Positions 1-56,510 of a stretch of 56,510 nucleotides of DNA are shown one piece after another; position 1 is the stretch's first letter; the number at the start of each line of letters is the position of its first letter. The notes under the pieces were generated by a model, which worked only from the letters and a program-made list of their open reading frames with translations, searched no databases and was not told the DNA's origin. Both the position numbers and the translations under genes were made by a program. Source of the stretch: Candidatus Sericytochromatia bacterium (lineage in GTDB: Bacteria; Cyanobacteriota; Sericytochromatia; S15B-MN24; JAQBPE01). Location of the stretch: assembly GCA_035285325.1 (NCBI GenBank), contig JAYKJB010000089.1, positions 1-56,510 of the forward strand, written 5' to 3'.

Positions 1-1572
1 ATAGGGATGCCCTTCCCACTTGTGAAAGCAGGATTGCCAGTATTCAAAGGTCCTGAGGTCATTCGGCGTCCCCCAGCCCAGATAGGCCTCCACTTCAAAC
101 AAGCGACAGTTCAGACCCAGGGCCAGCGCGTCATTGAGGCAGGCATCCAGATAAAATTCGCCGTTGACGCGGCCGTCCCGTTGCATCAGACGCTCCACGC
201 AGCGCTTGACGTCCTGGGCGCGGCGAAAGGTGAAGGTCCCCAGCACCAGTGGATCCGTGGCCGGGTCGGCCAAGGGCACCTTCACGGACACCGAACGGAC
301 ACGACCTGCCTCAGCCTCTATCCAGCCGAACATCTGGGGATGGCGGGCCGCATAGGGGTACCCTCGGATCGCCCAGACGATCACATCCACCTCAGGATCC
401 GCACACAAGGCCTCGAACTGGCCGGCATCGTAGACCATGCCATGGTCGCAGGCGCCAAAGGTGATCGGCCCCTCGAGAGGACCTTGGGCGGCCTCGAGGG
501 CTTCCAGCCCCAGCAGGGCCGAGCACGCCTGCCCTTCCGTCACCCCCGCGAGCGTTTCCAGATGCGCGCCGGGATACTGGCGCAACAGCTCAGCCGACAC
601 CGCTTCACAGCCTGGCATGTCGGCCCGCAGAACGAAGGCGTACCGGCGAGCCGGCGGCAGCGAGGCGGTGGCCTGCAAGACCATCGGGCGTCCCGACACC
701 GGAATGAGGGGCTTGGGGAGCGGGTAGCCTTCGTCAGCAAAGCGTTGCCCCAAACCGGCCATCGGCACCACCACACTTCCCCGCGGCACACCCTGGCCGC
801 GAGGTGAAGCCACCAGCGCGCGAAACGCCTCCGACCACGTCCGGTACTCAGCGACATCCTCCGGCGTTCCCCACTGCATGAAGTGTTGCAGGGGGTACAC
901 GGCCACGGGTTGACCGCTCGCGAGCAGGGGCTTGTAAGCCAGACTCACATAATACTCACCGGAAACGGCCAAACCCTGCGCCACGGTTTCCTGAAAGGCC
1001 TGACGCATCAAGGCCGCAGAGGCAAAGTAATAGGTTCCACTCGAGGCATATTCCGCCATGCGGTCGGAGGTAAAGGGCTGCTTCTCCTGGATGTCCTCGA
1101 CCCAACCGTCCGATTCCCGCACGTAGGCATAGTTGGTGGTACCCAGCGAATGGGGGTGGAAGCCGCGATAAGCCGGGATCGCCCCGGCACACGCCGTCTC
1201 CTGCACGAACGCCTGGAAATGCGCCCAGTTCCAGTAACAGGTGAAGTCGCAGTAATTCACGACGACCGGCTGTTCAGGCTTCAGGAGGTGTTCCACCTGC
1301 TGCACGGCATGAACGGGGCCCCGTTTGTGGGGCGCGATCCCGATCACCCGCCCGGTCGGACACCATTGGCGCAAGGTCGCCTCGAGCCCATAGGTGGGGT
1401 CATCGAGGTGGTCCTGATTGCAAATGAAGAGGAAGTCCGTCTCGCCCGGGAACATCGCGATGACGTGCGCGATGATCGGCTTGCCTTCCAGCTCGATCAG
1501 GGGCTTGGGCCGCGCATAGCCCGCACGGCGAAAACGCTCGCCAAAGCCTGACATGGGGATCACGATTTGCAC
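1..1572 (-). CDS. Tandem-domain sugar/choline-phosphate type nucleotidyltransferase (C-terminus outside window)
   Basis: The frame stays open to base 1, so the C-terminus is missing. Two nucleotidyltransferase domains of about 250 residues each follow one another. The first starts at residue 3 with IVIPMSGFGERF and then RPKPLIEL. The second starts near residue 267 with VVVPMAGLGQRF and then LPKPLIPV. Both show the G-x-G-x-R NTP-binding loop and the following K-P-L. Acidic positions that could bind the metal are visible in each half (NYCDF and GACDHG). Such domains transfer a nucleotide to a sugar phosphate or choline phosphate; the substrate here is unknown. I chose the GTG at 1572 because GAGAGGG lies about 10 nt upstream and the protein then begins VQIVIPM, typical of the family. 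It lies next to the accessory region. Confidence 0.75.
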   Translation of the reverse strand, partial: MQIVIPMSGFGERFRRAGYARPKPLIELEGKPIIAHVIAMFPGETDFLFICNQDHLDDPTYGLEATLRQWCPTGRVIGIAPHKRGPVHAVQQVEHLLKPEQPVVVNYCDFTCYWNWAHFQAFVQETACAGAIPAYRGFHPHSLGTTNYAYVRESDGWVEDIQEKQPFTSDRMAEYASSGTYYFASAALMRQAFQETVAQGLAVSGEYYVSLAYKPLLASGQPVAVYPLQHFMQWGTPEDVAEYRTWSEAFRALVASPRGQGVPRGSVVVPMAGLGQRFADEGYPLPKPLIPVSGRPMVLQATASLPPARRYAFVLRADMPGCEAVSAELLRQYPGAHLETLAGVTEGQACSALLGLEALEAAQGPLEGPITFGACDHGMVYDAGQFEALCADPEVDVIVWAIRGYPYAARHPQMFGWIEAEAGRVRSVSVKVPLADPATDPLVLGTFTFRRAQDVKRCVERLMQRDGRVNGEFYLDACLNDALALGLNCRLFEVEAYLGWGTPNDLRTFEYWQSCFHKWEGHPY

Positions 1573-1706
1573 GCTGGGGACACCCTCTCGGATGAGGACA
1601 GAACGCCTCTCTGGGCAGCGGTCTCGAAGTTCTCGTGGTCTGACGGAAGGGGCGTCGTGGGTTTGCGGCCTCAGCCGCCCTGCGACGGCCCAAGCTTTCC
1701 CGGAAA

Positions 1707-1893
1707 AACGCTCACCCCAGTGTAGCGTAAGTCCGGAGAGAGCTTCCGGCAGAGGCAATCGCTTGCCGACGGAGCCGATGTGCTCTGCCACGCCAGCGAT
1801 CGGCCAATCCCAGGACGCCTTCCGGGGAAGCGATCACCGGTTCCGGTAGCGGGTGCTCAGGTGATCGATGTGGAGCCGAATGCACAGCAGACG
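1707..1893. repeat. 187-bp direct repeat, copy 1
   Basis: This segment matches 5534-5720 in the same orientation with only about four differences over 187 bp. It contains an 8-bp perfect inverted pair (CGATCACC and GGTGATCG) and a small CCGGA/TCCGG hairpin. On the minus strand one frame reads ADRWRGRAHRLRRQA and ends SSLRTYATLG before a stop. This resembles the start of the core-binding domain of a tyrosine recombinase, which suggests a fragment of an integrase gene. No target-site duplication or terminal inverted repeat is evident. Confidence 0.9.
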
Positions 1894-1954
1894 TGGAGGC
1901 GGGGTACATTCGCCCACAGCACATACTTCTATCGACATATACGTGAGGCCCCTC

Positions 1955-4093
1955 ATGACCCATCGCCGCACGCTCCCCGCGCTCCTCCTCGCCACCGCCC
2001 TCGTAGGCTGCAGCACGACGTTCGCGGGCACCACCCCGACGCCGGGCACGGCGGCCGGGCCTCTTGGCGCCACCACCTCGGCCGCGTTGCCGGCCGGCGG
2101 CCCGCTGGTGGGCTCGGCCGTCCCGGGTGCGGGGGGGGCTGGTGGCGGGCAGGCCCCGGCGGCCGACGCCCCGCTGCCGCCGGAGCTCGCGGACCACACG
2201 TGGGGGCGGGTGCGGGGCTTCGCGCGGCTGATGGAAGGCGAGCCCTTCGGCGGCGCCACGATCAGCGGCTTCGACCTGGGGTCCAACGAGCCCGTCACGA
2301 TCCGCGCCACGGCGGATCTCGAGACCGGCGCGGCCAGGCCGACACCCCCCGTGACGGACGCGGACGGGAACTTCGACCTCATCGTGCAGGACCCCGGCGT
2401 CGGGAAGGTCGTGCGGCTCGTGATGACGCGCGGGGAGGAGCGCCTGATCACGGTGACGGACCCCTGGCCCGCCGAGCCGTCCCGGGTGGGCTACCGGCTG
2501 CAGCTCCGCAGGTCCCGGGTCGAGAACCTGAACGGTCCGATCAAGGTCGCCAAGGACGAGAACGGCAAGCCGGTTTTTATTGGACGGGGCGCGTACAACG
2601 AGGGGATGGGGAATCAAGTCGCGGAATCAGTAGGGACCTTTCTCCGGCTCAGGCAGGTGTATGCGATGGCCGACCTCGAGCTCTCCCTCAACGGCCTGTC
2701 GGCAATGGGGGCCATGAAGCTGCAGTTGCAACGCCCCGAGCAGGAGATCCAGGCGGGCATTAGCCGGCTGAGGTGGTGGACGTTCGAGGACCTGGAGCAG
2801 ACGTTCGAGAAGCTGAAGGCGGGTGGGTCACTCTCCGAGGCGGACAGGGGCTTCATCAAGACGACCATGCTCAGCGCCCCGGATGCGCGCGGCCTGCTGC
2901 GGGCGGACAAGGTGGAGGACTTCCGCAAAGCGATGTCGCTGCTCGGCAAATTCGGCAAGCGCGACGCGCTGGTGACCGAGGAGCTGAAGGTCCTCGCAGC
3001 GATGAACCTCGTCGGCCGCCTCAAAACCCCCATCGCCGTCGAAGCCAAGGACTTTCCGCTCGACCGGGTCGCCATCAGCCTCGCCGGGGTGCTGACCTTC
3101 ACGGGGCAGACCAACCCCGTGCGGATCTGGGGACCCCTCATGAGCCACTTCATCCCGACGCCAACGCTCTCCAGCGGCGGCAGCCGGACCGCCACGAGCA
3201 GCGGACAGGGAGGCGGCACGGGCCTCACACCCTCCCCTTCGGTGAGCCTGCAAGGGGGCCAACGACTGGCCTTCTTGCGACAGCCGATCGGCGGGGCGCA
3301 GCTGGTGGTAACCCGTAGTGCTGCGGCTCCCGAAGAGACCATTCTGGTCGCCCTGACGGGGGGGACGCCTCAGGCCTCTGGCGTGCTGGACCTGATTCCT
3401 TCTTCTGGAAGTGGTTGGAACGTTGCTCAGACCTTGAGCGGCAGTCGGACCTTGTACGTTGCGAGCGGCAGCAGTGCTGGACTTGCCTTTTACGAACCTG
3501 ATAGTCAGGCCAGTGGCCTCATTTTCCCCAATGGAGGCTATGCGCTGGCGGCCGACAGCACGCGTCTGTACGCTGCGAAAACCGGCTTTACCCAGCCTGT
3601 CCGCTGGATCAGTCAGGCCAATCATGCCGCGAGCAGCGTGCTGCAGGTGGCTGGCGCGAATTGGTTGATGACCAATCCGACCGCGATGACCGTGTTCGAC
3701 CCGGCCGTGGATGGCGTGCCGGTCTCCTCGGCGTCACCCACTCTTTTTATCGGAACCGACCCCTCGAACGCCGGAGGTGCGATTTTCTCAGCCCAGGATG
3801 GCGCCGCCACCGCTGTCCGGCTGGCGAGCGGATTGGGCGTGATTGAAGGCCTGGCCTACGCCTCGCCCGTTCTATACGTCAACCGAGGAGGCAATCAAAC
3901 CATCGTGGCCATCAACGTGAACACCGGGGCCTCCTCGGTGGTGGTATCGGCTTCCGGTGGCTCCAGCTTCGTGCAGGTTCCAGGACTGGGCTATCCCTTC
4001 GGGCTGACCTTGGATGACGATGGGGACCGCCTCTTCTTCCTGAAATCCACCGGGGTTCACGAGGTCGACCTCACTGGCTTTACCCGACCCTAG
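1955..4093 (+). CDS. Large lipoprotein with carboxypeptidase-regulatory-like and beta-propeller-like regions
   Basis: The 712-residue protein starts with a lipoprotein signal (MTHRRTLPALLLATALVGC, lipobox LVGC, Cys19), so it should be anchored in a membrane. An Ala/Gly/Pro-rich linker follows. Then comes a region (about 75-200) with 'VTDADGNFDLIV', reminiscent of carboxypeptidase regulatory-like domains, then a helical middle (about 210-400). A Ser/Gly-rich C-terminal half has recurring short strands such as 'LFIGTDPSNAGG' and 'RLFFLKSTGVHEVDL', suggesting a beta-propeller. The longest frame opens at 1868, but the ATG at 1955 gives a perfect signal peptide and has GTGAGG upstream. It lies between the two 187-bp repeats. 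Its layout recalls the 26883-30101 lipoprotein. Function unknown. Confidence 0.8.
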   Translation: MTHRRTLPALLLATALVGCSTTFAGTTPTPGTAAGPLGATTSAALPAGGPLVGSAVPGAGGAGGGQAPAADAPLPPELADHTWGRVRGFARLMEGEPFGGATISGFDLGSNEPVTIRATADLETGAARPTPPVTDADGNFDLIVQDPGVGKVVRLVMTRGEERLITVTDPWPAEPSRVGYRLQLRRSRVENLNGPIKVAKDENGKPVFIGRGAYNEGMGNQVAESVGTFLRLRQVYAMADLELSLNGLSAMGAMKLQLQRPEQEIQAGISRLRWWTFEDLEQTFEKLKAGGSLSEADRGFIKTTMLSAPDARGLLRADKVEDFRKAMSLLGKFGKRDALVTEELKVLAAMNLVGRLKTPIAVEAKDFPLDRVAISLAGVLTFTGQTNPVRIWGPLMSHFIPTPTLSSGGSRTATSSGQGGGTGLTPSPSVSLQGGQRLAFLRQPIGGAQLVVTRSAAAPEETILVALTGGTPQASGVLDLIPSSGSGWNVAQTLSGSRTLYVASGSSAGLAFYEPDSQASGLIFPNGGYALAADSTRLYAAKTGFTQPVRWISQANHAASSVLQVAGANWLMTNPTAMTVFDPAVDGVPVSSASPTLFIGTDPSNAGGAIFSAQDGAATAVRLASGLGVIEGLAYASPVLYVNRGGNQTIVAINVNTGASSVVVSASGGSSFVQVPGLGYPFGLTLDDDGDRLFFLKSTGVHEVDLTGFTRP

Positions 4094-4182
4094 GCGTCAC
4101 CCGTTGAAGCCTCACGCCTGCGACCGCGGCGGGGCCGGTTTGAACGTGGGCACAGCAGGCCTCTCACGGGTATGTGACCCCC

Positions 4183-4746
4183 ATGACCACCGACGACCAT
4201 GCCTGGAAGCAACTGCTCGACCCCCAGGGCCAGTTCCCTGCCGAGGCCCTGACGGGGCTGGAGCAGCGCGCCCGCGAGGCCCTGATGGCCTGCGGCGAGG
4301 TGGCGCTGGCGCAGACGGGCGAGGCCGCCGTCGACGGGCGCCGGCCGTTCGAGGCGGCGTTCTGGGCGCGGCTGCCGCGCTGGCGGACGCGGGACGTGTT
4401 CCAGGCCGACGTGCCCGTGGGGCTCGATTGGGGCGGCGAGGAGCTGGCCTTCCTCTCGCTCGTGGTGACGGAGGAGGCGCTGGAGGTGCGGCTGCCGGCG
4501 ATCGCCTGGACCACGGGCTACGGCGGCCCTGCCCTGGTCGCGAGCCTGTGGCGCCGGGAGGCGTTCTCCCAGCTGCGCAGCGCTGCCCTGCGGGCGCTGC
4601 TGGCGCAGGGCTTCGAGGCCCTGCGCGCCCGGCACGTGCTCTGCAGCCGCTGCGGCGAAGGCTTCGGGCCGGGGCGCTGCCTCACGGTGGGGGCCGAGGT
4701 GGTCTGCCACGGGTGCGCGGAGCAAGACCTCGGCGTGGTGTTCTGA
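4183..4746 (+). CDS. Hypothetical protein with C-terminal zinc ribbon
   Basis: This protein of about 187 residues is not assigned to a known family. Its body is rich in Ala, Leu, Arg and Glu. The C-terminus has CSRC, then about 18 residues later CHGC, a four-cysteine pattern expected to bind zinc. There is no signal peptide, so it is probably cytoplasmic. The start is uncertain: a GTG at 4174 and an ATG at 4183 are both in frame and neither has a clear ribosome binding site. Very high G+C third positions support real coding. It sits in the segment bounded by the 187-bp repeats. Confidence 0.65.
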   Translation: MTTDDHAWKQLLDPQGQFPAEALTGLEQRAREALMACGEVALAQTGEAAVDGRRPFEAAFWARLPRWRTRDVFQADVPVGLDWGGEELAFLSLVVTEEALEVRLPAIAWTTGYGGPALVASLWRREAFSQLRSAALRALLAQGFEALRARHVLCSRCGEGFGPGRCLTVGAEVVCHGCAEQDLGVVF

Positions 4747-4792
4747 GGGCAGGCGCCCCGGCAGCCCCGGTCGGGCTCGCGGCCCCAATCCA

Positions 4793-4823
4793 CCAAAAAG
4801 CCCCCCACCCGGAAAGCCAGGTG
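4793..4823. repeat. 31-bp copy of half of the tRNA-Leu terminator
   Basis: This stretch is identical over 31 bp to 7568-7598, which forms the A-run, one arm and loop of the terminator behind tRNA-Leu(CAA). Here the second hairpin arm is missing and the sequence diverges right after GGTG. It therefore looks like a recombination scar from a tRNA-Leu 3' flank. Confidence 0.85.
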
Positions 4824-5020
4824 ATCTGCGTGCGACACTTGAGGCCCTACGACCGGAATCAGGTAACCTGAATGAGGGGCCGCTGACCCCGGAGAGCGCC
4901 TACCTGCTGGCGTGCATCAAGGTTTGGGACGAGCAGCCGGAAAAGCCAGAAGCGGACATGCGCCAGGTCGGCCTCCAGCTGGCGGCTGATGCGGTCCGGG
5001 ATGACAGCGGGCCTCGGTAG
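4823..5020 (+). pseudogene. Possible 3' remnant of an unknown gene
   Basis: A start-less open frame follows the 31-bp scar and ends in TAG at 5018-5020. The peptide contains GPLTPESAYLLACIKVWDEQ and continues as a charged, helix-like sequence, unlike random translation. No ATG or GTG lies early in the frame, so it is more likely the tail of a gene whose front was lost at the 31-bp junction. I do not recognise the family. Confidence 0.35.
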
Positions 5021-5086
5021 TTCAGTTGGATAGATGGTGTCCGCCCTTAGAATGATGTCGGGGATTCGAGACTCTCCCGGAGCGCC
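5011..5086 (+). pseudogene. Degenerate tRNA-Arg-like sequence
   Basis: The sequence carries tRNA hallmarks: GTTCAGTTGGATAGA like a D-arm, GTCCGCC like the 5' anticodon stem, then GTCGGGGATTCGAG like a T-arm, and a GCGCC end. Overall it resembles tRNA-Arg(UCU). The acceptor strands (GCCTCGG against CCGGAGC) and the anticodon stem no longer pair properly and there are small indels, so I do not expect a working tRNA. A perfect terminator begins 10 bases downstream, as behind a real tRNA gene. Confidence 0.45.
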
Positions 5087-5095
5087 TGATGAGAA

Positions 5096-5134
5096 GCCGG
5101 TTTCCAGCGATGGCTGGAAACCGGCCTTTTCTTT
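5096..5134 (+). terminator. Strong Rho-independent terminator
   Basis: A perfect 13-bp stem (GCCGGTTTCCAGC) with a GATG loop is followed by CTTTTCTTT. It lies just behind the degenerate tRNA-like sequence and probably belonged to it. Confidence 0.9.
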
Positions 5135-5275
5135 CGGCATCCCTGGGGCATCCTTTGCGGTGCGGGTGACTTACCCTTGCTCGTCCTGAGAGACTAGCCT
5201 CAGCGCTGCCCGTGGGGTACACCAAGCCCGGCAGGCATTGACCGCCGGACGATGCGAGAAGCAGGAGGCACCTCG

Positions 5276-5464
5276 ATGCGTGAGACTCAGCCAGAAGGTT
5301 CGGACGAGAGCGACGAGGTCGCGGACGCGGACAGCGTGCTGAAAAAGCTCAAAAAGGTTTGGGCCCAAGGCCTCACCGCGCCCTCACCTGAGGACGAAGG
5401 CCCGCTGTGGGTGGACCCCGACATGCCGGTCTGGGGGAACATCGACCCGGACGAGGTGAGCTGA
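5276..5464 (+). CDS. Small acidic hypothetical protein
   Basis: A 62-residue, strongly acidic protein with one short basic patch (VLKKLKKVWAQ) and a C-terminal segment rich in Asp, Pro and Trp (WVDPDMPVWGNIDPDE). The ATG at 5276 has a perfect AGGAGG at 5263-5268, 7 bases upstream, which rules out the earlier in-frame start at 5252. It is followed after 34 bases by a second ORF with its own ribosome binding site. No family recognised. Confidence 0.65.
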   Translation: MRETQPEGSDESDEVADADSVLKKLKKVWAQGLTAPSPEDEGPLWVDPDMPVWGNIDPDEVS

Positions 5465-5498
5465 CCCAGCGGAGACCCTGCACCGGAGGACCGCAGCG

Positions 5499-5552
5499 AT
5501 GAGCGAGCAGCCAACCTACCCGAAACCCGAAACAACGCTCACCCCAGTGTAG
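5499..5552 (+). pseudogene. ORF start truncated by the 187-bp repeat
   Basis: An ATG preceded by GGAGG (5485-5489) starts MSEQPTYPKPE and runs straight into repeat copy 2 at 5534, where a TAG ends it after 17 codons. A well-formed ribosome binding site in front of so short a frame suggests that the original gene was cut when the repeat arrived. It would have been the second gene of a two-gene unit with 5276-5464. Confidence 0.45.
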
Positions 5553-5720
5553 CGTAAGTCCGGAGAGAGCTTCCGGCAGAGGCAATCGCTTGCTGACGGA
5601 GCCGATGTGCTCTGCCACGCCAGCGATCGGCCAATCCCAGGACGTCTTCGGGGGAAGCGATCACCGGTTCCGGTAGCGGTTGCTCAGGTGATCGATGTGG
5701 AGCCGAATGCACAGCAGACG
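5534..5720. repeat. 187-bp direct repeat, copy 2
   Basis: Nearly identical to 1707-1893 (about four mismatches), same orientation, start to start 3,827 bp. It has the same 8-bp inverted pair. On the minus strand it gives the same integrase-like frame (ADRWRGRAHRLRQQA, SSLRTYATLG, stop). Dropping one T before the stop would continue as LGERF, as expected in tyrosine recombinases, which hints at a frameshifted fragment. Confidence 0.9.
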
Positions 5721-5772
5721 ATGATGCAGGCAGCACGGTGGCCGTGGTGAAGCCTGACACCGGCGAGGTCCG

Positions 5773-6996
5773 TCACCCCTGCGGTCGTGGCGGGGCCGGG
5801 CGCCGATCGAGCCCACTGACCGTCGGCGTCGCCAGCGTCCACTCGAGGTCGTCCACGAGGTGAAGCAGGGCCGTCGCCTCCCAGACCCGGTTGCGCCGCC
5901 CGATCGAGACCTGCTTGAGGACCCCTGCCGCGCTCAGGTCGTTGAGGGCGCCGCGCACCGCCACCGCGCTCGCACCGACGAGGGCCTGGGCCGCCTCGGC
6001 GTTCAGCACGGGGTGGGCGGGCAGCAGCTGGATGAGGCGCTCAGCCGCGGAGTCGCTGCGGGGGTGGCCGAGGGCCTTCCGCCAGCGGCCCTGCAGCGCG
6101 AGCAGGTCGGCGTTGAGGCGCTTGGCGTGCTCGGTCGCGGCGTGGAGCGTGCGCAGGAAGGTCCGGCACCAGGCCAGCGCGTCGCCAGCCCGGAAGGCCG
6201 TCAGGCCTTCGACGTAACGCGTGGCGTTGGTAGCCAGCACCAGGCTCACGGGCGGCACGAAGTGGGGCGTCAGGCCGCGGCGACGCAGCACGGTGTGGAT
6301 CAATGCGCGGCCGACCCGGCCGTTGCCGTCGGCGAACGGGTGGATCGTCTCGAACTGCGCGTGCGCCACCGCCGCCTGGACGATCGCGGGCAGGTCCTCG
6401 CGGGCCAGGAAGTCGCACAGGTCCGCCAGCAGGGGCTCCACCTCGCCCTCGGGCGGCGGGATGAACTCGGCGTGCGCCGGGCTGTGCGACGAGCCCCCGA
6501 TCCAGTTCTGAGTCGTGCGGAGGCGGCCGGCAACCTCCCGGTCCTCGGTGCCTTCGAGCAGCTGGCGGTGGATGCGCAGCAGGTCCGCCACCTCGATGCG
6601 GACCGTCCGCGAGCCGAGCTGGATGGCGGCCTCCATCGCGGCGATGTTGCCCATCACCGAGCGGGCCAGCGCGTCGCCCTGCGCGGGCGCGAGTTCCGAG
6701 CGCGCGAGGCGCCGCTGCGAGAGCTGCAACCCCTCGATGCGGCTGGAGCCGATGCTCTCCGCCCTTAGCAGCTGACGGCTCAGGGCCTCGAGGCCGCTCA
6801 CCACCACGAGGTCCTGCAGCTGGGCGACCGCCTGCACCGTCGCCTCCAGCTCCTGCGCCAGGTCCAGCGGCAGCGCCAGCGTGAAGCCCGCCACCGGGTC
6901 GGGGACGTAGGCCTCGTAACGGAAGCCGCGGGCCGCCCGGTGCTGCTCACCCAGGCTCAGGTCTGGCTCCCACCAGCGTGACTCGAAGCGCGGCAT
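5773..6996 (-). CDS. Fic/DOC family AMP-transferase with N-terminal inhibitory motif
   Basis: The 407-residue protein carries the Fic active-site motif HPFADGNGRVGR at about residues 219-230 (catalytic His, phosphate-binding loop, Arg). Fic enzymes usually transfer AMP to a hydroxyl of a target protein. The segment SIGSSRIEG (about 81-89) matches the (S/T)xxxE(G/N) inhibitory helix at the N-terminal side, so it appears self-inhibited (class II). A C-terminal winged-helix-like region follows (about 320-390, 'VRGALNDLSAAGVL'). The frame opens at 7062, but the ATG at 6996 has GGGGAGAG 7 bases upstream and is preferred. It is convergent with repeat copy 2 and next to an HsdR remnant, which fits a defence locus. 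Confidence 0.88.
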   Translation of the reverse strand: MPRFESRWWEPDLSLGEQHRAARGFRYEAYVPDPVAGFTLALPLDLAQELEATVQAVAQLQDLVVVSGLEALSRQLLRAESIGSSRIEGLQLSQRRLARSELAPAQGDALARSVMGNIAAMEAAIQLGSRTVRIEVADLLRIHRQLLEGTEDREVAGRLRTTQNWIGGSSHSPAHAEFIPPPEGEVEPLLADLCDFLAREDLPAIVQAAVAHAQFETIHPFADGNGRVGRALIHTVLRRRGLTPHFVPPVSLVLATNATRYVEGLTAFRAGDALAWCRTFLRTLHAATEHAKRLNADLLALQGRWRKALGHPRSDSAAERLIQLLPAHPVLNAEAAQALVGASAVAVRGALNDLSAAGVLKQVSIGRRNRVWEATALLHLVDDLEWTLATPTVSGLDRRPAPPRPQG

Positions 6997-7068
6997 CGAC
7001 AAGCTCTCCCCGGCAGCGCCGTGCGAGGTCCGAGGGGCGTAACCTTTCGCACAGGGCTCCATAAGAAA

Positions 7069-7093
7069 CTATACCCGATAAGCCAATGTATAG
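7069..7093. promoter_or_regulatory. Inverted repeat upstream of the Fic gene
   Basis: CTATAC and GTATAG face each other across 13 bases in an AT-rich stretch about 75 bases upstream of the Fic start. It could be an operator or overlap the Fic promoter. No regulator gene is adjacent. Confidence 0.35.
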
Positions 7094-7203
7094 AGGCCGA
7101 TACGAAAGCCTGCCCCCGAGGGCTGCGCAGGACCGAGGGGTCCGCCACGCGCCTCCGTGGGGTATGAAGCGGGTGGCCCGTGCCCACAGGACAACAGCTG
7201 CCT

Positions 7204-7511
7204 ATGCCCGCCTTGCACCAAGAAATCCACTTCGAGACCGAGATCTGCGCGCGGCCGAGCTGATGAACGCGATCATGGACGCGCTCCAGGAGCACACCGC
7301 CATGAGCAAGTAGGCCCTCGCCTCCGAGCAGGTCCGCGGCAAGCTGCTCGGCGTGCTGCTCGGGCAGGGGCAGCTCTGGGAGGAGCTGCGGGCGCGTTCT
7401 GGGGCGCCTGCGCCGGAGGGTCGGGTGATGGAACTGCCACGGGCCCCTTACAACGGAGCCCTAGCGGCCGAGGCCCCGGAGGCGTGGGCGGGGCGATCGC
7501 CGGAGGGCTGA
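7204..7511 (+). pseudogene. hsdR: Collapsed type I restriction endonuclease subunit R (HsdR)
   Basis: The frame starts MPALHQEIHFETEICA, a typical HsdR N-terminus. It then jumps, with a frame change, to AELMNAIMDALQEHTAMSK and, past a TAG, to ALASEQVRGKLLGVLLGQGQ, which matches the C-terminal end of HsdR. The roughly 1,000 codons of nuclease and helicase between them are gone. The TAG stands where CAG (Gln) would be expected (AMSK-stop-ALASEQ), and the last frame ends at 7511. So an internal deletion plus a nonsense change destroyed the gene. No hsdM or hsdS remains in view. Confidence 0.7.
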
Positions 7512-7569
7512 GGCGCTCGCCCTCGGCACCCCGCCCGGCCGGATTTGTTACCCATAGTCATTATGAGCC

Positions 7570-7604
7570 AAAAAGCCCCCCACCCGGAAAGCCAGGTGGG
7601 GGGC
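7570..7604 (-). terminator. Terminator of tRNA-Leu
   Basis: On the minus strand a 10-bp perfect stem (GCCCCCCACC with GGTGGGGGGC) is followed by CTTTTTGG, six bases behind the tRNA. Half of it is copied at 4793-4823. Confidence 0.9.
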
Positions 7605-7609
7605 CAAAG

Positions 7610-7690
7610 TGCCCGAGGCCGGAGTCGAACCGGCATGCCTTGCGGCGGTCGATTTTGAGTCGACTGCGTCTGCCATTCCGCCACTCGGGC
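7610..7690 (-). tRNA. tRNA-Leu(CAA)
   Basis: Read on the minus strand, the acceptor GCCCGAG pairs with CTCGGGC and discriminator A follows. D-arm, a long variable arm (GCCGCAAGGC) and a T-arm with GGTTCGACTCC are present. The anticodon loop CTCAAAA gives anticodon CAA at 7655-7657, so it reads UUG leucine. CCA is not encoded. It marks the right border of the accessory region. Confidence 0.95.
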
Positions 7691-7756
7691 AGCGGAAGCC
7701 GATTCTAGCGCATTCCCGGATGGGCGGCAAGCCGCCCGCCTGGCGCAGCGCCTCCG

Positions 7757-8791
7757 TCAGGTTTTGACGAAGAACAGCTCGCGATCGAGCTTGGGAAAGA
7801 ACTCCCGCAGCACCGGATGCTGGTGCCAGACGCCGAGCAGGTTGGCGAGATACTCCATCTGCTCCGCGAGGGGCTCGAACTTGCCCCCCTTGCGCACGTC
7901 CGTCACCTGGTCTCGCAGATGACCGTAAAGTTCCACCGCACTACCGGCCAACTGCGCGGCGCGCGGATCATCTTTGAGACGCTGCGCGAGCAGGCGTTCT
8001 CGCCGCGATTGGGTGCTGAAGATATCCAGCAAGGCTGCCCCGATCGCAGGACGCTGCATGTCGACGGTGCGCTTGAGCGCCTCCATGCCGGGCGCCAGGT
8101 AGCGCAGCACCTGTTCCCCTTGCTGCAGCGTCGCCTGACGCAACTGCTGATGCCGCAGGGCGGCATCGCCGCCGGAGAGCAACTGGGTCCCCCGCGCCTG
8201 CAAATGTCCGGTGGCGGCCCTCGCCTGAGGCGACGGCGCGGCCTCCGGAGGCGGAAACATCTGGGCGAGCAGCGAGTCCTGGCGGAACTCGACGTGCAAA
8301 TTGGTCAGGGGATAAAACTTGCGCTTGACCTCCTCCAGGGTATGCGGGCCCGCCACCCCTTCGCGCATCTGCACGCGCGCGTCGGTGACGGCCTGGCGGG
8401 CTTCATGAAACCGGAAAATCGCCACCTGGATCTGCTGCGCGACACTGGCATTGACCACCACCAGCTTCTCGAGATACGCAATGATCTTTTTGCCTTGGGG
8501 CGACACGGCGTGCTTGAACGCCCAGTTCTCGACGCCCGGAATCGGCAATCCGGCACTTTGAACCGAATGCACCAGCAACTCAACGCGCTGTTCGAGCACG
8601 TGGATGTGCTTGCCGACCCGGGCCACCGTGGTTTCCACCACGGACTGCATGGCAGGGTCGTCCCATTGCAAGGCGTCACTCTGGCGCCCCCCCCCTGGCG
8701 AGGGCTTGCGCAGAGGCTGGGTGCCTGAGGGCAGCGCCTGGGTGTTCAGCTTGAGCTGATCACCGCTGCGTTTGGATTTGTCCTCGCTCAC
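7757..8791 (-). CDS. Hypothetical helical cytoplasmic protein
   Basis: A 344-residue protein I cannot assign. It has no signal peptide or membrane segment. After a polar N-terminal 45 residues it is almost all predicted helix, with heptad-like stretches (LEQRVELLVHSVQSA; LRHQQLRQATLQQGEQVL) split by a Pro/Ala linker near residue 185. The GTG at 8791 gives MSEDKSKRSGD and has GGGAA about 7 bases upstream. It ends 67 bases from the tRNA-Leu gene. A structural or scaffolding role is possible but unsupported. Confidence 0.7.
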   Translation of the reverse strand: MSEDKSKRSGDQLKLNTQALPSGTQPLRKPSPGGGRQSDALQWDDPAMQSVVETTVARVGKHIHVLEQRVELLVHSVQSAGLPIPGVENWAFKHAVSPQGKKIIAYLEKLVVVNASVAQQIQVAIFRFHEARQAVTDARVQMREGVAGPHTLEEVKRKFYPLTNLHVEFRQDSLLAQMFPPPEAAPSPQARAATGHLQARGTQLLSGGDAALRHQQLRQATLQQGEQVLRYLAPGMEALKRTVDMQRPAIGAALLDIFSTQSRRERLLAQRLKDDPRAAQLAGSAVELYGHLRDQVTDVRKGGKFEPLAEQMEYLANLLGVWHQHPVLREFFPKLDRELFFVKT

Positions 8792-9168
8792 GATCGGTTC
8801 CCGGCTGGCGTGTCCCCAGGATCAGGGGAGGGGCTCCCCGTCAGGTCCTGCTCCCGCTTCATACCCGCTGACAGGTCCTCTGCCTCAGGGCGGCCAGGCG
8901 CCCCCGACGTGCCCAGGATCACGCACCTGGTGTGTCGGGGGTCCTCGCCGGGCCGCCCCGATCGCGCGCACCATGGGAAACCCTGAAAGGTGTTTTGCCC
9001 GCATGTCCCACCCGCGTCCCATCCGCCCAGGCAAGAGCTGGCGCTCCCTGGAATCCAACCTGCCCGTCCGGCCCCCTGGGCCTCCCCGGACAGCATCGTC
9101 CCGTCCGCCTCATCATTTTGCCTGGATGGCCAGCTGGCTACCAGCCGGGCAACAGCCCGAAAACGCGC
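8792..9168. other. Intergenic region, nothing recognised
   Basis: About 377 bases between two minus-strand genes. Open frames on both strands here lack ribosome binding sites and coding character. It should hold the promoter of the 7757-8791 gene, but I see no convincing -35/-10 pair. Confidence 0.5.
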
Positions 9169-10680
9169 TCACGGGTTAAAAATCAAGGTTCCCAGGCTGC
9201 GATTCACCGCCCCGACGTGGCCCGGCAACGCCAGCGCCTCCCCCCCGTAGGTAATGGCATACAGGCGAGACGCCTGGAAAAACAGCCAGGTGTCGGCTGC
9301 CCAGCTCCCTTGCCGCTGGGCCACCTTCACCGTCTGGACGCCAAAACGGGCTTCAACCCGAGCACCGGGGCCATAGGTCGCGGCTTCCAACATCAGGAAC
9401 TGGCGCGCGCGCGCCGCCCGCTGATCCGCGCGATAGCGTTCCAGTTCGGGCACCTCCCGCCAGACCATCAACAAGGTGGGCGGCTGCTCACTGGTCCGGC
9501 GATCGCCCGCCGCGGGAGGCGGCCCGAACAGGGCGCGAAACTCCCCGTGGTCATCTCCTTCATCGAGCAAGATGAACCCCACGGGGGGCACGAATTCGAA
9601 GGTGCCGTCCATGCCCTTGAAGTATCCGGGGCGGGCGTTTCGCGCCCGCGGGCGCGTGCCGGAACTGGCCGGCTGAGCCGCCAACCAGGGGGTGCGCGGG
9701 GGCGGCGTGGCGGTCGCGCGGATCACCCGCCGCGGGTTCGGCGCAGACAGCAGAGGCTCCGGCGGAAGCACGAGGCCCCCCGCGGACGCCCCCGCTGGTC
9801 CTGCCGGGGGTAACGCGGCGCTGACGGGAACAGGCGGGCTGGTAGGGGTCGGGCTGGCTGGCTGGGGGCGCGAGAACGCAGCGGTCGGTGCCGCTGAAGG
9901 CAGGGCCACCCGGGCGGCCGAGGGAAGCGAGGAGGCCGCGACGCTCGCTGGGGGCGACCCGGGGCTGGTGGTCGGGGAGGAGTCGGACGGCGGCGGAGGC
10001 GCTGACATCCGCAGGCTTGGAGCGGGTGAAGATGACCCGGCCGGCAGCGGCGACCCGGGCAGCAGAGGAGCGAATTTCCCCAGAGGCCTCGCGACGCCTC
10101 GGGGCGACTCCAAGGACGGGGAGGCGACGACCGGGGGGGCGGACCGCGCCATGGCGGGCGCCTGGGGCCCGGAGCGGGGGGGCACCACCTGAGCCGAAGG
10201 CGAAGGCGAGGCAAGCGTCACTCCCAGCGAAGGGGTCGCGCGCGGCAGCCCCGCGCGCGGATCCGATTCGAGCGGCGGCGGGGAGGGAGGCGGACTCAGC
10301 CTGTCGTTCGACCCGGGTAGCGGGAGCCGTCCGGCCGCCACGTCACCAAAGGAGGCCAGCCACATCTCCGCATCCCGTCCAAAAGGCCCCTGAGGGTCGA
10401 GTTCCTGGACCCGATGCCAGGCGACGGCTGACTCTGCATATTGCCCCAGGCGCCACGTCACCAGCGCGATGTAATAGTGGGCCTCGCGATCGCCAGGCCG
10501 GATCTCCACGAGCTGCCGCAAGCGTTGCAAGGCACTCTCGTAGTGAGCGCTACGATAGTCCGAACGAATCTCCTGCCAGGCCGGGTCATCGCTGGCGCGG
10601 GCGGAGCGTCCGAAGAAGGAAAGGGCCAGCACGAGGGCACAGGTGGCCACGCAGACGCGCCGAGGCATCCGGATCAACAT
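9169..10680 (-). CDS. Exported TPR protein with proline-rich linker
   Basis: The 503-residue protein has a Sec-type signal peptide (basic start, hydrophobic CVATCALVLALSFF, cleavage near ARA-S). Residues about 35-110 form TPR-like helix pairs ('SALQRLRQLVEIRPGDREAH', 'YAESAVAWHRVQELDP'). Then comes a Pro/Ser/Ala linker of about 250 residues. The compact C-terminal domain (about 355-503, from YFKGMDGTFEFVPP) ends in beta-like segments and may fold alone. The layout suggests an envelope protein that projects the C-terminal domain on a flexible stalk. It is divergent from recJ over 149 bases. Confidence 0.75.
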   Translation of the reverse strand: MLIRMPRRVCVATCALVLALSFFGRSARASDDPAWQEIRSDYRSAHYESALQRLRQLVEIRPGDREAHYYIALVTWRLGQYAESAVAWHRVQELDPQGPFGRDAEMWLASFGDVAAGRLPLPGSNDRLSPPPSPPPLESDPRAGLPRATPSLGVTLASPSPSAQVVPPRSGPQAPAMARSAPPVVASPSLESPRGVARPLGKFAPLLPGSPLPAGSSSPAPSLRMSAPPPPSDSSPTTSPGSPPASVAASSLPSAARVALPSAAPTAAFSRPQPASPTPTSPPVPVSAALPPAGPAGASAGGLVLPPEPLLSAPNPRRVIRATATPPPRTPWLAAQPASSGTRPRARNARPGYFKGMDGTFEFVPPVGFILLDEGDDHGEFRALFGPPPAAGDRRTSEQPPTLLMVWREVPELERYRADQRAARARQFLMLEAATYGPGARVEARFGVQTVKVAQRQGSWAADTWLFFQASRLYAITYGGEALALPGHVGAVNRSLGTLIFNP

Positions 10681-10829
10681 GCCCCTATGTTACGCAGTGT
10701 CTTGCCTGCACGCAATTCGCGCAAGGCCGAAGAGGGGAAGGTTCGCCAGGGTAGATAAGGAAGGCGTGCCCGCGGGAAGGAGGCCAGGGCCAGCCTGCCC
10801 GCGCATGAAGCGCCCCCGGAAGGAGTCCC

Positions 10830-12557
10830 GTGCCGGCCCACCCGCGTCTGTACTGGCAAACCCGTGCGACCTCGAACGCGAGTTCCGAGGCCCTGCGCCA
10901 GGCCCTCGGCCTTCCGCCGTTGCTGGCCACGGTGCTGGCTGCCCGCGGCTGGCAGCCGGGCGCAGCCGTCGACGCCTTTCTGGCGGAGGCGGAGGAAGCG
11001 GAACCTGACTACACGGCCCTGCCCGGAATGGCCTTGGCCGTCGCTCGGCTGCGCGAGGCGATTCTGGCGGAGGAGTCGATCACGGTCTGCGGCGATTACG
11101 ACATCGACGGGATCACGGCCACGGCCCTGTTGCTTCAAGCGTTGCGGCAACACGGCGCGCGGGTCGATTATCACCTGCCCCAACGCAACACGGACGGTTA
11201 CGGCCTCACCACGGCGGCGCTCGACGCGCTGGCCGCGGCGGGTTCTCAAGTGCTGGTGACCGTGGACAGCGGCACCACGGCCCTGGAGGAACTGGCCCAC
11301 GCGCGCGCGCTCGGGCTTGCCGTGATCGTGACGGACCATCACCTTCCGGGGCCTCGACTGCCGCCAGCCGTGGCCATCGTCAACCCCCATCTGGCAGACG
11401 CCCCTGGTGTGCTGGCCCCCCTCTCGGGCGTGGGGCTGGCCTATGCCCTCGCGCGCGCGCTCGACGCGGCGCACCCGGTGGACGGCGCCGACGCCAGGGA
11501 CCTGCAAGACCTGGTGGTGCTGGGCACCTTGAGCGACCAGGCGCCCCTGTCGCAGGAAAATCGGCGGCTGGTGAAGCTCGGACTCGAACGCATTCGTCGC
11601 GCGCCGCGTCCGGGCATCGCGGCGCTGGCACGGGTGGCGAAGTGCAACCTCAAACAACGCTACATCGCCGAGCAGCTGTCCCAACGCGTGATCCCCCGAC
11701 TGAATGCGGCGGGTCGCATGGCGCACCCGCGCCTGGCGCTCGAATTGCTGTTGAATGAGGACGAAGCCAGCTCCAGCGAAATGGCGCAACATCTGGAGCG
11801 ACTCAACCACGAGCGCCGCACGCTCTCGCTGGTGATCGAAAGTGAGGTGCAGGCGTTGATCTCCTTGAACGAATTGCCCCGCGGGCCGGCCGTGGTGCTG
11901 CACAATGCGCACTGGCACCACGGCGTGCTGGGCATCGTCGCGTCGCGGGTGGCGGGTCGAGAAAATCGGCCGACCCTGCTGCTGGCCCCCGAAAATGGTG
12001 GCACCTGGCGTGGCTCCGGGCGCAGCCCGGCTCATTTCGATCTGCACGCCGCCCTGAGCCGCGTTCAGCAGCACGTGGTGCGTTTCGGCGGACACGGTCA
12101 GGCCGTCGGCGTCAGTGTTCGCGAGGCGGACATGGCGGCGTTCGTGACGGCGCTTCAGGCCGAGGTTCAGGCCATGATGGGGGATGCGGCCTACGCCCCG
12201 AAAGTCTGGAAAGTGGATGCGGAGGTGCCGCTCGGCTGGCTCAGTTACGAGACCGTCGCCGAACTGGATCGCCTGGAGCCGACCGGGCCGGAAAACCCCG
12301 CACCGCTCTTCGTGGCCAGACACCTGAGGGTCGTCCGACAGGAGCGTCGAGGCCCGGAGAACGAGCATCTGTGGCTCGAACTCGCCGATGACACGGGCAC
12401 GCTGCCGGCGATCGCCTTTGGGCGCGGCGGCCAGTACCCGCTCGAAACGCCCCACCTCGACGCCGTGTTCGTGCCCCTGGCCGAACGCTGGCAGGGGCGC
12501 AACCGTCTGACCCTCAAGATTCTCGATCTCTGCCCTTCCCCCAACCAAGCTGGATGA
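10830..12557 (+). CDS. recJ: Single-stranded-DNA-specific 5'-3' exonuclease RecJ
   Basis: A 575-residue DHH/DHHA1 phosphoesterase. RecJ digests single-stranded DNA from the 5' end in recombination and repair. Motif I is GDYDIDG (88-94), TVDSG lies near 144, and the DHH motif is TDHH (168-171). The DHHA1 domain has FGGHGQAVG near 410, followed by the OB-fold end. Family members often have DYDADG and DCG; the Ile and Ser here are mild variants. The GTG at 10830 has GGAAGGAG 4-5 bases upstream. It is followed by apt and rel, as in the recJ-apt-relA order known from Bacillus and relatives. Confidence 0.95.
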
Positions 12558-12568
12558 AAGGAGTGGCC

Positions 12569-13099
12569 ATGCCCACCCCCACCTCGCTCGATCTCGAGAC
12601 CTACGTGCGCGACATTCCGGATTTTCCGCAACCCGGCATTGTCTTCAAGGACATCTCGCCCTTGCTCAGGGATGCCGAGGCCTTCCAGAGCGCCATCGAC
12701 CGGCTGGTCGCGCATTACCGCCCCCTGGCGATCGACTACGTGGTCGGCATCGAAAGCCGGGGCTTTCTGGTGGGGGCGCCCCTGGCCTATCACCTGGGCA
12801 AGGGCTTCATCCCGGTGCGCAAGCCCGGGAAACTCCCCTATCAGACCGAAAAGATCGACTACACGCTGGAATATGGGTCGGGCTCGCTGGAGATCCACGC
12901 CGATGCCCTGAAAGCGGGGCATCGGGTCCTGATCATCGATGATCTGCTGGCCACCGGCGGCACCGTGGCGGCCACGCGGGCGCTGATCGAGCGGATGGGG
13001 GGCCAGGTGGCGGCGGCTGGTTTCCTGATCGAGCTGGCCTTTCTGGCCGGGCGCGACAGACTCCCCGGCCTGGACGTCCATGCGTTGCTGACTTACTGA
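12569..13099 (+). CDS. apt: Adenine phosphoribosyltransferase
   Basis: A 176-residue protein that makes AMP from adenine and PRPP (purine salvage). The PRPP-binding motif [13 protein letters not shown] is intact, as are the N-terminal [15 protein letters not shown] and the VVGIESRGF segment. An in-frame ATG at 12554 overlaps the recJ stop, but the ATG at 12569 has AAAGGAG just upstream and gives the usual length. It forms a unit with recJ (11-base gap). The 283 bases to rel hold no clear terminator. Confidence 0.96.
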
Positions 13100-13382
13100 A
13101 GGCGAAAAAAGGCCGATTTTCCAGCCGGCCGGCCTGGGCCGTGGGGCATCCCGGCGATCGCACCGCCCCCGTTCCGGCATCGAATCAGGCTTGCTGGGGA
13201 AGAATAGGGTGTGACCATCCAGTCTGATACGATGGAATCGATGACGCCCCCCGACGCAGCGAGAGGCAAGCGGGCAAGCGCCTCTCGCCGCCACGCCAGG
13301 CGGCCGTCCGACGCGGGACGACCCCCTACCCCCAGCGCTGTGGGTCCAGGCGAGGCAACCAGGCCCAGACACGGCGACCCCC

Positions 13383-15578
13383 ATGGCGCAAAAGTCTTCG
13401 GTCGATACTGACGGCCTGTTCAAAGCCATTGGCACCTACCTCCCAGCGGAGGACCAGGGCCTGGTCCGGCGTGCCTTCGCGCTAGCGGAACAGCTCCACG
13501 CGGGCCAAACCCGCAAATCGGGTGAGCCCTACGTCATGCACCCGGTCGAGGTGGCCAAGATTCTGGCGGGCCTCGAAGCAGATGGCGCCACCGTGGCGGC
13601 CGGGCTGCTGCACGATGTGCTCGAAGATTGCCACATCGACGCCGAAGAACTGCGCAAACAGTTCGGTTCCGAAGTGTGTCGGCTGGTCGAAGGCGTCACC
13701 AAGCTCGGCAAGATTTCCTTCTCCAGCAAGGAAGAACGGCAGGCGGAGAATTTCCGCCGCATGTTCCTGGCGATGGGCAACGACATCCGGGTAATCCTGC
13801 TGAAGCTGGCGGACCGCCTGCACAACATGCGCACGCTGGCGCACATGAAGGAAGAAAAGCAGCACGAGATTGCCCGCGAAACGCTGGAAATCTTCGCGCC
13901 GCTGGCGCATCGTCTCGGTCTCGGACGTATCAAGGCCGAGCTGGAAGATTGGTCCCTGCGCTACCTTCACCCGGAGGAGTACTACAAGCTGGCCCAGCTG
14001 GTGGCGGCCAAACGCGAGGAACGCGAGGCGATCATCGCGCGCATCGTGGGCGACCTGCAGGGAGAACTCAGCAAGCTGGAGATTCCCTGCAAGCTGTCGG
14101 GGCGCCCCAAGCACTTCTACAGCATCTGGCAGAAGATGGTGCAGCAGAAGAAAGAGTTCACGGACCTCTATGACATCACGGCCGTGCGCGTGCTGGTGGA
14201 CTCGCTGAAGGAGTGTTACGAGACATTGGGCGTGGTCCACTCGCTCTGGAAGCCCATTCCAGGCCGCTTCAAGGACTACATCGCCATGCCGAAGTCCAAC
14301 ATGTACCAGTCGCTGCACACCGCGGTGATCGGTCCCAAGGGCAGCCCGGTCGAGATCCAGATCCGCACCTTCGAGATGCACCGCGTGGCCGAATACGGCA
14401 TTGCCGCGCACTGGCGCTACAAGGAAGGCAGCCGCGCGATCGGAGACGCGGACCAGAAGCTCACGTGGTTGCGCCAGATGCTCGACTGGCAAAACGACCT
14501 GAAAGACGCGCACGAATACCTCAACACGGTCAAGGAGGACCTGTTCGCCGACGAGGTCTTCGTGTTCAGCCCCCGCGGGGACGTGATCGATCTGCCGCGC
14601 GGCGCCACCCCGATCGACTTTGCCTACCGGATTCACACCGACGTCGGGCACCGCTGCGTGGGCGCAAAGGTCAACGGACGGATCGTCACGCTGGACACCC
14701 ATCTGCGCAACGGGGACATCGTCGAGGTGATCAACAGCAAGACGCCCCACCCCAGCCGCGACTGGCTCAAGATTGCCGCCACCACCTCGGCCAAGAACCG
14801 CATCCGGCAGTGGTACAAGAAGGAGCACCGCGACGAGAACATCCAGCTGGGCCGGGAGGGCCTTGAGCGCGAAGTGGGCCGTGCCGGCCTGGAACAGCTG
14901 CTCAAGAGCGATCGGGCGCTCGAGACGGCCCAGAAGTTCAACATGACCACCGTGGATGACATGCTCGCGGCGATCGGCTACGGCGAACTGGGCGTGACCC
15001 AGGTGCTCAACCGGCTGAAGCCGGAGGCCCCGCCGCCCAACCTCCCCCCCGAAGCGCCCAAAGAAGCACCGCGGCAGAAAGGAGGCGGCAAGGAAAAGAA
15101 CACCATCCTGATCGACGGCAGCGACTCGATGCTGGTCAACCTGGCCCGCTGCTGCATGCCTCTGCCTGGCGAACCCGTGCGCGGGGCCGTCACGCGTGGG
15201 CGAGGCATCACGGTGCATGCCGCCGAGTGTCCGAACCTGGCACAGGTCGATCCGGGTCGGATCGTGCAAGTCGAGTGGGCGCCTTCCGCCTCCGGCAGCA
15301 CCTACCCGGTGGAGATCGAGATTGAATTGATGGATCGCGTGGGCCTGCTCAAAGATGTTTCCGCCAAGATCGCGGACATCAAAACCAACATCCGGGCGGC
15401 CCGCATCCGCACCTTGCGAAACAAATCTGCGATCATCAACCTGGTCATCGACATCAGCGACATGAACCACCTGCAGCGGGTGCTGGCGACCGTCTCCAAA
15501 ATCAGCGACGTGGTGCGGGCCAACCGGGTCACCAAGATGCGCCAGCCGCCCAGCCGCTCCCCCAAGGCGACTCCGTGA
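13383..15578 (+). CDS. rel: Bifunctional (p)ppGpp synthetase/hydrolase
   Basis: The 731-residue protein has the full long-RSH layout. The HD hydrolase domain shows HD at 77-78 and ED at 81-82. The synthetase domain has RFKDYIAMPKSNMYQSLHT (295-313) and EIQIRT (324-329). Then come TGS (about 395-455), a CC-containing zinc-finger region (LARCCMPLPG) and a C-terminal ACT domain (about 655-720). The intact HD site and the RFKD loop point to both making and breaking (p)ppGpp. No strong ribosome binding site precedes the ATG; a 57-codon frame (13241-13411) overlaps the start and might couple translation. It overlaps rdgB by one base. Confidence 0.96.
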   Translation: MAQKSSVDTDGLFKAIGTYLPAEDQGLVRRAFALAEQLHAGQTRKSGEPYVMHPVEVAKILAGLEADGATVAAGLLHDVLEDCHIDAEELRKQFGSEVCRLVEGVTKLGKISFSSKEERQAENFRRMFLAMGNDIRVILLKLADRLHNMRTLAHMKEEKQHEIARETLEIFAPLAHRLGLGRIKAELEDWSLRYLHPEEYYKLAQLVAAKREEREAIIARIVGDLQGELSKLEIPCKLSGRPKHFYSIWQKMVQQKKEFTDLYDITAVRVLVDSLKECYETLGVVHSLWKPIPGRFKDYIAMPKSNMYQSLHTAVIGPKGSPVEIQIRTFEMHRVAEYGIAAHWRYKEGSRAIGDADQKLTWLRQMLDWQNDLKDAHEYLNTVKEDLFADEVFVFSPRGDVIDLPRGATPIDFAYRIHTDVGHRCVGAKVNGRIVTLDTHLRNGDIVEVINSKTPHPSRDWLKIAATTSAKNRIRQWYKKEHRDENIQLGREGLEREVGRAGLEQLLKSDRALETAQKFNMTTVDDMLAAIGYGELGVTQVLNRLKPEAPPPNLPPEAPKEAPRQKGGGKEKNTILIDGSDSMLVNLARCCMPLPGEPVRGAVTRGRGITVHAAECPNLAQVDPGRIVQVEWAPSASGSTYPVEIEIELMDRVGLLKDVSAKIADIKTNIRAARIRTLRNKSAIINLVIDISDMNHLQRVLATVSKISDVVRANRVTKMRQPPSRSPKATP

Positions 15579-16168
15579 TGACAACCATCCTGCTGGTCTC
15601 GACCAACCCTGGCAAGCTCGATGAGCTCCGCAGTCTCTTTGAGACGGACGAGAAGGCCGAGTCACGCTGGCAGTTCGCGCTGACCCCTTACCCGCTGGAA
15701 GTAGACGAAACCGGCGCAACCTTCATCGAAAATGCAACACTCAAAGCACAAGCGGGAGCCAAAACCTTCAATCAACCTTGCCTGGCGGATGACTCTGGTC
15801 TTTGCGTGGAAGCACTCGGCGGGAGACCCGGGATACACTCTGCGCGCTATGCCGCCACCCCCGAAGCCCGCATTGCCCGTCTGCTGGATGAACTGGCGGG
15901 CACGTCCCAACGGCAGGCCGCCTTCGTCTGCGCCATGGCGCTGGCCTGGCCGGATGGGCGCCTGATCACGGTCGAAGGCCGCTGCGAGGGGACCATCCTG
16001 ATAGCGCCCTGCGGCACCGGGGGCTTCGGCTATGACCCGATTTTTTTTCATGCCCCCTCCGGGCGAACCTTCGCGGAGTTGTCCAAGGCCGAGAAGAACC
16101 GTTTCAGCCACCGGGCCCAGGCGGCCGCCGCCCTGAAAACGGCCCTGGCAGGCTCCGCCATCGGATAG
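15578..16168 (+). CDS. rdgB: XTP/dITP pyrophosphatase (RdgB/HAM1)
   Basis: A 196-residue house-cleaning enzyme that hydrolyses deaminated purine triphosphates (ITP, dITP, XTP) so they do not enter nucleic acids. The N-terminal STNPGKLDEL phosphate-binding motif, LADDSGLCVEALGGRPGIHS and the GFGYDPIFF segment are all present. The ATG overlaps the rel stop (GTGATGA), which indicates translational coupling; a GTG three bases upstream is the alternative. It sits beside rel and apt, all acting on purine nucleotides. Confidence 0.96.
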   Translation: MTTILLVSTNPGKLDELRSLFETDEKAESRWQFALTPYPLEVDETGATFIENATLKAQAGAKTFNQPCLADDSGLCVEALGGRPGIHSARYAATPEARIARLLDELAGTSQRQAAFVCAMALAWPDGRLITVEGRCEGTILIAPCGTGGFGYDPIFFHAPSGRTFAELSKAEKNRFSHRAQAAAALKTALAGSAIG

Positions 16169-16332
16169 CGTCGCTCAGGATGAACCCGGCCAGCCTCGCG
16201 ACCCTGAAGGCCGATCGCTGCGTCGATCGTCGTGCCGGAAGTCCGCACGCGCCCGAGCGCCGCGATGAGGTACTGGCGCGTGAAAGCAAGCGCGCGGATT
16301 CGCCGGAATCGCCTGACCTACCGGTTTTATTT

Positions 16333-16347
16333 TAATGTAAAGTTAAT
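16333..16347 (+). promoter_or_regulatory. Promoter -10 and shared initial element
   Basis: TAATGT followed directly by AAAGTTAAT in a sharp AT-rich dip upstream of the 16459 gene. The same nine bases follow the -10 (TAAAAT) of the promoter at 48656. The -35 here is weak. Confidence 0.45.
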
Positions 16348-16458
16348 CTGAAAAACCTCCGAAATTAAGCACCCTCGGGCCCAGGCCTCCCGATAGTGAT
16401 GATAGGACGACGCTGTGTCGCCCGGTTGTTCACCTGACGTGACCCCTCGGAGGCCACC

Positions 16459-16782
16459 ATGACCACCCCGATCGCTGCACGCACCACGGTCGCCCCCGTG
16501 TCTCTGCCGCCCCGCTCCGCTCGTCCGGCGGACCCCCACGGCGGGACGGCGACGGTCAACACGACGGATACCTATGCCAAGCAGAACGCCGCGCATTACA
16601 ACGGCCGCTATCCGGGCTATCCGGCGCAGCCCGGATACGGCTACCCGGCGCCCCCGGTCTATGGTTACCCGACCCAGCCCGGCTACGGCTACCCGGGATA
16701 TCCCGGCTATCCTGGATATCCGATGGATCTCGGGCAGAGCTTCGAGCAACTGTTCCGCGGCTTGAAGGAACTGTTCCGGTAA
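16459..16782 (+). CDS. Small Pro-Gly-Tyr-rich protein
   Basis: A 107-residue protein with GGAGG in good position before the ATG. Residues about 50-88 are built from PGYGYP/PGYPGYP repeats with Pro-Ala-Gln spacers. The end is an amphipathic helix (LGQSFEQLFRGLKELFR). No signal peptide is seen. Such repeats occur in low-complexity scaffold and coat-associated proteins; a helix tail could bind a membrane or partner. Its own AT-rich promoter and a downstream terminator make it a single-gene unit. Function unknown. Confidence 0.75.
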   Translation: MTTPIAARTTVAPVSLPPRSARPADPHGGTATVNTTDTYAKQNAAHYNGRYPGYPAQPGYGYPAPPVYGYPTQPGYGYPGYPGYPGYPMDLGQSFEQLFRGLKELFR

Positions 16783-16810
16783 CCGGCTAGCGTGACGGTT
16801 CATCGGCCGA

Positions 16811-16833
16811 CCGCCCCACCAAGGGGCGGTTTT
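16811..16833 (+). terminator. Rho-independent terminator
   Basis: CCGCCCC pairs with GGGGCGG around a 5-base loop and is followed by TTTT, 29 bases after the small Pro-Gly-Tyr gene. Confidence 0.85.
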
Positions 16834-16976
16834 GCGCTGAAGCGTCGAGTCCAGCGCGAGGCGCGGGGCGCCCCGAGGCTCCGCCATAACACGCTTATTT
16901 AGCCTGGTGTTAACCAAAATATTATGATAGGCTGGAGGGTGAGGGGTCGTGTGATCCCGACCCGAGGATCGACCAG

Positions 16977-17639
16977 GTGGCTGTTCTGCCCCGCTCCACG
17001 CCCCTTTTGCTGATGGCCCTCGTGGGCCTGACAGCGTGTGGTCTTCCCCCGCGAGCCGATTCTCCCGCCACGGTATCGCCGCGCCTGGCGACCCGCGTGC
17101 GCGGCCTCACCAAGGCACTGCCGAGTCTCGATCGCCCCGTGAGTGCCTGTCGGGTGCTGGCCTTCGCCCACCAGCAGGCGCTGGCGTTCGACGAGGCCGC
17201 TCGCTTCCAGTCCCTGGCGGGCACGCACATCACGGCCCTGGGTGTTCCTGGCCCGGGTGGCCACTGGACCCTGCGGTATCTGAGCGCTCCCAGCGGCAGC
17301 CCCTCCCCCAGCCAAGCAGGGGCCTCCTATCGCGCCATCACCTTGCGGATCCATGAGTCCGGCCAGGCAGAACTTGAAGCCGCCTGGCTGGACGGTTTGC
17401 CGCTGGGCTTGGCCCTGTTCGACAGCCCGATTCCTCGCATCGATAGTCAATCGGCGATCGCCCACGCCCGCACGCTGCGCCCCACGCAACCCCTTGATGC
17501 CCACTTCCGCCTCACGCTCGCGGGCAGCCTGAATGCGCACCACTTCCGCGAGCTGGCCTGGCATGTGCAGACCCTGCGGCAGGACGGCTTGGAGCCGCCC
17601 GTCGTCTTCAACGCCAGCACGGGCGATAGCCTGCGCTGA
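16977..17639 (+). CDS. Hypothetical lipoprotein
   Basis: A 220-residue protein with a lipoprotein signal (hydrophobic STPLLLMALVGLTAC, lipobox LTAC, Cys21). The mature part alternates hydrophobic strands and loops with no familiar motif. The start is a GTG with GAGG 9 bases upstream. It converges tail to tail with the S2P protease gene with no gap: its TGA ends at 17639 and the next gene ends at 17640. Function unknown. Confidence 0.75.
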   Translation: MAVLPRSTPLLLMALVGLTACGLPPRADSPATVSPRLATRVRGLTKALPSLDRPVSACRVLAFAHQQALAFDEAARFQSLAGTHITALGVPGPGGHWTLRYLSAPSGSPSPSQAGASYRAITLRIHESGQAELEAAWLDGLPLGLALFDSPIPRIDSQSAIAHARTLRPTQPLDAHFRLTLAGSLNAHHFRELAWHVQTLRQDGLEPPVVFNASTGDSLR

Positions 17640-18803
17640 TCACGCGGGCCCCTCCCGCCCGCGCGAGCCAGACGGGGCAATCCCATCCGCCTGCCAGAGC
17701 AAATAGCGGACGACATCCGTCTGACTGAGCAACCCCACCAGGCGTTCGTGCTCCAGCACCGGTAAACGCCCCGTGCCCGCGCCGGCGAGCAGCGGCAAGG
17801 CCTGTTTGGCCGCCATGTGCGGGTGCAGGGCAGGCAGCGCCGCCAAGGGGGACATGACGTCGGCCACCCGCACCTCGGGCCAGCGCGCTCGGGGCACCTG
17901 CAGCACGGCATCGCGGTCCAGCAGGCCCAGCGGGGTTTGCCCGGCCACCACGGGATAACTGTTGAACGGATACGGCAAGAAATACGTCTCCACGGCCTCG
18001 CGCAGGCTGAGGTCCGGAGCGACGGTCAGGGGCGTGGCGTTCATCAGCCGGGCCACCGAGATGTGGTCCAGGGCGCGTGACACGAGCACCTCCGCATAGG
18101 CCGCCTGTGCCGCCTGATCGATCAGCCAGCCGAGGGTGACGAGCCAGGCACCGGCCAGCCATTCGCCTCCCAGCAAGCGAAAGAAGCCGATCGCCATCAA
18201 CAGCCAGGCAAAGGCTCGGCCCACCCCGGAAGCCCAGCGCGTCGCACGCACCAGGTCACCGCTGGCCCCCCACAGCGCCGCGCGCAGGACCCGCCCCCCG
18301 TCCATCGGAAAACCGGGCAGCAGGTTGAAAGCGGCCAGAGTTACATTGGCCACGGCCAGCCAGAAACTCCCCTCGACCAGGGCCGCAGGGGCCGGCCAGG
18401 CGGCACAGAGCGCGGAGACGGCGAGCCAGACGATGGCCAGCACCACGCTGAGCACGGGCCCGGCCACGGCAATCCAGAACTCTTCCCGCGGCGTGCGCAT
18501 CTCGGCCAGCGCCTCGGAGACGCCGCCGAACAGGAACAGGCGAATGCGGGCCACGGGCAGGCCGAAGTGACGGCTGACCAGCGCGTGGGCCAGCTCGTGC
18601 AGCACGAGCCCCGCAAAGAAACACAGCGCCAGCAGCCCACCAAACACCATGGACAGGGCCGTCGGCCAATTCGGCTGCCAGCCTGGCACGGCGTGCAGGC
18701 CCAGTCCCAGCGACACCAGGGCGAAAATGAACAGCCAGCTCGGGCTCAACCAGATGGGAATGCCCGCCAGCCGCCCCAGACACCAACCACGCTCACCATC
18801 CAT
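17640..18803 (-). CDS. Site-2-protease-type membrane metalloprotease (M50) with CBS pair
   Basis: A 387-residue polytopic membrane protein. The zinc site HELAH (69-73) lies in a membrane segment, and NLLPGFPMDGGR supplies the third ligand Asp, as in SpoIVFB-like M50B proteases. The C-terminal part (about 245-370) holds two CBS motifs ('LMNATPLTVAPDLSLREAV', 'VADVMSPLAALPALHP'), which bind adenosine nucleotides and may gate the protease. The substrate is unknown; an anti-sigma factor or a membrane-bound regulator would be typical. Next upstream is a MerR-like gene in the same orientation. Confidence 0.92.
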   Translation of the reverse strand: MDGERGWCLGRLAGIPIWLSPSWLFIFALVSLGLGLHAVPGWQPNWPTALSMVFGGLLALCFFAGLVLHELAHALVSRHFGLPVARIRLFLFGGVSEALAEMRTPREEFWIAVAGPVLSVVLAIVWLAVSALCAAWPAPAALVEGSFWLAVANVTLAAFNLLPGFPMDGGRVLRAALWGASGDLVRATRWASGVGRAFAWLLMAIGFFRLLGGEWLAGAWLVTLGWLIDQAAQAAYAEVLVSRALDHISVARLMNATPLTVAPDLSLREAVETYFLPYPFNSYPVVAGQTPLGLLDRDAVLQVPRARWPEVRVADVMSPLAALPALHPHMAAKQALPLLAGAGTGRLPVLEHERLVGLLSQTDVVRYLLWQADGIAPSGSRGREGPA

Positions 18804-18909
18804 CGCATCACGTCCTCACCGGCGAGCATGAGCTGCGATGGGCGGACGTGACAACACTCAGGCAGCGTCAGCGCCGCCCTCGATACATCCGGGTGGGGAG
18901 TCGCCGCGC

Positions 18910-19470
18910 TCAGATGGGGCGCAGGTCGAGCGTCACGTCGGGCGTATGGGGCACTTCCGGCGCGCGCAAGGTCAAGCCACGCACCAGCCGGGCAAGCAAA
19001 CCGCGGGCCCCCACTGCGGCGGAACGGGTGGGCGAGAGGGCCGCGAGTTGCGCTTGCATGGCCGCCCGCTCGGCACGCAGCGTCACCACCTCTTGCTCCA
19101 ACCGCGCCAGGCGACGCGCCGCCTCGGCATGTTCGTGTTGCAAGGCGTTCCACAAGGGCCGCACGACCGACATCACTTCCGTGACCCGCTCGTTGGACAG
19201 CGACACCCGAGCGGGTTCGGTGACCGGCTGCGGATTGGCCGGCAGCAGGGGCTCGATAAAGCGACGGATGGTGGCATAGGAGTGTTCCTCCTCGCGCATC
19301 ATCTTGATGGTTTCGAGAATTCCCAGCGCATCAGCCGGGAAGTAGCGCGTCCCGTCCGATTCCACCCAGGAAGGCACGGGCAAGCGAACGGCCCAATTCT
19401 TCACCTGCGACGACTTGATGCCCAGACATTGGGCAACCTGATCGCTGGTCAAGGTGGTCGTGTCTGACAT
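18910..19470 (-). CDS. MerR-like DNA-binding regulator
   Basis: A 186-residue protein. Residues 6-70 form a MerR-type winged helix ('LTSDQVAQCLGIKSSQVKNW', then TRYFPADALGILETIKMM). A Pro-containing linker and a coiled coil (about 115-150, 'ARRLARLEQEVVTLRAERA') follow, as expected for a dimer. No cysteine cluster or ligand domain is seen, so it may be structural or sense a partner. GGAGGG precedes the ATG. The region in front of it carries TATGTTATGTTA on the minus strand, a candidate promoter or operator. Confidence 0.75.
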   Translation of the reverse strand: MSDTTTLTSDQVAQCLGIKSSQVKNWAVRLPVPSWVESDGTRYFPADALGILETIKMMREEEHSYATIRRFIEPLLPANPQPVTEPARVSLSNERVTEVMSVVRPLWNALQHEHAEAARRLARLEQEVVTLRAERAAMQAQLAALSPTRSAAVGARGLLARLVRGLTLRAPEVPHTPDVTLDLRPI

Positions 19471-19608
19471 CGAGCCCTCCGAAGCGAGGCAAGGAAAGGT
19501 GGGGACGGCGGTGAAAAGTTCCGCGCCTCAATCTAACATAACATACCCGTCCAGGCCCAGCGTGTGTGCCACGCACCAAACGCCTCAGGCCTGCAGCCAA
19601 GGGCCGCG

Positions 19609-21348
19609 CTACAGGCCCGCGTCCTCGGGGGGCACATAGAGTTGCAGCGTGAATTCACGACCTGCCAAAAAGGCGTGCCCGATGCGCGTGCCCACATTGA
19701 ACGTGGGGGTCCAGACCTGGTCCACGCTCCCCTCCGCAGGCTCTCCCTGCGCCGCCAGACGCGCCCTCAGCATTCCCAGCCACCAGTCGAGACGCGCCCC
19801 CGAGGCCGTGCCGGGACCAGGCGGCATGTAAGTCGCCACGAATCGGTCAATCACGCGCACACTCGACTGCCGACGCATCCAGGCTTCGGTATGACCCGAG
19901 ACGTCCTCGACAAACGCGGTCAGCGGCAGCGCGGGCCAGGCCCCCGACGGCGAGGTCCTCCGGCTGGCCCCCCGGGCACGCGCCAGGTCTGTCACCAGTT
20001 GAAGCTGGCTCCCGGTGTCCGGCAACGCCTCCAACTGCAGACGCACCAGGCCGTCCGAGGTTCGACAACGGTACAACCCGGGCCCTGCAGGCGACAATTC
20101 GATGCCCAGACGCGACGACACTTGCCGGGCATGGCGGGTCAAGCGAGCAGGATCCGGGGCCGGAGGGCGTTCAGCGGGAGACGTCGCCGAGACGGGCTGA
20201 CTCGCCTCGCGCTCGCGGCTGACGTTCAGGAACAAGCCGGCCACAGCCGCTGCCGCACGCGCGCCCCAGGAAGGGGGAGGGGAGGTGGGTCGGACGAGGG
20301 GACGAGGACGGGCCGCCCCCTGCCCGGACGCCTGCGGAGGGGGCGACATCGAACGGCGCGTGGGCATGAAACCAGGCTCAAGGTCCCGCTCGCCTGCCAC
20401 CTGGCCTGGGGACCCCGCCGCCTGAACCTGTTCAGGAGGCGGGGGTGAAGCCGGCATGACCTGGCGGCCGTGGTCCTGAGGGGCCCGATGCGCCGGGCCG
20501 GGGGGTGGGTGCGCCTCGTGTGACGCCCCCTCGGCTGGGTCCGCGTGACTCCCCGCAGGCGCCGGTTCGCCCCGATGGTCCGACGGGGGCGCCGGCGCCA
20601 CGTGTGGTGCGGACGCCTTGGCGTGCTGCCCCGGTTCCCCGGATGGGAGCAGCGAATGAGGCGCGCGCGACGCATGGGGTGATGGAGAGGCGGCTCGGAG
20701 GCTCGCGACCCGCGTGCCCCACCAGCCCTGAAGAACGCTCCAGGCGCGCAACAAGGGGCGCTCAGCAACGGGAGGAGGCGTGGAACGGCCCCTTGGTGGG
20801 GCCGAGGCGTGAGAGCGAAAGCCAGGTGGCAGCGAACCGTGAGCAGGCTGGGGCGTGTGAGGCGCTTGGACGGCCTGATGAGCAACGGCTGGGTGGCCGG
20901 CCTCCGCCGCCGCGTGACCACCGGCCGAATGGCCACCCTCCGCCGCCGCGTGACCACCGGCCGAATGGCCACCCTCCGCCGCGTGCGCGCGAGCGTCCTT
21001 GGGGGGAGAACCCGCCCCGTGGGAAGCCGCCTCCCCCCCATGCTCGGCCACCGCAGCCACCGCAGGACCGGCGGCCTCCAGCGCCGCTCGACTTTCGTAA
21101 TGGTCGTAGGCCATGACGCCGATCAGCAGCAGGGGCAGCGGCAACATGGCCCCAACCAGCGTGAGAACCGCCCGCCGATGCGCGAGAGCCTCCGGAGACA
21201 CGATTCGATGCGAACGTACCGTCCCGATCGTCCAGCCTGCGCCCCGCTTCTTGCGCCGTTTGACCAGGGCCTTCCGGCTCAGGGCAGGAGAAGGTGCGGG
21301 GGAGGCGGGCGACGCCTCCGGCGGAGCATCCTGATTTTCCTCACTCAC
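19609..21348 (-). CDS. Membrane-anchored protein with His/Pro-rich stalk and C-terminal domain
   Basis: A protein of about 579 residues. A basic cytoplasmic N-terminus (VKRRKKRGAGW) precedes one membrane segment ('AVLTLVGAMLPLPLLLIGVM', about 60-80). A long Ala/His/Pro/Gly-rich extracytoplasmic region includes the 12-residue repeat EGGHSAGGHAAA. The last about 170 residues (from 'RLTRHARQVSSRLGIEL') form a compact domain of unknown type. An ATG at 21375 is possible, but the GTG at 21348 gives the more natural MSEENQDAPPE with GAGTGGA upstream. Its layout (stalk plus end domain) matches the 9169 and 23684 genes. Confidence 0.7.
   Translation of the reverse strand: MSEENQDAPPEASPASPAPSPALSRKALVKRRKKRGAGWTIGTVRSHRIVSPEALAHRRAVLTLVGAMLPLPLLLIGVMAYDHYESRAALEAAGPAVAAVAEHGGEAASHGAGSPPKDARAHAAEGGHSAGGHAAAEGGHSAGGHAAAEAGHPAVAHQAVQAPHTPQPAHGSLPPGFRSHASAPPRGRSTPPPVAERPLLRAWSVLQGWWGTRVASLRAASPSPHASRAPHSLLPSGEPGQHAKASAPHVAPAPPSDHRGEPAPAGSHADPAEGASHEAHPPPGPAHRAPQDHGRQVMPASPPPPEQVQAAGSPGQVAGERDLEPGFMPTRRSMSPPPQASGQGAARPRPLVRPTSPPPSWGARAAAAVAGLFLNVSREREASQPVSATSPAERPPAPDPARLTRHARQVSSRLGIELSPAGPGLYRCRTSDGLVRLQLEALPDTGSQLQLVTDLARARGASRRTSPSGAWPALPLTAFVEDVSGHTEAWMRRQSSVRVIDRFVATYMPPGPGTASGARLDWWLGMLRARLAAQGEPAEGSVDQVWTPTFNVGTRIGHAFLAGREFTLQLYVPPEDAGL
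20901..20985 (-). repeat. 36-bp in-frame tandem repeat
   Basis: Two identical 36-bp units plus part of a third encode EGGHSAGGHAAA copies in the stalk of the 19609 gene. The match at DNA level points to recent slippage. Confidence 0.85.
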
Positions 21349-21633
21349 GGGGGTCCACTCAAAGCATAGGGGCAACGGTCAACGCCCCCATCATACCCAA
21401 GGAGCACGGGTCGGCCGCCCAGTAATCAATATAACAATTATTATCTTAAACAACCCAAGCCAGGCACCCGCGCTGAAGGCGCAAGGGCGCCCGGCAGGCC
21501 TTGTTCCGGCGGAGCCTGGCAGGACAGCCGAAGGCCGGGTCCGCCGGGGCAAGTGGCTCGTGGTAAACTAAGCCCCACTGGCCCACACACCACAGGTGAC
21601 CCTGCCACCGACCAGGGCCGAGAGAGGACCGTG

Positions 21634-22695
21634 ATGCCCCTGACCCGAGACACCATCTTGGCCTGGCCCAAGGCGGATCTGCACTGCCATCTCGATGGGT
21701 CCCTGCGCCTGGATACGCTGATTGAACTGGCGCGCGCCCAAGGCAAAGCCGCCGAACTCCCGACGGACGATCGGGACGAACTGCAACGGATCCTCGAAGC
21801 GATCGACGATTCGCATTCCCTGGCCGATTACCTGGTCTGGTTCAAATACACGATCATGGTGATGCAGGATGCCGCCAGCCTGCGTCGCGTGGCCTATGAA
21901 CTGGTCGAGGACGCCGCGCGGGAAAACGTGCTCTACATCGAGGTCAGATATGCCCCCATCGAGCACATGCGGGGTGGACTTAGCCTCCAAGCCGTCAACG
22001 AAGCGGTCCTCTCCGGCCTACGCGATGCGGAGAGAGACACAGGCACCAAGGCGCGGGTCATCATCTGCGGATTGCGGGACCGTTTCGAGTCGGAGTCCTT
22101 CCGTCTGGCAGAGCTGGCCGTTGCGTATAAAAACGAGGGTGTCGTGGCCTTCGATTTGGCAGGCGGCGAGGCTGGAAACCCAGCCAAGCTGCACGTCCAC
22201 GCCTTCGCCCACGCACGCGACAAGAATCTGAACATCACCTGCCACGCAGGGGAGGCTTGGGGCCCGGAGAGTATCCATCAAGCGATCAGTGACTGCGGCG
22301 CACATCGCATCGGTCATGGTGTCACGCTGAGAGATGACAAGGATCTCCTCCAGTACGTCATCGACCATCGCATCCCGCTGGAGATGTGCCCTACCAGTAA
22401 CGTGCAAACCCGAGTCGTTCCCAGCTTCGCGGAGCATCCCATCCAGTTCTATGCGCGGCATCAGGTGCGCCTGACGGTCAACACCGACAACCGGTTGTTC
22501 TCCAGGACCACCAGCACGGAGGAACTCTGGCGCTTGCACCAGCACCTCGGCTTTGACGAGAAAACCTTGAAGTGGATCGTGCTCAACGGCTTCAAGAGCG
22601 CCTTCCTGCCATATGCGGAACGCCAGGAGCTGATGAACCGGGTCTTGCCAGTCCTGGATGTGAGTCGCTACACCTTGGAACCTCCTGCGCACTGA
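21634..22695 (+). CDS. add: Adenosine deaminase
   Basis: A 353-residue zinc enzyme converting adenosine to inosine. The zinc ligands and active-site residues are all visible: HCHLDGS (17-23), CHAGEAWG (203-210) with the catalytic Glu, HRIGHG (224-229) and VNTDNRLFS (282-290), the form seen in many bacterial ADAs. The frame opens at 21553, but the ATG at 21634 with GAGAGG upstream gives the family start MPLTRDTILAWPKADLH. An AT-rich patch at 21423-21450 and a TAAACT -10-like hexamer near 21562 may drive it. The next gene follows after 3 bases. Confidence 0.95.
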   Translation: MPLTRDTILAWPKADLHCHLDGSLRLDTLIELARAQGKAAELPTDDRDELQRILEAIDDSHSLADYLVWFKYTIMVMQDAASLRRVAYELVEDAARENVLYIEVRYAPIEHMRGGLSLQAVNEAVLSGLRDAERDTGTKARVIICGLRDRFESESFRLAELAVAYKNEGVVAFDLAGGEAGNPAKLHVHAFAHARDKNLNITCHAGEAWGPESIHQAISDCGAHRIGHGVTLRDDKDLLQYVIDHRIPLEMCPTSNVQTRVVPSFAEHPIQFYARHQVRLTVNTDNRLFSRTTSTEELWRLHQHLGFDEKTLKWIVLNGFKSAFLPYAERQELMNRVLPVLDVSRYTLEPPAH

Positions 22696-22698
22696 GCC

Positions 22699-23310
22699 AT
22701 GGCCTGGGTCCTGATTCTCACGTGTGCGGTCTCGGCCCTGGTGGGTGCCACCGCCGTGCGACTACTGGTTGGCAATAAATTAGCACAGAGAGAACATACG
22801 CGGAACGTAGAATCCGAGCGGCTTATCTCCTGGCTATCAGGGCGTCAGCCGGGAATCTGGGATCACGACGAATTGCGCAATCGGGTGGGTGAGGTGGCCT
22901 CTCGCTACTGGTCAGCCGACACGCCTGCTGCGCTGCGCCAGCTTCAGCAATGGGTGCATCCGTCGATGGTGGAGGCGCAACTGGCTCGCTGGCCGGAGGG
23001 GGCCCAGCGACGCGACGGGAGGGTCGAACTGATCACGCCGCCCGCCTTCGTCCATGTGGTGGAAGGCGCTCCGTCCGGCGATCGCCTGATTGCCCGCTTG
23101 GAAGCGCGCATCGCCCAGGACTTTTTCGATGCCCAGGGTCGCTGCATCCGCACCGAACGTCACCCGCCCGAGTTTTCTTACCACCACTGGCGCCACATCG
23201 ATGGCCAGGGATGGCAACTGGAGGGCATCACGGCGCACTTTCCGCGCGGGGAGGCGCCCCCCTCTTCAGTGGCATGCGGATTGGCCGCGGTCGCGCAGGA
23301 GGATGCCTGA
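22699..23310 (+). CDS. Membrane-anchored hypothetical protein, possibly Tim44-like
   Basis: A 203-residue protein with an N-terminal membrane segment (VLILTCAVSALVGATAVRLL) followed by a cytoplasmic or periplasmic domain. The part 'LRQLQQWVHPSMVEAQLARW' and the alternating strands after it resemble the Tim44/NTF2-like fold, a weak similarity judged by eye. It starts three bases after the adenosine deaminase stop, so the two are probably cotranscribed, although no functional link is obvious. Confidence 0.65.
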   Translation: MAWVLILTCAVSALVGATAVRLLVGNKLAQREHTRNVESERLISWLSGRQPGIWDHDELRNRVGEVASRYWSADTPAALRQLQQWVHPSMVEAQLARWPEGAQRRDGRVELITPPAFVHVVEGAPSGDRLIARLEARIAQDFFDAQGRCIRTERHPPEFSYHHWRHIDGQGWQLEGITAHFPRGEAPPSSVACGLAAVAQEDA

Positions 23311-23683
23311 AACCTGAACGACCATTCAGTCAGGGAAGCGTTCTCAAGACCCTTTTTAGACGCCCCTGATTATCTGACCCGTTTCCCTACCCCAGATGGC
23401 CATTCGCCGTGTTATCCGGAGAGAACCCCAGCCTGGATTGCCAGATTCCGCGCCGTGGCGCGAAATCTCCGCAAACACACCCTTCCATATAATCAACATT
23501 ATCTGGTTCTCGTCGTTTCCGAGATTTCTCCCAGGCAGGGCAGGGGGCCTGAAGCTCAGCGAGCGCCACGCGTGGTCGTGCGCCAAGCACCAAGGCCTTC
23601 CGGAATCCAATCGCTTGCGCCGGCGGCACGGGAAGAAGCCTGCGCGGTGCGCGCAGGCCGGAGAGAATCGCGTTCGCCTTATT
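23311..23683. other. Intergenic region between convergent genes
   Basis: About 373 bases with no credible gene. A hairpin (GCCTGCGC with GCGCAGGC, 23645-23663) lies about 20 bases past the end of the minus-strand gene and could end its transcription, though its T-tract (TTCTTCC) is poor. Nothing else is seen. Confidence 0.5.
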
Positions 23684-24916
23684 TCAGGCCAACGGGCGGT
23701 CGTTATCGACGTCGTCCACGCCGGCGATCAAGGGGGCTTGCCCCGTGACCATCAGGCTGACCGTGCCCTGTGGATGCTCGATGGTCAGGCTGCCATCCGC
23801 GCCCTGACGAATGGAGGCCGGCTTGCCATCCGGATCGCGCAAGGTCAGTTCTCCGGGCTTGGAGGCGATCACCTTCAGTTTGCCGCCAAACACCTTCTGG
23901 CGAGGTTGACCATCCGCCCCCAGCTCGTTCAGGTTGATCATCACGGTGCCGTCCTTGCGGGTCTCCGCGCGCAGCCCGTAGGTGCGCCGGAACATCCCGA
24001 ACATGGCCGACCCCTTGGCGATCAGGTCGAGCACCTGGGGGGTGGATTCGCGGATGGCCGCGGTGCCGTCAATGTCGAAGCCCATCACCGAGGTGCCCGG
24101 CGCCAGCCGGAGGCGGGTGCCCGCCGGCAAACCGGTCAGAGGAATCGTCGGCTTGCCCGGGGTCGGTGCGGCCGGCAGGGACGTGACGCCCGGCTGAGGT
24201 GCGGCGGTGGGCGCAGGCTGAGCCGCCGCCGGAACTGCGGGCGCAGGCCCCGCGACGGGGGGCGAGAGCGGCCAGGAGGGCGCCGGTGGTGCCGCCTGTG
24301 GCCACATCTGGGGCACCGGCTGCTGAGGCATCCACGTGCCAGGCTGTGGGGATGGCCAGCCAAATGACGGCGCGGGAGAAGGAATCTGAGGGGTGACAGC
24401 CGGAGCCGGCATCGGCGCAGGGAGATAGACCTGCGGCGGTGGAACCGGCAGCGGCGGAGGGGGCGGAGGAGGCGCGGCCGCAGGCAGCGGGGCCGGCATG
24501 CCCGGCCAGCCCGGGACAGCCGACTGGCTGGCCTGCTGCAGCAGCAACGACAGCTGCGCCTCCAAGGCGACCAGTTCCGCCAACGCTTGCTGCAGTTGCG
24601 CCACCATGCGTGGGTCCGCCTGGTTCGGGACGCCCGGCTGGGCCGATGGCGCCTGCCAGGCCGGACTCATGGCCGGCGCGGGGGCGGCGTTCCAGGTCGG
24701 CTGGGGCCAACCCGGCTGGGCCACCGGCACGCCATAGGGCGACGGCGCCGTGGCCACGGCAGGAGCCGCCTGCGGCGGGGGAGCGGAGAAGGCCAGCTGG
24801 TCGGGCGTATAGACAGGCGCGGGGGCAGTTGGCCAGGGCGCGGGGGCGCCCGGGGCACTCGCCACGGCAGGGCGCGACAGGGACTGGAAGAAGTTGGCGA
24901 TGGCGTGAATGCCCAT
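23684..24916 (-). CDS. Proline-rich protein with conserved-looking C-terminal domain
   Basis: A 410-residue protein. It starts MGIHAIANFFQSLSRP with no signal peptide. Residues about 20-250 are low-complexity Pro/Ala/Gln with one coiled-coil-like insert ('LQQALAELVALEAQLSLLL', about 108-130). Residues about 255-410 are ordered and beta-rich: GTRLRLAPGTSVMGFDIDG, then 'KVFGGKLKVIASKPGELTL' and 'ASIRQGADGSLTIEHPQG'. CGAGGA stands upstream of the ATG. The following gene upstream (25064) also starts with a Pro-rich head. Function unknown. Confidence 0.7.
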   Translation of the reverse strand: MGIHAIANFFQSLSRPAVASAPGAPAPWPTAPAPVYTPDQLAFSAPPPQAAPAVATAPSPYGVPVAQPGWPQPTWNAAPAPAMSPAWQAPSAQPGVPNQADPRMVAQLQQALAELVALEAQLSLLLQQASQSAVPGWPGMPAPLPAAAPPPPPPPLPVPPPQVYLPAPMPAPAVTPQIPSPAPSFGWPSPQPGTWMPQQPVPQMWPQAAPPAPSWPLSPPVAGPAPAVPAAAQPAPTAAPQPGVTSLPAAPTPGKPTIPLTGLPAGTRLRLAPGTSVMGFDIDGTAAIRESTPQVLDLIAKGSAMFGMFRRTYGLRAETRKDGTVMINLNELGADGQPRQKVFGGKLKVIASKPGELTLRDPDGKPASIRQGADGSLTIEHPQGTVSLMVTGQAPLIAGVDDVDNDRPLA

Positions 24917-25063
24917 GGCGGCGTGTCCTCGGTTGGTGTGGCGGATGCAGTCGGTGCAGGAGGGTTATCGCCTTCGCGGGGCCGCAGTCGCTATAAATCA
25001 GATTAAGTTCCTCTGAAGAAAGCACTAAAAAAGCGAGGCGCGTCTCAGAGGTGGCCGCGTCGC

Positions 25064-25663
25064 TCAGTCGCCGAGCACGCCTTTCAAGCCCCGGCTGATC
25101 AGACCGGGAATGCCGGTGGCCGACCAGAGCGATTGCGCCAGGCCATAGCCCAGCAAGCCCCCGAGGAGGCCCACCACGGCGGCCATCACGCCCGTCACGC
25201 TGAAGGCTCCGACCAGCAGGCCAGCCAGGACCGCCGCGCCGGCCCCGCCCACGAAGGCTCCCACGGTGTCGTTGGTGAAGCGTGACACGGCGGTGCCCGC
25301 CCCGACCCGGCCCTGCATCAGGTCCAGGCCGTTCGCCACCCCCGAGGCGATCGCCTGCACCAGGGCAGCCCGCTGCATCAAGGGCATGGCCTTGTTCAGA
25401 CTCCCCGCCAGGCTGCGCAGCGCAGGCGCCTTCAAGCCGGTATAGATGGCATTGTAAAGGCTGGTCAGGCCGCGGACGTCGACCACCAGGCCCCCTCTGG
25501 GTGAATCGTCACTGGCACGCAGAGAGGGCGACCCGAGCCGCGCATCCACCGGCATGGGGGAGGCAGGCATCGGCCCGGGAGGCATCGGCAGCACCGCAGC
25601 CGGCGGCAGCGGCACGGGCGGCAAGGGTGGCGCAGCCAGGGGAGTAGGGGCCAGCTGGGTCAT
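25064..25663 (-). CDS. Proline-rich protein with glycine-zipper membrane region
   Basis: A 199-residue protein. The first about 45 residues are Pro/Ala-rich. A helical middle ('SLYNAIYTGLKAPALRSLAG') follows. The C-terminal third is a very hydrophobic, Gly/Ala-rich stretch (GAGAAVLAGLLVGAFSVTG and AAVVGLLGGLLGYGLA), typical of glycine-zipper membrane insertion. It could form a membrane-inserted oligomer. It is followed in the same direction by the 23684 gene after 147 bases; the AT-rich stretch 24990-25035 between them probably holds a promoter. Confidence 0.65.
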   Translation of the reverse strand: MTQLAPTPLAAPPLPPVPLPPAAVLPMPPGPMPASPMPVDARLGSPSLRASDDSPRGGLVVDVRGLTSLYNAIYTGLKAPALRSLAGSLNKAMPLMQRAALVQAIASGVANGLDLMQGRVGAGTAVSRFTNDTVGAFVGGAGAAVLAGLLVGAFSVTGVMAAVVGLLGGLLGYGLAQSLWSATGIPGLISRGLKGVLGD

Positions 25664-25850
25664 CCGCGCGTCCTCCGATTGTGCCGCTGGGGCATCACGA
25701 TGGGGGGTCCGTCTCCATGGTCGGCGCGATCAGGGCCGCGCTTGCCCTGTGGTGGTCGCCAGAGAGATAAGGACTCATTAATAGACGAGAAAGATTGTTT
25801 TAAAGCGGGAGCATGGTGGCAGTCCTCGCTTGCTCGGACTACCATGGGAC

Positions 25851-26810
25851 GTGCGCCATACCCTCCTCGGCTTTGGGATTGCCTCTCTGCTATGGTCTAC
25901 GGCCCCTGCGCCAGGCCAGGGGGCACCCGCGCAAGTGAGTGAGGTCGACACCGCCTACATGGACGACCTGCACGACCCGGCTCGTGCCCGGCGATTGCCG
26001 CTCAAGGCCTATTTCCCTCGGGGAAGCCGAAGCACGCATCCCCTGGTGATCTTCAGCCACGGATACGCGACCAATCGCCTGATCAACACGGTTGCCCGCG
26101 AGGCTTTCAGGCATCTCGGGACTCACCTGGCAGCCCGCGGCTACGTGGTGATTCACCTGCAGCACCCCGATCGCGTCCCGGGCATCCCCGAAGCGGAGCG
26201 TCCCCGTGACGTGAGCTTCTTGCTGGATGCCCTGGCCGCCCAACGCTTTCCCCTGCCGGGCTTTGGAGGCCAGATCGACCTGCGACGCGTGGGGCACGCG
26301 GGGCACTCGGCAGGCGCCCACACCGCCTTTGCCCTGGCGGGTGCCCGCATCGATCTGCCAGGGGGGCCCGGAACGAGCCTGCTGGATCCGCGCATCCGGG
26401 CGATCGCACCGATCTCGGCGCGCGGCAGCGGAGAAGTCGGTGGTCCGCGCGGGGTCTCCACCCCAGCAGATGCCTGGCGCAGCGTCCAAACCCCGGTGTT
26501 CATGACCGTGGGAGAAGCGGAACTCGGCTTCGATGCCTTTGGCCAGCCTCGCCCGCCAAGCTGGCGTCTGGAACCGTGGGAAGCATTGCCGAATGGTGAC
26601 AAATACCTCGCGGTGCTCCCGGAAGCCGGGCACTCAGACTTCGACCATCACGGCAGACTCCCCGCCAGTGCGATTCGCACGCGCAGCATGGCCTATGTGC
26701 GGGAAAACATCGCCGCCTTTTTCGACGTGTATCTCAAGGGAGAAGATGCCTTGCGGGTCAAATTGGGGGAATTCGCCCGGCCTACCGGCGCCCGCGTGGC
26801 GCAGAAATAG
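25851..26810 (+). CDS. Exported alpha/beta hydrolase (PAF-acetylhydrolase/chlorophyllase-like)
   Basis: A 319-residue hydrolase. The signal peptide (RHTLLGFGIASLLWSTAPAPGQG) supports export and the GTG start at 25851; a TTG at 25830 is the alternative. The fold begins with HPLVIFSHGYA (oxyanion hole). The nucleophile elbow is GHSAGAH and a late His lies in EAGHSDF. The overall pattern is that of dienelactone-hydrolase or PAF-AH-like esterases that act on small esters or lipids. It is a single gene, convergent with the large NHL lipoprotein. Confidence 0.82.
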   Translation: MRHTLLGFGIASLLWSTAPAPGQGAPAQVSEVDTAYMDDLHDPARARRLPLKAYFPRGSRSTHPLVIFSHGYATNRLINTVAREAFRHLGTHLAARGYVVIHLQHPDRVPGIPEAERPRDVSFLLDALAAQRFPLPGFGGQIDLRRVGHAGHSAGAHTAFALAGARIDLPGGPGTSLLDPRIRAIAPISARGSGEVGGPRGVSTPADAWRSVQTPVFMTVGEAELGFDAFGQPRPPSWRLEPWEALPNGDKYLAVLPEAGHSDFDHHGRLPASAIRTRSMAYVRENIAAFFDVYLKGEDALRVKLGEFARPTGARVAQK

Positions 26811-26882
26811 CCCCCACGCATCGCGAACCTCCTCTGGGCGGGCAGCGCCCAGACGTCCGGGGGGCCCGCCCCCGCTGGTCCC

Positions 26883-29800
26883 TCAGCGCGTCACGATCAC
26901 TTCCTTGAGCTGTGACGTCCCATTGTCCACCACGTACAGACGCCCATCGGGCGAGACCGCGACGCCCATCGGGTTGCGGACCGAATCCCGTTGAAGACCG
27001 GAGCCGACCCCCGCCAGAATATGGGCCCGGCCATCGCGGGTGATCAGGCGAACGCGCCCCTCGATCACGGGCACATCGGCCAGCACATCCGTGTTACCGC
27101 CCATCTGGGCCGCGCCCTCAGCGGCCCGCGTTCCCACCTCTCCGATGTAGAGGCGCCCTTCGCTGTCGCAGGCCAGACCAACCGGCAAGAGCAGTGAAGC
27201 GGCCGTGGCGGCGACATCCGACTCCGTTTCGGCGCTGCCGTCTCGGACCTTGCCCAAGGTAGCGAGCAACCCTGAGCCCGCATAGTGCGTGATCACGCCA
27301 GCGGGGTCGATGCGCCAGACCCGGGCCGAGGCCGGCTCGGCCAGAAACAAGTTGCCGTCCTTGTCATATGCGAGGCCAGCCAGACGGGAGAGGGCCACGT
27401 CACGGGCCTGCTTGCCATTGCGGGGATCCCCCGCCAAGGTCTGCAGCGGATTGGGCCAGCTACCCGTGAAGGAGCCCGCCAGCCACGTCAGGGTGCCGTC
27501 CGGCTCGATCCGCCAGATCTGAGCGCGTTCAATCGAGGTGCTGCCCGCAGAAAACACCGGGCGACCTTGGCGGTCGACGGTCACAGAGAGCAGGTCGGCG
27601 AATTTGACCTGGCTGGCCAGCAGGGGGATGCCCTCGGCGGGAGGTGCCTTCAGTTCCGTGTTACCAGCCCCCGTCAGGACAGTCAAACGTCCGTCGGGCG
27701 TACGTTTGCGCAGGCGCCGTCCGTACGCCTCGCAGATGAACACATCATCCCCATAGGCCGCCACGCTGGTAGGTCCATCGAGACGCTCCGAGGTGGGGGG
27801 CTCAGCGCTGGTCGGGTCCACGGCCGCCACCTCGCCACCGGCGATCAGCGAAAGTTGTCCGTTTTCGAGACGCCGTACGGTGTTCCCGCCAATCTCCGTG
27901 AGGACAATCCGACCGCTGGAATCCACCGCAATCCCGCCCGGGAGGTTCAGCACCGACTCAACAGCCAAGGACTTGCCCGGCGGCGCCAGTGATCCGGCCC
28001 AGATGGACACCTTGCCGCCTTCGATGGCCCGCACCAGACCATTCTGGCTATCCGCGACCAGGATCGTCTCTCCCAGGCGCGCCAGGCCGGCTGGCAGCTT
28101 GAACCGCGCCTTCTCGATCAGCACGGTCTCACGGTCCAAACCGGCCGTGTCGGCCCCCGCAAAAACACTCACCTGTCCTTTCCGGGTGACAAGCCGAAGA
28201 CGCTGGGGGCCGACCCCATCCGAACTTCCATCCGAGATGAGGGCATTCCCGTCCGGGAGGGCCAGTAAGCCACACGGCCAGCTGGCAGCCACGCGATAGA
28301 CCCCCTCCCATGGCTCGCCAGCCGCACGGCGCAACCACAGGACTCCATCACTCCCGACCGCCCACAACGCCCCGTCTGGGGCCTCATCCAGGCAGCGGAA
28401 ATAGAAACTGCTCGTGCCCGGCCAGGGCACCGCCTCAGCGGTCGTCTTGTTGGTGGCGGGGTCGTAACGCAGCAGGCGAGGGGATCTCCGCTTCGCCTCA
28501 TCCGGCAATCCAACCAGCAAGGTGCCATCCCGACTGGCCGCCAGCACGCGCGGAAGATCGCGAGTCGGGCGGAAGTCACGCGTGAGTTCAGCGATCGCCG
28601 GCAATTCCACGACCTCTTGCCCATCGAACGACAAGCGCAGTACGGCATTGCTCAGCAAGTCGGCCGCGTACAGCTGGTTCCCGACCACCGCCAGGTCCGA
28701 CAGATACTTGGAGCCCCAGCGTCGCTCCGTGGGGCTGCAGGGTCCCAACAAGTTGGAGACGGAACCATCAGGCTTGTATCGCCGCAAGATACCCGTGTAT
28801 CGCTCCGCCACGAACACCGAGCCGTCTGGCGCCGCCGCCAGCAAGACCGGTTGCTGCAGGGCCAGCTTGGTTCGTTCAACGCCATCGGTATTGCAGCTGC
28901 TGACGCCGGCCAGGGTCATGACCCGCCGCACCGCTTCAAGTGCCCCCTGAATCGGGCCGCTCTCCTTCTTCAGGCGCTCGGCCTCGCTGGCCAGCGTTTC
29001 CGGTTTCCAGTCGCCTTTCGCGCCGGCCCAGTCCTCTCCCAGCTTGTCCTTGATCACCTCCCGCGCCACGTCCGCCACCTGAGAGGTCAGGCGGTCCACG
29101 GCTTGCACCCGCTGGTCGGGCGTCTGGGTCGCCAGAATGGTGGTGTCGATCCAGCTCGACAGCAGGGTCGCCAGCGGGTCCACGGAGACCTTTTCGCGAC
29201 TGGCCAGGTCCCGCGGGCGAAAGGCGGAGATCCCCAGATTGCCTTCTTCATCACCCGGCAGCGGGACAAAATACGACAGCCCACGGAAGGCCAGATAGCG
29301 CTCGAACAGAAAGCGGCCCTCGGCATCGGTCGTGGTCGTGATGGGCTGGCCGTCGGCTCCGACCACGAACCGCCCGGCCCCGTCGCGCACATAGACCGGG
29401 ACGCCCGCCGCCGGCACCAGGCGCTCGGATTGCAGGCGATAGGCCGCTCCCTTGCCCAGCAAGCCGGCCGGCGCGCGCACCTCGCCCATCATGGCACCCA
29501 CCTGACCATTCACCAGGTTCATGCCGCCCGCTGCGATCAGGTTCGAACCGCCCTGTTCGACCATGTTCATGCCACCTGCCGCGATCAGGTTCATCCCACC
29601 CGCGGCAATCAAGTTCGACCCGCTGCCTGCGGTCATGTTCATGCCACCCGCTGCGATCAGGTTCGAACCGCCACCTGCCGTCATGTTCATGCCGCCCGCC
29701 GCAATCAGGTTCGAACCGCCGCCTGCGGTCATGTTCATGCCGCCCGCCGCGATCAGGGTGGCTCCGTCCAGCCCGATCAGGGTGGCCCCATCCAACCCGA

Positions 29801-30101
29801 TCAGGTGGGCCCCGTCCGGCGACACGCGCGCCTTGTCGCTCACTTCCAGGACCGTCCCCTGCTCCAGCCCCACCTTCTGCGATGGCTTGAGGGCGCGCTG
29901 GGGCTTGCCGTCCACGGCGCGAATGACGGCTGAGCCTGTTTCCGGCACCGGCGCGGACGCCAGCGGCTTGGCCACGCCGGCCCCCGCGTTGCGCGTGGCG
30001 CCGGGGCTTCGAGCAGGGGGCGCCTTCGTATTGGCGAGCTGACAGCCGCACAAGGCCAGCAGCAGCAAGCTCACTCCCCATCCGCCTCGCACCCTGGCCA
30101 T
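26883..30101 (-). CDS. Large lipoprotein with 16-residue repeats and NHL beta-propeller
   Basis: A 1,072-residue surface or periplasmic lipoprotein (signal to LCGC, Cys20). Residues about 95-198 are tandem repeats of the type NLIAAGGMNMTAGGGS plus shorter IGLDGAT units, likely a small beta-solenoid. A carboxypeptidase-regulatory-like part follows (about 230-290, 'TTTTDAEGRFLFERYLAFRG'), then a helical segment (about 310-410). From about 425 to the end, NHL-type blades recur ('LSDLAVVGNQLYAADLLSNA', 'GIAVDSSGRIVLTEIGGNTV', 'MGVAVSPDGRLYVVDNGTSQ'), a propeller that usually binds protein or glycan partners. Function unknown; adhesion or scaffolding is a guess. Confidence 0.85.
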   Translation of the reverse strand: MARVRGGWGVSLLLLALCGCQLANTKAPPARSPGATRNAGAGVAKPLASAPVPETGSAVIRAVDGKPQRALKPSQKVGLEQGTVLEVSDKARVSPDGAHLIGLDGATLIGLDGATLIAAGGMNMTAGGGSNLIAAGGMNMTAGGGSNLIAAGGMNMTAGSGSNLIAAGGMNLIAAGGMNMVEQGGSNLIAAGGMNLVNGQVGAMMGEVRAPAGLLGKGAAYRLQSERLVPAAGVPVYVRDGAGRFVVGADGQPITTTTDAEGRFLFERYLAFRGLSYFVPLPGDEEGNLGISAFRPRDLASREKVSVDPLATLLSSWIDTTILATQTPDQRVQAVDRLTSQVADVAREVIKDKLGEDWAGAKGDWKPETLASEAERLKKESGPIQGALEAVRRVMTLAGVSSCNTDGVERTKLALQQPVLLAAAPDGSVFVAERYTGILRRYKPDGSVSNLLGPCSPTERRWGSKYLSDLAVVGNQLYAADLLSNAVLRLSFDGQEVVELPAIAELTRDFRPTRDLPRVLAASRDGTLLVGLPDEAKRRSPRLLRYDPATNKTTAEAVPWPGTSSFYFRCLDEAPDGALWAVGSDGVLWLRRAAGEPWEGVYRVAASWPCGLLALPDGNALISDGSSDGVGPQRLRLVTRKGQVSVFAGADTAGLDRETVLIEKARFKLPAGLARLGETILVADSQNGLVRAIEGGKVSIWAGSLAPPGKSLAVESVLNLPGGIAVDSSGRIVLTEIGGNTVRRLENGQLSLIAGGEVAAVDPTSAEPPTSERLDGPTSVAAYGDDVFICEAYGRRLRKRTPDGRLTVLTGAGNTELKAPPAEGIPLLASQVKFADLLSVTVDRQGRPVFSAGSTSIERAQIWRIEPDGTLTWLAGSFTGSWPNPLQTLAGDPRNGKQARDVALSRLAGLAYDKDGNLFLAEPASARVWRIDPAGVITHYAGSGLLATLGKVRDGSAETESDVAATAASLLLPVGLACDSEGRLYIGEVGTRAAEGAAQMGGNTDVLADVPVIEGRVRLITRDGRAHILAGVGSGLQRDSVRNPMGVAVSPDGRLYVVDNGTSQLKEVIVTR
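29508..29819 (-). repeat. 48-bp in-frame tandem repeats
   Basis: About six degenerate 48-bp units encode LIAAGGMNMTAGGGSN-like copies in the lipoprotein. A half unit and two short IGLDGAT units flank them. The DNA copies differ at third positions, so the array is not very recent. Confidence 0.88.
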
Positions 30102-30254
30102 CGGTCTCCCTCGTCGCAGCTGCCCCAGTGAGACATACCCAAAAGCGATCGCCGATTCTGTCTACCCTGCAAGCAGGCGCTGGCTGTTACACGCTGCAGT
30201 GGCGCGGGTATTCCTCGCACATCCGCTTCCTCATTTGTTGTACGGAAACGCCCG

Positions 30255-31811
30255 ATGACGCACGAACGCTTGGCTGTCCTCGATTTCGGCAGCCAGTACA
30301 CGCCCCTGATCGCCCGTCGCCTGCGGGAGCTGGGGGTCCTGGCCGAGATCTTTCCAGCCGACGTGTCGCCCGAGCGTCTGGTCGGTGCTGGTTTGAAGGG
30401 CGTGATTCTCTCCGGAGGCCCTGCCAGCGTCACCGAGCCGGACTCGCCGCGTCCGGCGGAGGGCCTGCTGGCCGTGGACGTTCCGGTGCTCGGCGTGTGT
30501 TACGGCATGCAGTTGCTCAACCAGCTCGGCGGAGGCCGCGTGGTGCCTGGCGCCACGCGCGAGTATGGCCGCGCCGAACTGACGGAGGCCAGCGGCCCGT
30601 TGTTTGATGGCCTGTCGGCTCACCCGACAGTCTGGATGAGCCACGGCGATCGCCTGGACGACCTGGCCCCTGGCTGGCGCGTGGCTGCCCGCACCAACCA
30701 CGGGATCGTGGCGGCGATCGCCCACGAAACACTGCCGCGCCACGCCGTGCAATTCCATCCTGAGGTCACGCACACGCCGGAAGGGCGTCAGATCCTGTCG
30801 AACTTCGTCTTCGGGGTGTGCGGCTGCCGCGGAGACTGGAGTGTGCAAGCGTATATGGAGGAGAGCATCGCGGAGGTGCGCGCCCAGGTCGGCCAGGCTC
30901 CCGTGATCGTGCTGGTCTCGGGCGGCGTCGACTCCACCGTGACGGCCGCCCTGCTGGCCCGGGCCCTGCCTCCGGAACAGGTCTTTCCGATTCACATCGA
31001 CTCAGGCCTGATGCGGGCCGGCGAGAGTGAGGCGGTGGCTACCTTCCTGCGCGAAGCGGGCCTGGTGAACCTGCGCGTGGTCCACGCCCAGCCACGCTTC
31101 CTGGAGGCCCTTTCGGGCGTTGCGGACCCTGAGGAGAAGCGGCGGCGCATCGGGGACGTGTTCATCGAGGTCCAGAACGCCGAACTGGCGCAACTGGGCT
31201 TCGATGCGGAATCCGCCTTCCTGGCGCAAGGCACGCTCTACACGGACATGATCGAATCAGGCGCTTCCGGTGCCCATACCGCCACCATCAAGACCCACCA
31301 CAACGTGGGCACGCCGCTGGTTCGCGCCATGCGGGAAGCCGGCCGTCTGGTGGAACCCTGTCGGGGCATCTTCAAGGACGAGGTGCGGGCGCTGGGCCTG
31401 CTACTGGGGCTCCCGCGCGAACTGGTCATGCGCCATCCCTTTCCGGGGCCGGGCCTGGCCATCCGGGTGCTCGGGGCGATCACGCCGGAACGACTGGCGA
31501 TCGTCCGGGAAGCAGACCGCATCTATCTCGAAGAGATCCGGCGAGCCGGTCTTTACGACGCCATCTGGCAGGCCTTCGCCGCGCTGCTGCCGGTCCACGC
31601 GGTGGGCGTGCAGGGCGATGGGCGCACGGTGGGCGAGGTGGTGGCCCTGCGGGCGGTGGACTCCGTCGACGGGATGACGGCAGACTTCCATCCGGTGCCC
31701 TTCGAGGTGCTGGGGCGCGCCGCCTCGCGCATCGTGAATGAGATCCGCGGCGTGACCCGGGTGGTCTTCGATGTGACCAGCAAGCCGCCCGCCACGATCG
31801 AGTGGGAATGA
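30255..31811 (+). CDS. guaA: GMP synthase (glutamine-hydrolysing)
   Basis: A 518-residue enzyme converting XMP to GMP with glutamine and ATP. The class I amidotransferase half carries C82 (GVCYGMQ), H168 and E170 (HPEVTHT). The ATP pyrophosphatase half has SGGVDST (222-228). The C-terminal dimerisation domain ends VVFDVTSKPPATIEWE, the near-invariant GuaA tail. Its ribosome binding site is weak (GGAAA). Seventeen bases later comes guaB, so the last two steps of GMP synthesis are one unit, in reverse order to the pathway. Confidence 0.97.
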   Translation: MTHERLAVLDFGSQYTPLIARRLRELGVLAEIFPADVSPERLVGAGLKGVILSGGPASVTEPDSPRPAEGLLAVDVPVLGVCYGMQLLNQLGGGRVVPGATREYGRAELTEASGPLFDGLSAHPTVWMSHGDRLDDLAPGWRVAARTNHGIVAAIAHETLPRHAVQFHPEVTHTPEGRQILSNFVFGVCGCRGDWSVQAYMEESIAEVRAQVGQAPVIVLVSGGVDSTVTAALLARALPPEQVFPIHIDSGLMRAGESEAVATFLREAGLVNLRVVHAQPRFLEALSGVADPEEKRRRIGDVFIEVQNAELAQLGFDAESAFLAQGTLYTDMIESGASGAHTATIKTHHNVGTPLVRAMREAGRLVEPCRGIFKDEVRALGLLLGLPRELVMRHPFPGPGLAIRVLGAITPERLAIVREADRIYLEEIRRAGLYDAIWQAFAALLPVHAVGVQGDGRTVGEVVALRAVDSVDGMTADFHPVPFEVLGRAASRIVNEIRGVTRVVFDVTSKPPATIEWE

Positions 31812-31828
31812 CCCCGAAAGGAACACCG

Positions 31829-32977
31829 ATGAACTCGCCATTTGCGCTGCCCCTGGACGAAGGGCTGACCTTCGACGACGTCCTGCTGGTGCCCGGTTAT
31901 GCCGATTTCTTGCCGGAATCCGCCGACATGAGCACACGCCTCTGCCGGGGAATTCGCCTGGCCGTGCCCCTCGTGTCGGCCGCCATGGACACGGTGACCG
32001 AATCGGAGATGGCCTGCGCCATGGCAAGCCTGGGGGGCCTCGGCATCATCCACCGCAACATGACGATCGAACGCCAGGCGGCTGAGGTGGCCGCGGTCAA
32101 GGCCGAGGCGGGCGCGCCGAACGCCGCCGCCACTCGCGATGCCGCGGGACGCCTGCGCGTCGGCGCGGCCGTGGGCGCGGGCGACGGACCACAAGGCTTC
32201 CGGGCCCGGGCGGAAGCCCTGGTGGCGGCCGGCGCGGACGTGCTGTGCATCGACACTGCCCACGGCCACAGTCGCAACGTCGTGGAGGCCTTGCGGGCGC
32301 TGAAGGCCGCCTACCCGCAGGTGCCCGTGATCGTGGGGAACATTGCCACACCGGAGGCGGCCAGCTTGCTGATCGAAGCAGGCGCGGACGCGCTCAAGGT
32401 GGGCATCGGGCCTGGCAGCATCTGCACCACACGCGTGGTGGCAGGGGTCGGCGTGCCGCAGTTGTCGGCCATCCGGGCGGTGGTGTCGGTCAGCCGGGCC
32501 GCCGACGTACCGGTGATCGCGGACGGCGGGATTCGTTACAGCGGGGACATCACCAAGGCGATCGCCAGTGGCGCCGACACGGTGATGATCGGCAGCCTGT
32601 TCGCCCGTACGCTGGAATCACCGGGCGCCCAGGTCAATCTGAACGGACGCGCCTTCAAGGTTTATCGCGGCATGGGCTCACTGGGCGCGCTGCAGCATGA
32701 AGACAACGATCGCTATGGCAAGCAGCGCAGCGACGGCGGGGTCGTGCCGGAAGGCATTGAAGGCATGGTGCCGCTCGCGGGCAGCGTCCACGAAGTGGCG
32801 TTTCAGTTGCTCGGAGGCCTGACCAAGGGAATGGGTTACTGTGGCCTGGCCAGCATTCCCGCCCTGCAATCGGGAGCCCGCTTCATCCGCGTCACGGGCG
32901 CCAGCGTGCGGGAAAGCCATCCCCACGACGTGATGATCACCAAGGAAGCCCCCAATTACAGTCGCGCCCCGGCCTGA
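31829..32977 (+). CDS. guaB: IMP dehydrogenase lacking the CBS domains
   Basis: A 382-residue enzyme, about 100 residues shorter than the usual GuaB. The TIM barrel is complete: N-terminal [10 protein letters not shown], the phosphate and K+ loop with catalytic Cys199 (GPGSICTTR), [11 protein letters not shown], and the flap with RYGK and [10 protein letters not shown]. The Bateman (CBS) insert that should lie after residue 90 is replaced by about 15 residues ([15 protein letters not shown]). GMP reductase also lacks CBS, but the flap and the guaA partner favour IMPDH. AAAGGAA before the ATG fixes the start. Without CBS, nucleotide feedback through that domain is absent. Confidence 0.9.
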
Positions 32978-33060
32978 TCGCGGCGCTCCGTCATCGCCGG
33001 CCCGCATCCATCTCATCGCGGCGATAAAGCCGCGCGGCGGACAGCCTCCCGCGTGGAAGG

Positions 33061-34353
33061 TCAGCTCCTTGCGGCTTCGCCGGAGGGGGAAGCAGGCAGC
33101 ACCCAGTGGTCCCGTGCCGCGGGCAGCCGACCTGCCAGCCAGTGCCCGAGTTGCCAGTACAGGGGCGCCGCGCGTGCACACAGGCTCGGTGAGGCGATCG
33201 GCTCACCTGCCGTCACGGCCCGCACCACCTCGAAGGCTGGCTTCGGCGTGCCATCCGCCCGCACGAGGCCAAAATGATCCTCGAGGGCCAGAAGCCCCGT
33301 CCCGCCGTGGGGCTGACGCGAGTCGAGCAATTCGTACACATTGACCCACGTCGCGGAAGGCTGGCTCAGCCCTTCAGCGCCCAACGACTCGGCCACGTGG
33401 GGCAGGGCGGCGGCGTACCAGTCCGCCATGCGGGCCTCGCCGCGGGCCCCCTCCGGAAAGAAGCCCCAAGGGCCGAGCCTTGGCGCGTGGGGCGCGCTGG
33501 AATAGCCCAGTTCGCCAATGGCAATCTGCTTGCCGTACCAGGCGCTGGCCGGCTCCCGCACCCGGCGGGCCACCTCGTCGAGGCAGGCCCACTCGATCGG
33601 ACCGGTGCCGGGATGCCAGGTGTCGGGATAGTGATCGAGGGCCACCATGTCGATGGCATCGCCGGCGCGCGTCAGCAGCTGATCGGTGAAGGCGAACCAG
33701 TCCAACCAGGAGGCTCCGCCTGGCCAGAACGGTAGCAGCGTCACCAGCGGATTACAGGCCACCGCCGCCGTATCGGGAAAGGTCTGCCGGGCCACGCGAA
33801 ACATGGCCACCAGCAGGTCCCAGGCCACCTCGCGCGGCCATTGCCAGGCGCCGAACCGCGGGCCGTGAAACAGGACGGCATCGCCCTTGAGAGCCGCCAG
33901 GTAGTTGTTCGGCTCGTTCCAGACCTGAACCACCTCGAGGGCCCCCGGCAAGCGCGCGACCAGCAGGCGACAAAAGGCCTCCCAGGCCGCCACGAAGCGC
34001 TCCGGCTGGCGCGCCGCTTGGGCCATGGCCCAGCGCGGCGGGTGATACAACACGCCATAGAGGGCCAGACCCCGTGCGGCCGCGTCCTGAAAGAAGGCGC
34101 GGTACCAGTCGAGCGCCGCTTCCGAAACCGCCTCCGGCGTCGGCATGAGCCAGGCCCAGTCCACGTCGACGCGCAGGCCCTGCACCCCCAGGCGTTCGAC
34201 CAGGGCCAGGGCATCGTCCTGGCGGCGCTGTAATTCGCGAATGTCCTGACGGGGACACAGGCGGAGCGGGTTCAGATTGATGGACCAGCGGATGGATGAA
34301 GAAGAGGTCACGCTGGCGACATACCCCCCGAAGAATGGCACCACGCGCTTCAA
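33061..34353 (-). CDS. Clan GH-A-like glycoside hydrolase
   Basis: A 430-residue TIM-barrel-like protein. Its probable acid/base is E147 in VWNEPNN and its probable nucleophile E281 in IAIGELGYSS, the classic clan A pair on strands 4 and 7. Aromatic residues line the barrel (WAWLMP, YHPPRW, DHYPDTWHPG). There is no signal peptide, so it may act in the cytoplasm. The substrate is not predictable by eye. The start is uncertain: TTG at 34353 has AAAAGG 5 bases upstream; a GTG at 34311 is an alternative. Confidence 0.75.
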   Translation of the reverse strand: MKRVVPFFGGYVASVTSSSSIRWSINLNPLRLCPRQDIRELQRRQDDALALVERLGVQGLRVDVDWAWLMPTPEAVSEAALDWYRAFFQDAAARGLALYGVLYHPPRWAMAQAARQPERFVAAWEAFCRLLVARLPGALEVVQVWNEPNNYLAALKGDAVLFHGPRFGAWQWPREVAWDLLVAMFRVARQTFPDTAAVACNPLVTLLPFWPGGASWLDWFAFTDQLLTRAGDAIDMVALDHYPDTWHPGTGPIEWACLDEVARRVREPASAWYGKQIAIGELGYSSAPHAPRLGPWGFFPEGARGEARMADWYAAALPHVAESLGAEGLSQPSATWVNVYELLDSRQPHGGTGLLALEDHFGLVRADGTPKPAFEVVRAVTAGEPIASPSLCARAAPLYWQLGHWLAGRLPAARDHWVLPASPSGEAARS

Positions 34354-34402
34354 GCGGGCCTTTTATACCAGGTCAGAGCGGCTCGCTCCCGCCGCTCAGG
34401 CG

Positions 34403-34411
34403 TGCTAGAAT
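34403..34411 (+). promoter_or_regulatory. Extended -10 element for dacB
   Basis: TGC-TAGAAT lies with its last base only 7 nucleotides before the ATG at 34419. Transcription would start at or next to the start codon, giving a leaderless mRNA. No Shine-Dalgarno site is present. Confidence 0.55.
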
Positions 34412-34418
34412 CCCCGGC

Positions 34419-35900
34419 ATGTGGCGCCCTTGGACCCTGATCGCAGGTGTGGCGATCGCCTGTTTGCCCCCGCTCAGCTCGCCGGCCTGGAGTCAGACGT
34501 CAGGGCCGGAGGCGCGTGAGCTGGCCCAGCGTCTGGAGCGCCTGATCGCCCGTTCTGCCCCACCCGAGGCGCACGTGGGCGTGAGCATTCGACGCCTGGG
34601 CAGCGGTCAGGTGATCTACGAACGCGAGGCGCAAAAGCTCTTCACGCCCGCCTCCGTGCAAAAAATTGCCACGGCCGGTGCGGCCCTCAGCTTGCTGGGG
34701 CTCAATCGCCGCTTCGTGACCCGCCTGCAGACGCCTGCCCCGCTCGAGCGAGGGGTATTGCAAGGGGATGTGTTCCTGCGTGGCGAAGGGGACCCGATGC
34801 TGGAACCCCAGGATCTGAGCCGTCTGGCCGCTCAGCTCAGTGCCGCCGGCGTCAAGGAGATCGACGGCGATGTGGTGGGAGACGCCAGCGTGTTCGCGCC
34901 GGAAAGCCGCGGTCCCGCCGGCTGGTCCTGGGACGACCTCGAAAATGGCTACGCCGCGACCGTGAGCGGTTTATCGCTGCACCGCAACGCGCTGGACGTG
35001 CTGGTCACCCCCGGCGGACGCGTCGGCGAGGGCGTGCGCTTGCGGCTGATGCCGCGCAGCACTTACATGCAGGTCCTCAATCGCGCCACCACCTTGCCGG
35101 CGGGCGAGCAGGGCATGCTGGGGATCGAATTGCAGCCGGGAGCGCCCACGGCCTGGGGCGAGATCTTGATGGTGCGAGGCGGCTTGCCGGCCGGCACCCA
35201 GGAGGAACGCAACCAGCTGGCCGTCCAGGAACCCGCCCGCCTCGCGACCCACGTCTTTCGCGAAGCCCTGATCCAGCAAGGGGTGAGGGTACGGGGCCAG
35301 GCCAAGCTGGGCACCACGCCGCCCGGCAGTCGGACCCTGGGCAGCGTGGAGTCGCCGCCCCTGGCCGACATCACCAGCGAGATGCTGCGCACCAGCGACA
35401 ACCTGCTGGCCGAGACGCTCCTGCTGCAGCTGGGCGCCAAGGTCCGCGGCACGCCCGGCACCTGGGACAAGGGACTGGCTGAACTGCGCGCCTACCTGGA
35501 CCAGGTCGGCTGGCAAGCCAATTCTTATCGGATCGCCGACGGATCGGGGCTGTCTCGCTACAATGCGTGGTCGCCCGCTCATCTGGCGCGTTTGCTGAAC
35601 CATCTGCCGACCCAACGCCAGAGCTATCCCGCTGTCCTGGTCGGGCTGCCCATCTCCGGCATCAACGGCACCCTCGCGCAACGCCTGAACCAGCCGGCCC
35701 TGCGCGGACGCTTGCGCGCCAAAACCGGCACCATGAGCGGCGTATCCAGTTTGGCGGGCTACCTGGAAGCGCGCGACGGCCAGCAGGTGGTGCTGGCCAT
35801 CATGACCAACGGGTTCGTGGGTTCTCCGAGCAAGCTGCGAGAACTCCAGGACCAGATCGTGGCCACCGTCGCCGATCCCGACACGCCGGAAGCTCCCTGA
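34419..35900 (+). CDS. dacB: D-alanyl-D-alanine carboxypeptidase/endopeptidase (PBP4 type)
   Basis: A 493-residue exported serine peptidase that trims or cleaves peptidoglycan cross-links. The signal peptide is WTLIAGVAIACLPPLSSPAWS. The three penicillin-binding motifs are intact: SVQK (S79 to K82), SDN (326-328) and KTG (435-437). The long insert between the first two motifs is typical of class C PBPs (peptidase family S13). The frame is open from 34296, but the signal peptide and a -10 element just upstream fix the ATG at 34419. Confidence 0.95.
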   Translation: MWRPWTLIAGVAIACLPPLSSPAWSQTSGPEARELAQRLERLIARSAPPEAHVGVSIRRLGSGQVIYEREAQKLFTPASVQKIATAGAALSLLGLNRRFVTRLQTPAPLERGVLQGDVFLRGEGDPMLEPQDLSRLAAQLSAAGVKEIDGDVVGDASVFAPESRGPAGWSWDDLENGYAATVSGLSLHRNALDVLVTPGGRVGEGVRLRLMPRSTYMQVLNRATTLPAGEQGMLGIELQPGAPTAWGEILMVRGGLPAGTQEERNQLAVQEPARLATHVFREALIQQGVRVRGQAKLGTTPPGSRTLGSVESPPLADITSEMLRTSDNLLAETLLLQLGAKVRGTPGTWDKGLAELRAYLDQVGWQANSYRIADGSGLSRYNAWSPAHLARLLNHLPTQRQSYPAVLVGLPISGINGTLAQRLNQPALRGRLRAKTGTMSGVSSLAGYLEARDGQQVVLAIMTNGFVGSPSKLRELQDQIVATVADPDTPEAP

Positions 35901-35936
35901 CCGGGTTCGAAGCTCGGAGCGGGGCGACGCAAGGGT

Positions 35937-36863
35937 TCAGCGCGTGGTGGCCAGGGCCGCCATGAGCTCGGCCATCCCGTCGGAAATACGAGCGCCCTGA
36001 CCCAACGAGGCTCCCCCCCCCCGCTTCCACGCGAAGGCGAAGCCCGCTGGCATCAGATTGAACTGCACACGACACAAGGCCAGCAACTGACCATCCGCGG
36101 CCGTCGTCACCTGGGTTTGATTCGCACGCCCCCCATCGAAGATGGCCACCGCGCCCTTGCCGACCACTTCGATGCCACGCTGGGGCGCGATCACCAGCGC
36201 GGTCCCAGCATCGACCCCCACCCCGATGAACTCCGGCTGAGCGGCCACGGCGGCCAGCAGACGACCCTGGCGCTGCTTTTCGCAATAGTGGTGGTCCACC
36301 ACCAGGCGCTGCAAGAATCCCAGCCCCTGATCGAGCTTCACCAAGCCGGCCCGAGGATGGACATCCGCCAGTCCGTGGGCATCTTCGTTCCGTTCAGCAC
36401 CGGCCGTCGGGGCAGGCGGCACCCAGTTTCCTGGCGACATCACGCGGGCCGCCAGCAACGCGGCCCCGCCGCTCACGCCAGCCAGACTGGCGCCCGCACG
36501 ATAGGCCTGCAGCAGGTCTGACTCCAGGGCGCTGCCGCTGAGCAGGGCGTGCAGGCGATGCGGATCGTCCCCCACCAGCAAGATGCCCGTGCTATTCGCC
36601 ACCCGGGCGCGCAGGGCCGCCTGCTCGAGCTGCTGCCGATCCTTGAGCACCAGCACCGACACATCCCGAGCACCCCAGGCCTGCAGAATGCGGCGGTAGG
36701 AGACCGCCCCGCGGGCACGTGGCAGGCTCTCCCCCGCCAGGATCGTGATGCGGGCATCCACGCCTCCGGCGTAGAAAGCGAAGCGCGCCATGACCTCCGC
36801 GTCGGGCGGGGTTCTGCGCTGCTCCCCGCCGATGAGGATCAACCGACCTTTGACCTTGGGCAA
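35937..36863 (-). CDS. Cyanophycinase-like serine peptidase (S51)
   Basis: A protein of about 308 residues with the S51 layout: GRLILIGGE at the start, the nucleophile elbow AGVSGGAAL (Ser131), then LDQGLGFLQRLVVDHHYCEK with QRQGRLL, and IGVGVDAGTALVI. Cyanophycinases cleave the storage polymer cyanophycin to beta-Asp-Arg dipeptides. Typical enzymes read GTSAGA and DQHF; here it is GVSGGA and DHHY, so activity on cyanophycin is not assured. No cphA lies in view. The TTG at 36863 has GGAGAG upstream; a GTG at 36908 is possible. A TATGAT -10-like box lies near 36935. Confidence 0.82.
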   Translation of the reverse strand: MPKVKGRLILIGGEQRRTPPDAEVMARFAFYAGGVDARITILAGESLPRARGAVSYRRILQAWGARDVSVLVLKDRQQLEQAALRARVANSTGILLVGDDPHRLHALLSGSALESDLLQAYRAGASLAGVSGGAALLAARVMSPGNWVPPAPTAGAERNEDAHGLADVHPRAGLVKLDQGLGFLQRLVVDHHYCEKQRQGRLLAAVAAQPEFIGVGVDAGTALVIAPQRGIEVVGKGAVAIFDGGRANQTQVTTAADGQLLALCRVQFNLMPAGFAFAWKRGGGASLGQGARISDGMAELMAALATTR

Positions 36864-36999
36864 GCCTGGCTCTCCAATGGCTGACGGGCCATCCGGGCCG
36901 CGTTCCACCGCCCCAGCGGGCGGACTCGCCTGCCATCATAACAGGCCGGGGCCCCTTGGAACATCTCGCCCCAGCTGCCCCGAGGGGCTCATACCAGGC

Positions 37000-37524
37000 T
37001 CAATGCAAGAGGCGTACACGGTGCCAGGGCCAGACCCCCACCCGCGCCAATCCCGTCACACGAGCCTGAGGAACTGGACCGAACACCCGACTGTCGGTGC
37101 TGTTGCGTGGATCGTCGCCCATCACGAACAGGTGGTCCAGCGGCACGGTCCCGCCCGGCATGCCCAGCGCATTCCAGTCCGGCTCCTGGCCGGGCAGTTC
37201 CCCGGACGAGGCCGCGAGGAGAACCGGCCGATCGTCCACCCACAAACGGCCCTGACGCAGGGCCAAACGCTCGCCAGGCAGGGCCACGACGCGTTTCACC
37301 ATCTCGCCGGCGAGATGGGCTTCCGGTGGCGCGGCAAAGACCACGATGTCCCCGTGCGCCAGGCCGCCCCAGCGTGGCGTGAACTTGTCGATCACGAGGC
37401 GATCGCCCACCTCCAACGTGGGTCGCATCGAAGGGGTCGGCACGAGGCGCACGTCCACCAGCCAGGCGCGACAGCCGTAACCGAGCAAGGCACCCGCCAG
37501 AAACAGCCAGATGCATTCCCGCAC
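37000..37524 (-). CDS. lepB: Signal peptidase I
   Basis: A protein of about 174 residues that removes Sec signal peptides at the outer face of the membrane. One N-terminal membrane segment (WLFLAGALLGYGCRAWLVD) is followed by the catalytic Ser32 (VPTPSMRPTL), Lys77 (MVKRVVALPGE) and the box E motif VMGDDPRNSTDSRVFG. The GTG at 37524 has GAGGAG about 8 bases upstream; a GTG at 37563 would add 13 residues. It lies downstream of the exported ankyrin gene in one unit, an unusual partner. Confidence 0.93.
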   Translation of the reverse strand: MRECIWLFLAGALLGYGCRAWLVDVRLVPTPSMRPTLEVGDRLVIDKFTPRWGGLAHGDIVVFAAPPEAHLAGEMVKRVVALPGERLALRQGRLWVDDRPVLLAASSGELPGQEPDWNALGMPGGTVPLDHLFVMGDDPRNSTDSRVFGPVPQARVTGLARVGVWPWHRVRLLH

Positions 37525-37579
37525 CCGGGCGCGCTCCTCGCCGGGCGGAGCCACCGCGGGCACGCGCCTCGGTGCCTGG

Positions 37580-39049
37580 TCAACGCCCCATGGCACGCAG
37601 GGTCTCATCCAGCGCCAGCAAGTGGGGCTGAAAGCGCGTATGGACGGCCACCTGTTCCTTGAGACGCTCGAACTGGTCTCGCGTGGCCTTGAGATCACGC
37701 GTCCGCTGCGCCCGAGCAAACAGTCCGTTCAGCGACTTGCCCAGGAGCAGTTCCGGGTCCCCGTCCCAGGCGCCCTCGGCGGCGCCGGCGGCGGCTCGGC
37801 CTTGATGCAATTCCAGCAGCAAGGCGTGGTAGGTGGTGCCGAAGTGTCCCGCGATCGTGCCGACGCGCTGCCAGCCCTCGTCTTCAGAAATGCGCACCGG
37901 TTGACGCCCTTGGCCGCTACGCCACTTCATCTCGGCGGCAGCCCTGAGGGGTTCGATCACGCCCGCGTGACGCGCCGAGAAGGTTTGGGTCTCCCCCAAG
38001 GCAAGCGGCTCTGGCTCCAGCACGCCATCGTTCCGACGGGCCACGTCGGGGTTAGGAGGGGCCGCCGGCGACCAGGCCGGCGACACGGCGGCCACAGGAG
38101 CTGCCTGGGGCGGGGTCGCTCCCGCTGACCCAGGCGGCATCGCATATCCAGGTGCCACTGGCGGCGCAGCGGGAACGTATGAGGCAGGCGGAGCCACGAC
38201 AGGTTGAGGCGCCGGCACGACCGTCAGGCCATTCCGAAAATAATCTTCCAGCCGGATCGCCCGGCCGGCCAGGGCGTCTTCCAGCACGCCACGCGACACG
38301 CCCCCCGCCACGTGCGTGGCCAGCACCATCGGCGTGATGCCAAAGGCCGTGCTGACGCTGGGGTTGGCCCCACGGGACAGCAGCAAGGCCGCGGTGGGCG
38401 TGTGCCCCTGCTGCAACGCCCACATCAGCGGGGTGTAGCCCCACCGGTCCACCACGTTGGGCTGGGCATGACGGGCCAACAGGTATTCCACAACGGGCGC
38501 GCGCCCGAACTGGGCGGCCCAGGTCAACGCGGTGTAGCCCTCGGCATCCCGCGCGTTCAGGTCAGCCCCATTGGCAATCAGGGCCCGAACCTGGTTGACA
38601 TCCCCGTGCGCCGCGGCGGCAGCCAGATCTGCGTTGAGCCGCTGGTTGGAGAAAGGGTTGCGGCTGCTGTCGGACACGGCCTGAAGGTAGGCCTGGTTGC
38701 TCATCAGCGCGGATGTGGGCTGCCACCAGGGCACATTCAGGGGCATCCCCTCCCAGCGCGGCTGGCTCCAGGCATCCGGCAGCGGCATGTAGCCGCCAGG
38801 CAGCAGTCGGGCAGGGCGCGCCGTGTGCGGTTGAATCCAGGCGCCCATGGGATAGTCCGCCAGGCCACGATTCCAGGCGGACATGGAGATCCAGGGCAAA
38901 GGCTTGCGGGCCTTGGTCAACCGCCATTCCGCGCCGCTCTGATAGTGCGTGTCCCACACATGGTCGTCCGGGAAATACGCCCAGGCCGGGGGCGCCAGCC
39001 ACACCCAGGCTGCGCCGAGCACCATCACGCGAAGGGGCCACTGAACCAT
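37580..39049 (-). CDS. Exported ankyrin-repeat protein
   Basis: A 489-residue protein with a signal peptide (RVMVLGAAWVWLAPPAWA). Aromatic-rich residues 30-130 precede three to four ankyrin repeats (about 140-245: DVNQVRALIANGADLNARD, 'GYTALTWAAQFGRAPVVEYL', 'GYTPLMWALQQGHTPTAALL'). A Pro/Ala linker (about 285-345) leads to a helical C-terminal domain (about 375-489). Ankyrin repeats bind proteins; being exported it should act in the periplasm or outside. GACGAGG stands before the ATG. It precedes lepB by 55 bases. Confidence 0.85.
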   Translation of the reverse strand: MVQWPLRVMVLGAAWVWLAPPAWAYFPDDHVWDTHYQSGAEWRLTKARKPLPWISMSAWNRGLADYPMGAWIQPHTARPARLLPGGYMPLPDAWSQPRWEGMPLNVPWWQPTSALMSNQAYLQAVSDSSRNPFSNQRLNADLAAAAAHGDVNQVRALIANGADLNARDAEGYTALTWAAQFGRAPVVEYLLARHAQPNVVDRWGYTPLMWALQQGHTPTAALLLSRGANPSVSTAFGITPMVLATHVAGGVSRGVLEDALAGRAIRLEDYFRNGLTVVPAPQPVVAPPASYVPAAPPVAPGYAMPPGSAGATPPQAAPVAAVSPAWSPAAPPNPDVARRNDGVLEPEPLALGETQTFSARHAGVIEPLRAAAEMKWRSGQGRQPVRISEDEGWQRVGTIAGHFGTTYHALLLELHQGRAAAGAAEGAWDGDPELLLGKSLNGLFARAQRTRDLKATRDQFERLKEQVAVHTRFQPHLLALDETLRAMGR

Positions 39050-39205
39050 CGTGAAACAACCTCGTCAAGCTGACCGCTACCTGGCACCCCCAGACGTTTT
39101 TACCCACCGAGCGTGCCTCCGTCACATACCAGGCGGACGCGGTATCCTCCGATGCACGCGCCCCATTTCGAACAGGGGCCGGCCACGCCAACAAACCAGC
39201 GTGCC

Positions 39206-39234
39206 TTGCAGCGGGTCAGGCGCCAGCCTAGATT
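39206..39234 (+). promoter_or_regulatory. Promoter of the 39253 gene
   Basis: TTGCAG and TAGATT are 17 bases apart and end 18 bases before the start codon. Confidence 0.6.
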
Positions 39235-39252
39235 GGTGTCCCTGGAGGGCGC

Positions 39253-39807
39253 ATGGTCACTCATCCGATCACCAGCCTGGTCGGCCTCATCTGGCTGGCC
39301 CAGCTCCCGTTCAAGCAGCCGCAAGCCTGGCTCCATCCGGCCATCGACGGCCGGGTCACGCGCACGGAGTGGGCCCTGGCAGGCTCCGTGTTTGCACCTG
39401 ATCAGGCGCGTCCAGGCCTGCATGCGATCTTGTACGGATACAGCGGCGATCGCCTGTGTTTCGCCTTGTTGCACGACCCGGCCCCCCTCCAGGCCAGCAT
39501 CATCCTCTCCGGGCCCCTGGGCGTTCAACGTGTGGAGCGCATTGAAAGCGGGAGTTTCGCGCTGGTGCCCACCGCTCCCGACTCAAGGCAGGATGCGCTG
39601 CAGGCCGCCGAGGGGCGTGGCGTGACCGAGTTCGCCGTGACCTGGCAAGCGCTGGGGGCCCACCCCGGCGATCGCCTCCGTTTATTCGTTCAGAGCGCCG
39701 TGACCTCATTCCCCAGTCCGGCCCTCGAATTGTGCGTCCCGCGCGCCCCCGCGGGGGAGCGTCCAACGGAAAATCAAGATCCTGAAACCCATCGCCCCTG
39801 CCCTTGA
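39253..39807 (+). CDS. Hypothetical protein, possibly DOMON/CBM9-like
   Basis: A 184-residue protein with GGAGGG close before the ATG. The first 20 residues (ITSLVGLIWLAQLPF) are mildly hydrophobic and could be a signal. The body has 'HPAIDGRVTRTEWALAGSVF' and 'GVTEFAVTWQALGAHPGDRL', reminiscent of CBM9/DOMON sugar- or haem-binding sandwiches ('DG.. .EW', then a strand-rich core). This is a judgement by eye. It is separated from arsR by 92 bases containing a promoter. Confidence 0.6.
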   Translation: MVTHPITSLVGLIWLAQLPFKQPQAWLHPAIDGRVTRTEWALAGSVFAPDQARPGLHAILYGYSGDRLCFALLHDPAPLQASIILSGPLGVQRVERIESGSFALVPTAPDSRQDALQAAEGRGVTEFAVTWQALGAHPGDRLRLFVQSAVTSFPSPALELCVPRAPAGERPTENQDPETHRPCP

Positions 39808-39832
39808 CAAGCGCCGGACACAGGGCTAATGT
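39804..39832 (+). promoter_or_regulatory. Sigma-70-type promoter of arsR-like gene
   Basis: A perfect TTGACA at 39804-39809 and TAATGT at 39827-39832 with a 17-base spacer. The -35 overlaps the end of the upstream gene. Confidence 0.8.
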
Positions 39833-39836
39833 GTTT

Positions 39837-39860
39837 ATATATTCAAACATTTGAATATAT
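39837..39860. promoter_or_regulatory. Palindromic ArsR-type operator
   Basis: ATATATTCAAA and TTTGAATATAT are perfect 11-base arms around CA. It starts four bases after the -10, so a bound dimer would block transcription start. The TTCAAA-N2-TTTGAA core fits ArsR/SmtB operators. Confidence 0.85.
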
Positions 39861-39899
39861 GAAACCACCAATGGTTCTCCCCGCCGGCCGGAGGATGCC

Positions 39900-40265
39900 A
39901 TGCCCGCCAGACGATTCGTCGCCAAGGAAGTCAGCACCCTGCTGGGCGTGCTCGCGCACCCGGCGCGACTGCTGATCATTGAAGAGCTGGGCTTACAGGA
40001 ATGCGACGTGAAAGGGCTGGCAGAGATTCTGCAGCTGCCATCATCGGGTGTGAGCCAGCACCTGGCCCTGTTGCGCGCCCATCGTCTGGTCGCGGAGCGT
40101 CGAGACGGCCGCCGCGTCCTCTATCGCCTGCAACGTCCGGAACTCGCCAGCTGGCTGACGGATGGCCTGGAGTTCCTGGCCGAATCGGATGAGGACCACG
40201 GAGTGAGGCGCCAGCTGGTCGACGCCGCTCGGGCCCACTGGCAAGGGGTGGCCACCGATGGCTGA
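39900..40265 (+). CDS. ArsR-family transcriptional repressor
   Basis: A 121-residue winged-helix protein. 'VSTLLGVLAHPARLLIIEEL' and 'LPSSGVSQHLALLRAHRLVA' form the DNA-binding helices, followed by the wing RRDGRRVLYRL. Only one cysteine (QECDV) is present, so the classic ArsR metal site is incomplete; the signal could be redox, sulfide or another metal. GGAGG precedes the ATG. A perfect palindrome in its promoter suggests self-repression. It overlaps the next lipoprotein gene by 8 bases, its likely target. Confidence 0.92.
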   Translation: MPARRFVAKEVSTLLGVLAHPARLLIIEELGLQECDVKGLAEILQLPSSGVSQHLALLRAHRLVAERRDGRRVLYRLQRPELASWLTDGLEFLAESDEDHGVRRQLVDAARAHWQGVATDG

Positions 40266-40578
40266 GGCCCTTCGCTGGCTGCGAGCCACCAGCTGGCTGC
40301 TGTGCGCGCTGGTGATGCTGGGCACGGGCTGCAACACCTGGCCGCCCGGGCAGCGCGTCCCCCTGGCCGCCGTGGAACTGATGGGCGAGGAAGAAGCCGC
40401 GCCGGGAGTCAGAGAACCCTCTGCCCTGGTCATGGTGGCGCGCAAGCGCGCAGCGGACCCCTGCCGCTCCAGGCGGGTCCCCCCGGCCCAGGCCTGGGCC
40501 CCCGCCCCTGACCTGATTCCTGTACCGCCCCCGCTGCGCGCGGCCACCGCGCGGGCCCCCCCTCCTGCCTGCAGCTGA
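40258..40578 (+). CDS. Small Pro-rich lipoprotein
   Basis: A 106-residue protein with a lipoprotein signal (WLLCALVMLGTGC, lipobox LGTGC, Cys25). The mature part is Pro/Ala/Arg-rich without known motifs; two further cysteines (near residue 70 and the second-last residue) could form a disulfide. It overlaps arsR by 8 bases and is therefore under the same palindromic operator. Function unknown. Confidence 0.6.
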   Translation: MAEALRWLRATSWLLCALVMLGTGCNTWPPGQRVPLAAVELMGEEEAAPGVREPSALVMVARKRAADPCRSRRVPPAQAWAPAPDLIPVPPPLRAATARAPPPACS

Positions 40579-40673
40579 CCCTCGCAACCGGACGGCCCTC
40601 CTGACGCGGCCCGCCGGTCTCCCCTCGTCGTTGCAGGGCCCGCCCAGCGGGCCATGATTTGGAGGTTTCCACC

Positions 40674-41339
40674 ATGGAAAAATTGATTCGCGGTGTCCAC
40701 ACCTTTCAGCAAGAAGTGTTCAGCACCCAGCAGGATCTGTTCTCGCGCCTGGCCCGGCACCAGGCGCCCGAAACGTTGTTCATCACCTGTGCCGACTCCC
40801 GCATCGTGCCCAATATGCTCACCATGACGGACCCCGGCGAACTGTTCATCCTGCGCAACGCGGGCAACATCGTGCCCCCGCACGGGGCGGCGCGGGGCGG
40901 GGAGGGCGCGACGGTCGAGTATGCCGTGTCGGCACTCGGCGTCAAGGACATCATCGTCTGCGGGCACTCGCAGTGTGGGGCCATGAAGGGCCTGCTGAAC
41001 CCGAAGTCGACCGAGAGCCTGCCGGCGGTTCACGACTGGCTGGGCCACGCCGCGGCGACGCGTCGCATCGTGGAGGAGAACTATGCCGACGTGGTGGACG
41101 AAGAACAGCGCCTGAAGGCCTGCATCAAGGAAAACGTGCTGGTCCAGCTGGAAAACCTGCGCACGCTGCCCTCGGTGGCCGCGCGGCTGGCCCGCGGTGA
41201 TCTGCACCTGCACGCCTGGGTCTACGAGATCGAAACGGGGCAGGTCTTCGCCTACAACCCGGGCGATCGCCTGTTCCATCCGCTCTCGCTGGAGGTGCCC
41301 ACCATTCGCGAGCCCCGCGCGGCTGGCCGTGTGATTTGA
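40674..41339 (+). CDS. Beta-class carbonic anhydrase
   Basis: A 221-residue zinc enzyme interconverting CO2 and bicarbonate. Zinc ligands and the dyad are clear: CADSR (Cys39, Asp41, Arg43) and GHSQCGA (His98, Cys101). Its length and the sequence after HWLG-like positions match bacterial and cyanobacterial IcfA/CcaA-type enzymes without the long C-terminal extension. GGAGG precedes the ATG. The SulP transporter starts 12 bases downstream, so the two should be made together. Confidence 0.95.
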   Translation: MEKLIRGVHTFQQEVFSTQQDLFSRLARHQAPETLFITCADSRIVPNMLTMTDPGELFILRNAGNIVPPHGAARGGEGATVEYAVSALGVKDIIVCGHSQCGAMKGLLNPKSTESLPAVHDWLGHAAATRRIVEENYADVVDEEQRLKACIKENVLVQLENLRTLPSVAARLARGDLHLHAWVYEIETGQVFAYNPGDRLFHPLSLEVPTIREPRAAGRVI

Positions 41340-41350
41340 GGCGCCCGTCC

Positions 41351-42910
41351 ATGACCACCCAACCTTTTTCGGTCCACTGGCGGGACGCGCTGCCCAAAGA
41401 CGCGCTGGCCTCGCTGGTGGTGTTTCTCGTGGCCTTGCCCCTCTGCATGGGCGTGGCGATCGCCTCGGGGGTGCCGCCCGCTGCAGGCCTCATCACCGGC
41501 ATCATCGGCGGCATCGTGGTCGGTCTGCTGGCCGGCAGCCCCTTGCAAGTCAGCGGGCCTGCCGCCGGGCTGACCGTGCTGGTCTTTGAAATCGTGCAAC
41601 AGCACGGCCTCGCCATGCTCGGCGTGATCGTGCTGGCAGCCGGTGTGCTGCAAGCCGGCGCAGGCGCCCTGAGGATCGGCCGCTGGTTCTCCGCCATCTC
41701 CCCGGCGGTCGTGAACGGGATGCTAGCCGGCATCGGCGCGCTGATCATCGCGGCCCAGGTACACGTGATGGTCGATGACGGCCCGCGCGGCAGCGGGCTG
41801 GCCAACCTGGTGGCCATCCCCGAAGCCATCTGGAAGGGCATCGTGCCACTCGACGGCAGTTCCCATCACCAGGCCGCGGCCGTCGGCGTGGCCACGATGC
41901 TGGTCATGCTGGCCTGGGGCTATGTCCCGAAATCCCTGCGCCAGGTCCCGCCCGCGCTCGTGGGTGTGGTATTTGCCACCAGCGTGGCCGCCTGGTTCAA
42001 GCTGCCAATCAAGTACGTCGACCTGCCCGAGAACCTCTGGGGCTCGATCCAGTTCGTCGGCCTGAGCCAGCTCGGCACGCTGCTGCAGGGCCCGATTCTG
42101 GCCTCGGTGGTGGCGGTGGCGGTGATCGCCAGCGCGGAGAGCCTGCTCACGGCCACCGCCGTGGACCGCTTGCACAGTGGCCCGCGGCACGACCCGGACC
42201 GCGAATTGCTGGCCCAAGGGCTCGGCAACGCGCTGTGCGGCATGCTCGGCGCCTTGCCGATGACCGGGGTGATCGTGCGTTCCTCGGCCAACGTCCAGGC
42301 TGGGGCGCAAACCCGCGTCTCGACCATCCTGCACGGCACCTGGATCCTGCTGTTCGTGGCACTGGCGCCCTGGCTGCTGGAGCGCGTGCCGCTGACGGCC
42401 CTGGCGGCCTTGCTGGTCTACACCGGCTTCAAGCTGGTCTCGCCCGCCACCGTGAAAACGCTGGCCGCCCACGGGCGCAGCGAGGTGGCTGTTTACTTCG
42501 TGACGCTCGGGGCGATCGTCGCCACCAACCTGCTGGAGGGCATCCTGATCGGCCTGGGCGTGGCCCTGGTGCGCCAGTTGTGGGTGCTGTCTCACCTGGA
42601 GGTGACGGTGGAGGCGGACCCGTCCGGCGACGGCTTGCGCGTTCGCCTGCAGGGGGCGGCCACCTTTCTGGCGATTCCACAACTCCAGAAGGCACTGGCC
42701 ACGATTCCAGCGGGCACGCGGGTGGTGATCGACGGCGCCGAATTGCGCCACATTGACCACGCCTGCCTGGAATTCTTCGGTGGCTGGGAGCAATCGCATG
42801 CACCAACCGGCGGCAAGGTGGAATTCGATTGGGACGGATTGCGGCGCCTGCAGTCGCTCAGTCGCCCGAGTGCCACGCCGCAGGCGGTTGCGACCGGCAA
42901 GCTGGGATAA
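41351..42910 (+). CDS. SulP-family anion transporter, probable bicarbonate importer
   Basis: A 519-residue inner-membrane carrier with about 12-14 hydrophobic segments and a C-terminal STAS-like domain (about 415-500, 'VRLQGAATFLAIPQLQKAL', 'VVIDGAELRHIDHACLEFF'). The sulfate-permease signature region (LPLCMGVAIASGVPPAAGL) is at the start. SulP carriers move sulfate, bicarbonate or other anions; linkage to carbonic anhydrase favours bicarbonate, as in BicA and related CA-SulP pairs. GAGG lies before the ATG at 41351. A strong terminator closes the unit. Confidence 0.9.
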   Translation: MTTQPFSVHWRDALPKDALASLVVFLVALPLCMGVAIASGVPPAAGLITGIIGGIVVGLLAGSPLQVSGPAAGLTVLVFEIVQQHGLAMLGVIVLAAGVLQAGAGALRIGRWFSAISPAVVNGMLAGIGALIIAAQVHVMVDDGPRGSGLANLVAIPEAIWKGIVPLDGSSHHQAAAVGVATMLVMLAWGYVPKSLRQVPPALVGVVFATSVAAWFKLPIKYVDLPENLWGSIQFVGLSQLGTLLQGPILASVVAVAVIASAESLLTATAVDRLHSGPRHDPDRELLAQGLGNALCGMLGALPMTGVIVRSSANVQAGAQTRVSTILHGTWILLFVALAPWLLERVPLTALAALLVYTGFKLVSPATVKTLAAHGRSEVAVYFVTLGAIVATNLLEGILIGLGVALVRQLWVLSHLEVTVEADPSGDGLRVRLQGAATFLAIPQLQKALATIPAGTRVVIDGAELRHIDHACLEFFGGWEQSHAPTGGKVEFDWDGLRRLQSLSRPSATPQAVATGKLG

Positions 42911-42931
42911 GCGCGTTCGCGGATCCTGATC

Positions 42932-42964
42932 AGGGCCTGCACGTTCGCGTGCAGGCCCTTTTTT
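42932..42964 (+). terminator. Very strong Rho-independent terminator
   Basis: A perfect 12-bp stem (AGGGCCTGCACG) with a UUCG tetraloop is followed by six T. It ends the carbonic anhydrase-SulP unit. Confidence 0.97.
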
Positions 42965-42971
42965 GCGTGGG

Positions 42972-42977
42972 TATCAT
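42972..42977 (+). promoter_or_regulatory. -10 element directly before a start codon
   Basis: TATCAT ends six bases before the GTG at 42984, again predicting a leaderless message. No good -35 is seen; the terminator occupies that place. Confidence 0.45.
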
Positions 42978-42983
42978 GCGACC

Positions 42984-43856
42984 GTGCCTTGCGTCGAGAA
43001 TCGTCCAGTTCACCCGTCCGCGGGGCCTGCCACGCTCACGGACCCCGCCCCTGCGTCGCTGCCTCGCACGGCCTTGACGGCCTTCCTGCTGACGCTGGCG
43101 ATGACTGTGGCCCCCCCGGCCTGGGCCTGGCAAACGTCGCCATCCGCCAGCGACGGCCGCCAGGAAGAGGCCATCCAGACCCGTGTCAAGCAAGCCGGCG
43201 CCCGGCTGGGCGACGCGGCCTTTCAGCGGCTGTTGAAGGGCTTGAATGTTCAGCATCGCGGCCACTGGTTGCGTCGCAGTGGCTGGGTGGTGGCGACCCA
43301 CATTCATCCTGCGCCAGCCGAGCTGGTGACGGTGCATGTCTCGAATCGCCACGACCGGCCAGGCGTGACCTGGACCGCCTACATGCGCGAAGGCTACGGG
43401 CTGGCCCCTGGCGATCACCTGGAATGGGAAGGGCGCATCCGACGGATCGATCCGACCGGCGACGTTCGCCTGGAACGGGAACGCATCGTGCAATGGACGC
43501 CGAATCAGCGCTCACGCTACCTCGACTTCAGCGATCCGATGAACTGGCGGGGCTACCCGCAACCGGTCAGCTGGATCACGCGCGGCTTGGCCGCGCGCCC
43601 CCTGTTGCGGCAGGTCGAAGCGGTGGTTCCGCCCGATGCCCTGCAAGACTATGTCGCTCGCGAGGCCTTTGTCCGGCTCTGGGTCAGCCCGGCCGGTCAC
43701 GTCTCCCGCGCCGCCATCGTGCAATCCAGCGGCCGCATGGACGTCGATCGCGCCGTGCTGGAGGCCGTGGGAGCCTGGCGCTTCGCCCCCTGGCCACACG
43801 GGGGACCTGGCTACGACCAGGTGGATGACGTCTGGGTTCCGATTCAGACGCGCTGA
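42984..43856 (+). CDS. Exported protein with TonB C-terminal domain
   Basis: A 290-residue protein. A signal-like segment (ALTAFLLTLAMTVAPPAWA, about 30-48) leads to a beta-rich middle. The last about 75 residues ('VRLWVSPAGHVSRAAIVQSS', 'DRAVLEAVGAWRFAPWPHGG') match the TonB C-terminal fold, where G-x-V and VGAWRF are typical. There is no ExbB/ExbD nearby and the TonB Pro-rich stalk is missing, so it may be a TonB-like domain with another use. The GTG at 42984 is preferred because of the -10 just upstream and the absence of other signals. Confidence 0.75.
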   Translation: MPCVENRPVHPSAGPATLTDPAPASLPRTALTAFLLTLAMTVAPPAWAWQTSPSASDGRQEEAIQTRVKQAGARLGDAAFQRLLKGLNVQHRGHWLRRSGWVVATHIHPAPAELVTVHVSNRHDRPGVTWTAYMREGYGLAPGDHLEWEGRIRRIDPTGDVRLERERIVQWTPNQRSRYLDFSDPMNWRGYPQPVSWITRGLAARPLLRQVEAVVPPDALQDYVAREAFVRLWVSPAGHVSRAAIVQSSGRMDVDRAVLEAVGAWRFAPWPHGGPGYDQVDDVWVPIQTR

Positions 43857-43887
43857 AATCCTGCCGAGCAGTTGGGCGTCCAAATAT

Positions 43888-43916
43888 TTGACGCATCAAA
43901 CTATTCTGGCGAGAAT
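43888..43916 (+). promoter_or_regulatory. Possible promoter of the RND operon
   Basis: TTGACG and GAGAAT are 17 bases apart in an AT-rich stretch that continues ATATATCC. The -10 is imperfect. Confidence 0.4.
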
Positions 43917-43979
43917 ATATCCGCTTCATCGGTCCGCGGGGTCCAGGGCCCGAGGTAGCCCCGGAGGTCATGCCGTCCC

Positions 43980-45344
43980 ATGCGCGCTCGTTTTCTCTCA
44001 CTGGCTCTTCTGGCCACGCTCGGCATCCACACGGTGGCCTGCCACTCCGGCTCGCCGGACGCTCAGGCCTCGCCCTCTCCGGCGCCCTCGGGAGCCGCCC
44101 GAGGCGGCTTTTTCGCCTTTTTCAAAAAGGCCTCGGCGCCGCCCAGTGAAGCGCCCGCCGTCCTGACGGTGGAAACCCAGGCGGTCACCAAGCGCCAGCT
44201 CCCACAGCAACTGGAAGTGACGGGGTCGGTGACGGCCTGGGAACCCATGCCGGTCAGTGCAGCGGCCAGCGGGTTACGCGTGACGGAGATCCGGGCGGAA
44301 GAAGGCCAGCTGGTTGAAAAGGGTCAGCTGCTCGCGCGCCTGGATGACGCGACGCTGCGGGCCCAGGTGGCGGCAGCGGAGGCCCGCGCCAGCATCGCAG
44401 GCGCTCAGCTGGAAAAAATGCGGCACCCGACGCGCCGGCAGGATCTGCTGGCCGCTGAGGCCGCCGTGGTGCAAGCAGAGGCCGCTGCCCGCCAGGCCCA
44501 AGACGCCTACCAGCGCACCCAGGAACTGGCCCAGGAAGGCGCCGTCACCCCCATGGAGCTGATTGGCCGCCAGACGGCGGCCGAGTCCGCCCGGGCCGCC
44601 GCGGACCAGGCCCGGGCGCGGCTGTCGCTGGCGCGCGAGGGCTCGCGCGGCGAAGACCTGATCATCGCAGCCGGCCAGGCCGCCGAGGCGCGGGCCACGC
44701 TGGCCCAGATGCAGGCCTTGCTGGCGCAGACCCAGGTCCGGGCGCCCGAAGCGGGTCGCATCATCAAAAAGGACGTGCGGCTCGGCGACGTCTCAGCGCC
44801 CGGCAAGGCCTTCTTCCAGATCGTGCGAGCCGGTCGCCTCGAAGTGGAAGCGCAGATTCCAGAGACCGATCTGGACCGGGTCAAGCCGGGGCAAACCGCG
44901 GTGGTGAGTTCGGACGCCCGGACCGACTGGAAAGCAATCGGCCACGTGCGCGAGATCAGCCCGGCGATTGACCCGGGCAATCGCCAGGCCACGGTTCAGC
45001 TGGACATCCCGGCCAGTGCGGGCCTGCGCGTCGGCATGTTCGTGCGGGCGACGCTGGAACTGGGCAAGGTCGCCTCTCTGGCGGTGCCGGCGTCGGCCGT
45101 GGTCACCAAGGAATCGGGCAGCGAGGTGTTCGTGCTGGACGGCAAGTACGCCCGAAGCCGAACGGTCGTGCCGGGCCTGCGGGCTGACGGCTGGGTCGCC
45201 ATCACCTCGGGCTTGGAAGCGGGAGAACAGGTCGTGACCTCGGGCGTCGGTTTCCTCAAGGACGGCGACAAGGTCGACCTGCCGCCCGCCCGAACCTCCC
45301 ACGGGCCGGCCGCTGCGGGCCCGCTCCGCAAGGCCTCTCGCTGA
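43980..45344 (+). CDS. RND efflux periplasmic adaptor (HlyD/AcrA family) lipoprotein
   Basis: A 454-residue membrane-fusion protein. The signal 'LSLALLATLGIHTVAC' ends in a possible lipobox Cys21. A lipoyl half (ASGLRVTEIRAEEGQLVEKG, about 98-117), a long alpha-hairpin rich in Ala/Gln (about 130-245), the second lipoyl half ('TQVRAPEAGRIIKKDVRLGD') and beta-barrel and membrane-proximal domains follow in order. It couples the pump to an outer-membrane channel; no TolC-like gene is in view. An RND pump starts 47 bases later. Confidence 0.93.
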   Translation: MRARFLSLALLATLGIHTVACHSGSPDAQASPSPAPSGAARGGFFAFFKKASAPPSEAPAVLTVETQAVTKRQLPQQLEVTGSVTAWEPMPVSAAASGLRVTEIRAEEGQLVEKGQLLARLDDATLRAQVAAAEARASIAGAQLEKMRHPTRRQDLLAAEAAVVQAEAAARQAQDAYQRTQELAQEGAVTPMELIGRQTAAESARAAADQARARLSLAREGSRGEDLIIAAGQAAEARATLAQMQALLAQTQVRAPEAGRIIKKDVRLGDVSAPGKAFFQIVRAGRLEVEAQIPETDLDRVKPGQTAVVSSDARTDWKAIGHVREISPAIDPGNRQATVQLDIPASAGLRVGMFVRATLELGKVASLAVPASAVVTKESGSEVFVLDGKYARSRTVVPGLRADGWVAITSGLEAGEQVVTSGVGFLKDGDKVDLPPARTSHGPAAAGPLRKASR

Positions 45345-45391
45345 CCCACGATCCGACCTCGCCTGCCTGAGGCGAGGTCAAGGAGCCGCGC

Positions 45392-48300
45392 GTGAACATC
45401 TCGGCCTGGGCCATCAAGCGCCCGATCCCCGTCATCCTGCTGTTCCTCTTTCTGACCATCCTCGGGCTGGGCAGCTACTTCCGACTGGGCATCAACGACA
45501 ACCCGGATGTCGATTTTCCCTTGATCGTGGTCGGCATCACCCAGGCGGGCGCCTCGCCCGCCGAACTCGAAACCGAGGTCACGCGCAAGGTCGAGGACGC
45601 CCTGGTGGGCATCTCGGGCCTCGATCACACCACCTCGACCGTGACCGAAGGACTCTCGACCACCGTCTGCGAATTCAAGATCGGCACCAAAACCGATGTC
45701 GCCATGAACGACGTGCGCGACGCCATCACCAAGATTCGCCAGACCCTGCCGGCCGACATCAACGAACCCTCGATCACCCACCCCAATTTCAGCGGTGAGC
45801 CCTTCATCACCTACACCGTCGCCTCCACGCGACGCCCGGTGGCGGAAATCTCCCGCATGATCGACGAGGAGATCACGCGTGCGCTGCTGGCCGTGCCGGG
45901 CGTCAGCCAGGTGCGCCGCAGCGGCGGCCTCACCCGCGAGGTTCGCATCGATCTGGTGCCGGCCCGCCTGCGCGCAGTGGGCCTGACGGTGGAGACCGTC
46001 AACGCGCAACTGCGCAGCCTGAACCTCAACCTGCCGGGCGGGCGGGCCGAGGCCGGCAGCCAGGAACAGTCGATTCGGACCCTGGGCTCGGCCCCCAGCG
46101 TCGAGACGCTGCGGTCCTTCCCGATCACCCTGGCCAACGGTCAGACCGTGCCCCTGTCGACCCTCGGCACGGTGACTGACGGCTATGCCGAGGTGCGCCA
46201 GAAGGCCTTCCTGGATGGACAGCCCTGTGTGGCCTTCTCGGTGGTCCGCTCGCAGGGCTCCGCGCTGGTTCAGACCGAAGAGGCCACCCGCAAGGCGGTG
46301 GAAGCCCTGCGCGAAAGCCTGCCGTCGGACGTCAAGGTCGAACTGGTGCGCACCATGGCCGACTACACGCGCGCGGCCCACACCGCCACCATGGACGCCC
46401 TGTACCTGGGCTCGGCCCTCGCGATGATCGTGATTTTCATCTTCCTGCGCAATGGTCCTGCGCTGTTCATCTCGGCGCTGGCCATCCCCCTGTCCGTGAT
46501 TGCCACCTTCTGGGTCATGAAGGGGCTGGGCTATACCCTGAACGGCATGACCACGCTGGCCCTGACCCTGGTGGTGGGCATCCTGGTGGACGACGCGATC
46601 GTCGACCTCGAGAACATCTACCGCCACATCGGCATGGGCAAGTCCCCCATGAGGGCGGCCCTGGAAGCCACCGATGAGATCGGCCTGGCCATCATCGCCA
46701 CCACGATGACGATCGTGGCGGTGTTCATTCCCGTCGGTTTCATGGGCGGCATCCCGGGGCAGTTTTTCCGCTCGTTCGGCATCACCGTCACGGTGGCGGT
46801 AATGTTCTCCTTGCTGGTGGCCCGCACCCTGACGCCCATGCTGGCCGCCCACCTGCTGCCGGCCAACCTGGCAGAAGCCGAGGACCACTCGCGCCTGCGG
46901 GCCCCCTACCTGCGCCTGCTTGACTGGGCGCTGTCGCACCGCTGGCTGACGCTGAGCGGGGCCGTGGGGATCTTTGTGCTCTCGATGATGCTGGTGCCGA
47001 TCATCCCGAAGGGCTTCATCAAGCTGGGCGACATCGGTCAGGCCATGGTGCAGATCTCCCTGCCGGCCGGGGCCAGCATCCAGGAAACCGAACGGGTCGT
47101 GCACGCGGTCGAGCAGGCCCTGCGCGCCCGTCCCGAGACCAAGCTGATCTTCTCCACCGTCGGCACAGCCAGCAATTCGGCCGGTGGTTCGCTGGTGCAG
47201 ACCGGCACCAGCGTGACCAAGGCGACGGTCAACGTGGTGCTGGTGCCCAAGTCGGAACGGGCCCTCTCGCTGGATGCCTACCAGGAGGCCTTGCGCCCGG
47301 AACTGGCCAGGATTCCAGGTGCCCGCGTGGTCTTCGCCCAATTCGGCGCCACCGGCTCGGCCAAGCCCGTCAACGTGCTGTTGCGCGGCGCGGACGGCCG
47401 CCTGCTGGAGCGCGTGGGCGAGCAGTTGCTCAAGGACATGCGTGCCCTGCCGGAACTGCGGGATGTCACCAGCAGCACGGCCGAGCTGAAACCGGAAATT
47501 CGGATCCAGCCGGACCTGGTGCGCGCGGCGGAACAGGGCGTCTCGGTGGCGTCGATTGGCCGCCTGGTGCGGCTGGCCACGCAGGGCGATGCTGACTTCA
47601 ACCTGGCCAAGTTCAACGCCGGCAACCGGCAGCTGAACATCCGCATCCAGCTGGTGCCGGAGGCACGTCAGGACCTGGCGGCGATCGGCGACCTGCTGAT
47701 TCCAGGACGAGCGGGCATGGTGCCCTTGCGCTCCGTCGCGGACATCTCGTTCGGCACCGGACCGGTCCAGATCGACCGCTACGACCGCGCCCGCCAGGTC
47801 ACCTTCACCGCTAACCTGACGGCCGGCAACCTGGGAGATGCGCTGGCCAAGATCCAGAGCCTGCCCACGCTGAAAAATCTGCCGGCCGGCATCAACCAGG
47901 GCACCGTGGGAGAGTCCAAGGTCATGGTCGACATTTTCACCGAGACCGTGATCGCCCTGGGCGCCGGCATCATGTTCATTTACGCCGTGCTGGTGCTGCT
48001 ATTCGGTGGCTTCCTGCAACCGCTGACGATCATGATGGCGCTGCCACTCTCGATCGGCGGTGCCATGGCCGGATTGCTGGTTTTCGGCAAGGAACTGGGC
48101 CTGTACGCCCTGATCGGGGTGATCATGCTGATGGGCCTGGTCACCAAGAACTCGATCCTGCTGGTCGAATACGCCTTGATGGCGAGAAGCCAGGGGGCCA
48201 CCCGACGCGAGGCCCTCATGAACGCGGGGCGCGATCGCCTGAGACCGATCCTGATGACCACCATCGCCATGATCGCCGGTATGTTGCCGATCGCCCTGGA

Positions 48301-48508
48301 AATGGGCACCGGCACCGAAAGTCTCTCGCCCATGGCGGTGGCGGTGATCGGCGGGCTGGTGACCTCGACCGTCTTCACCTTGGTGGTGATCCCGGCCGTC
48401 TTTACCCTGCTCGACGACGTCCAGCGCCTGTTCTGGCGACGCCTCGGACGGCGCCTGCCGGGCCCCGACGAACGGGTCGGCGCCCCCGCCGAAGCCAGCG
48501 TCGGATAG
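45392..48508 (+). CDS. RND multidrug/hydrophobe efflux pump (AcrB/HAE1 family)
   Basis: A 1,038-residue inner-membrane proton-driven transporter, full length for AcrB/MexB-type pumps. The start NISAWAIKRPIPVILLF, the two large periplasmic loops and 12 membrane segments are evident. TM4 carries the proton-relay acids in LVVGILVDDAIVDLENI (Asp-Asp). The repeat-2 motif ('LIGVIMLMGLVTKNSILLVE') has the conserved Lys. The GTG at 45392 has AAGGAG 7 bases upstream. The substrate cannot be told; drugs, metals or lipids are all known for the family. Confidence 0.95.
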   Translation: MNISAWAIKRPIPVILLFLFLTILGLGSYFRLGINDNPDVDFPLIVVGITQAGASPAELETEVTRKVEDALVGISGLDHTTSTVTEGLSTTVCEFKIGTKTDVAMNDVRDAITKIRQTLPADINEPSITHPNFSGEPFITYTVASTRRPVAEISRMIDEEITRALLAVPGVSQVRRSGGLTREVRIDLVPARLRAVGLTVETVNAQLRSLNLNLPGGRAEAGSQEQSIRTLGSAPSVETLRSFPITLANGQTVPLSTLGTVTDGYAEVRQKAFLDGQPCVAFSVVRSQGSALVQTEEATRKAVEALRESLPSDVKVELVRTMADYTRAAHTATMDALYLGSALAMIVIFIFLRNGPALFISALAIPLSVIATFWVMKGLGYTLNGMTTLALTLVVGILVDDAIVDLENIYRHIGMGKSPMRAALEATDEIGLAIIATTMTIVAVFIPVGFMGGIPGQFFRSFGITVTVAVMFSLLVARTLTPMLAAHLLPANLAEAEDHSRLRAPYLRLLDWALSHRWLTLSGAVGIFVLSMMLVPIIPKGFIKLGDIGQAMVQISLPAGASIQETERVVHAVEQALRARPETKLIFSTVGTASNSAGGSLVQTGTSVTKATVNVVLVPKSERALSLDAYQEALRPELARIPGARVVFAQFGATGSAKPVNVLLRGADGRLLERVGEQLLKDMRALPELRDVTSSTAELKPEIRIQPDLVRAAEQGVSVASIGRLVRLATQGDADFNLAKFNAGNRQLNIRIQLVPEARQDLAAIGDLLIPGRAGMVPLRSVADISFGTGPVQIDRYDRARQVTFTANLTAGNLGDALAKIQSLPTLKNLPAGINQGTVGESKVMVDIFTETVIALGAGIMFIYAVLVLLFGGFLQPLTIMMALPLSIGGAMAGLLVFGKELGLYALIGVIMLMGLVTKNSILLVEYALMARSQGATRREALMNAGRDRLRPILMTTIAMIAGMLPIALEMGTGTESLSPMAVAVIGGLVTSTVFTLVVIPAVFTLLDDVQRLFWRRLGRRLPGPDERVGAPAEASVG

Positions 48509-48655
48509 GCGCGGGCAACGCGGCCCCACGCGGCCGGCGCCTCCCGTGGCACGGCCAGCAGGGCCAGGTCCGTCCACCTGATCACGCGGGCCTTCGGCGC
48601 GCGTGGGCTGCGTCTTGGCGATTTCAGAGACGCTTGCTCAGAAAATCACGCAAGT

Positions 48656-48684
48656 TTGACAGGCCATGGGACTATTATTAAAAT
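48656..48684 (+). promoter_or_regulatory. Promoter of the HhH lipoprotein gene
   Basis: A perfect TTGACA and TAAAAT with a 17-base spacer, followed directly by AAAGTTAAT, the same nine bases as at 16339-16347. Confidence 0.85.
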
Positions 48685-48754
48685 AAAGTTAATTACAGAT
48701 TGATGAATGTTTAAGCGCCCGCACCCGAGAGCGCCGGGCGCCAGGGAGATAAAG

Positions 48755-49297
48755 ATGAGCACCATTCGTACCCTCATGATCAGCCTGCTGCTGAGTGCCT
48801 CCGCGGTCCTGCCCGCCGGTTGCGCCAAGGCCCCTGTGGCCTCGGCCCCTCAAGGCGTCGCGAGCGTGGAGCTGGACGCCTCGCGCGCCTACTCCATCGA
48901 AAACCTGCTGGGCATCGGCCCCGTCTACGGCCGCAAGCTGCGGGAAGCCGGCATCACCAGCACCAGCAAGCTGAAGGCCGCCACCGAAACCCGCTACGAA
49001 CGCCAGCGGCTGGCCGCTCAGGCCGACGTGCCCTACAAGCTGGTGATGGCGTGGTCCCAGAAGGTCGCCCTGATGGAAATTCCCGGCATCGGGCCGCGCC
49101 AGAGCAACCTGCTGGCCGCCGTCGGTGTCGAGTCGGTGGAGGAGTTGGCCCGGCGATCGCCGGAGAACCTGCACGAGCGCCTGGCTGTCGCCAACACCTT
49201 CAAGCCACGCTTCGTCGAGAACACCCCGTCGCGCGAGACCGTCGAAAAGTGGGTAACCGCCGCTCGGCGCGAAGCCCGTCGCCACAGCGCGGAGTAG
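48755..49297 (+). CDS. Lipoprotein with helix-hairpin-helix (DUF4332-like) domains
   Basis: A 180-residue protein with a textbook lipoprotein signal (STIRTLMISLLLSASAVL, lipobox LPAGC, Cys23). The mature part has two helix-hairpin-helix units: ENLLGIGPVYGRKLREAGI and LMEIPGIGPRQSNLLAAVG, both with the G-I-G-P hairpin, arranged as in DUF4332. This fold normally binds DNA or forms small scaffolds in the cytoplasm, so export is unusual. AGGGAGA lies 5 bases before the ATG, and a near-consensus promoter drives it alone. Confidence 0.88.
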   Translation: MSTIRTLMISLLLSASAVLPAGCAKAPVASAPQGVASVELDASRAYSIENLLGIGPVYGRKLREAGITSTSKLKAATETRYERQRLAAQADVPYKLVMAWSQKVALMEIPGIGPRQSNLLAAVGVESVEELARRSPENLHERLAVANTFKPRFVENTPSRETVEKWVTAARREARRHSAE

Positions 49298-49555
49298 CCC
49301 TTGCGGGGGCGATCCCTGCGGAATCCAGACCTCACGGCCGGACTGCCTGATCGCAGCGTCCGGCCGTGGTCGTGATCCCGGGGTGGCGTGGCGGCCTCAA
49401 AATCCGATCGCGCCGCCGGCAGGCGGCCGACCACCGCAGCGACACCACGGCAGGGTGATGGCGCAAGCACCACTTGGTTAAGAATGGAAAAAGCTTTCTC
49501 CCGATGACGCAGCCGCGTGGAACGCCTCCCCGATAACCAACTCGGACCGAGACGG

Positions 49556-49996
49556 ATGGTGGGAGGCGTGACGAAGTTGCCCCATTCAAATGAGACCCCC
49601 CGGCGGCAGAAGCCTCTGCTGGGTCTGATCATGCTGCGCGAAGGCCTGCTGGACGAGGGGCGCCTTGCCAGCGCGATCGAACGCTGGCGCACCCATCGCG
49701 CCGCCGGACGCCCCGTGCCGTTCGGGCAGGTGGTGCTGGAACTGGGTTACTGCGGCTGGCGCGAACTGACGCCCTGCCTGGCACTGCAGCGCAAGCTGGC
49801 CACCTCCCCCTCCCCGCACAAACCCCTGGGCCACCTGCTGCTGGAACTCGCGCTCCTGTCGCCCCGCCAGATCGTGGTGGCACTGCAACTGCAACGCGCC
49901 ACGGGCAAGCGCCTCGGGGAATTGCTGGTGGAAGAGGAGGTCCTGCGGGAACCCCAGCTGGAAGTGCTATTGCGCCTGCAAGCCCGGGCCGCGTGA
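49556..49996 (+). CDS. Stand-alone MshEN/GspE-N-like protein
   Basis: A protein of about 146 residues with two similar helical motifs: 'LGLIMLREGLLDEGRLASAI' with 'PFGQVVLELGYCGWRELTPC', and 'LGHLLLELALLSPRQIVVAL' with 'LGELLVEEEVLREPQLEVLL'. Such LG..L...G(L)I....L..AL repeats match the MshEN domain at the N-terminus of type II/IV secretion ATPases, which binds cyclic di-GMP. No ATPase part follows. The start is uncertain (GTG at 49517 is also in frame); no strong ribosome binding site is seen. Confidence 0.65.
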   Translation: MVGGVTKLPHSNETPRRQKPLLGLIMLREGLLDEGRLASAIERWRTHRAAGRPVPFGQVVLELGYCGWRELTPCLALQRKLATSPSPHKPLGHLLLELALLSPRQIVVALQLQRATGKRLGELLVEEEVLREPQLEVLLRLQARAA

Positions 49997-50096
49997 GCGC
50001 GACAGGTCTGGGCGCCTGAAGGGTCACCACCTCGCTCCCTGGCGGCGTGTTCGGCTTGGACGTGTGGCCAGTTCGCACGTGTCCGGGTGACGGCCA

Positions 50097-50663
50097 TCAA
50101 AAGCGACACGGCCGCTGCAAGGCGGCTTGCAGAGCGGGCAGAAACGCCACGTGCGGCACCAGCACCTGACCGAAGCGGTCGTAGTGCGGGTTGTAGAGCT
50201 GGCTATCGAGCAGGGCAAAGTTCCGTTCGCGCAGGTGCGCGACCAGGTGCACCAGGCAGATCTTGGAGGCGTCGGTGGCCCGACTGAACATCGATTCGCC
50301 GAAGAAGACCCCGCCCAGCGCGAGTCCGTACAGCCCGCCCACCAGGTCGTCATCCCGCCAGGCCTCGACGCTATGGGCCAGGCCCCGAGCGTGCAGGGCG
50401 CAAAAGACCGACTGAATCTCAGGTGATAGCCAGGTCGCGGGGCGATCGGCGCAGGCCGCGATGACCCGCGGGAAGGCCGTGTCGAACCGGATCTGATAGG
50501 GCGCGCGGCGCATGACCTTGGCCAGCGAGCGTGGCACGCGGAACGTGTCGAGCGGGAGCAACGCACGTTGCTGAGGGCGATACCAGCCCAGCTCTCCCGC
50601 CTCGTCGGCCATCGGGAAGAGACCTTGCGCGTAGGCCAGCAGGATCGTGTCGGGGGTGATCAC
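50097..50663 (-). CDS. aat: Leucyl/phenylalanyl-tRNA-protein transferase
   Basis: A 188-residue enzyme that adds Leu or Phe to proteins with N-terminal Arg or Lys, marking them for ClpS/ClpAP (N-end rule). The core motifs are intact: ILLAYAQGLFPMADEAGELG, W-x-R-P near the start, GGLYGLALGGVFFGESMFSR, SKICLVHLVAHL and LLDSQLYNPHY. The length is short but normal for compact Aat proteins. Translation starts at GTG. It diverges from the YheT-like hydrolase gene. Confidence 0.95.
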   Translation of the reverse strand: MITPDTILLAYAQGLFPMADEAGELGWYRPQQRALLPLDTFRVPRSLAKVMRRAPYQIRFDTAFPRVIAACADRPATWLSPEIQSVFCALHARGLAHSVEAWRDDDLVGGLYGLALGGVFFGESMFSRATDASKICLVHLVAHLRERNFALLDSQLYNPHYDRFGQVLVPHVAFLPALQAALQRPCRF

Positions 50664-50838
50664 GAGGCTTCACCGCCATCCGCCTGAGCCAGGCGTCTCT
50701 GGGGCATTCTCTGCTGGCCAGCAGGCCCCCTTCGCCCCGGGACGAAACGACACCGGTTTGTTACCATGCGGATCTCAGGCAGCGTGAGGTCCCCCCGAAC
50801 CCGGCCGAGCCCGCTCGCCGCCGCGAGGACGCCCACCG

Positions 50839-51915
50839 ATGCCCTCTTCTACCCTGGCTCCGGACGCAAGCCTCATCTCCCCCTTTCGACCCGCCTGGGG
50901 GCTGGCCCAGCCGGATCTCCAGACCATCTTGCCGGAGGTGCTGCCGCGCCCGGACCGGCGGCGATCGCCCTGGTGGCGGGCCCAGCAGCGCCTGACGTTG
51001 CCTCTGAGCGATGGGGACCACCTGCTGGGCTGGCTGCACCCCCTGGCGCCCCACGCCCCGGGCGAGGCGCCCCTGGTGATTCACTTCCACGGTCTGGGAT
51101 CGTCGGCGGACAGCGGCACCATGCGCAGCTTGAGCCACAAAGCTCACCTCGCTGGTTTCCACAGCCTGCGCGTGAACTGGCGCGGCGCCGGCGGCAGTGA
51201 GGATCTCGGCACGGGCGTGACCAGCGGCGTGGGTTATGCCGACGTGGCCGACGTGGTCCGTCACATGCACGAGCAAGGCCACGGTCCGATTTACCTGACC
51301 GGCTTCTCGCTGGGTGGCGCGATCGTGCTAAACGCGCTGGCGCGGCTCACGCCCACGCCCGACGTGGCCGGCGCTGTCTGCATCTCCGCGCCACTCGACT
51401 TCGCGGCGGCAGCCGCCGCCCTGCGAGAGCCGCGCAATCGCTTTTACGACGCCCGCTTCGTCTGGCTGCTGAAGGAGACCCTGCGGCGCTTCGTGGCGCA
51501 GGGACGCGGGGGCCTTCGCCACCGCGAAGCCTTGAAACATTTCCCGGCCATCCGCCACGTGTCTGATTTCGATCACCTCATCACGGCCCCCGCGGTGGGC
51601 CTGCCGGATGCGGCGGCCTACTACGCCGCCGCCAGCCCAGGTCCGCACCTGGCCCGGCTCACCGTGCCAACCTGGCTGATCACGGCCGACGATGATCCGT
51701 TCGTGCCGCTGGCCGCGCAGCGCCACGCCTTGAACGCCCTCCCGGAGCACCCCACGCTGCACGTCACCATCACGGACGGGGGCGGACACGTGGGCCTGGT
51801 GGGGCAGCGGCCACAGCCAGCCCTCCCCTGGGAGGATCATTTCTGGCTGGAAAACGCCACCGTGCGACGCCTGATGGCCTGGGAACAGGCGCGGCGCAGC
51901 GCGAGCGGTGCTTGA
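50839..51915 (+). CDS. YheT-like alpha/beta hydrolase
   Basis: A 358-residue cytoplasmic hydrolase of the YheT/ABHD1-3 group. FRPAWGLAQPDLQTILP at the start is the family hallmark. PLVIHFHGLGSSADS gives the oxyanion loop, TGFSLGGAIVLNAL the nucleophile Ser, DDDPFVPL the acid and GGGHVGLV the His. These enzymes are esterases of uncertain substrate, possibly lipid-related. GAGG stands about 11 bases before the ATG. Confidence 0.9.
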   Translation: MPSSTLAPDASLISPFRPAWGLAQPDLQTILPEVLPRPDRRRSPWWRAQQRLTLPLSDGDHLLGWLHPLAPHAPGEAPLVIHFHGLGSSADSGTMRSLSHKAHLAGFHSLRVNWRGAGGSEDLGTGVTSGVGYADVADVVRHMHEQGHGPIYLTGFSLGGAIVLNALARLTPTPDVAGAVCISAPLDFAAAAAALREPRNRFYDARFVWLLKETLRRFVAQGRGGLRHREALKHFPAIRHVSDFDHLITAPAVGLPDAAAYYAAASPGPHLARLTVPTWLITADDDPFVPLAAQRHALNALPEHPTLHVTITDGGGHVGLVGQRPQPALPWEDHFWLENATVRRLMAWEQARRSASGA

Positions 51916-51967
51916 ACCGGTTGGCGGCGGATGCTTTCCTCCGGCCGCCGAAACCCCGCTCGTTTGC

Positions 51968-51996
51968 TTGCTTGCCCCCCGTGGGTTTGCTAGAGT
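51968..51996 (+). promoter_or_regulatory. Promoter of the M16 pair
   Basis: TTGCTT and TAGAGT with a 17-base spacer and a TG motif one base before the -10 (TGC-TAGAGT). It lies 65 bases ahead of the first M16 gene. Confidence 0.7.
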
Positions 51997-52061
51997 GACA
52001 GGCGATCGGGGCGTCGTCACGGCCTCCCGAGGCCATCGCATCGGCGCGAAAGCAGGCAACC

Positions 52062-53363
52062 TTGCGTTTCACCAGCTTGTCCCATCCCACGATGGGGCTC
52101 CATATCCTCTCCACCACCAAGTTCAAGACCAACACGCTGGTCCTGAACATTCGCTGTCCGCTGGAAGCAGGTCGGGTCACCCGGCGCGCGCTGTTGCCCT
52201 ACGTGCTCACGCGCGGCACGGCCCAGCATCCCAGCGTGCGCCAGATGCAGGCCCAGCTGGACCGGATGTACGGCTCTTACCTGAACGCCGACGTGTTCAA
52301 GCTGGGCGAAAATCAGATCGTTCAATTCCGTCTGGAACTGCCCAATGGCAAGTACATTCCAGGGAAACCGGAACTGCTGAAGGACGCCATCGCCTTTTTT
52401 CACGGCGTGCTGACCGACCCCGTGCGGGAAGGGGGCCTGCTCAAAAGCAGTTTCGTGGAACTGGAGAAGGAGGCCCTGCGCAAGCGCGTGGAAGGCCTCT
52501 TCAACCACAAGACGCACTATGCCCGCATCCGCTGCGTGGAGGAGATGTTCCGCGACGAGCCCTACCACCTGTTCTCCGGGGGCCGCATCGAGGACCTGCC
52601 GGCGATCGACCCGGCCGCTCTGGAAGCCGAATTCCAGGCCATGCTGGCGGAGAGCCCGATGGATATGTTCGTGCTGGGTGACGTCAACCCCCAGGCGGTC
52701 GAGGAAGAGTTGCAGCGGGTCTTCCACTTCAACGGCCTGCGCCCGAGCGCGCCGGCCTGTCCGCCGTGGGCACCGGTGATCGGCCACGCCCCGACTCAGC
52801 CGCGCCAGCTCACGGAACACACCGACGTCAACCAGGGGCAACTGGTGCTGGGCTTGCGCACGCCGGTGCGGATCGAATCCGACGACTACTACGCCATGAA
52901 GATGTACAACGGCTTGCTGGGCGCCTTCTCGCACTCCAAGCTGTTCATGACGCTGCGCGAGAAGGAGAGCCTGGCCTACGCCACCAGTTCGCGCTACGAC
53001 GCCCACAAGGGCGCGCTGTTCATCCAGGCCGGCATCGACATCGCCCATGAGGCCCGTGCCCTGAAGGTGATCGAAGCGCAACTGGAAGCCCTGCAACAGG
53101 GGGCCATCACGGACGAGGAGCTGCACCAGACGCGGGCCATGCTGCTGAACACCTACCGCGAGGCGAACGACAGCCCCGGCGCGTTGATCAACCTGGCCTT
53201 CGAGGCCATCGTGGCCGGCCAGGCCCGCCCGGTCGAGGAACTGGCCGCCGCCCTGCCCGTCATCGGGCGAGCCGAGATTCAGGCCGTGGCCAACAAGCTG
53301 AGCCTGGACACCGTCTACTTCCTGCGCGATCCCCTGCCCGACGCGATCGCCACCGCCAGCTAG
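52062..53363 (+). CDS. M16-family peptidase-like protein, inactive partner (YmfF type)
   Basis: A 433-residue M16 fold protein that lacks the HxxEH zinc motif. At the matching place it reads 'LLPYVLTRGTAQHPSVRQMQ'. 'STTKFKTNTLVLNIRCPLEA', 'YGSYLNADVFKLGENQIVQF' and the late 'LVLGLRTPVRIESDDYYAMK' are typical of YmfF. Such proteins pair with an active M16 subunit to form the peptide chamber. The start is either TTG 52062 or ATG 52092. It precedes the active partner by 9 bases. Confidence 0.9.
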   Translation: MRFTSLSHPTMGLHILSTTKFKTNTLVLNIRCPLEAGRVTRRALLPYVLTRGTAQHPSVRQMQAQLDRMYGSYLNADVFKLGENQIVQFRLELPNGKYIPGKPELLKDAIAFFHGVLTDPVREGGLLKSSFVELEKEALRKRVEGLFNHKTHYARIRCVEEMFRDEPYHLFSGGRIEDLPAIDPAALEAEFQAMLAESPMDMFVLGDVNPQAVEEELQRVFHFNGLRPSAPACPPWAPVIGHAPTQPRQLTEHTDVNQGQLVLGLRTPVRIESDDYYAMKMYNGLLGAFSHSKLFMTLREKESLAYATSSRYDAHKGALFIQAGIDIAHEARALKVIEAQLEALQQGAITDEELHQTRAMLLNTYREANDSPGALINLAFEAIVAGQARPVEELAAALPVIGRAEIQAVANKLSLDTVYFLRDPLPDAIATAS

Positions 53364-53372
53364 GAGCCCGCC

Positions 53373-54674
53373 ATGCAAACCCGTGCGTTCGAGACCCTCC
53401 AGGAGCGGATCTTCGAGGAAACCCTGCCCAACGGACTGACCGTCCAGCTGGTGCCCAAGCCCGGCTATGCCAAGACCTATGCCGTCTTCACGACCCGCTA
53501 CGGCTCGATCGACAACCATTTTCAGCTCGCCGACGGACCTGAGCATCGCGTGACGGATGGCATCGCCCACTTCTTGGAACACAAGCTGTTCGAAGAGGAG
53601 TGGGGCGACATCTTCCACACCTTCTCGACCCAGGGGGCCTCGGCCAATGCCTTCACCAGCCACACCCGCACGGCCTACCTGTTTTCGGCCACCGACGAGA
53701 TTGAAACCAACCTCGAGACCCTGCTCGACTTCGTGCAGCGGCCGCATCTGACGCCGGAGAACGTCGAGAAGGAAAAGGGCATCATCGAGCAGGAAATTCG
53801 CATGTACGACGACATGCCCTTCTGGCGCGCCTACCGCCACCTGCTCGAGAACCTGTTCGTGGAAAGCCCTGTGCGCATCGACATCGCGGGCACGGTCGAG
53901 TCGATCGGCCGGATCGATCGCGAGGCCCTGATGACCTGTTACGAGACCTTCTACCACCCGAGCAACATGCGGCTGTGCGTGGTGGGCGACTTCGACGCCG
54001 AGACCATGATGCAGCGCATCCGGGACAATCAGGCCCGCAAGGCCTACGCGCCGCCCCGGCCGATCGTGCGCCATCGGGTGGCGGAACCGGCCACGGTGGC
54101 CCGCCAGCAGCACCGCGTGAAGCTGGCGGTGTCGCGCCCGCTGGTCGTGCTGGGCTGGAAGGACAAGCAGGCCATCCCCGAGGCCGAACACCTGCATCGG
54201 GAACTGCTCATGGGGCTGATTCAGGATGTCGTGTTCGGGCGCTCCTCGGTGCTGTTCCAGGACCTGCTCGACCGCGGCCTGATTGATGACGCGCTCTCCT
54301 ACGATTACGAGGTGGGCGACGGCTACGGTTTCTCGTACCTCGGGGCCGAAACGGACGACCCGCAGGCCCTGACAGAGGCCGTGCAAGCGGCGCTGGAAGC
54401 CTTCGTGCGCGACGGCATCCCGGAGGATGAATTCGTGCGCGCCGGCCACAAGCAGATCGGCGACTACCTCTACACGCTGAACAGCCCCGAGGCGATCGCC
54501 AACCAGGTCACCGAGGCCGCCTTCCAGAACGCGGACTATTTCGCCGTTCCGGACATGCTCGCCGCCATGACCCGCGAGCAGGCCAACGTGCTGCTGCAGG
54601 AGCATTTCGACCCGGCCCAGTGCGTCTCCTCGGTGGTGCTGCCGCAGGACGAGGACGCGGCCGTCCCCGCCTGA
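53373..54674 (+). CDS. M16-family zinc metallopeptidase (YmfH type)
   Basis: A 433-residue peptidase with the inverted zinc motif HFLEH (66-70) and the downstream acidic ligand in EKGIIEQE (about 134-141). The sequence around it (GIAHFLEHKLFEEEWGDIF, 'TQGASANAFTSHTRTAYLFS') is typical for YmfH. The C-terminal half is the regulatory M16_C domain. Together with the preceding inactive subunit it should form a heterodimer that degrades peptides or processes a precursor; the pair is conserved in Gram-positive bacteria. The substrate is unknown. Confidence 0.94.
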   Translation: MQTRAFETLQERIFEETLPNGLTVQLVPKPGYAKTYAVFTTRYGSIDNHFQLADGPEHRVTDGIAHFLEHKLFEEEWGDIFHTFSTQGASANAFTSHTRTAYLFSATDEIETNLETLLDFVQRPHLTPENVEKEKGIIEQEIRMYDDMPFWRAYRHLLENLFVESPVRIDIAGTVESIGRIDREALMTCYETFYHPSNMRLCVVGDFDAETMMQRIRDNQARKAYAPPRPIVRHRVAEPATVARQQHRVKLAVSRPLVVLGWKDKQAIPEAEHLHRELLMGLIQDVVFGRSSVLFQDLLDRGLIDDALSYDYEVGDGYGFSYLGAETDDPQALTEAVQAALEAFVRDGIPEDEFVRAGHKQIGDYLYTLNSPEAIANQVTEAAFQNADYFAVPDMLAAMTREQANVLLQEHFDPAQCVSSVVLPQDEDAAVPA

Positions 54675-54741
54675 CCGGCCTCAGCCAACAGGCCCCCGCG
54701 ATCGTGTCGCGAGGGCCCGTACCGGGGGCAGAGCGCCAGGC

Positions 54742-56510
54742 TCAGTTGTTCACGCTCACGCGCATGACCCACTTCAGGACCAGGCCGTTGTCCCCCAGCG
54801 TGAGGTTGAGCGTCCTGGGGCTCGACCAGCCGCTGTTGACACGCATGGTTTCCACGTCGTCCCACCAGCCGAAGGCATCCTTCTGCCAGTAGCCGTAGCC
54901 CGTGACGGCGTGGCCCCCGCCGTTGGTGTTTGGCGTGTCATAGAAGCCCAGCATGGGGGGTTTGCCGTCGTTGATGGCGGACTTCAGGTGCTTGAACATG
55001 GAGAACTCGGAGTAGTCGGACATGTAGCGCATCGCCACGCCGACGGTGAGGCCCCGGTCGTTGTCGCCCCATTTCTGCCCATCCGGTTCGTCGTACCACA
55101 TGGTGCCGCCGCTGCTGCCGCTGCAGGTGGTCTTCACGTAGCCGTTGATCTTTTCCATCATGGCCCGCGTGTTGGCATTGTCGCTGGTGTTTCCGGAGGA
55201 AGCCCCCGCGATGGTGTCGATGCCACGTCCTTCCCAGTAACCATAGACCATGCCCCAGGCGGTGGGACCACAGCCGACCGCACAGCCGTTGTAGCTGTGT
55301 TGCGTGTACTGCGGCACCCCGGTGAGGTTCTTGGAATAGTAGTCCGTGCCCCAGAAATTGAGGCCGTAGCGCTTGGGCGGCGCCGCGCCCGTTTCCGCCG
55401 CCGTCCAGAGCCGCTTGATCAGCTCGCGCTGCCCGGGCAGTTCCATCAAGTCTCGCTTGCCGCCGCGGAAGGCGTCGAAGGAGAAGTCATCAACCGCCAA
55501 CTTGGCGAATTTGCGGTCGGCCCCATCCTCGAGTGCCCAGGAGAAGGTCGAAAAACGGTAGAACACGGGTACCTTGGGCTCACGCTTGTGCGTCTGGCGG
55601 AACGACTCGAGCAAGCTGGCACGATGGCCCTGGCCCTCGCTGCTGGACTCGGGAACCGGCACCATTTCCTTGGAGGTGTTGACCACGATGTGGCCGGCAG
55701 GGCCCCCCTTGGCCTCGACCAGGAACTCGTACGCGCCGGGCGCGGTCGGATTGAAGCCATCCCGCAAGGCGAGCGGCTCGCCCGCTGCCAGGCGCGCCCC
55801 TTCCGCCCAGAGCCCGTTGGGCCCGATGTGGGAGGTCAGGTAACGCTCGGCCACCGCGCGGGCCAGTTTGACGTCGATCAGCTTGAGGCTGGGATCCGGC
55901 CGGAACAGGCGTACGTTGGGATTGCCGGCCAGCTGCGGCAGCATGGCGCCCGGCTTGGGCAAGGGGTCTACCGGCAAGTCTTCCTCACCGACCGGCTTGA
56001 CGGTGGGCGGCGTGGTCGGCGAGCCAGGCAGAGGCAGCGGATCTTTCGGTTTGCTGGTGGACGATTCCAATGGTTTGACGATCTCGGGCTTGAGGATCCC
56101 GGAATCCAGCGGCTTGATGGCCGGCGGCTCGGTCTTGGCATTGCCCTTGGTCAGGGTGATGGCCTCCGGCAGCGTCACCGTGAAGTTCGGCTTGTTGTCG
56201 ACCATCACAGGCACGATCACCGGCTTGAACCCACCGGCCGCGATGGTCAGCCTGTACTCACCGGGCAGGATCCGGTCGAGCGTGAAGTTGCCGGTGGCAT
56301 CGGTGAACTGGCTGTCGGTCACGGGTGGGTCGAGCTGGGCCACGGCGCCGTCGACCGGGTTGCCGGCCTCGTCCTTGACCAGGCCGGACACCTTGCCGAA
56401 GTAGGCCACCGTGCTGGTCAGCTTGGTGATGCCGAGGTCCTGCGGGGCGCCGGCCGTGACCGTCACGCTGCGGCGTGGCGGCACCTGATAGAAAGGCCGA
56501 TAGACCTGCA
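54742..56510 (-). CDS. C39-like cysteine peptidase with carboxypeptidase-regulatory domain (N-terminus outside window)
   Basis: The frame stays open to the last base, so the start is missing. Visible parts in order: a carboxypeptidase-regulatory-like beta-sandwich (SGLVKDEAGNPVDGAVAQL, 'DATGNFTLDRILPGEYRLTI'), a Pro/Lys linker, a PepSY/propeptide-like region ('LARAVAERYLTSHIGPNGLW'), and a C39/papain-like peptidase with the catalytic Cys in GCAVGCGPTAWGMVYGYW and His in GGHAVTGYGYW. The layout suggests a secreted peptidase carried on a sandwich domain. The active residues look intact. It converges with the M16 pair over 67 bases that hold a GC hairpin without T-tract. Confidence 0.82.
   Translation of the reverse strand, partial: QVYRPFYQVPPRRSVTVTAGAPQDLGITKLTSTVAYFGKVSGLVKDEAGNPVDGAVAQLDPPVTDSQFTDATGNFTLDRILPGEYRLTIAAGGFKPVIVPVMVDNKPNFTVTLPEAITLTKGNAKTEPPAIKPLDSGILKPEIVKPLESSTSKPKDPLPLPGSPTTPPTVKPVGEEDLPVDPLPKPGAMLPQLAGNPNVRLFRPDPSLKLIDVKLARAVAERYLTSHIGPNGLWAEGARLAAGEPLALRDGFNPTAPGAYEFLVEAKGGPAGHIVVNTSKEMVPVPESSSEGQGHRASLLESFRQTHKREPKVPVFYRFSTFSWALEDGADRKFAKLAVDDFSFDAFRGGKRDLMELPGQRELIKRLWTAAETGAAPPKRYGLNFWGTDYYSKNLTGVPQYTQHSYNGCAVGCGPTAWGMVYGYWEGRGIDTIAGASSGNTSDNANTRAMMEKINGYVKTTCSGSSGGTMWYDEPDGQKWGDNDRGLTVGVAMRYMSDYSEFSMFKHLKSAINDGKPPMLGFYDTPNTNGGGHAVTGYGYWQKDAFGWWDDVETMRVNSGWSSPRTLNLTLGDNGLVLKWVMRVSVNN

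Follow-up and report, generated by a model that had tools for sequence, protein, structure and literature searches.

A tRNA-Leu(CAA) gene as a probable attachment site for integrative elements in an order of Sericytochromatia, with a worn-down occupant in one genome

Comparison of a 56,510-nt contig of a Candidatus Sericytochromatia bacterium with its relatives suggests that integrative elements in this order attach at the 3′ half of tRNA-Leu(CAA), and that the contig holds a worn-down occupant of that site, a reading to which we give a probability of about 0.77. The stretch analysed (hereafter the window) is the entire contig C89 of a 3.83-Mb, 138-contig genome assembly. Relatives display a conserved right flank with different cargo, attachment-site duplications in two genomes and an integrase in one; the window has an arm-like motif in common with them, and it contains a decayed hsdR gene and a decayed tRNA-Arg copy. 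Within the window, the gene make-up of the interval 1570-7610 departs from that of the syntenic genes to the right of 7700. The original prediction had described this interval as a hotspot of gene gain and decay, and all of the items it listed are present, the tRNA-Leu(CAA) gene included. From left to right, the interval and its surroundings comprise:

1-1569, minus strand: nucleotidyltransferase gene (Pfam/NCBIfam), cut off by the contig end; suggested left border, without conservation in relatives
1707-1893: 187-nt repeat, copy A (sequence comparison)
1955-4093, plus strand: lipoprotein-like gene (712 aa) that matches no family; its N-terminal half has a GC3 of 0.91, its C-terminal half of 0.70
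4174-4746, plus strand: 190-aa orphan gene, GC3 0.96, with a weak match to cyanobacterial mobilizable plasmids
4793-4823, minus strand: left copy of a 31-nt repeat (half terminator), exact (repeat comparison)
5000-5217, plus strand: copied tRNA-Arg(CCT) segment, made up of a pseudogene (5011-5086) and about 130 nt of 3′ flank; 89% identical to G000:C3:18777-18994
5252-5464, plus strand: 70-aa small ORF without family; C-terminus in common with a fragment on contig C72
5534-5720: 187-nt repeat, copy B, 4 mismatches against copy A (sequence comparison)
5773-7062, minus strand: intact Fic/SoFic-type AMP-transferase gene (PF02661, PADLOC), with SSRIEG at aa 106-111 and HPFADGNGRVGR at aa 241-252
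7204-7403, plus strand: hsdR remnant, codons 1-15 fused to the last ~54, internal TAG (HsdR comparison)
7543-7553, minus strand: GGGTAACAAAT, a putative arm-type site for an integrase, about 55 nt beyond the tRNA; same 11-mer in G006 and G007
7568-7605, minus strand: tRNA-Leu intrinsic terminator (fold z -5.3), which includes the right-hand copy of the 31-nt direct repeat at 7568-7598
7609-7690, minus strand: tRNA-Leu(CAA), the hotspot anchor (ARAGORN; Rfam RF00005, 55.6 bits)
7757-8791, minus strand: 344-aa gene with an ortholog in G001; nearest conserved gene to the right of the tRNA
10809-12554, plus strand: RecJ-like gene; right flank conserved in G001 and G006 (synteny by sequence)

The relatives compared lie outside the genus; G001 belongs to the same family, G006 to a different family within the order. 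In the interval 7757-16165, several genes have orthologs in the same order in G001 (contig C339) and partly in G006 (C44), among them the gene at 10809-12554, which we call RecJ-like after the relatives searched and the family; a profile search of genome contigs with the RecJ-like alignment returned distant phyla only. G001 retains the 344-aa gene and those to its right, with unrelated genes beyond, on a contig without the tRNA. The RecJ-like gene and its neighbours adjoin tRNA-Leu(CAA) in G006, and on the other side of that tRNA stand an Eco29kI-related GIY-YIG gene, a C5 methyltransferase gene, a second Eco29kI-type gene and Vsr. This restriction-modification cassette is closed by a 58-bp, 95% identical copy of the tRNA that covers the anticodon loop and everything 3′ of it, after which comes another Fic gene. 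None of the window's cargo was found at the same site in G006 or G001, and the comparison that the original prediction had proposed, a search for different cargo beside the same tRNA, was positive on the tRNA side. Its claim of a hotspot between the nucleotidyltransferase gene and the tRNA is thus borne out at the tRNA, with a conserved flank and variable cargo, whereas the nucleotidyltransferase boundary has no counterpart in relatives. We found no ortholog of that gene at E 1e-30 in 19 relatives, and hence no conserved gene on the far side; its reading frame is still open at the contig edge, the contig ending inside the gene. The gene does have the two domains ascribed to it, the first matching Pfam and the second, weakly, NCBIfam. 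An empty site with both flanks was found in none of the relatives examined.

The genome G007 carries tRNA-Leu(CAA) on contig C32 and, on C6, a 55-bp, 100% identical copy of its 3′ half; the attachment core reaches from the anticodon loop as far as the 3′ end of the tRNA. The copy on C6 adjoins a P4-type tyrosine integrase with PF00589, PF13356 and PF22022; a Vsr-like gene lies beyond the copy, and an NrS-1-polymerase-like gene further inside the element. The tRNA and integrase ends are on separate contigs, and beside the tRNA there is no synteny with the window; we infer that C32 and C6 are the two ends of one element. A direct repeat of the tRNA 3′ end, as expected of a tRNA-targeting element, is present in both relatives, with a length of 58 bp in G006 and 55 bp in G007. 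The window has neither this repeat nor an integrase, and what it does have is the putative arm site. A second copy of the tRNA-Leu 3′ half was not found in the window, only the 31-nt terminator repeat. Neither a purpose-built profile nor Pfam revealed an integrase in the interval, and the whole assembly contains none of the PF13356 type; a strict sequence pattern had missed most integrases, and the profile was used instead.

Because one arm-like site is kept while the integrase and the second tRNA copy are missing, the window is best read as a degraded, composite occupant, with its mechanism taken from the relatives. Elements would integrate at the tRNA-Leu(CAA) 3′ half and bring defence and accessory genes, more than once, and further insertions and losses would come afterwards. 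The window may represent a late stage, in which the integrase and the distal attachment copy have been lost or lie outside the contig; the leftovers would be one tRNA-proximal arm site, the hsdR stub, the intact Fic gene, the orphan genes and the decayed tRNA-Arg copy. A different account treats the interval as a low-constraint, decaying region in which fragments from illegitimate recombination, local duplication and deletion gathered at a non-essential spot, the tRNA being merely the next gene. The lack of an integrase or tRNA attachment pair in the window is consistent with this, no standard attachment layout matches either repeat family (31 nt and 187 nt) or the tRNA-Arg copy, and hsdR was reduced to its stub by a simple internal deletion. 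However, true attachment duplications with different cargo occur at this very tRNA in relatives, and the relatives' 11-mer stands at the same position in the window, which makes simple decay an unlikely explanation.

That 11-mer, GGGTAACAAAT, is common to the window, G006 and G007 at about 45-85 nt past the tRNA, a coincidence with a chance of about 6e-6 by composition. The motif GGGTAACA likewise occurs about 45-85 bp past the tRNA in the window, G006, G007 and one viral contig, with two copies past the tRNA in G006, three in G007 and four more at the G007 integrase end; the window retains one such arm-like site. The viral case is IMG/VR contig L214, in which a GGGTAACA pair lies 51 nt past tRNA-Leu(TAG), together with an integrase, and it is the one case of a tRNA gene near GGGTAACA pairs in viral contigs. 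Pair spacings in IMG/VR peak at 12 (28/105 tallied) and 11 (11/105). A tyrosine integrase lay within 600 bp at 8 of the 45 viral loci with pairs 11-12 bp apart, as against 1/75 for other spacings and 3.6% for random positions (Fisher p 0.0016, for a test chosen after the motif had been noticed). As a general mark of PF13356 integrases the motif was rejected, since among ten such loci in relatives several copies were seen only at G007:C6, and one copy at G008:C222. The enrichment of pairs spaced by 11-12 bp near tyrosine integrases, one of them beside a tRNA-Leu, suggests that GGGTAACA most likely serves integrases as an arm-type site. Just past the tRNA, these sites would presumably be bound by tyrosine integrases of the P4 type, the one in G007 having an Arm-DNA-bind_3 domain, and the window's cargo may have been brought by such an integrase. 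Repeated every 11-12 bp, GGGTAACA could be used to find attachment sites even after integrase loss.

The arrangement is of a common kind and its informative details are few. Defence hotspots linked to tRNA genes are already well known, and of the 41 hotspots mapped in Escherichia coli 18 lie in tRNA loci, several of them used by P4-like satellites (PMC10121019). With these the present site shares a tRNA anchor, a flank of conserved core genes, defence cargo that varies, and occupants without further mobility genes; it differs in that sampling is far sparser here, no empty site was seen, and the window's occupant is decayed and has no integrase. The G007 element resembles P4-type elements at tRNA 3′ ends in its PF13356 and PF00589 integrase, its attachment core and the replication-type gene nearby, whereas the window is without an integrase or distal attachment site and has the arm-like site alone. 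Tycheposons, too, associate with tRNA genes. They belong to the helper-dependent 'hitcher' elements, which are already well known (PMC11389934), and the likeness to our case, a resemblance only, is that of small tRNA-linked islands in the same broad bacterial group that could depend on a helper. Along these lines, defence cassettes without an integrase, bounded by attachment sites, might form a family at tRNA-Leu(CAA) in this order that depends for its movement on P4-type integrases acting in trans from resident satellite-like elements and recognising the same GGGTAACA arm sites, G006 holding a near-complete cassette and the window a decayed one, a scheme that we regard as unlikely. The comparison documents a tRNA-anchored hotspot, with restriction-modification genes in relatives, for a little-studied order of a poorly sampled lineage.

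The half terminator of the original prediction is an exact match, over all 31 nt, between 4793-4823 and 7568-7598 in the tRNA-Leu terminator, where the complete hairpin folds at -34 kcal/mol. When the flanks are joined at the 31-nt repeat they yield a perfect, complete terminator between the convergent 190-aa gene and tRNA-Leu, which suggests an insertion at that point. This exact repeat is, judged by divergence, the youngest mark in the interval; a later event would have left it, most simply the insertion of 4824-7598 into the terminator beside the 190-aa gene. Taken further, 4824-7598 could be a discrete 2.8-kb mobile unit residing in the terminator, for which the 31-nt repeat would be either an attachment core of its own or a target duplication. 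The exactness of the direct repeat and the terminator restored between convergent genes make such a unit a tentative possibility, which we think falls somewhat short of probable: the unit has no recombinase, its contents differ in age (the tRNA-Arg copy is 11% diverged), the 2% diverged 187-nt repeat has its other copy outside it, and the core in relatives is the tRNA 3′ half, not the terminator. We found neither a recombinase nor a precedent for a 31-nt terminator core, and the repeat sits in the terminator where the attachment cores of relatives sit at the tRNA 3′ half. Integration at the tRNA, followed by further events, stays our preferred reading.

That several events are superimposed, as had been proposed, is implied by three divergences: 0% for the 31-nt repeat, 2% for the 187-nt repeat and 11% for the tRNA-Arg copy. 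The two 187-nt copies mismatch at 1767, 1818, 1823 and 1853, confirming the pair that had been described, and are the only ones in the assembly. We found no relative of this repeat in plasmids, phages and 38 related genomes beyond chance matches of 23-33 nt, an exact 36-mer from it is absent from IMG/VR, its RNA fold is not significant (z -1.0 to -1.6) and its single longish minus-strand frame has no PHROGs family. In its repeats and tRNAs, the features checked here, the window is orderly elsewhere, as stated by the original prediction: apart from the 31-nt and 187-nt families it has no dispersed exact repeats of at least 25 nt, the other two families being tandem. An assembly artefact, in which the repeats and odd junctions come from a mis-joined metagenome contig, might be suspected from the 138 contigs, the 2.96% contamination and the position of the interval near a contig end, but the 187-nt copies differ at 4/187 positions, the tRNA-Arg copy is 11% diverged, homologs of the Fic gene occur within the order and GC content does not set the left-hand genes apart, so that we consider an artefact highly improbable.

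The broken tRNA is part of a 218-nt segment that matches the intact tRNA-Arg(CCT) locus on contig C3 of the same genome, with a sharp left edge 11 nt ahead of the tRNA. ARAGORN and Rfam no longer recognise it, and since mismatches are about as dense in the tRNA part (10/76) as in the flank (12/130), the copy appears to be an unconstrained pseudogene. The broken HsdR likewise proved to be a stub, and two plasmid-encoded HsdR proteins served to identify it. Compared with an HsdR of 1037 residues, it retains residues 1-15 and 978-1030 (63% in the C-terminal piece), with about 960 codons gone in addition to the in-frame TAG, and scores 59 bits where shuffled DNA reaches at most 24; the C-terminal piece matched no Pfam family and no PDB chain. 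By its sequence the stub is dead. The 712-, 190- and 70-aa ORFs are indeed genes without family, matching none in Pfam, NCBIfam, PADLOC or PHROGs; the 190-aa orphan is absent from 19 relatives, and an open frame within 4824-5000 also has no family.

The Fic enzyme, in contrast to the hsdR stub, is encoded by an intact gene (PF02661, 1.2e-21). It resembles SoFic-type Fic proteins in PADLOC (SoFic, 9e-73), and its structure matches are PDB 7cb8 at 1e-66 and SoFic structures at about 1e-10; it differs in scoring 57 bits against the NCBIfam SoFic equivalog cut-off of 550, and so we class it as a SoFic relative, not an equivalog. The catalytic HPFx(D/E)GN(G/K)R of class II Fic proteins is present as HPFADGNGRVGR, and the N-terminal inhibitory (S/T)xxxE(G/N) as SSRIEG. 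With both motifs intact, the protein is probably a functional, self-restrained AMP-transferase, and it is a candidate defence gene only. Homologs at 49-63% occur in G001, G003, G006 and G007, all of the same order, beside neighbours that vary, for example a TIR-domain gene or an ADP-ribosylglycohydrolase gene, which suggests that Fic moves about. The four flanking genes that were measured have GC3 values of 0.79-0.85, and both the Fic gene (0.93) and the 190-aa gene lie outside this range.

A 4.4-kb restriction-modification cassette is present in G006, a relative from another family of the same order (G006:C44:63590-68054, equivalent to 3591-8055 of the extracted locus L066), where its genes, two Eco29kI-type, a C5 methyltransferase and Vsr, are bounded by tRNA-Leu(CAA) on one side and a 58-bp copy of the tRNA 3' half on the other. 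No integrase lies within this cassette. Dense arrays of GGGTAACA, presumed to be an integrase arm-type site, occur in both orientations on the IMG/VR viral contigs L203, L190 and L192; our purpose-built profile found no integrase there.

Adjoining tRNA-Leu, the 344-aa gene (window 7757-8791) belongs to a multi-copy family without a Pfam match, with ~11 copies in the same-family relative G001 and four in the window's own genome. For the 190-aa orphan (4174-4746), the only database relatives are weak matches (29%, E 4e-4) carried by mobilizable plasmids from Tolypothrix and Microchaete, both filamentous cyanobacteria. The lipoprotein-like gene (1955-4093) shows a sharp drop in GC3 near 3240, from 0.91 to 0.70, resembling a fusion of two genes. 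Two small ORFs have in common the C-terminal motif DPDMP(V/I)WGNI(D/N)PDEV (window 5411-5464 and G000:C72:62-121, on another contig of the assembly), are otherwise unlike each other, and may represent a family of small mobile genes. Positions 29514-29817 hold tandem repeats (24/48/96 bp) within coding sequence.
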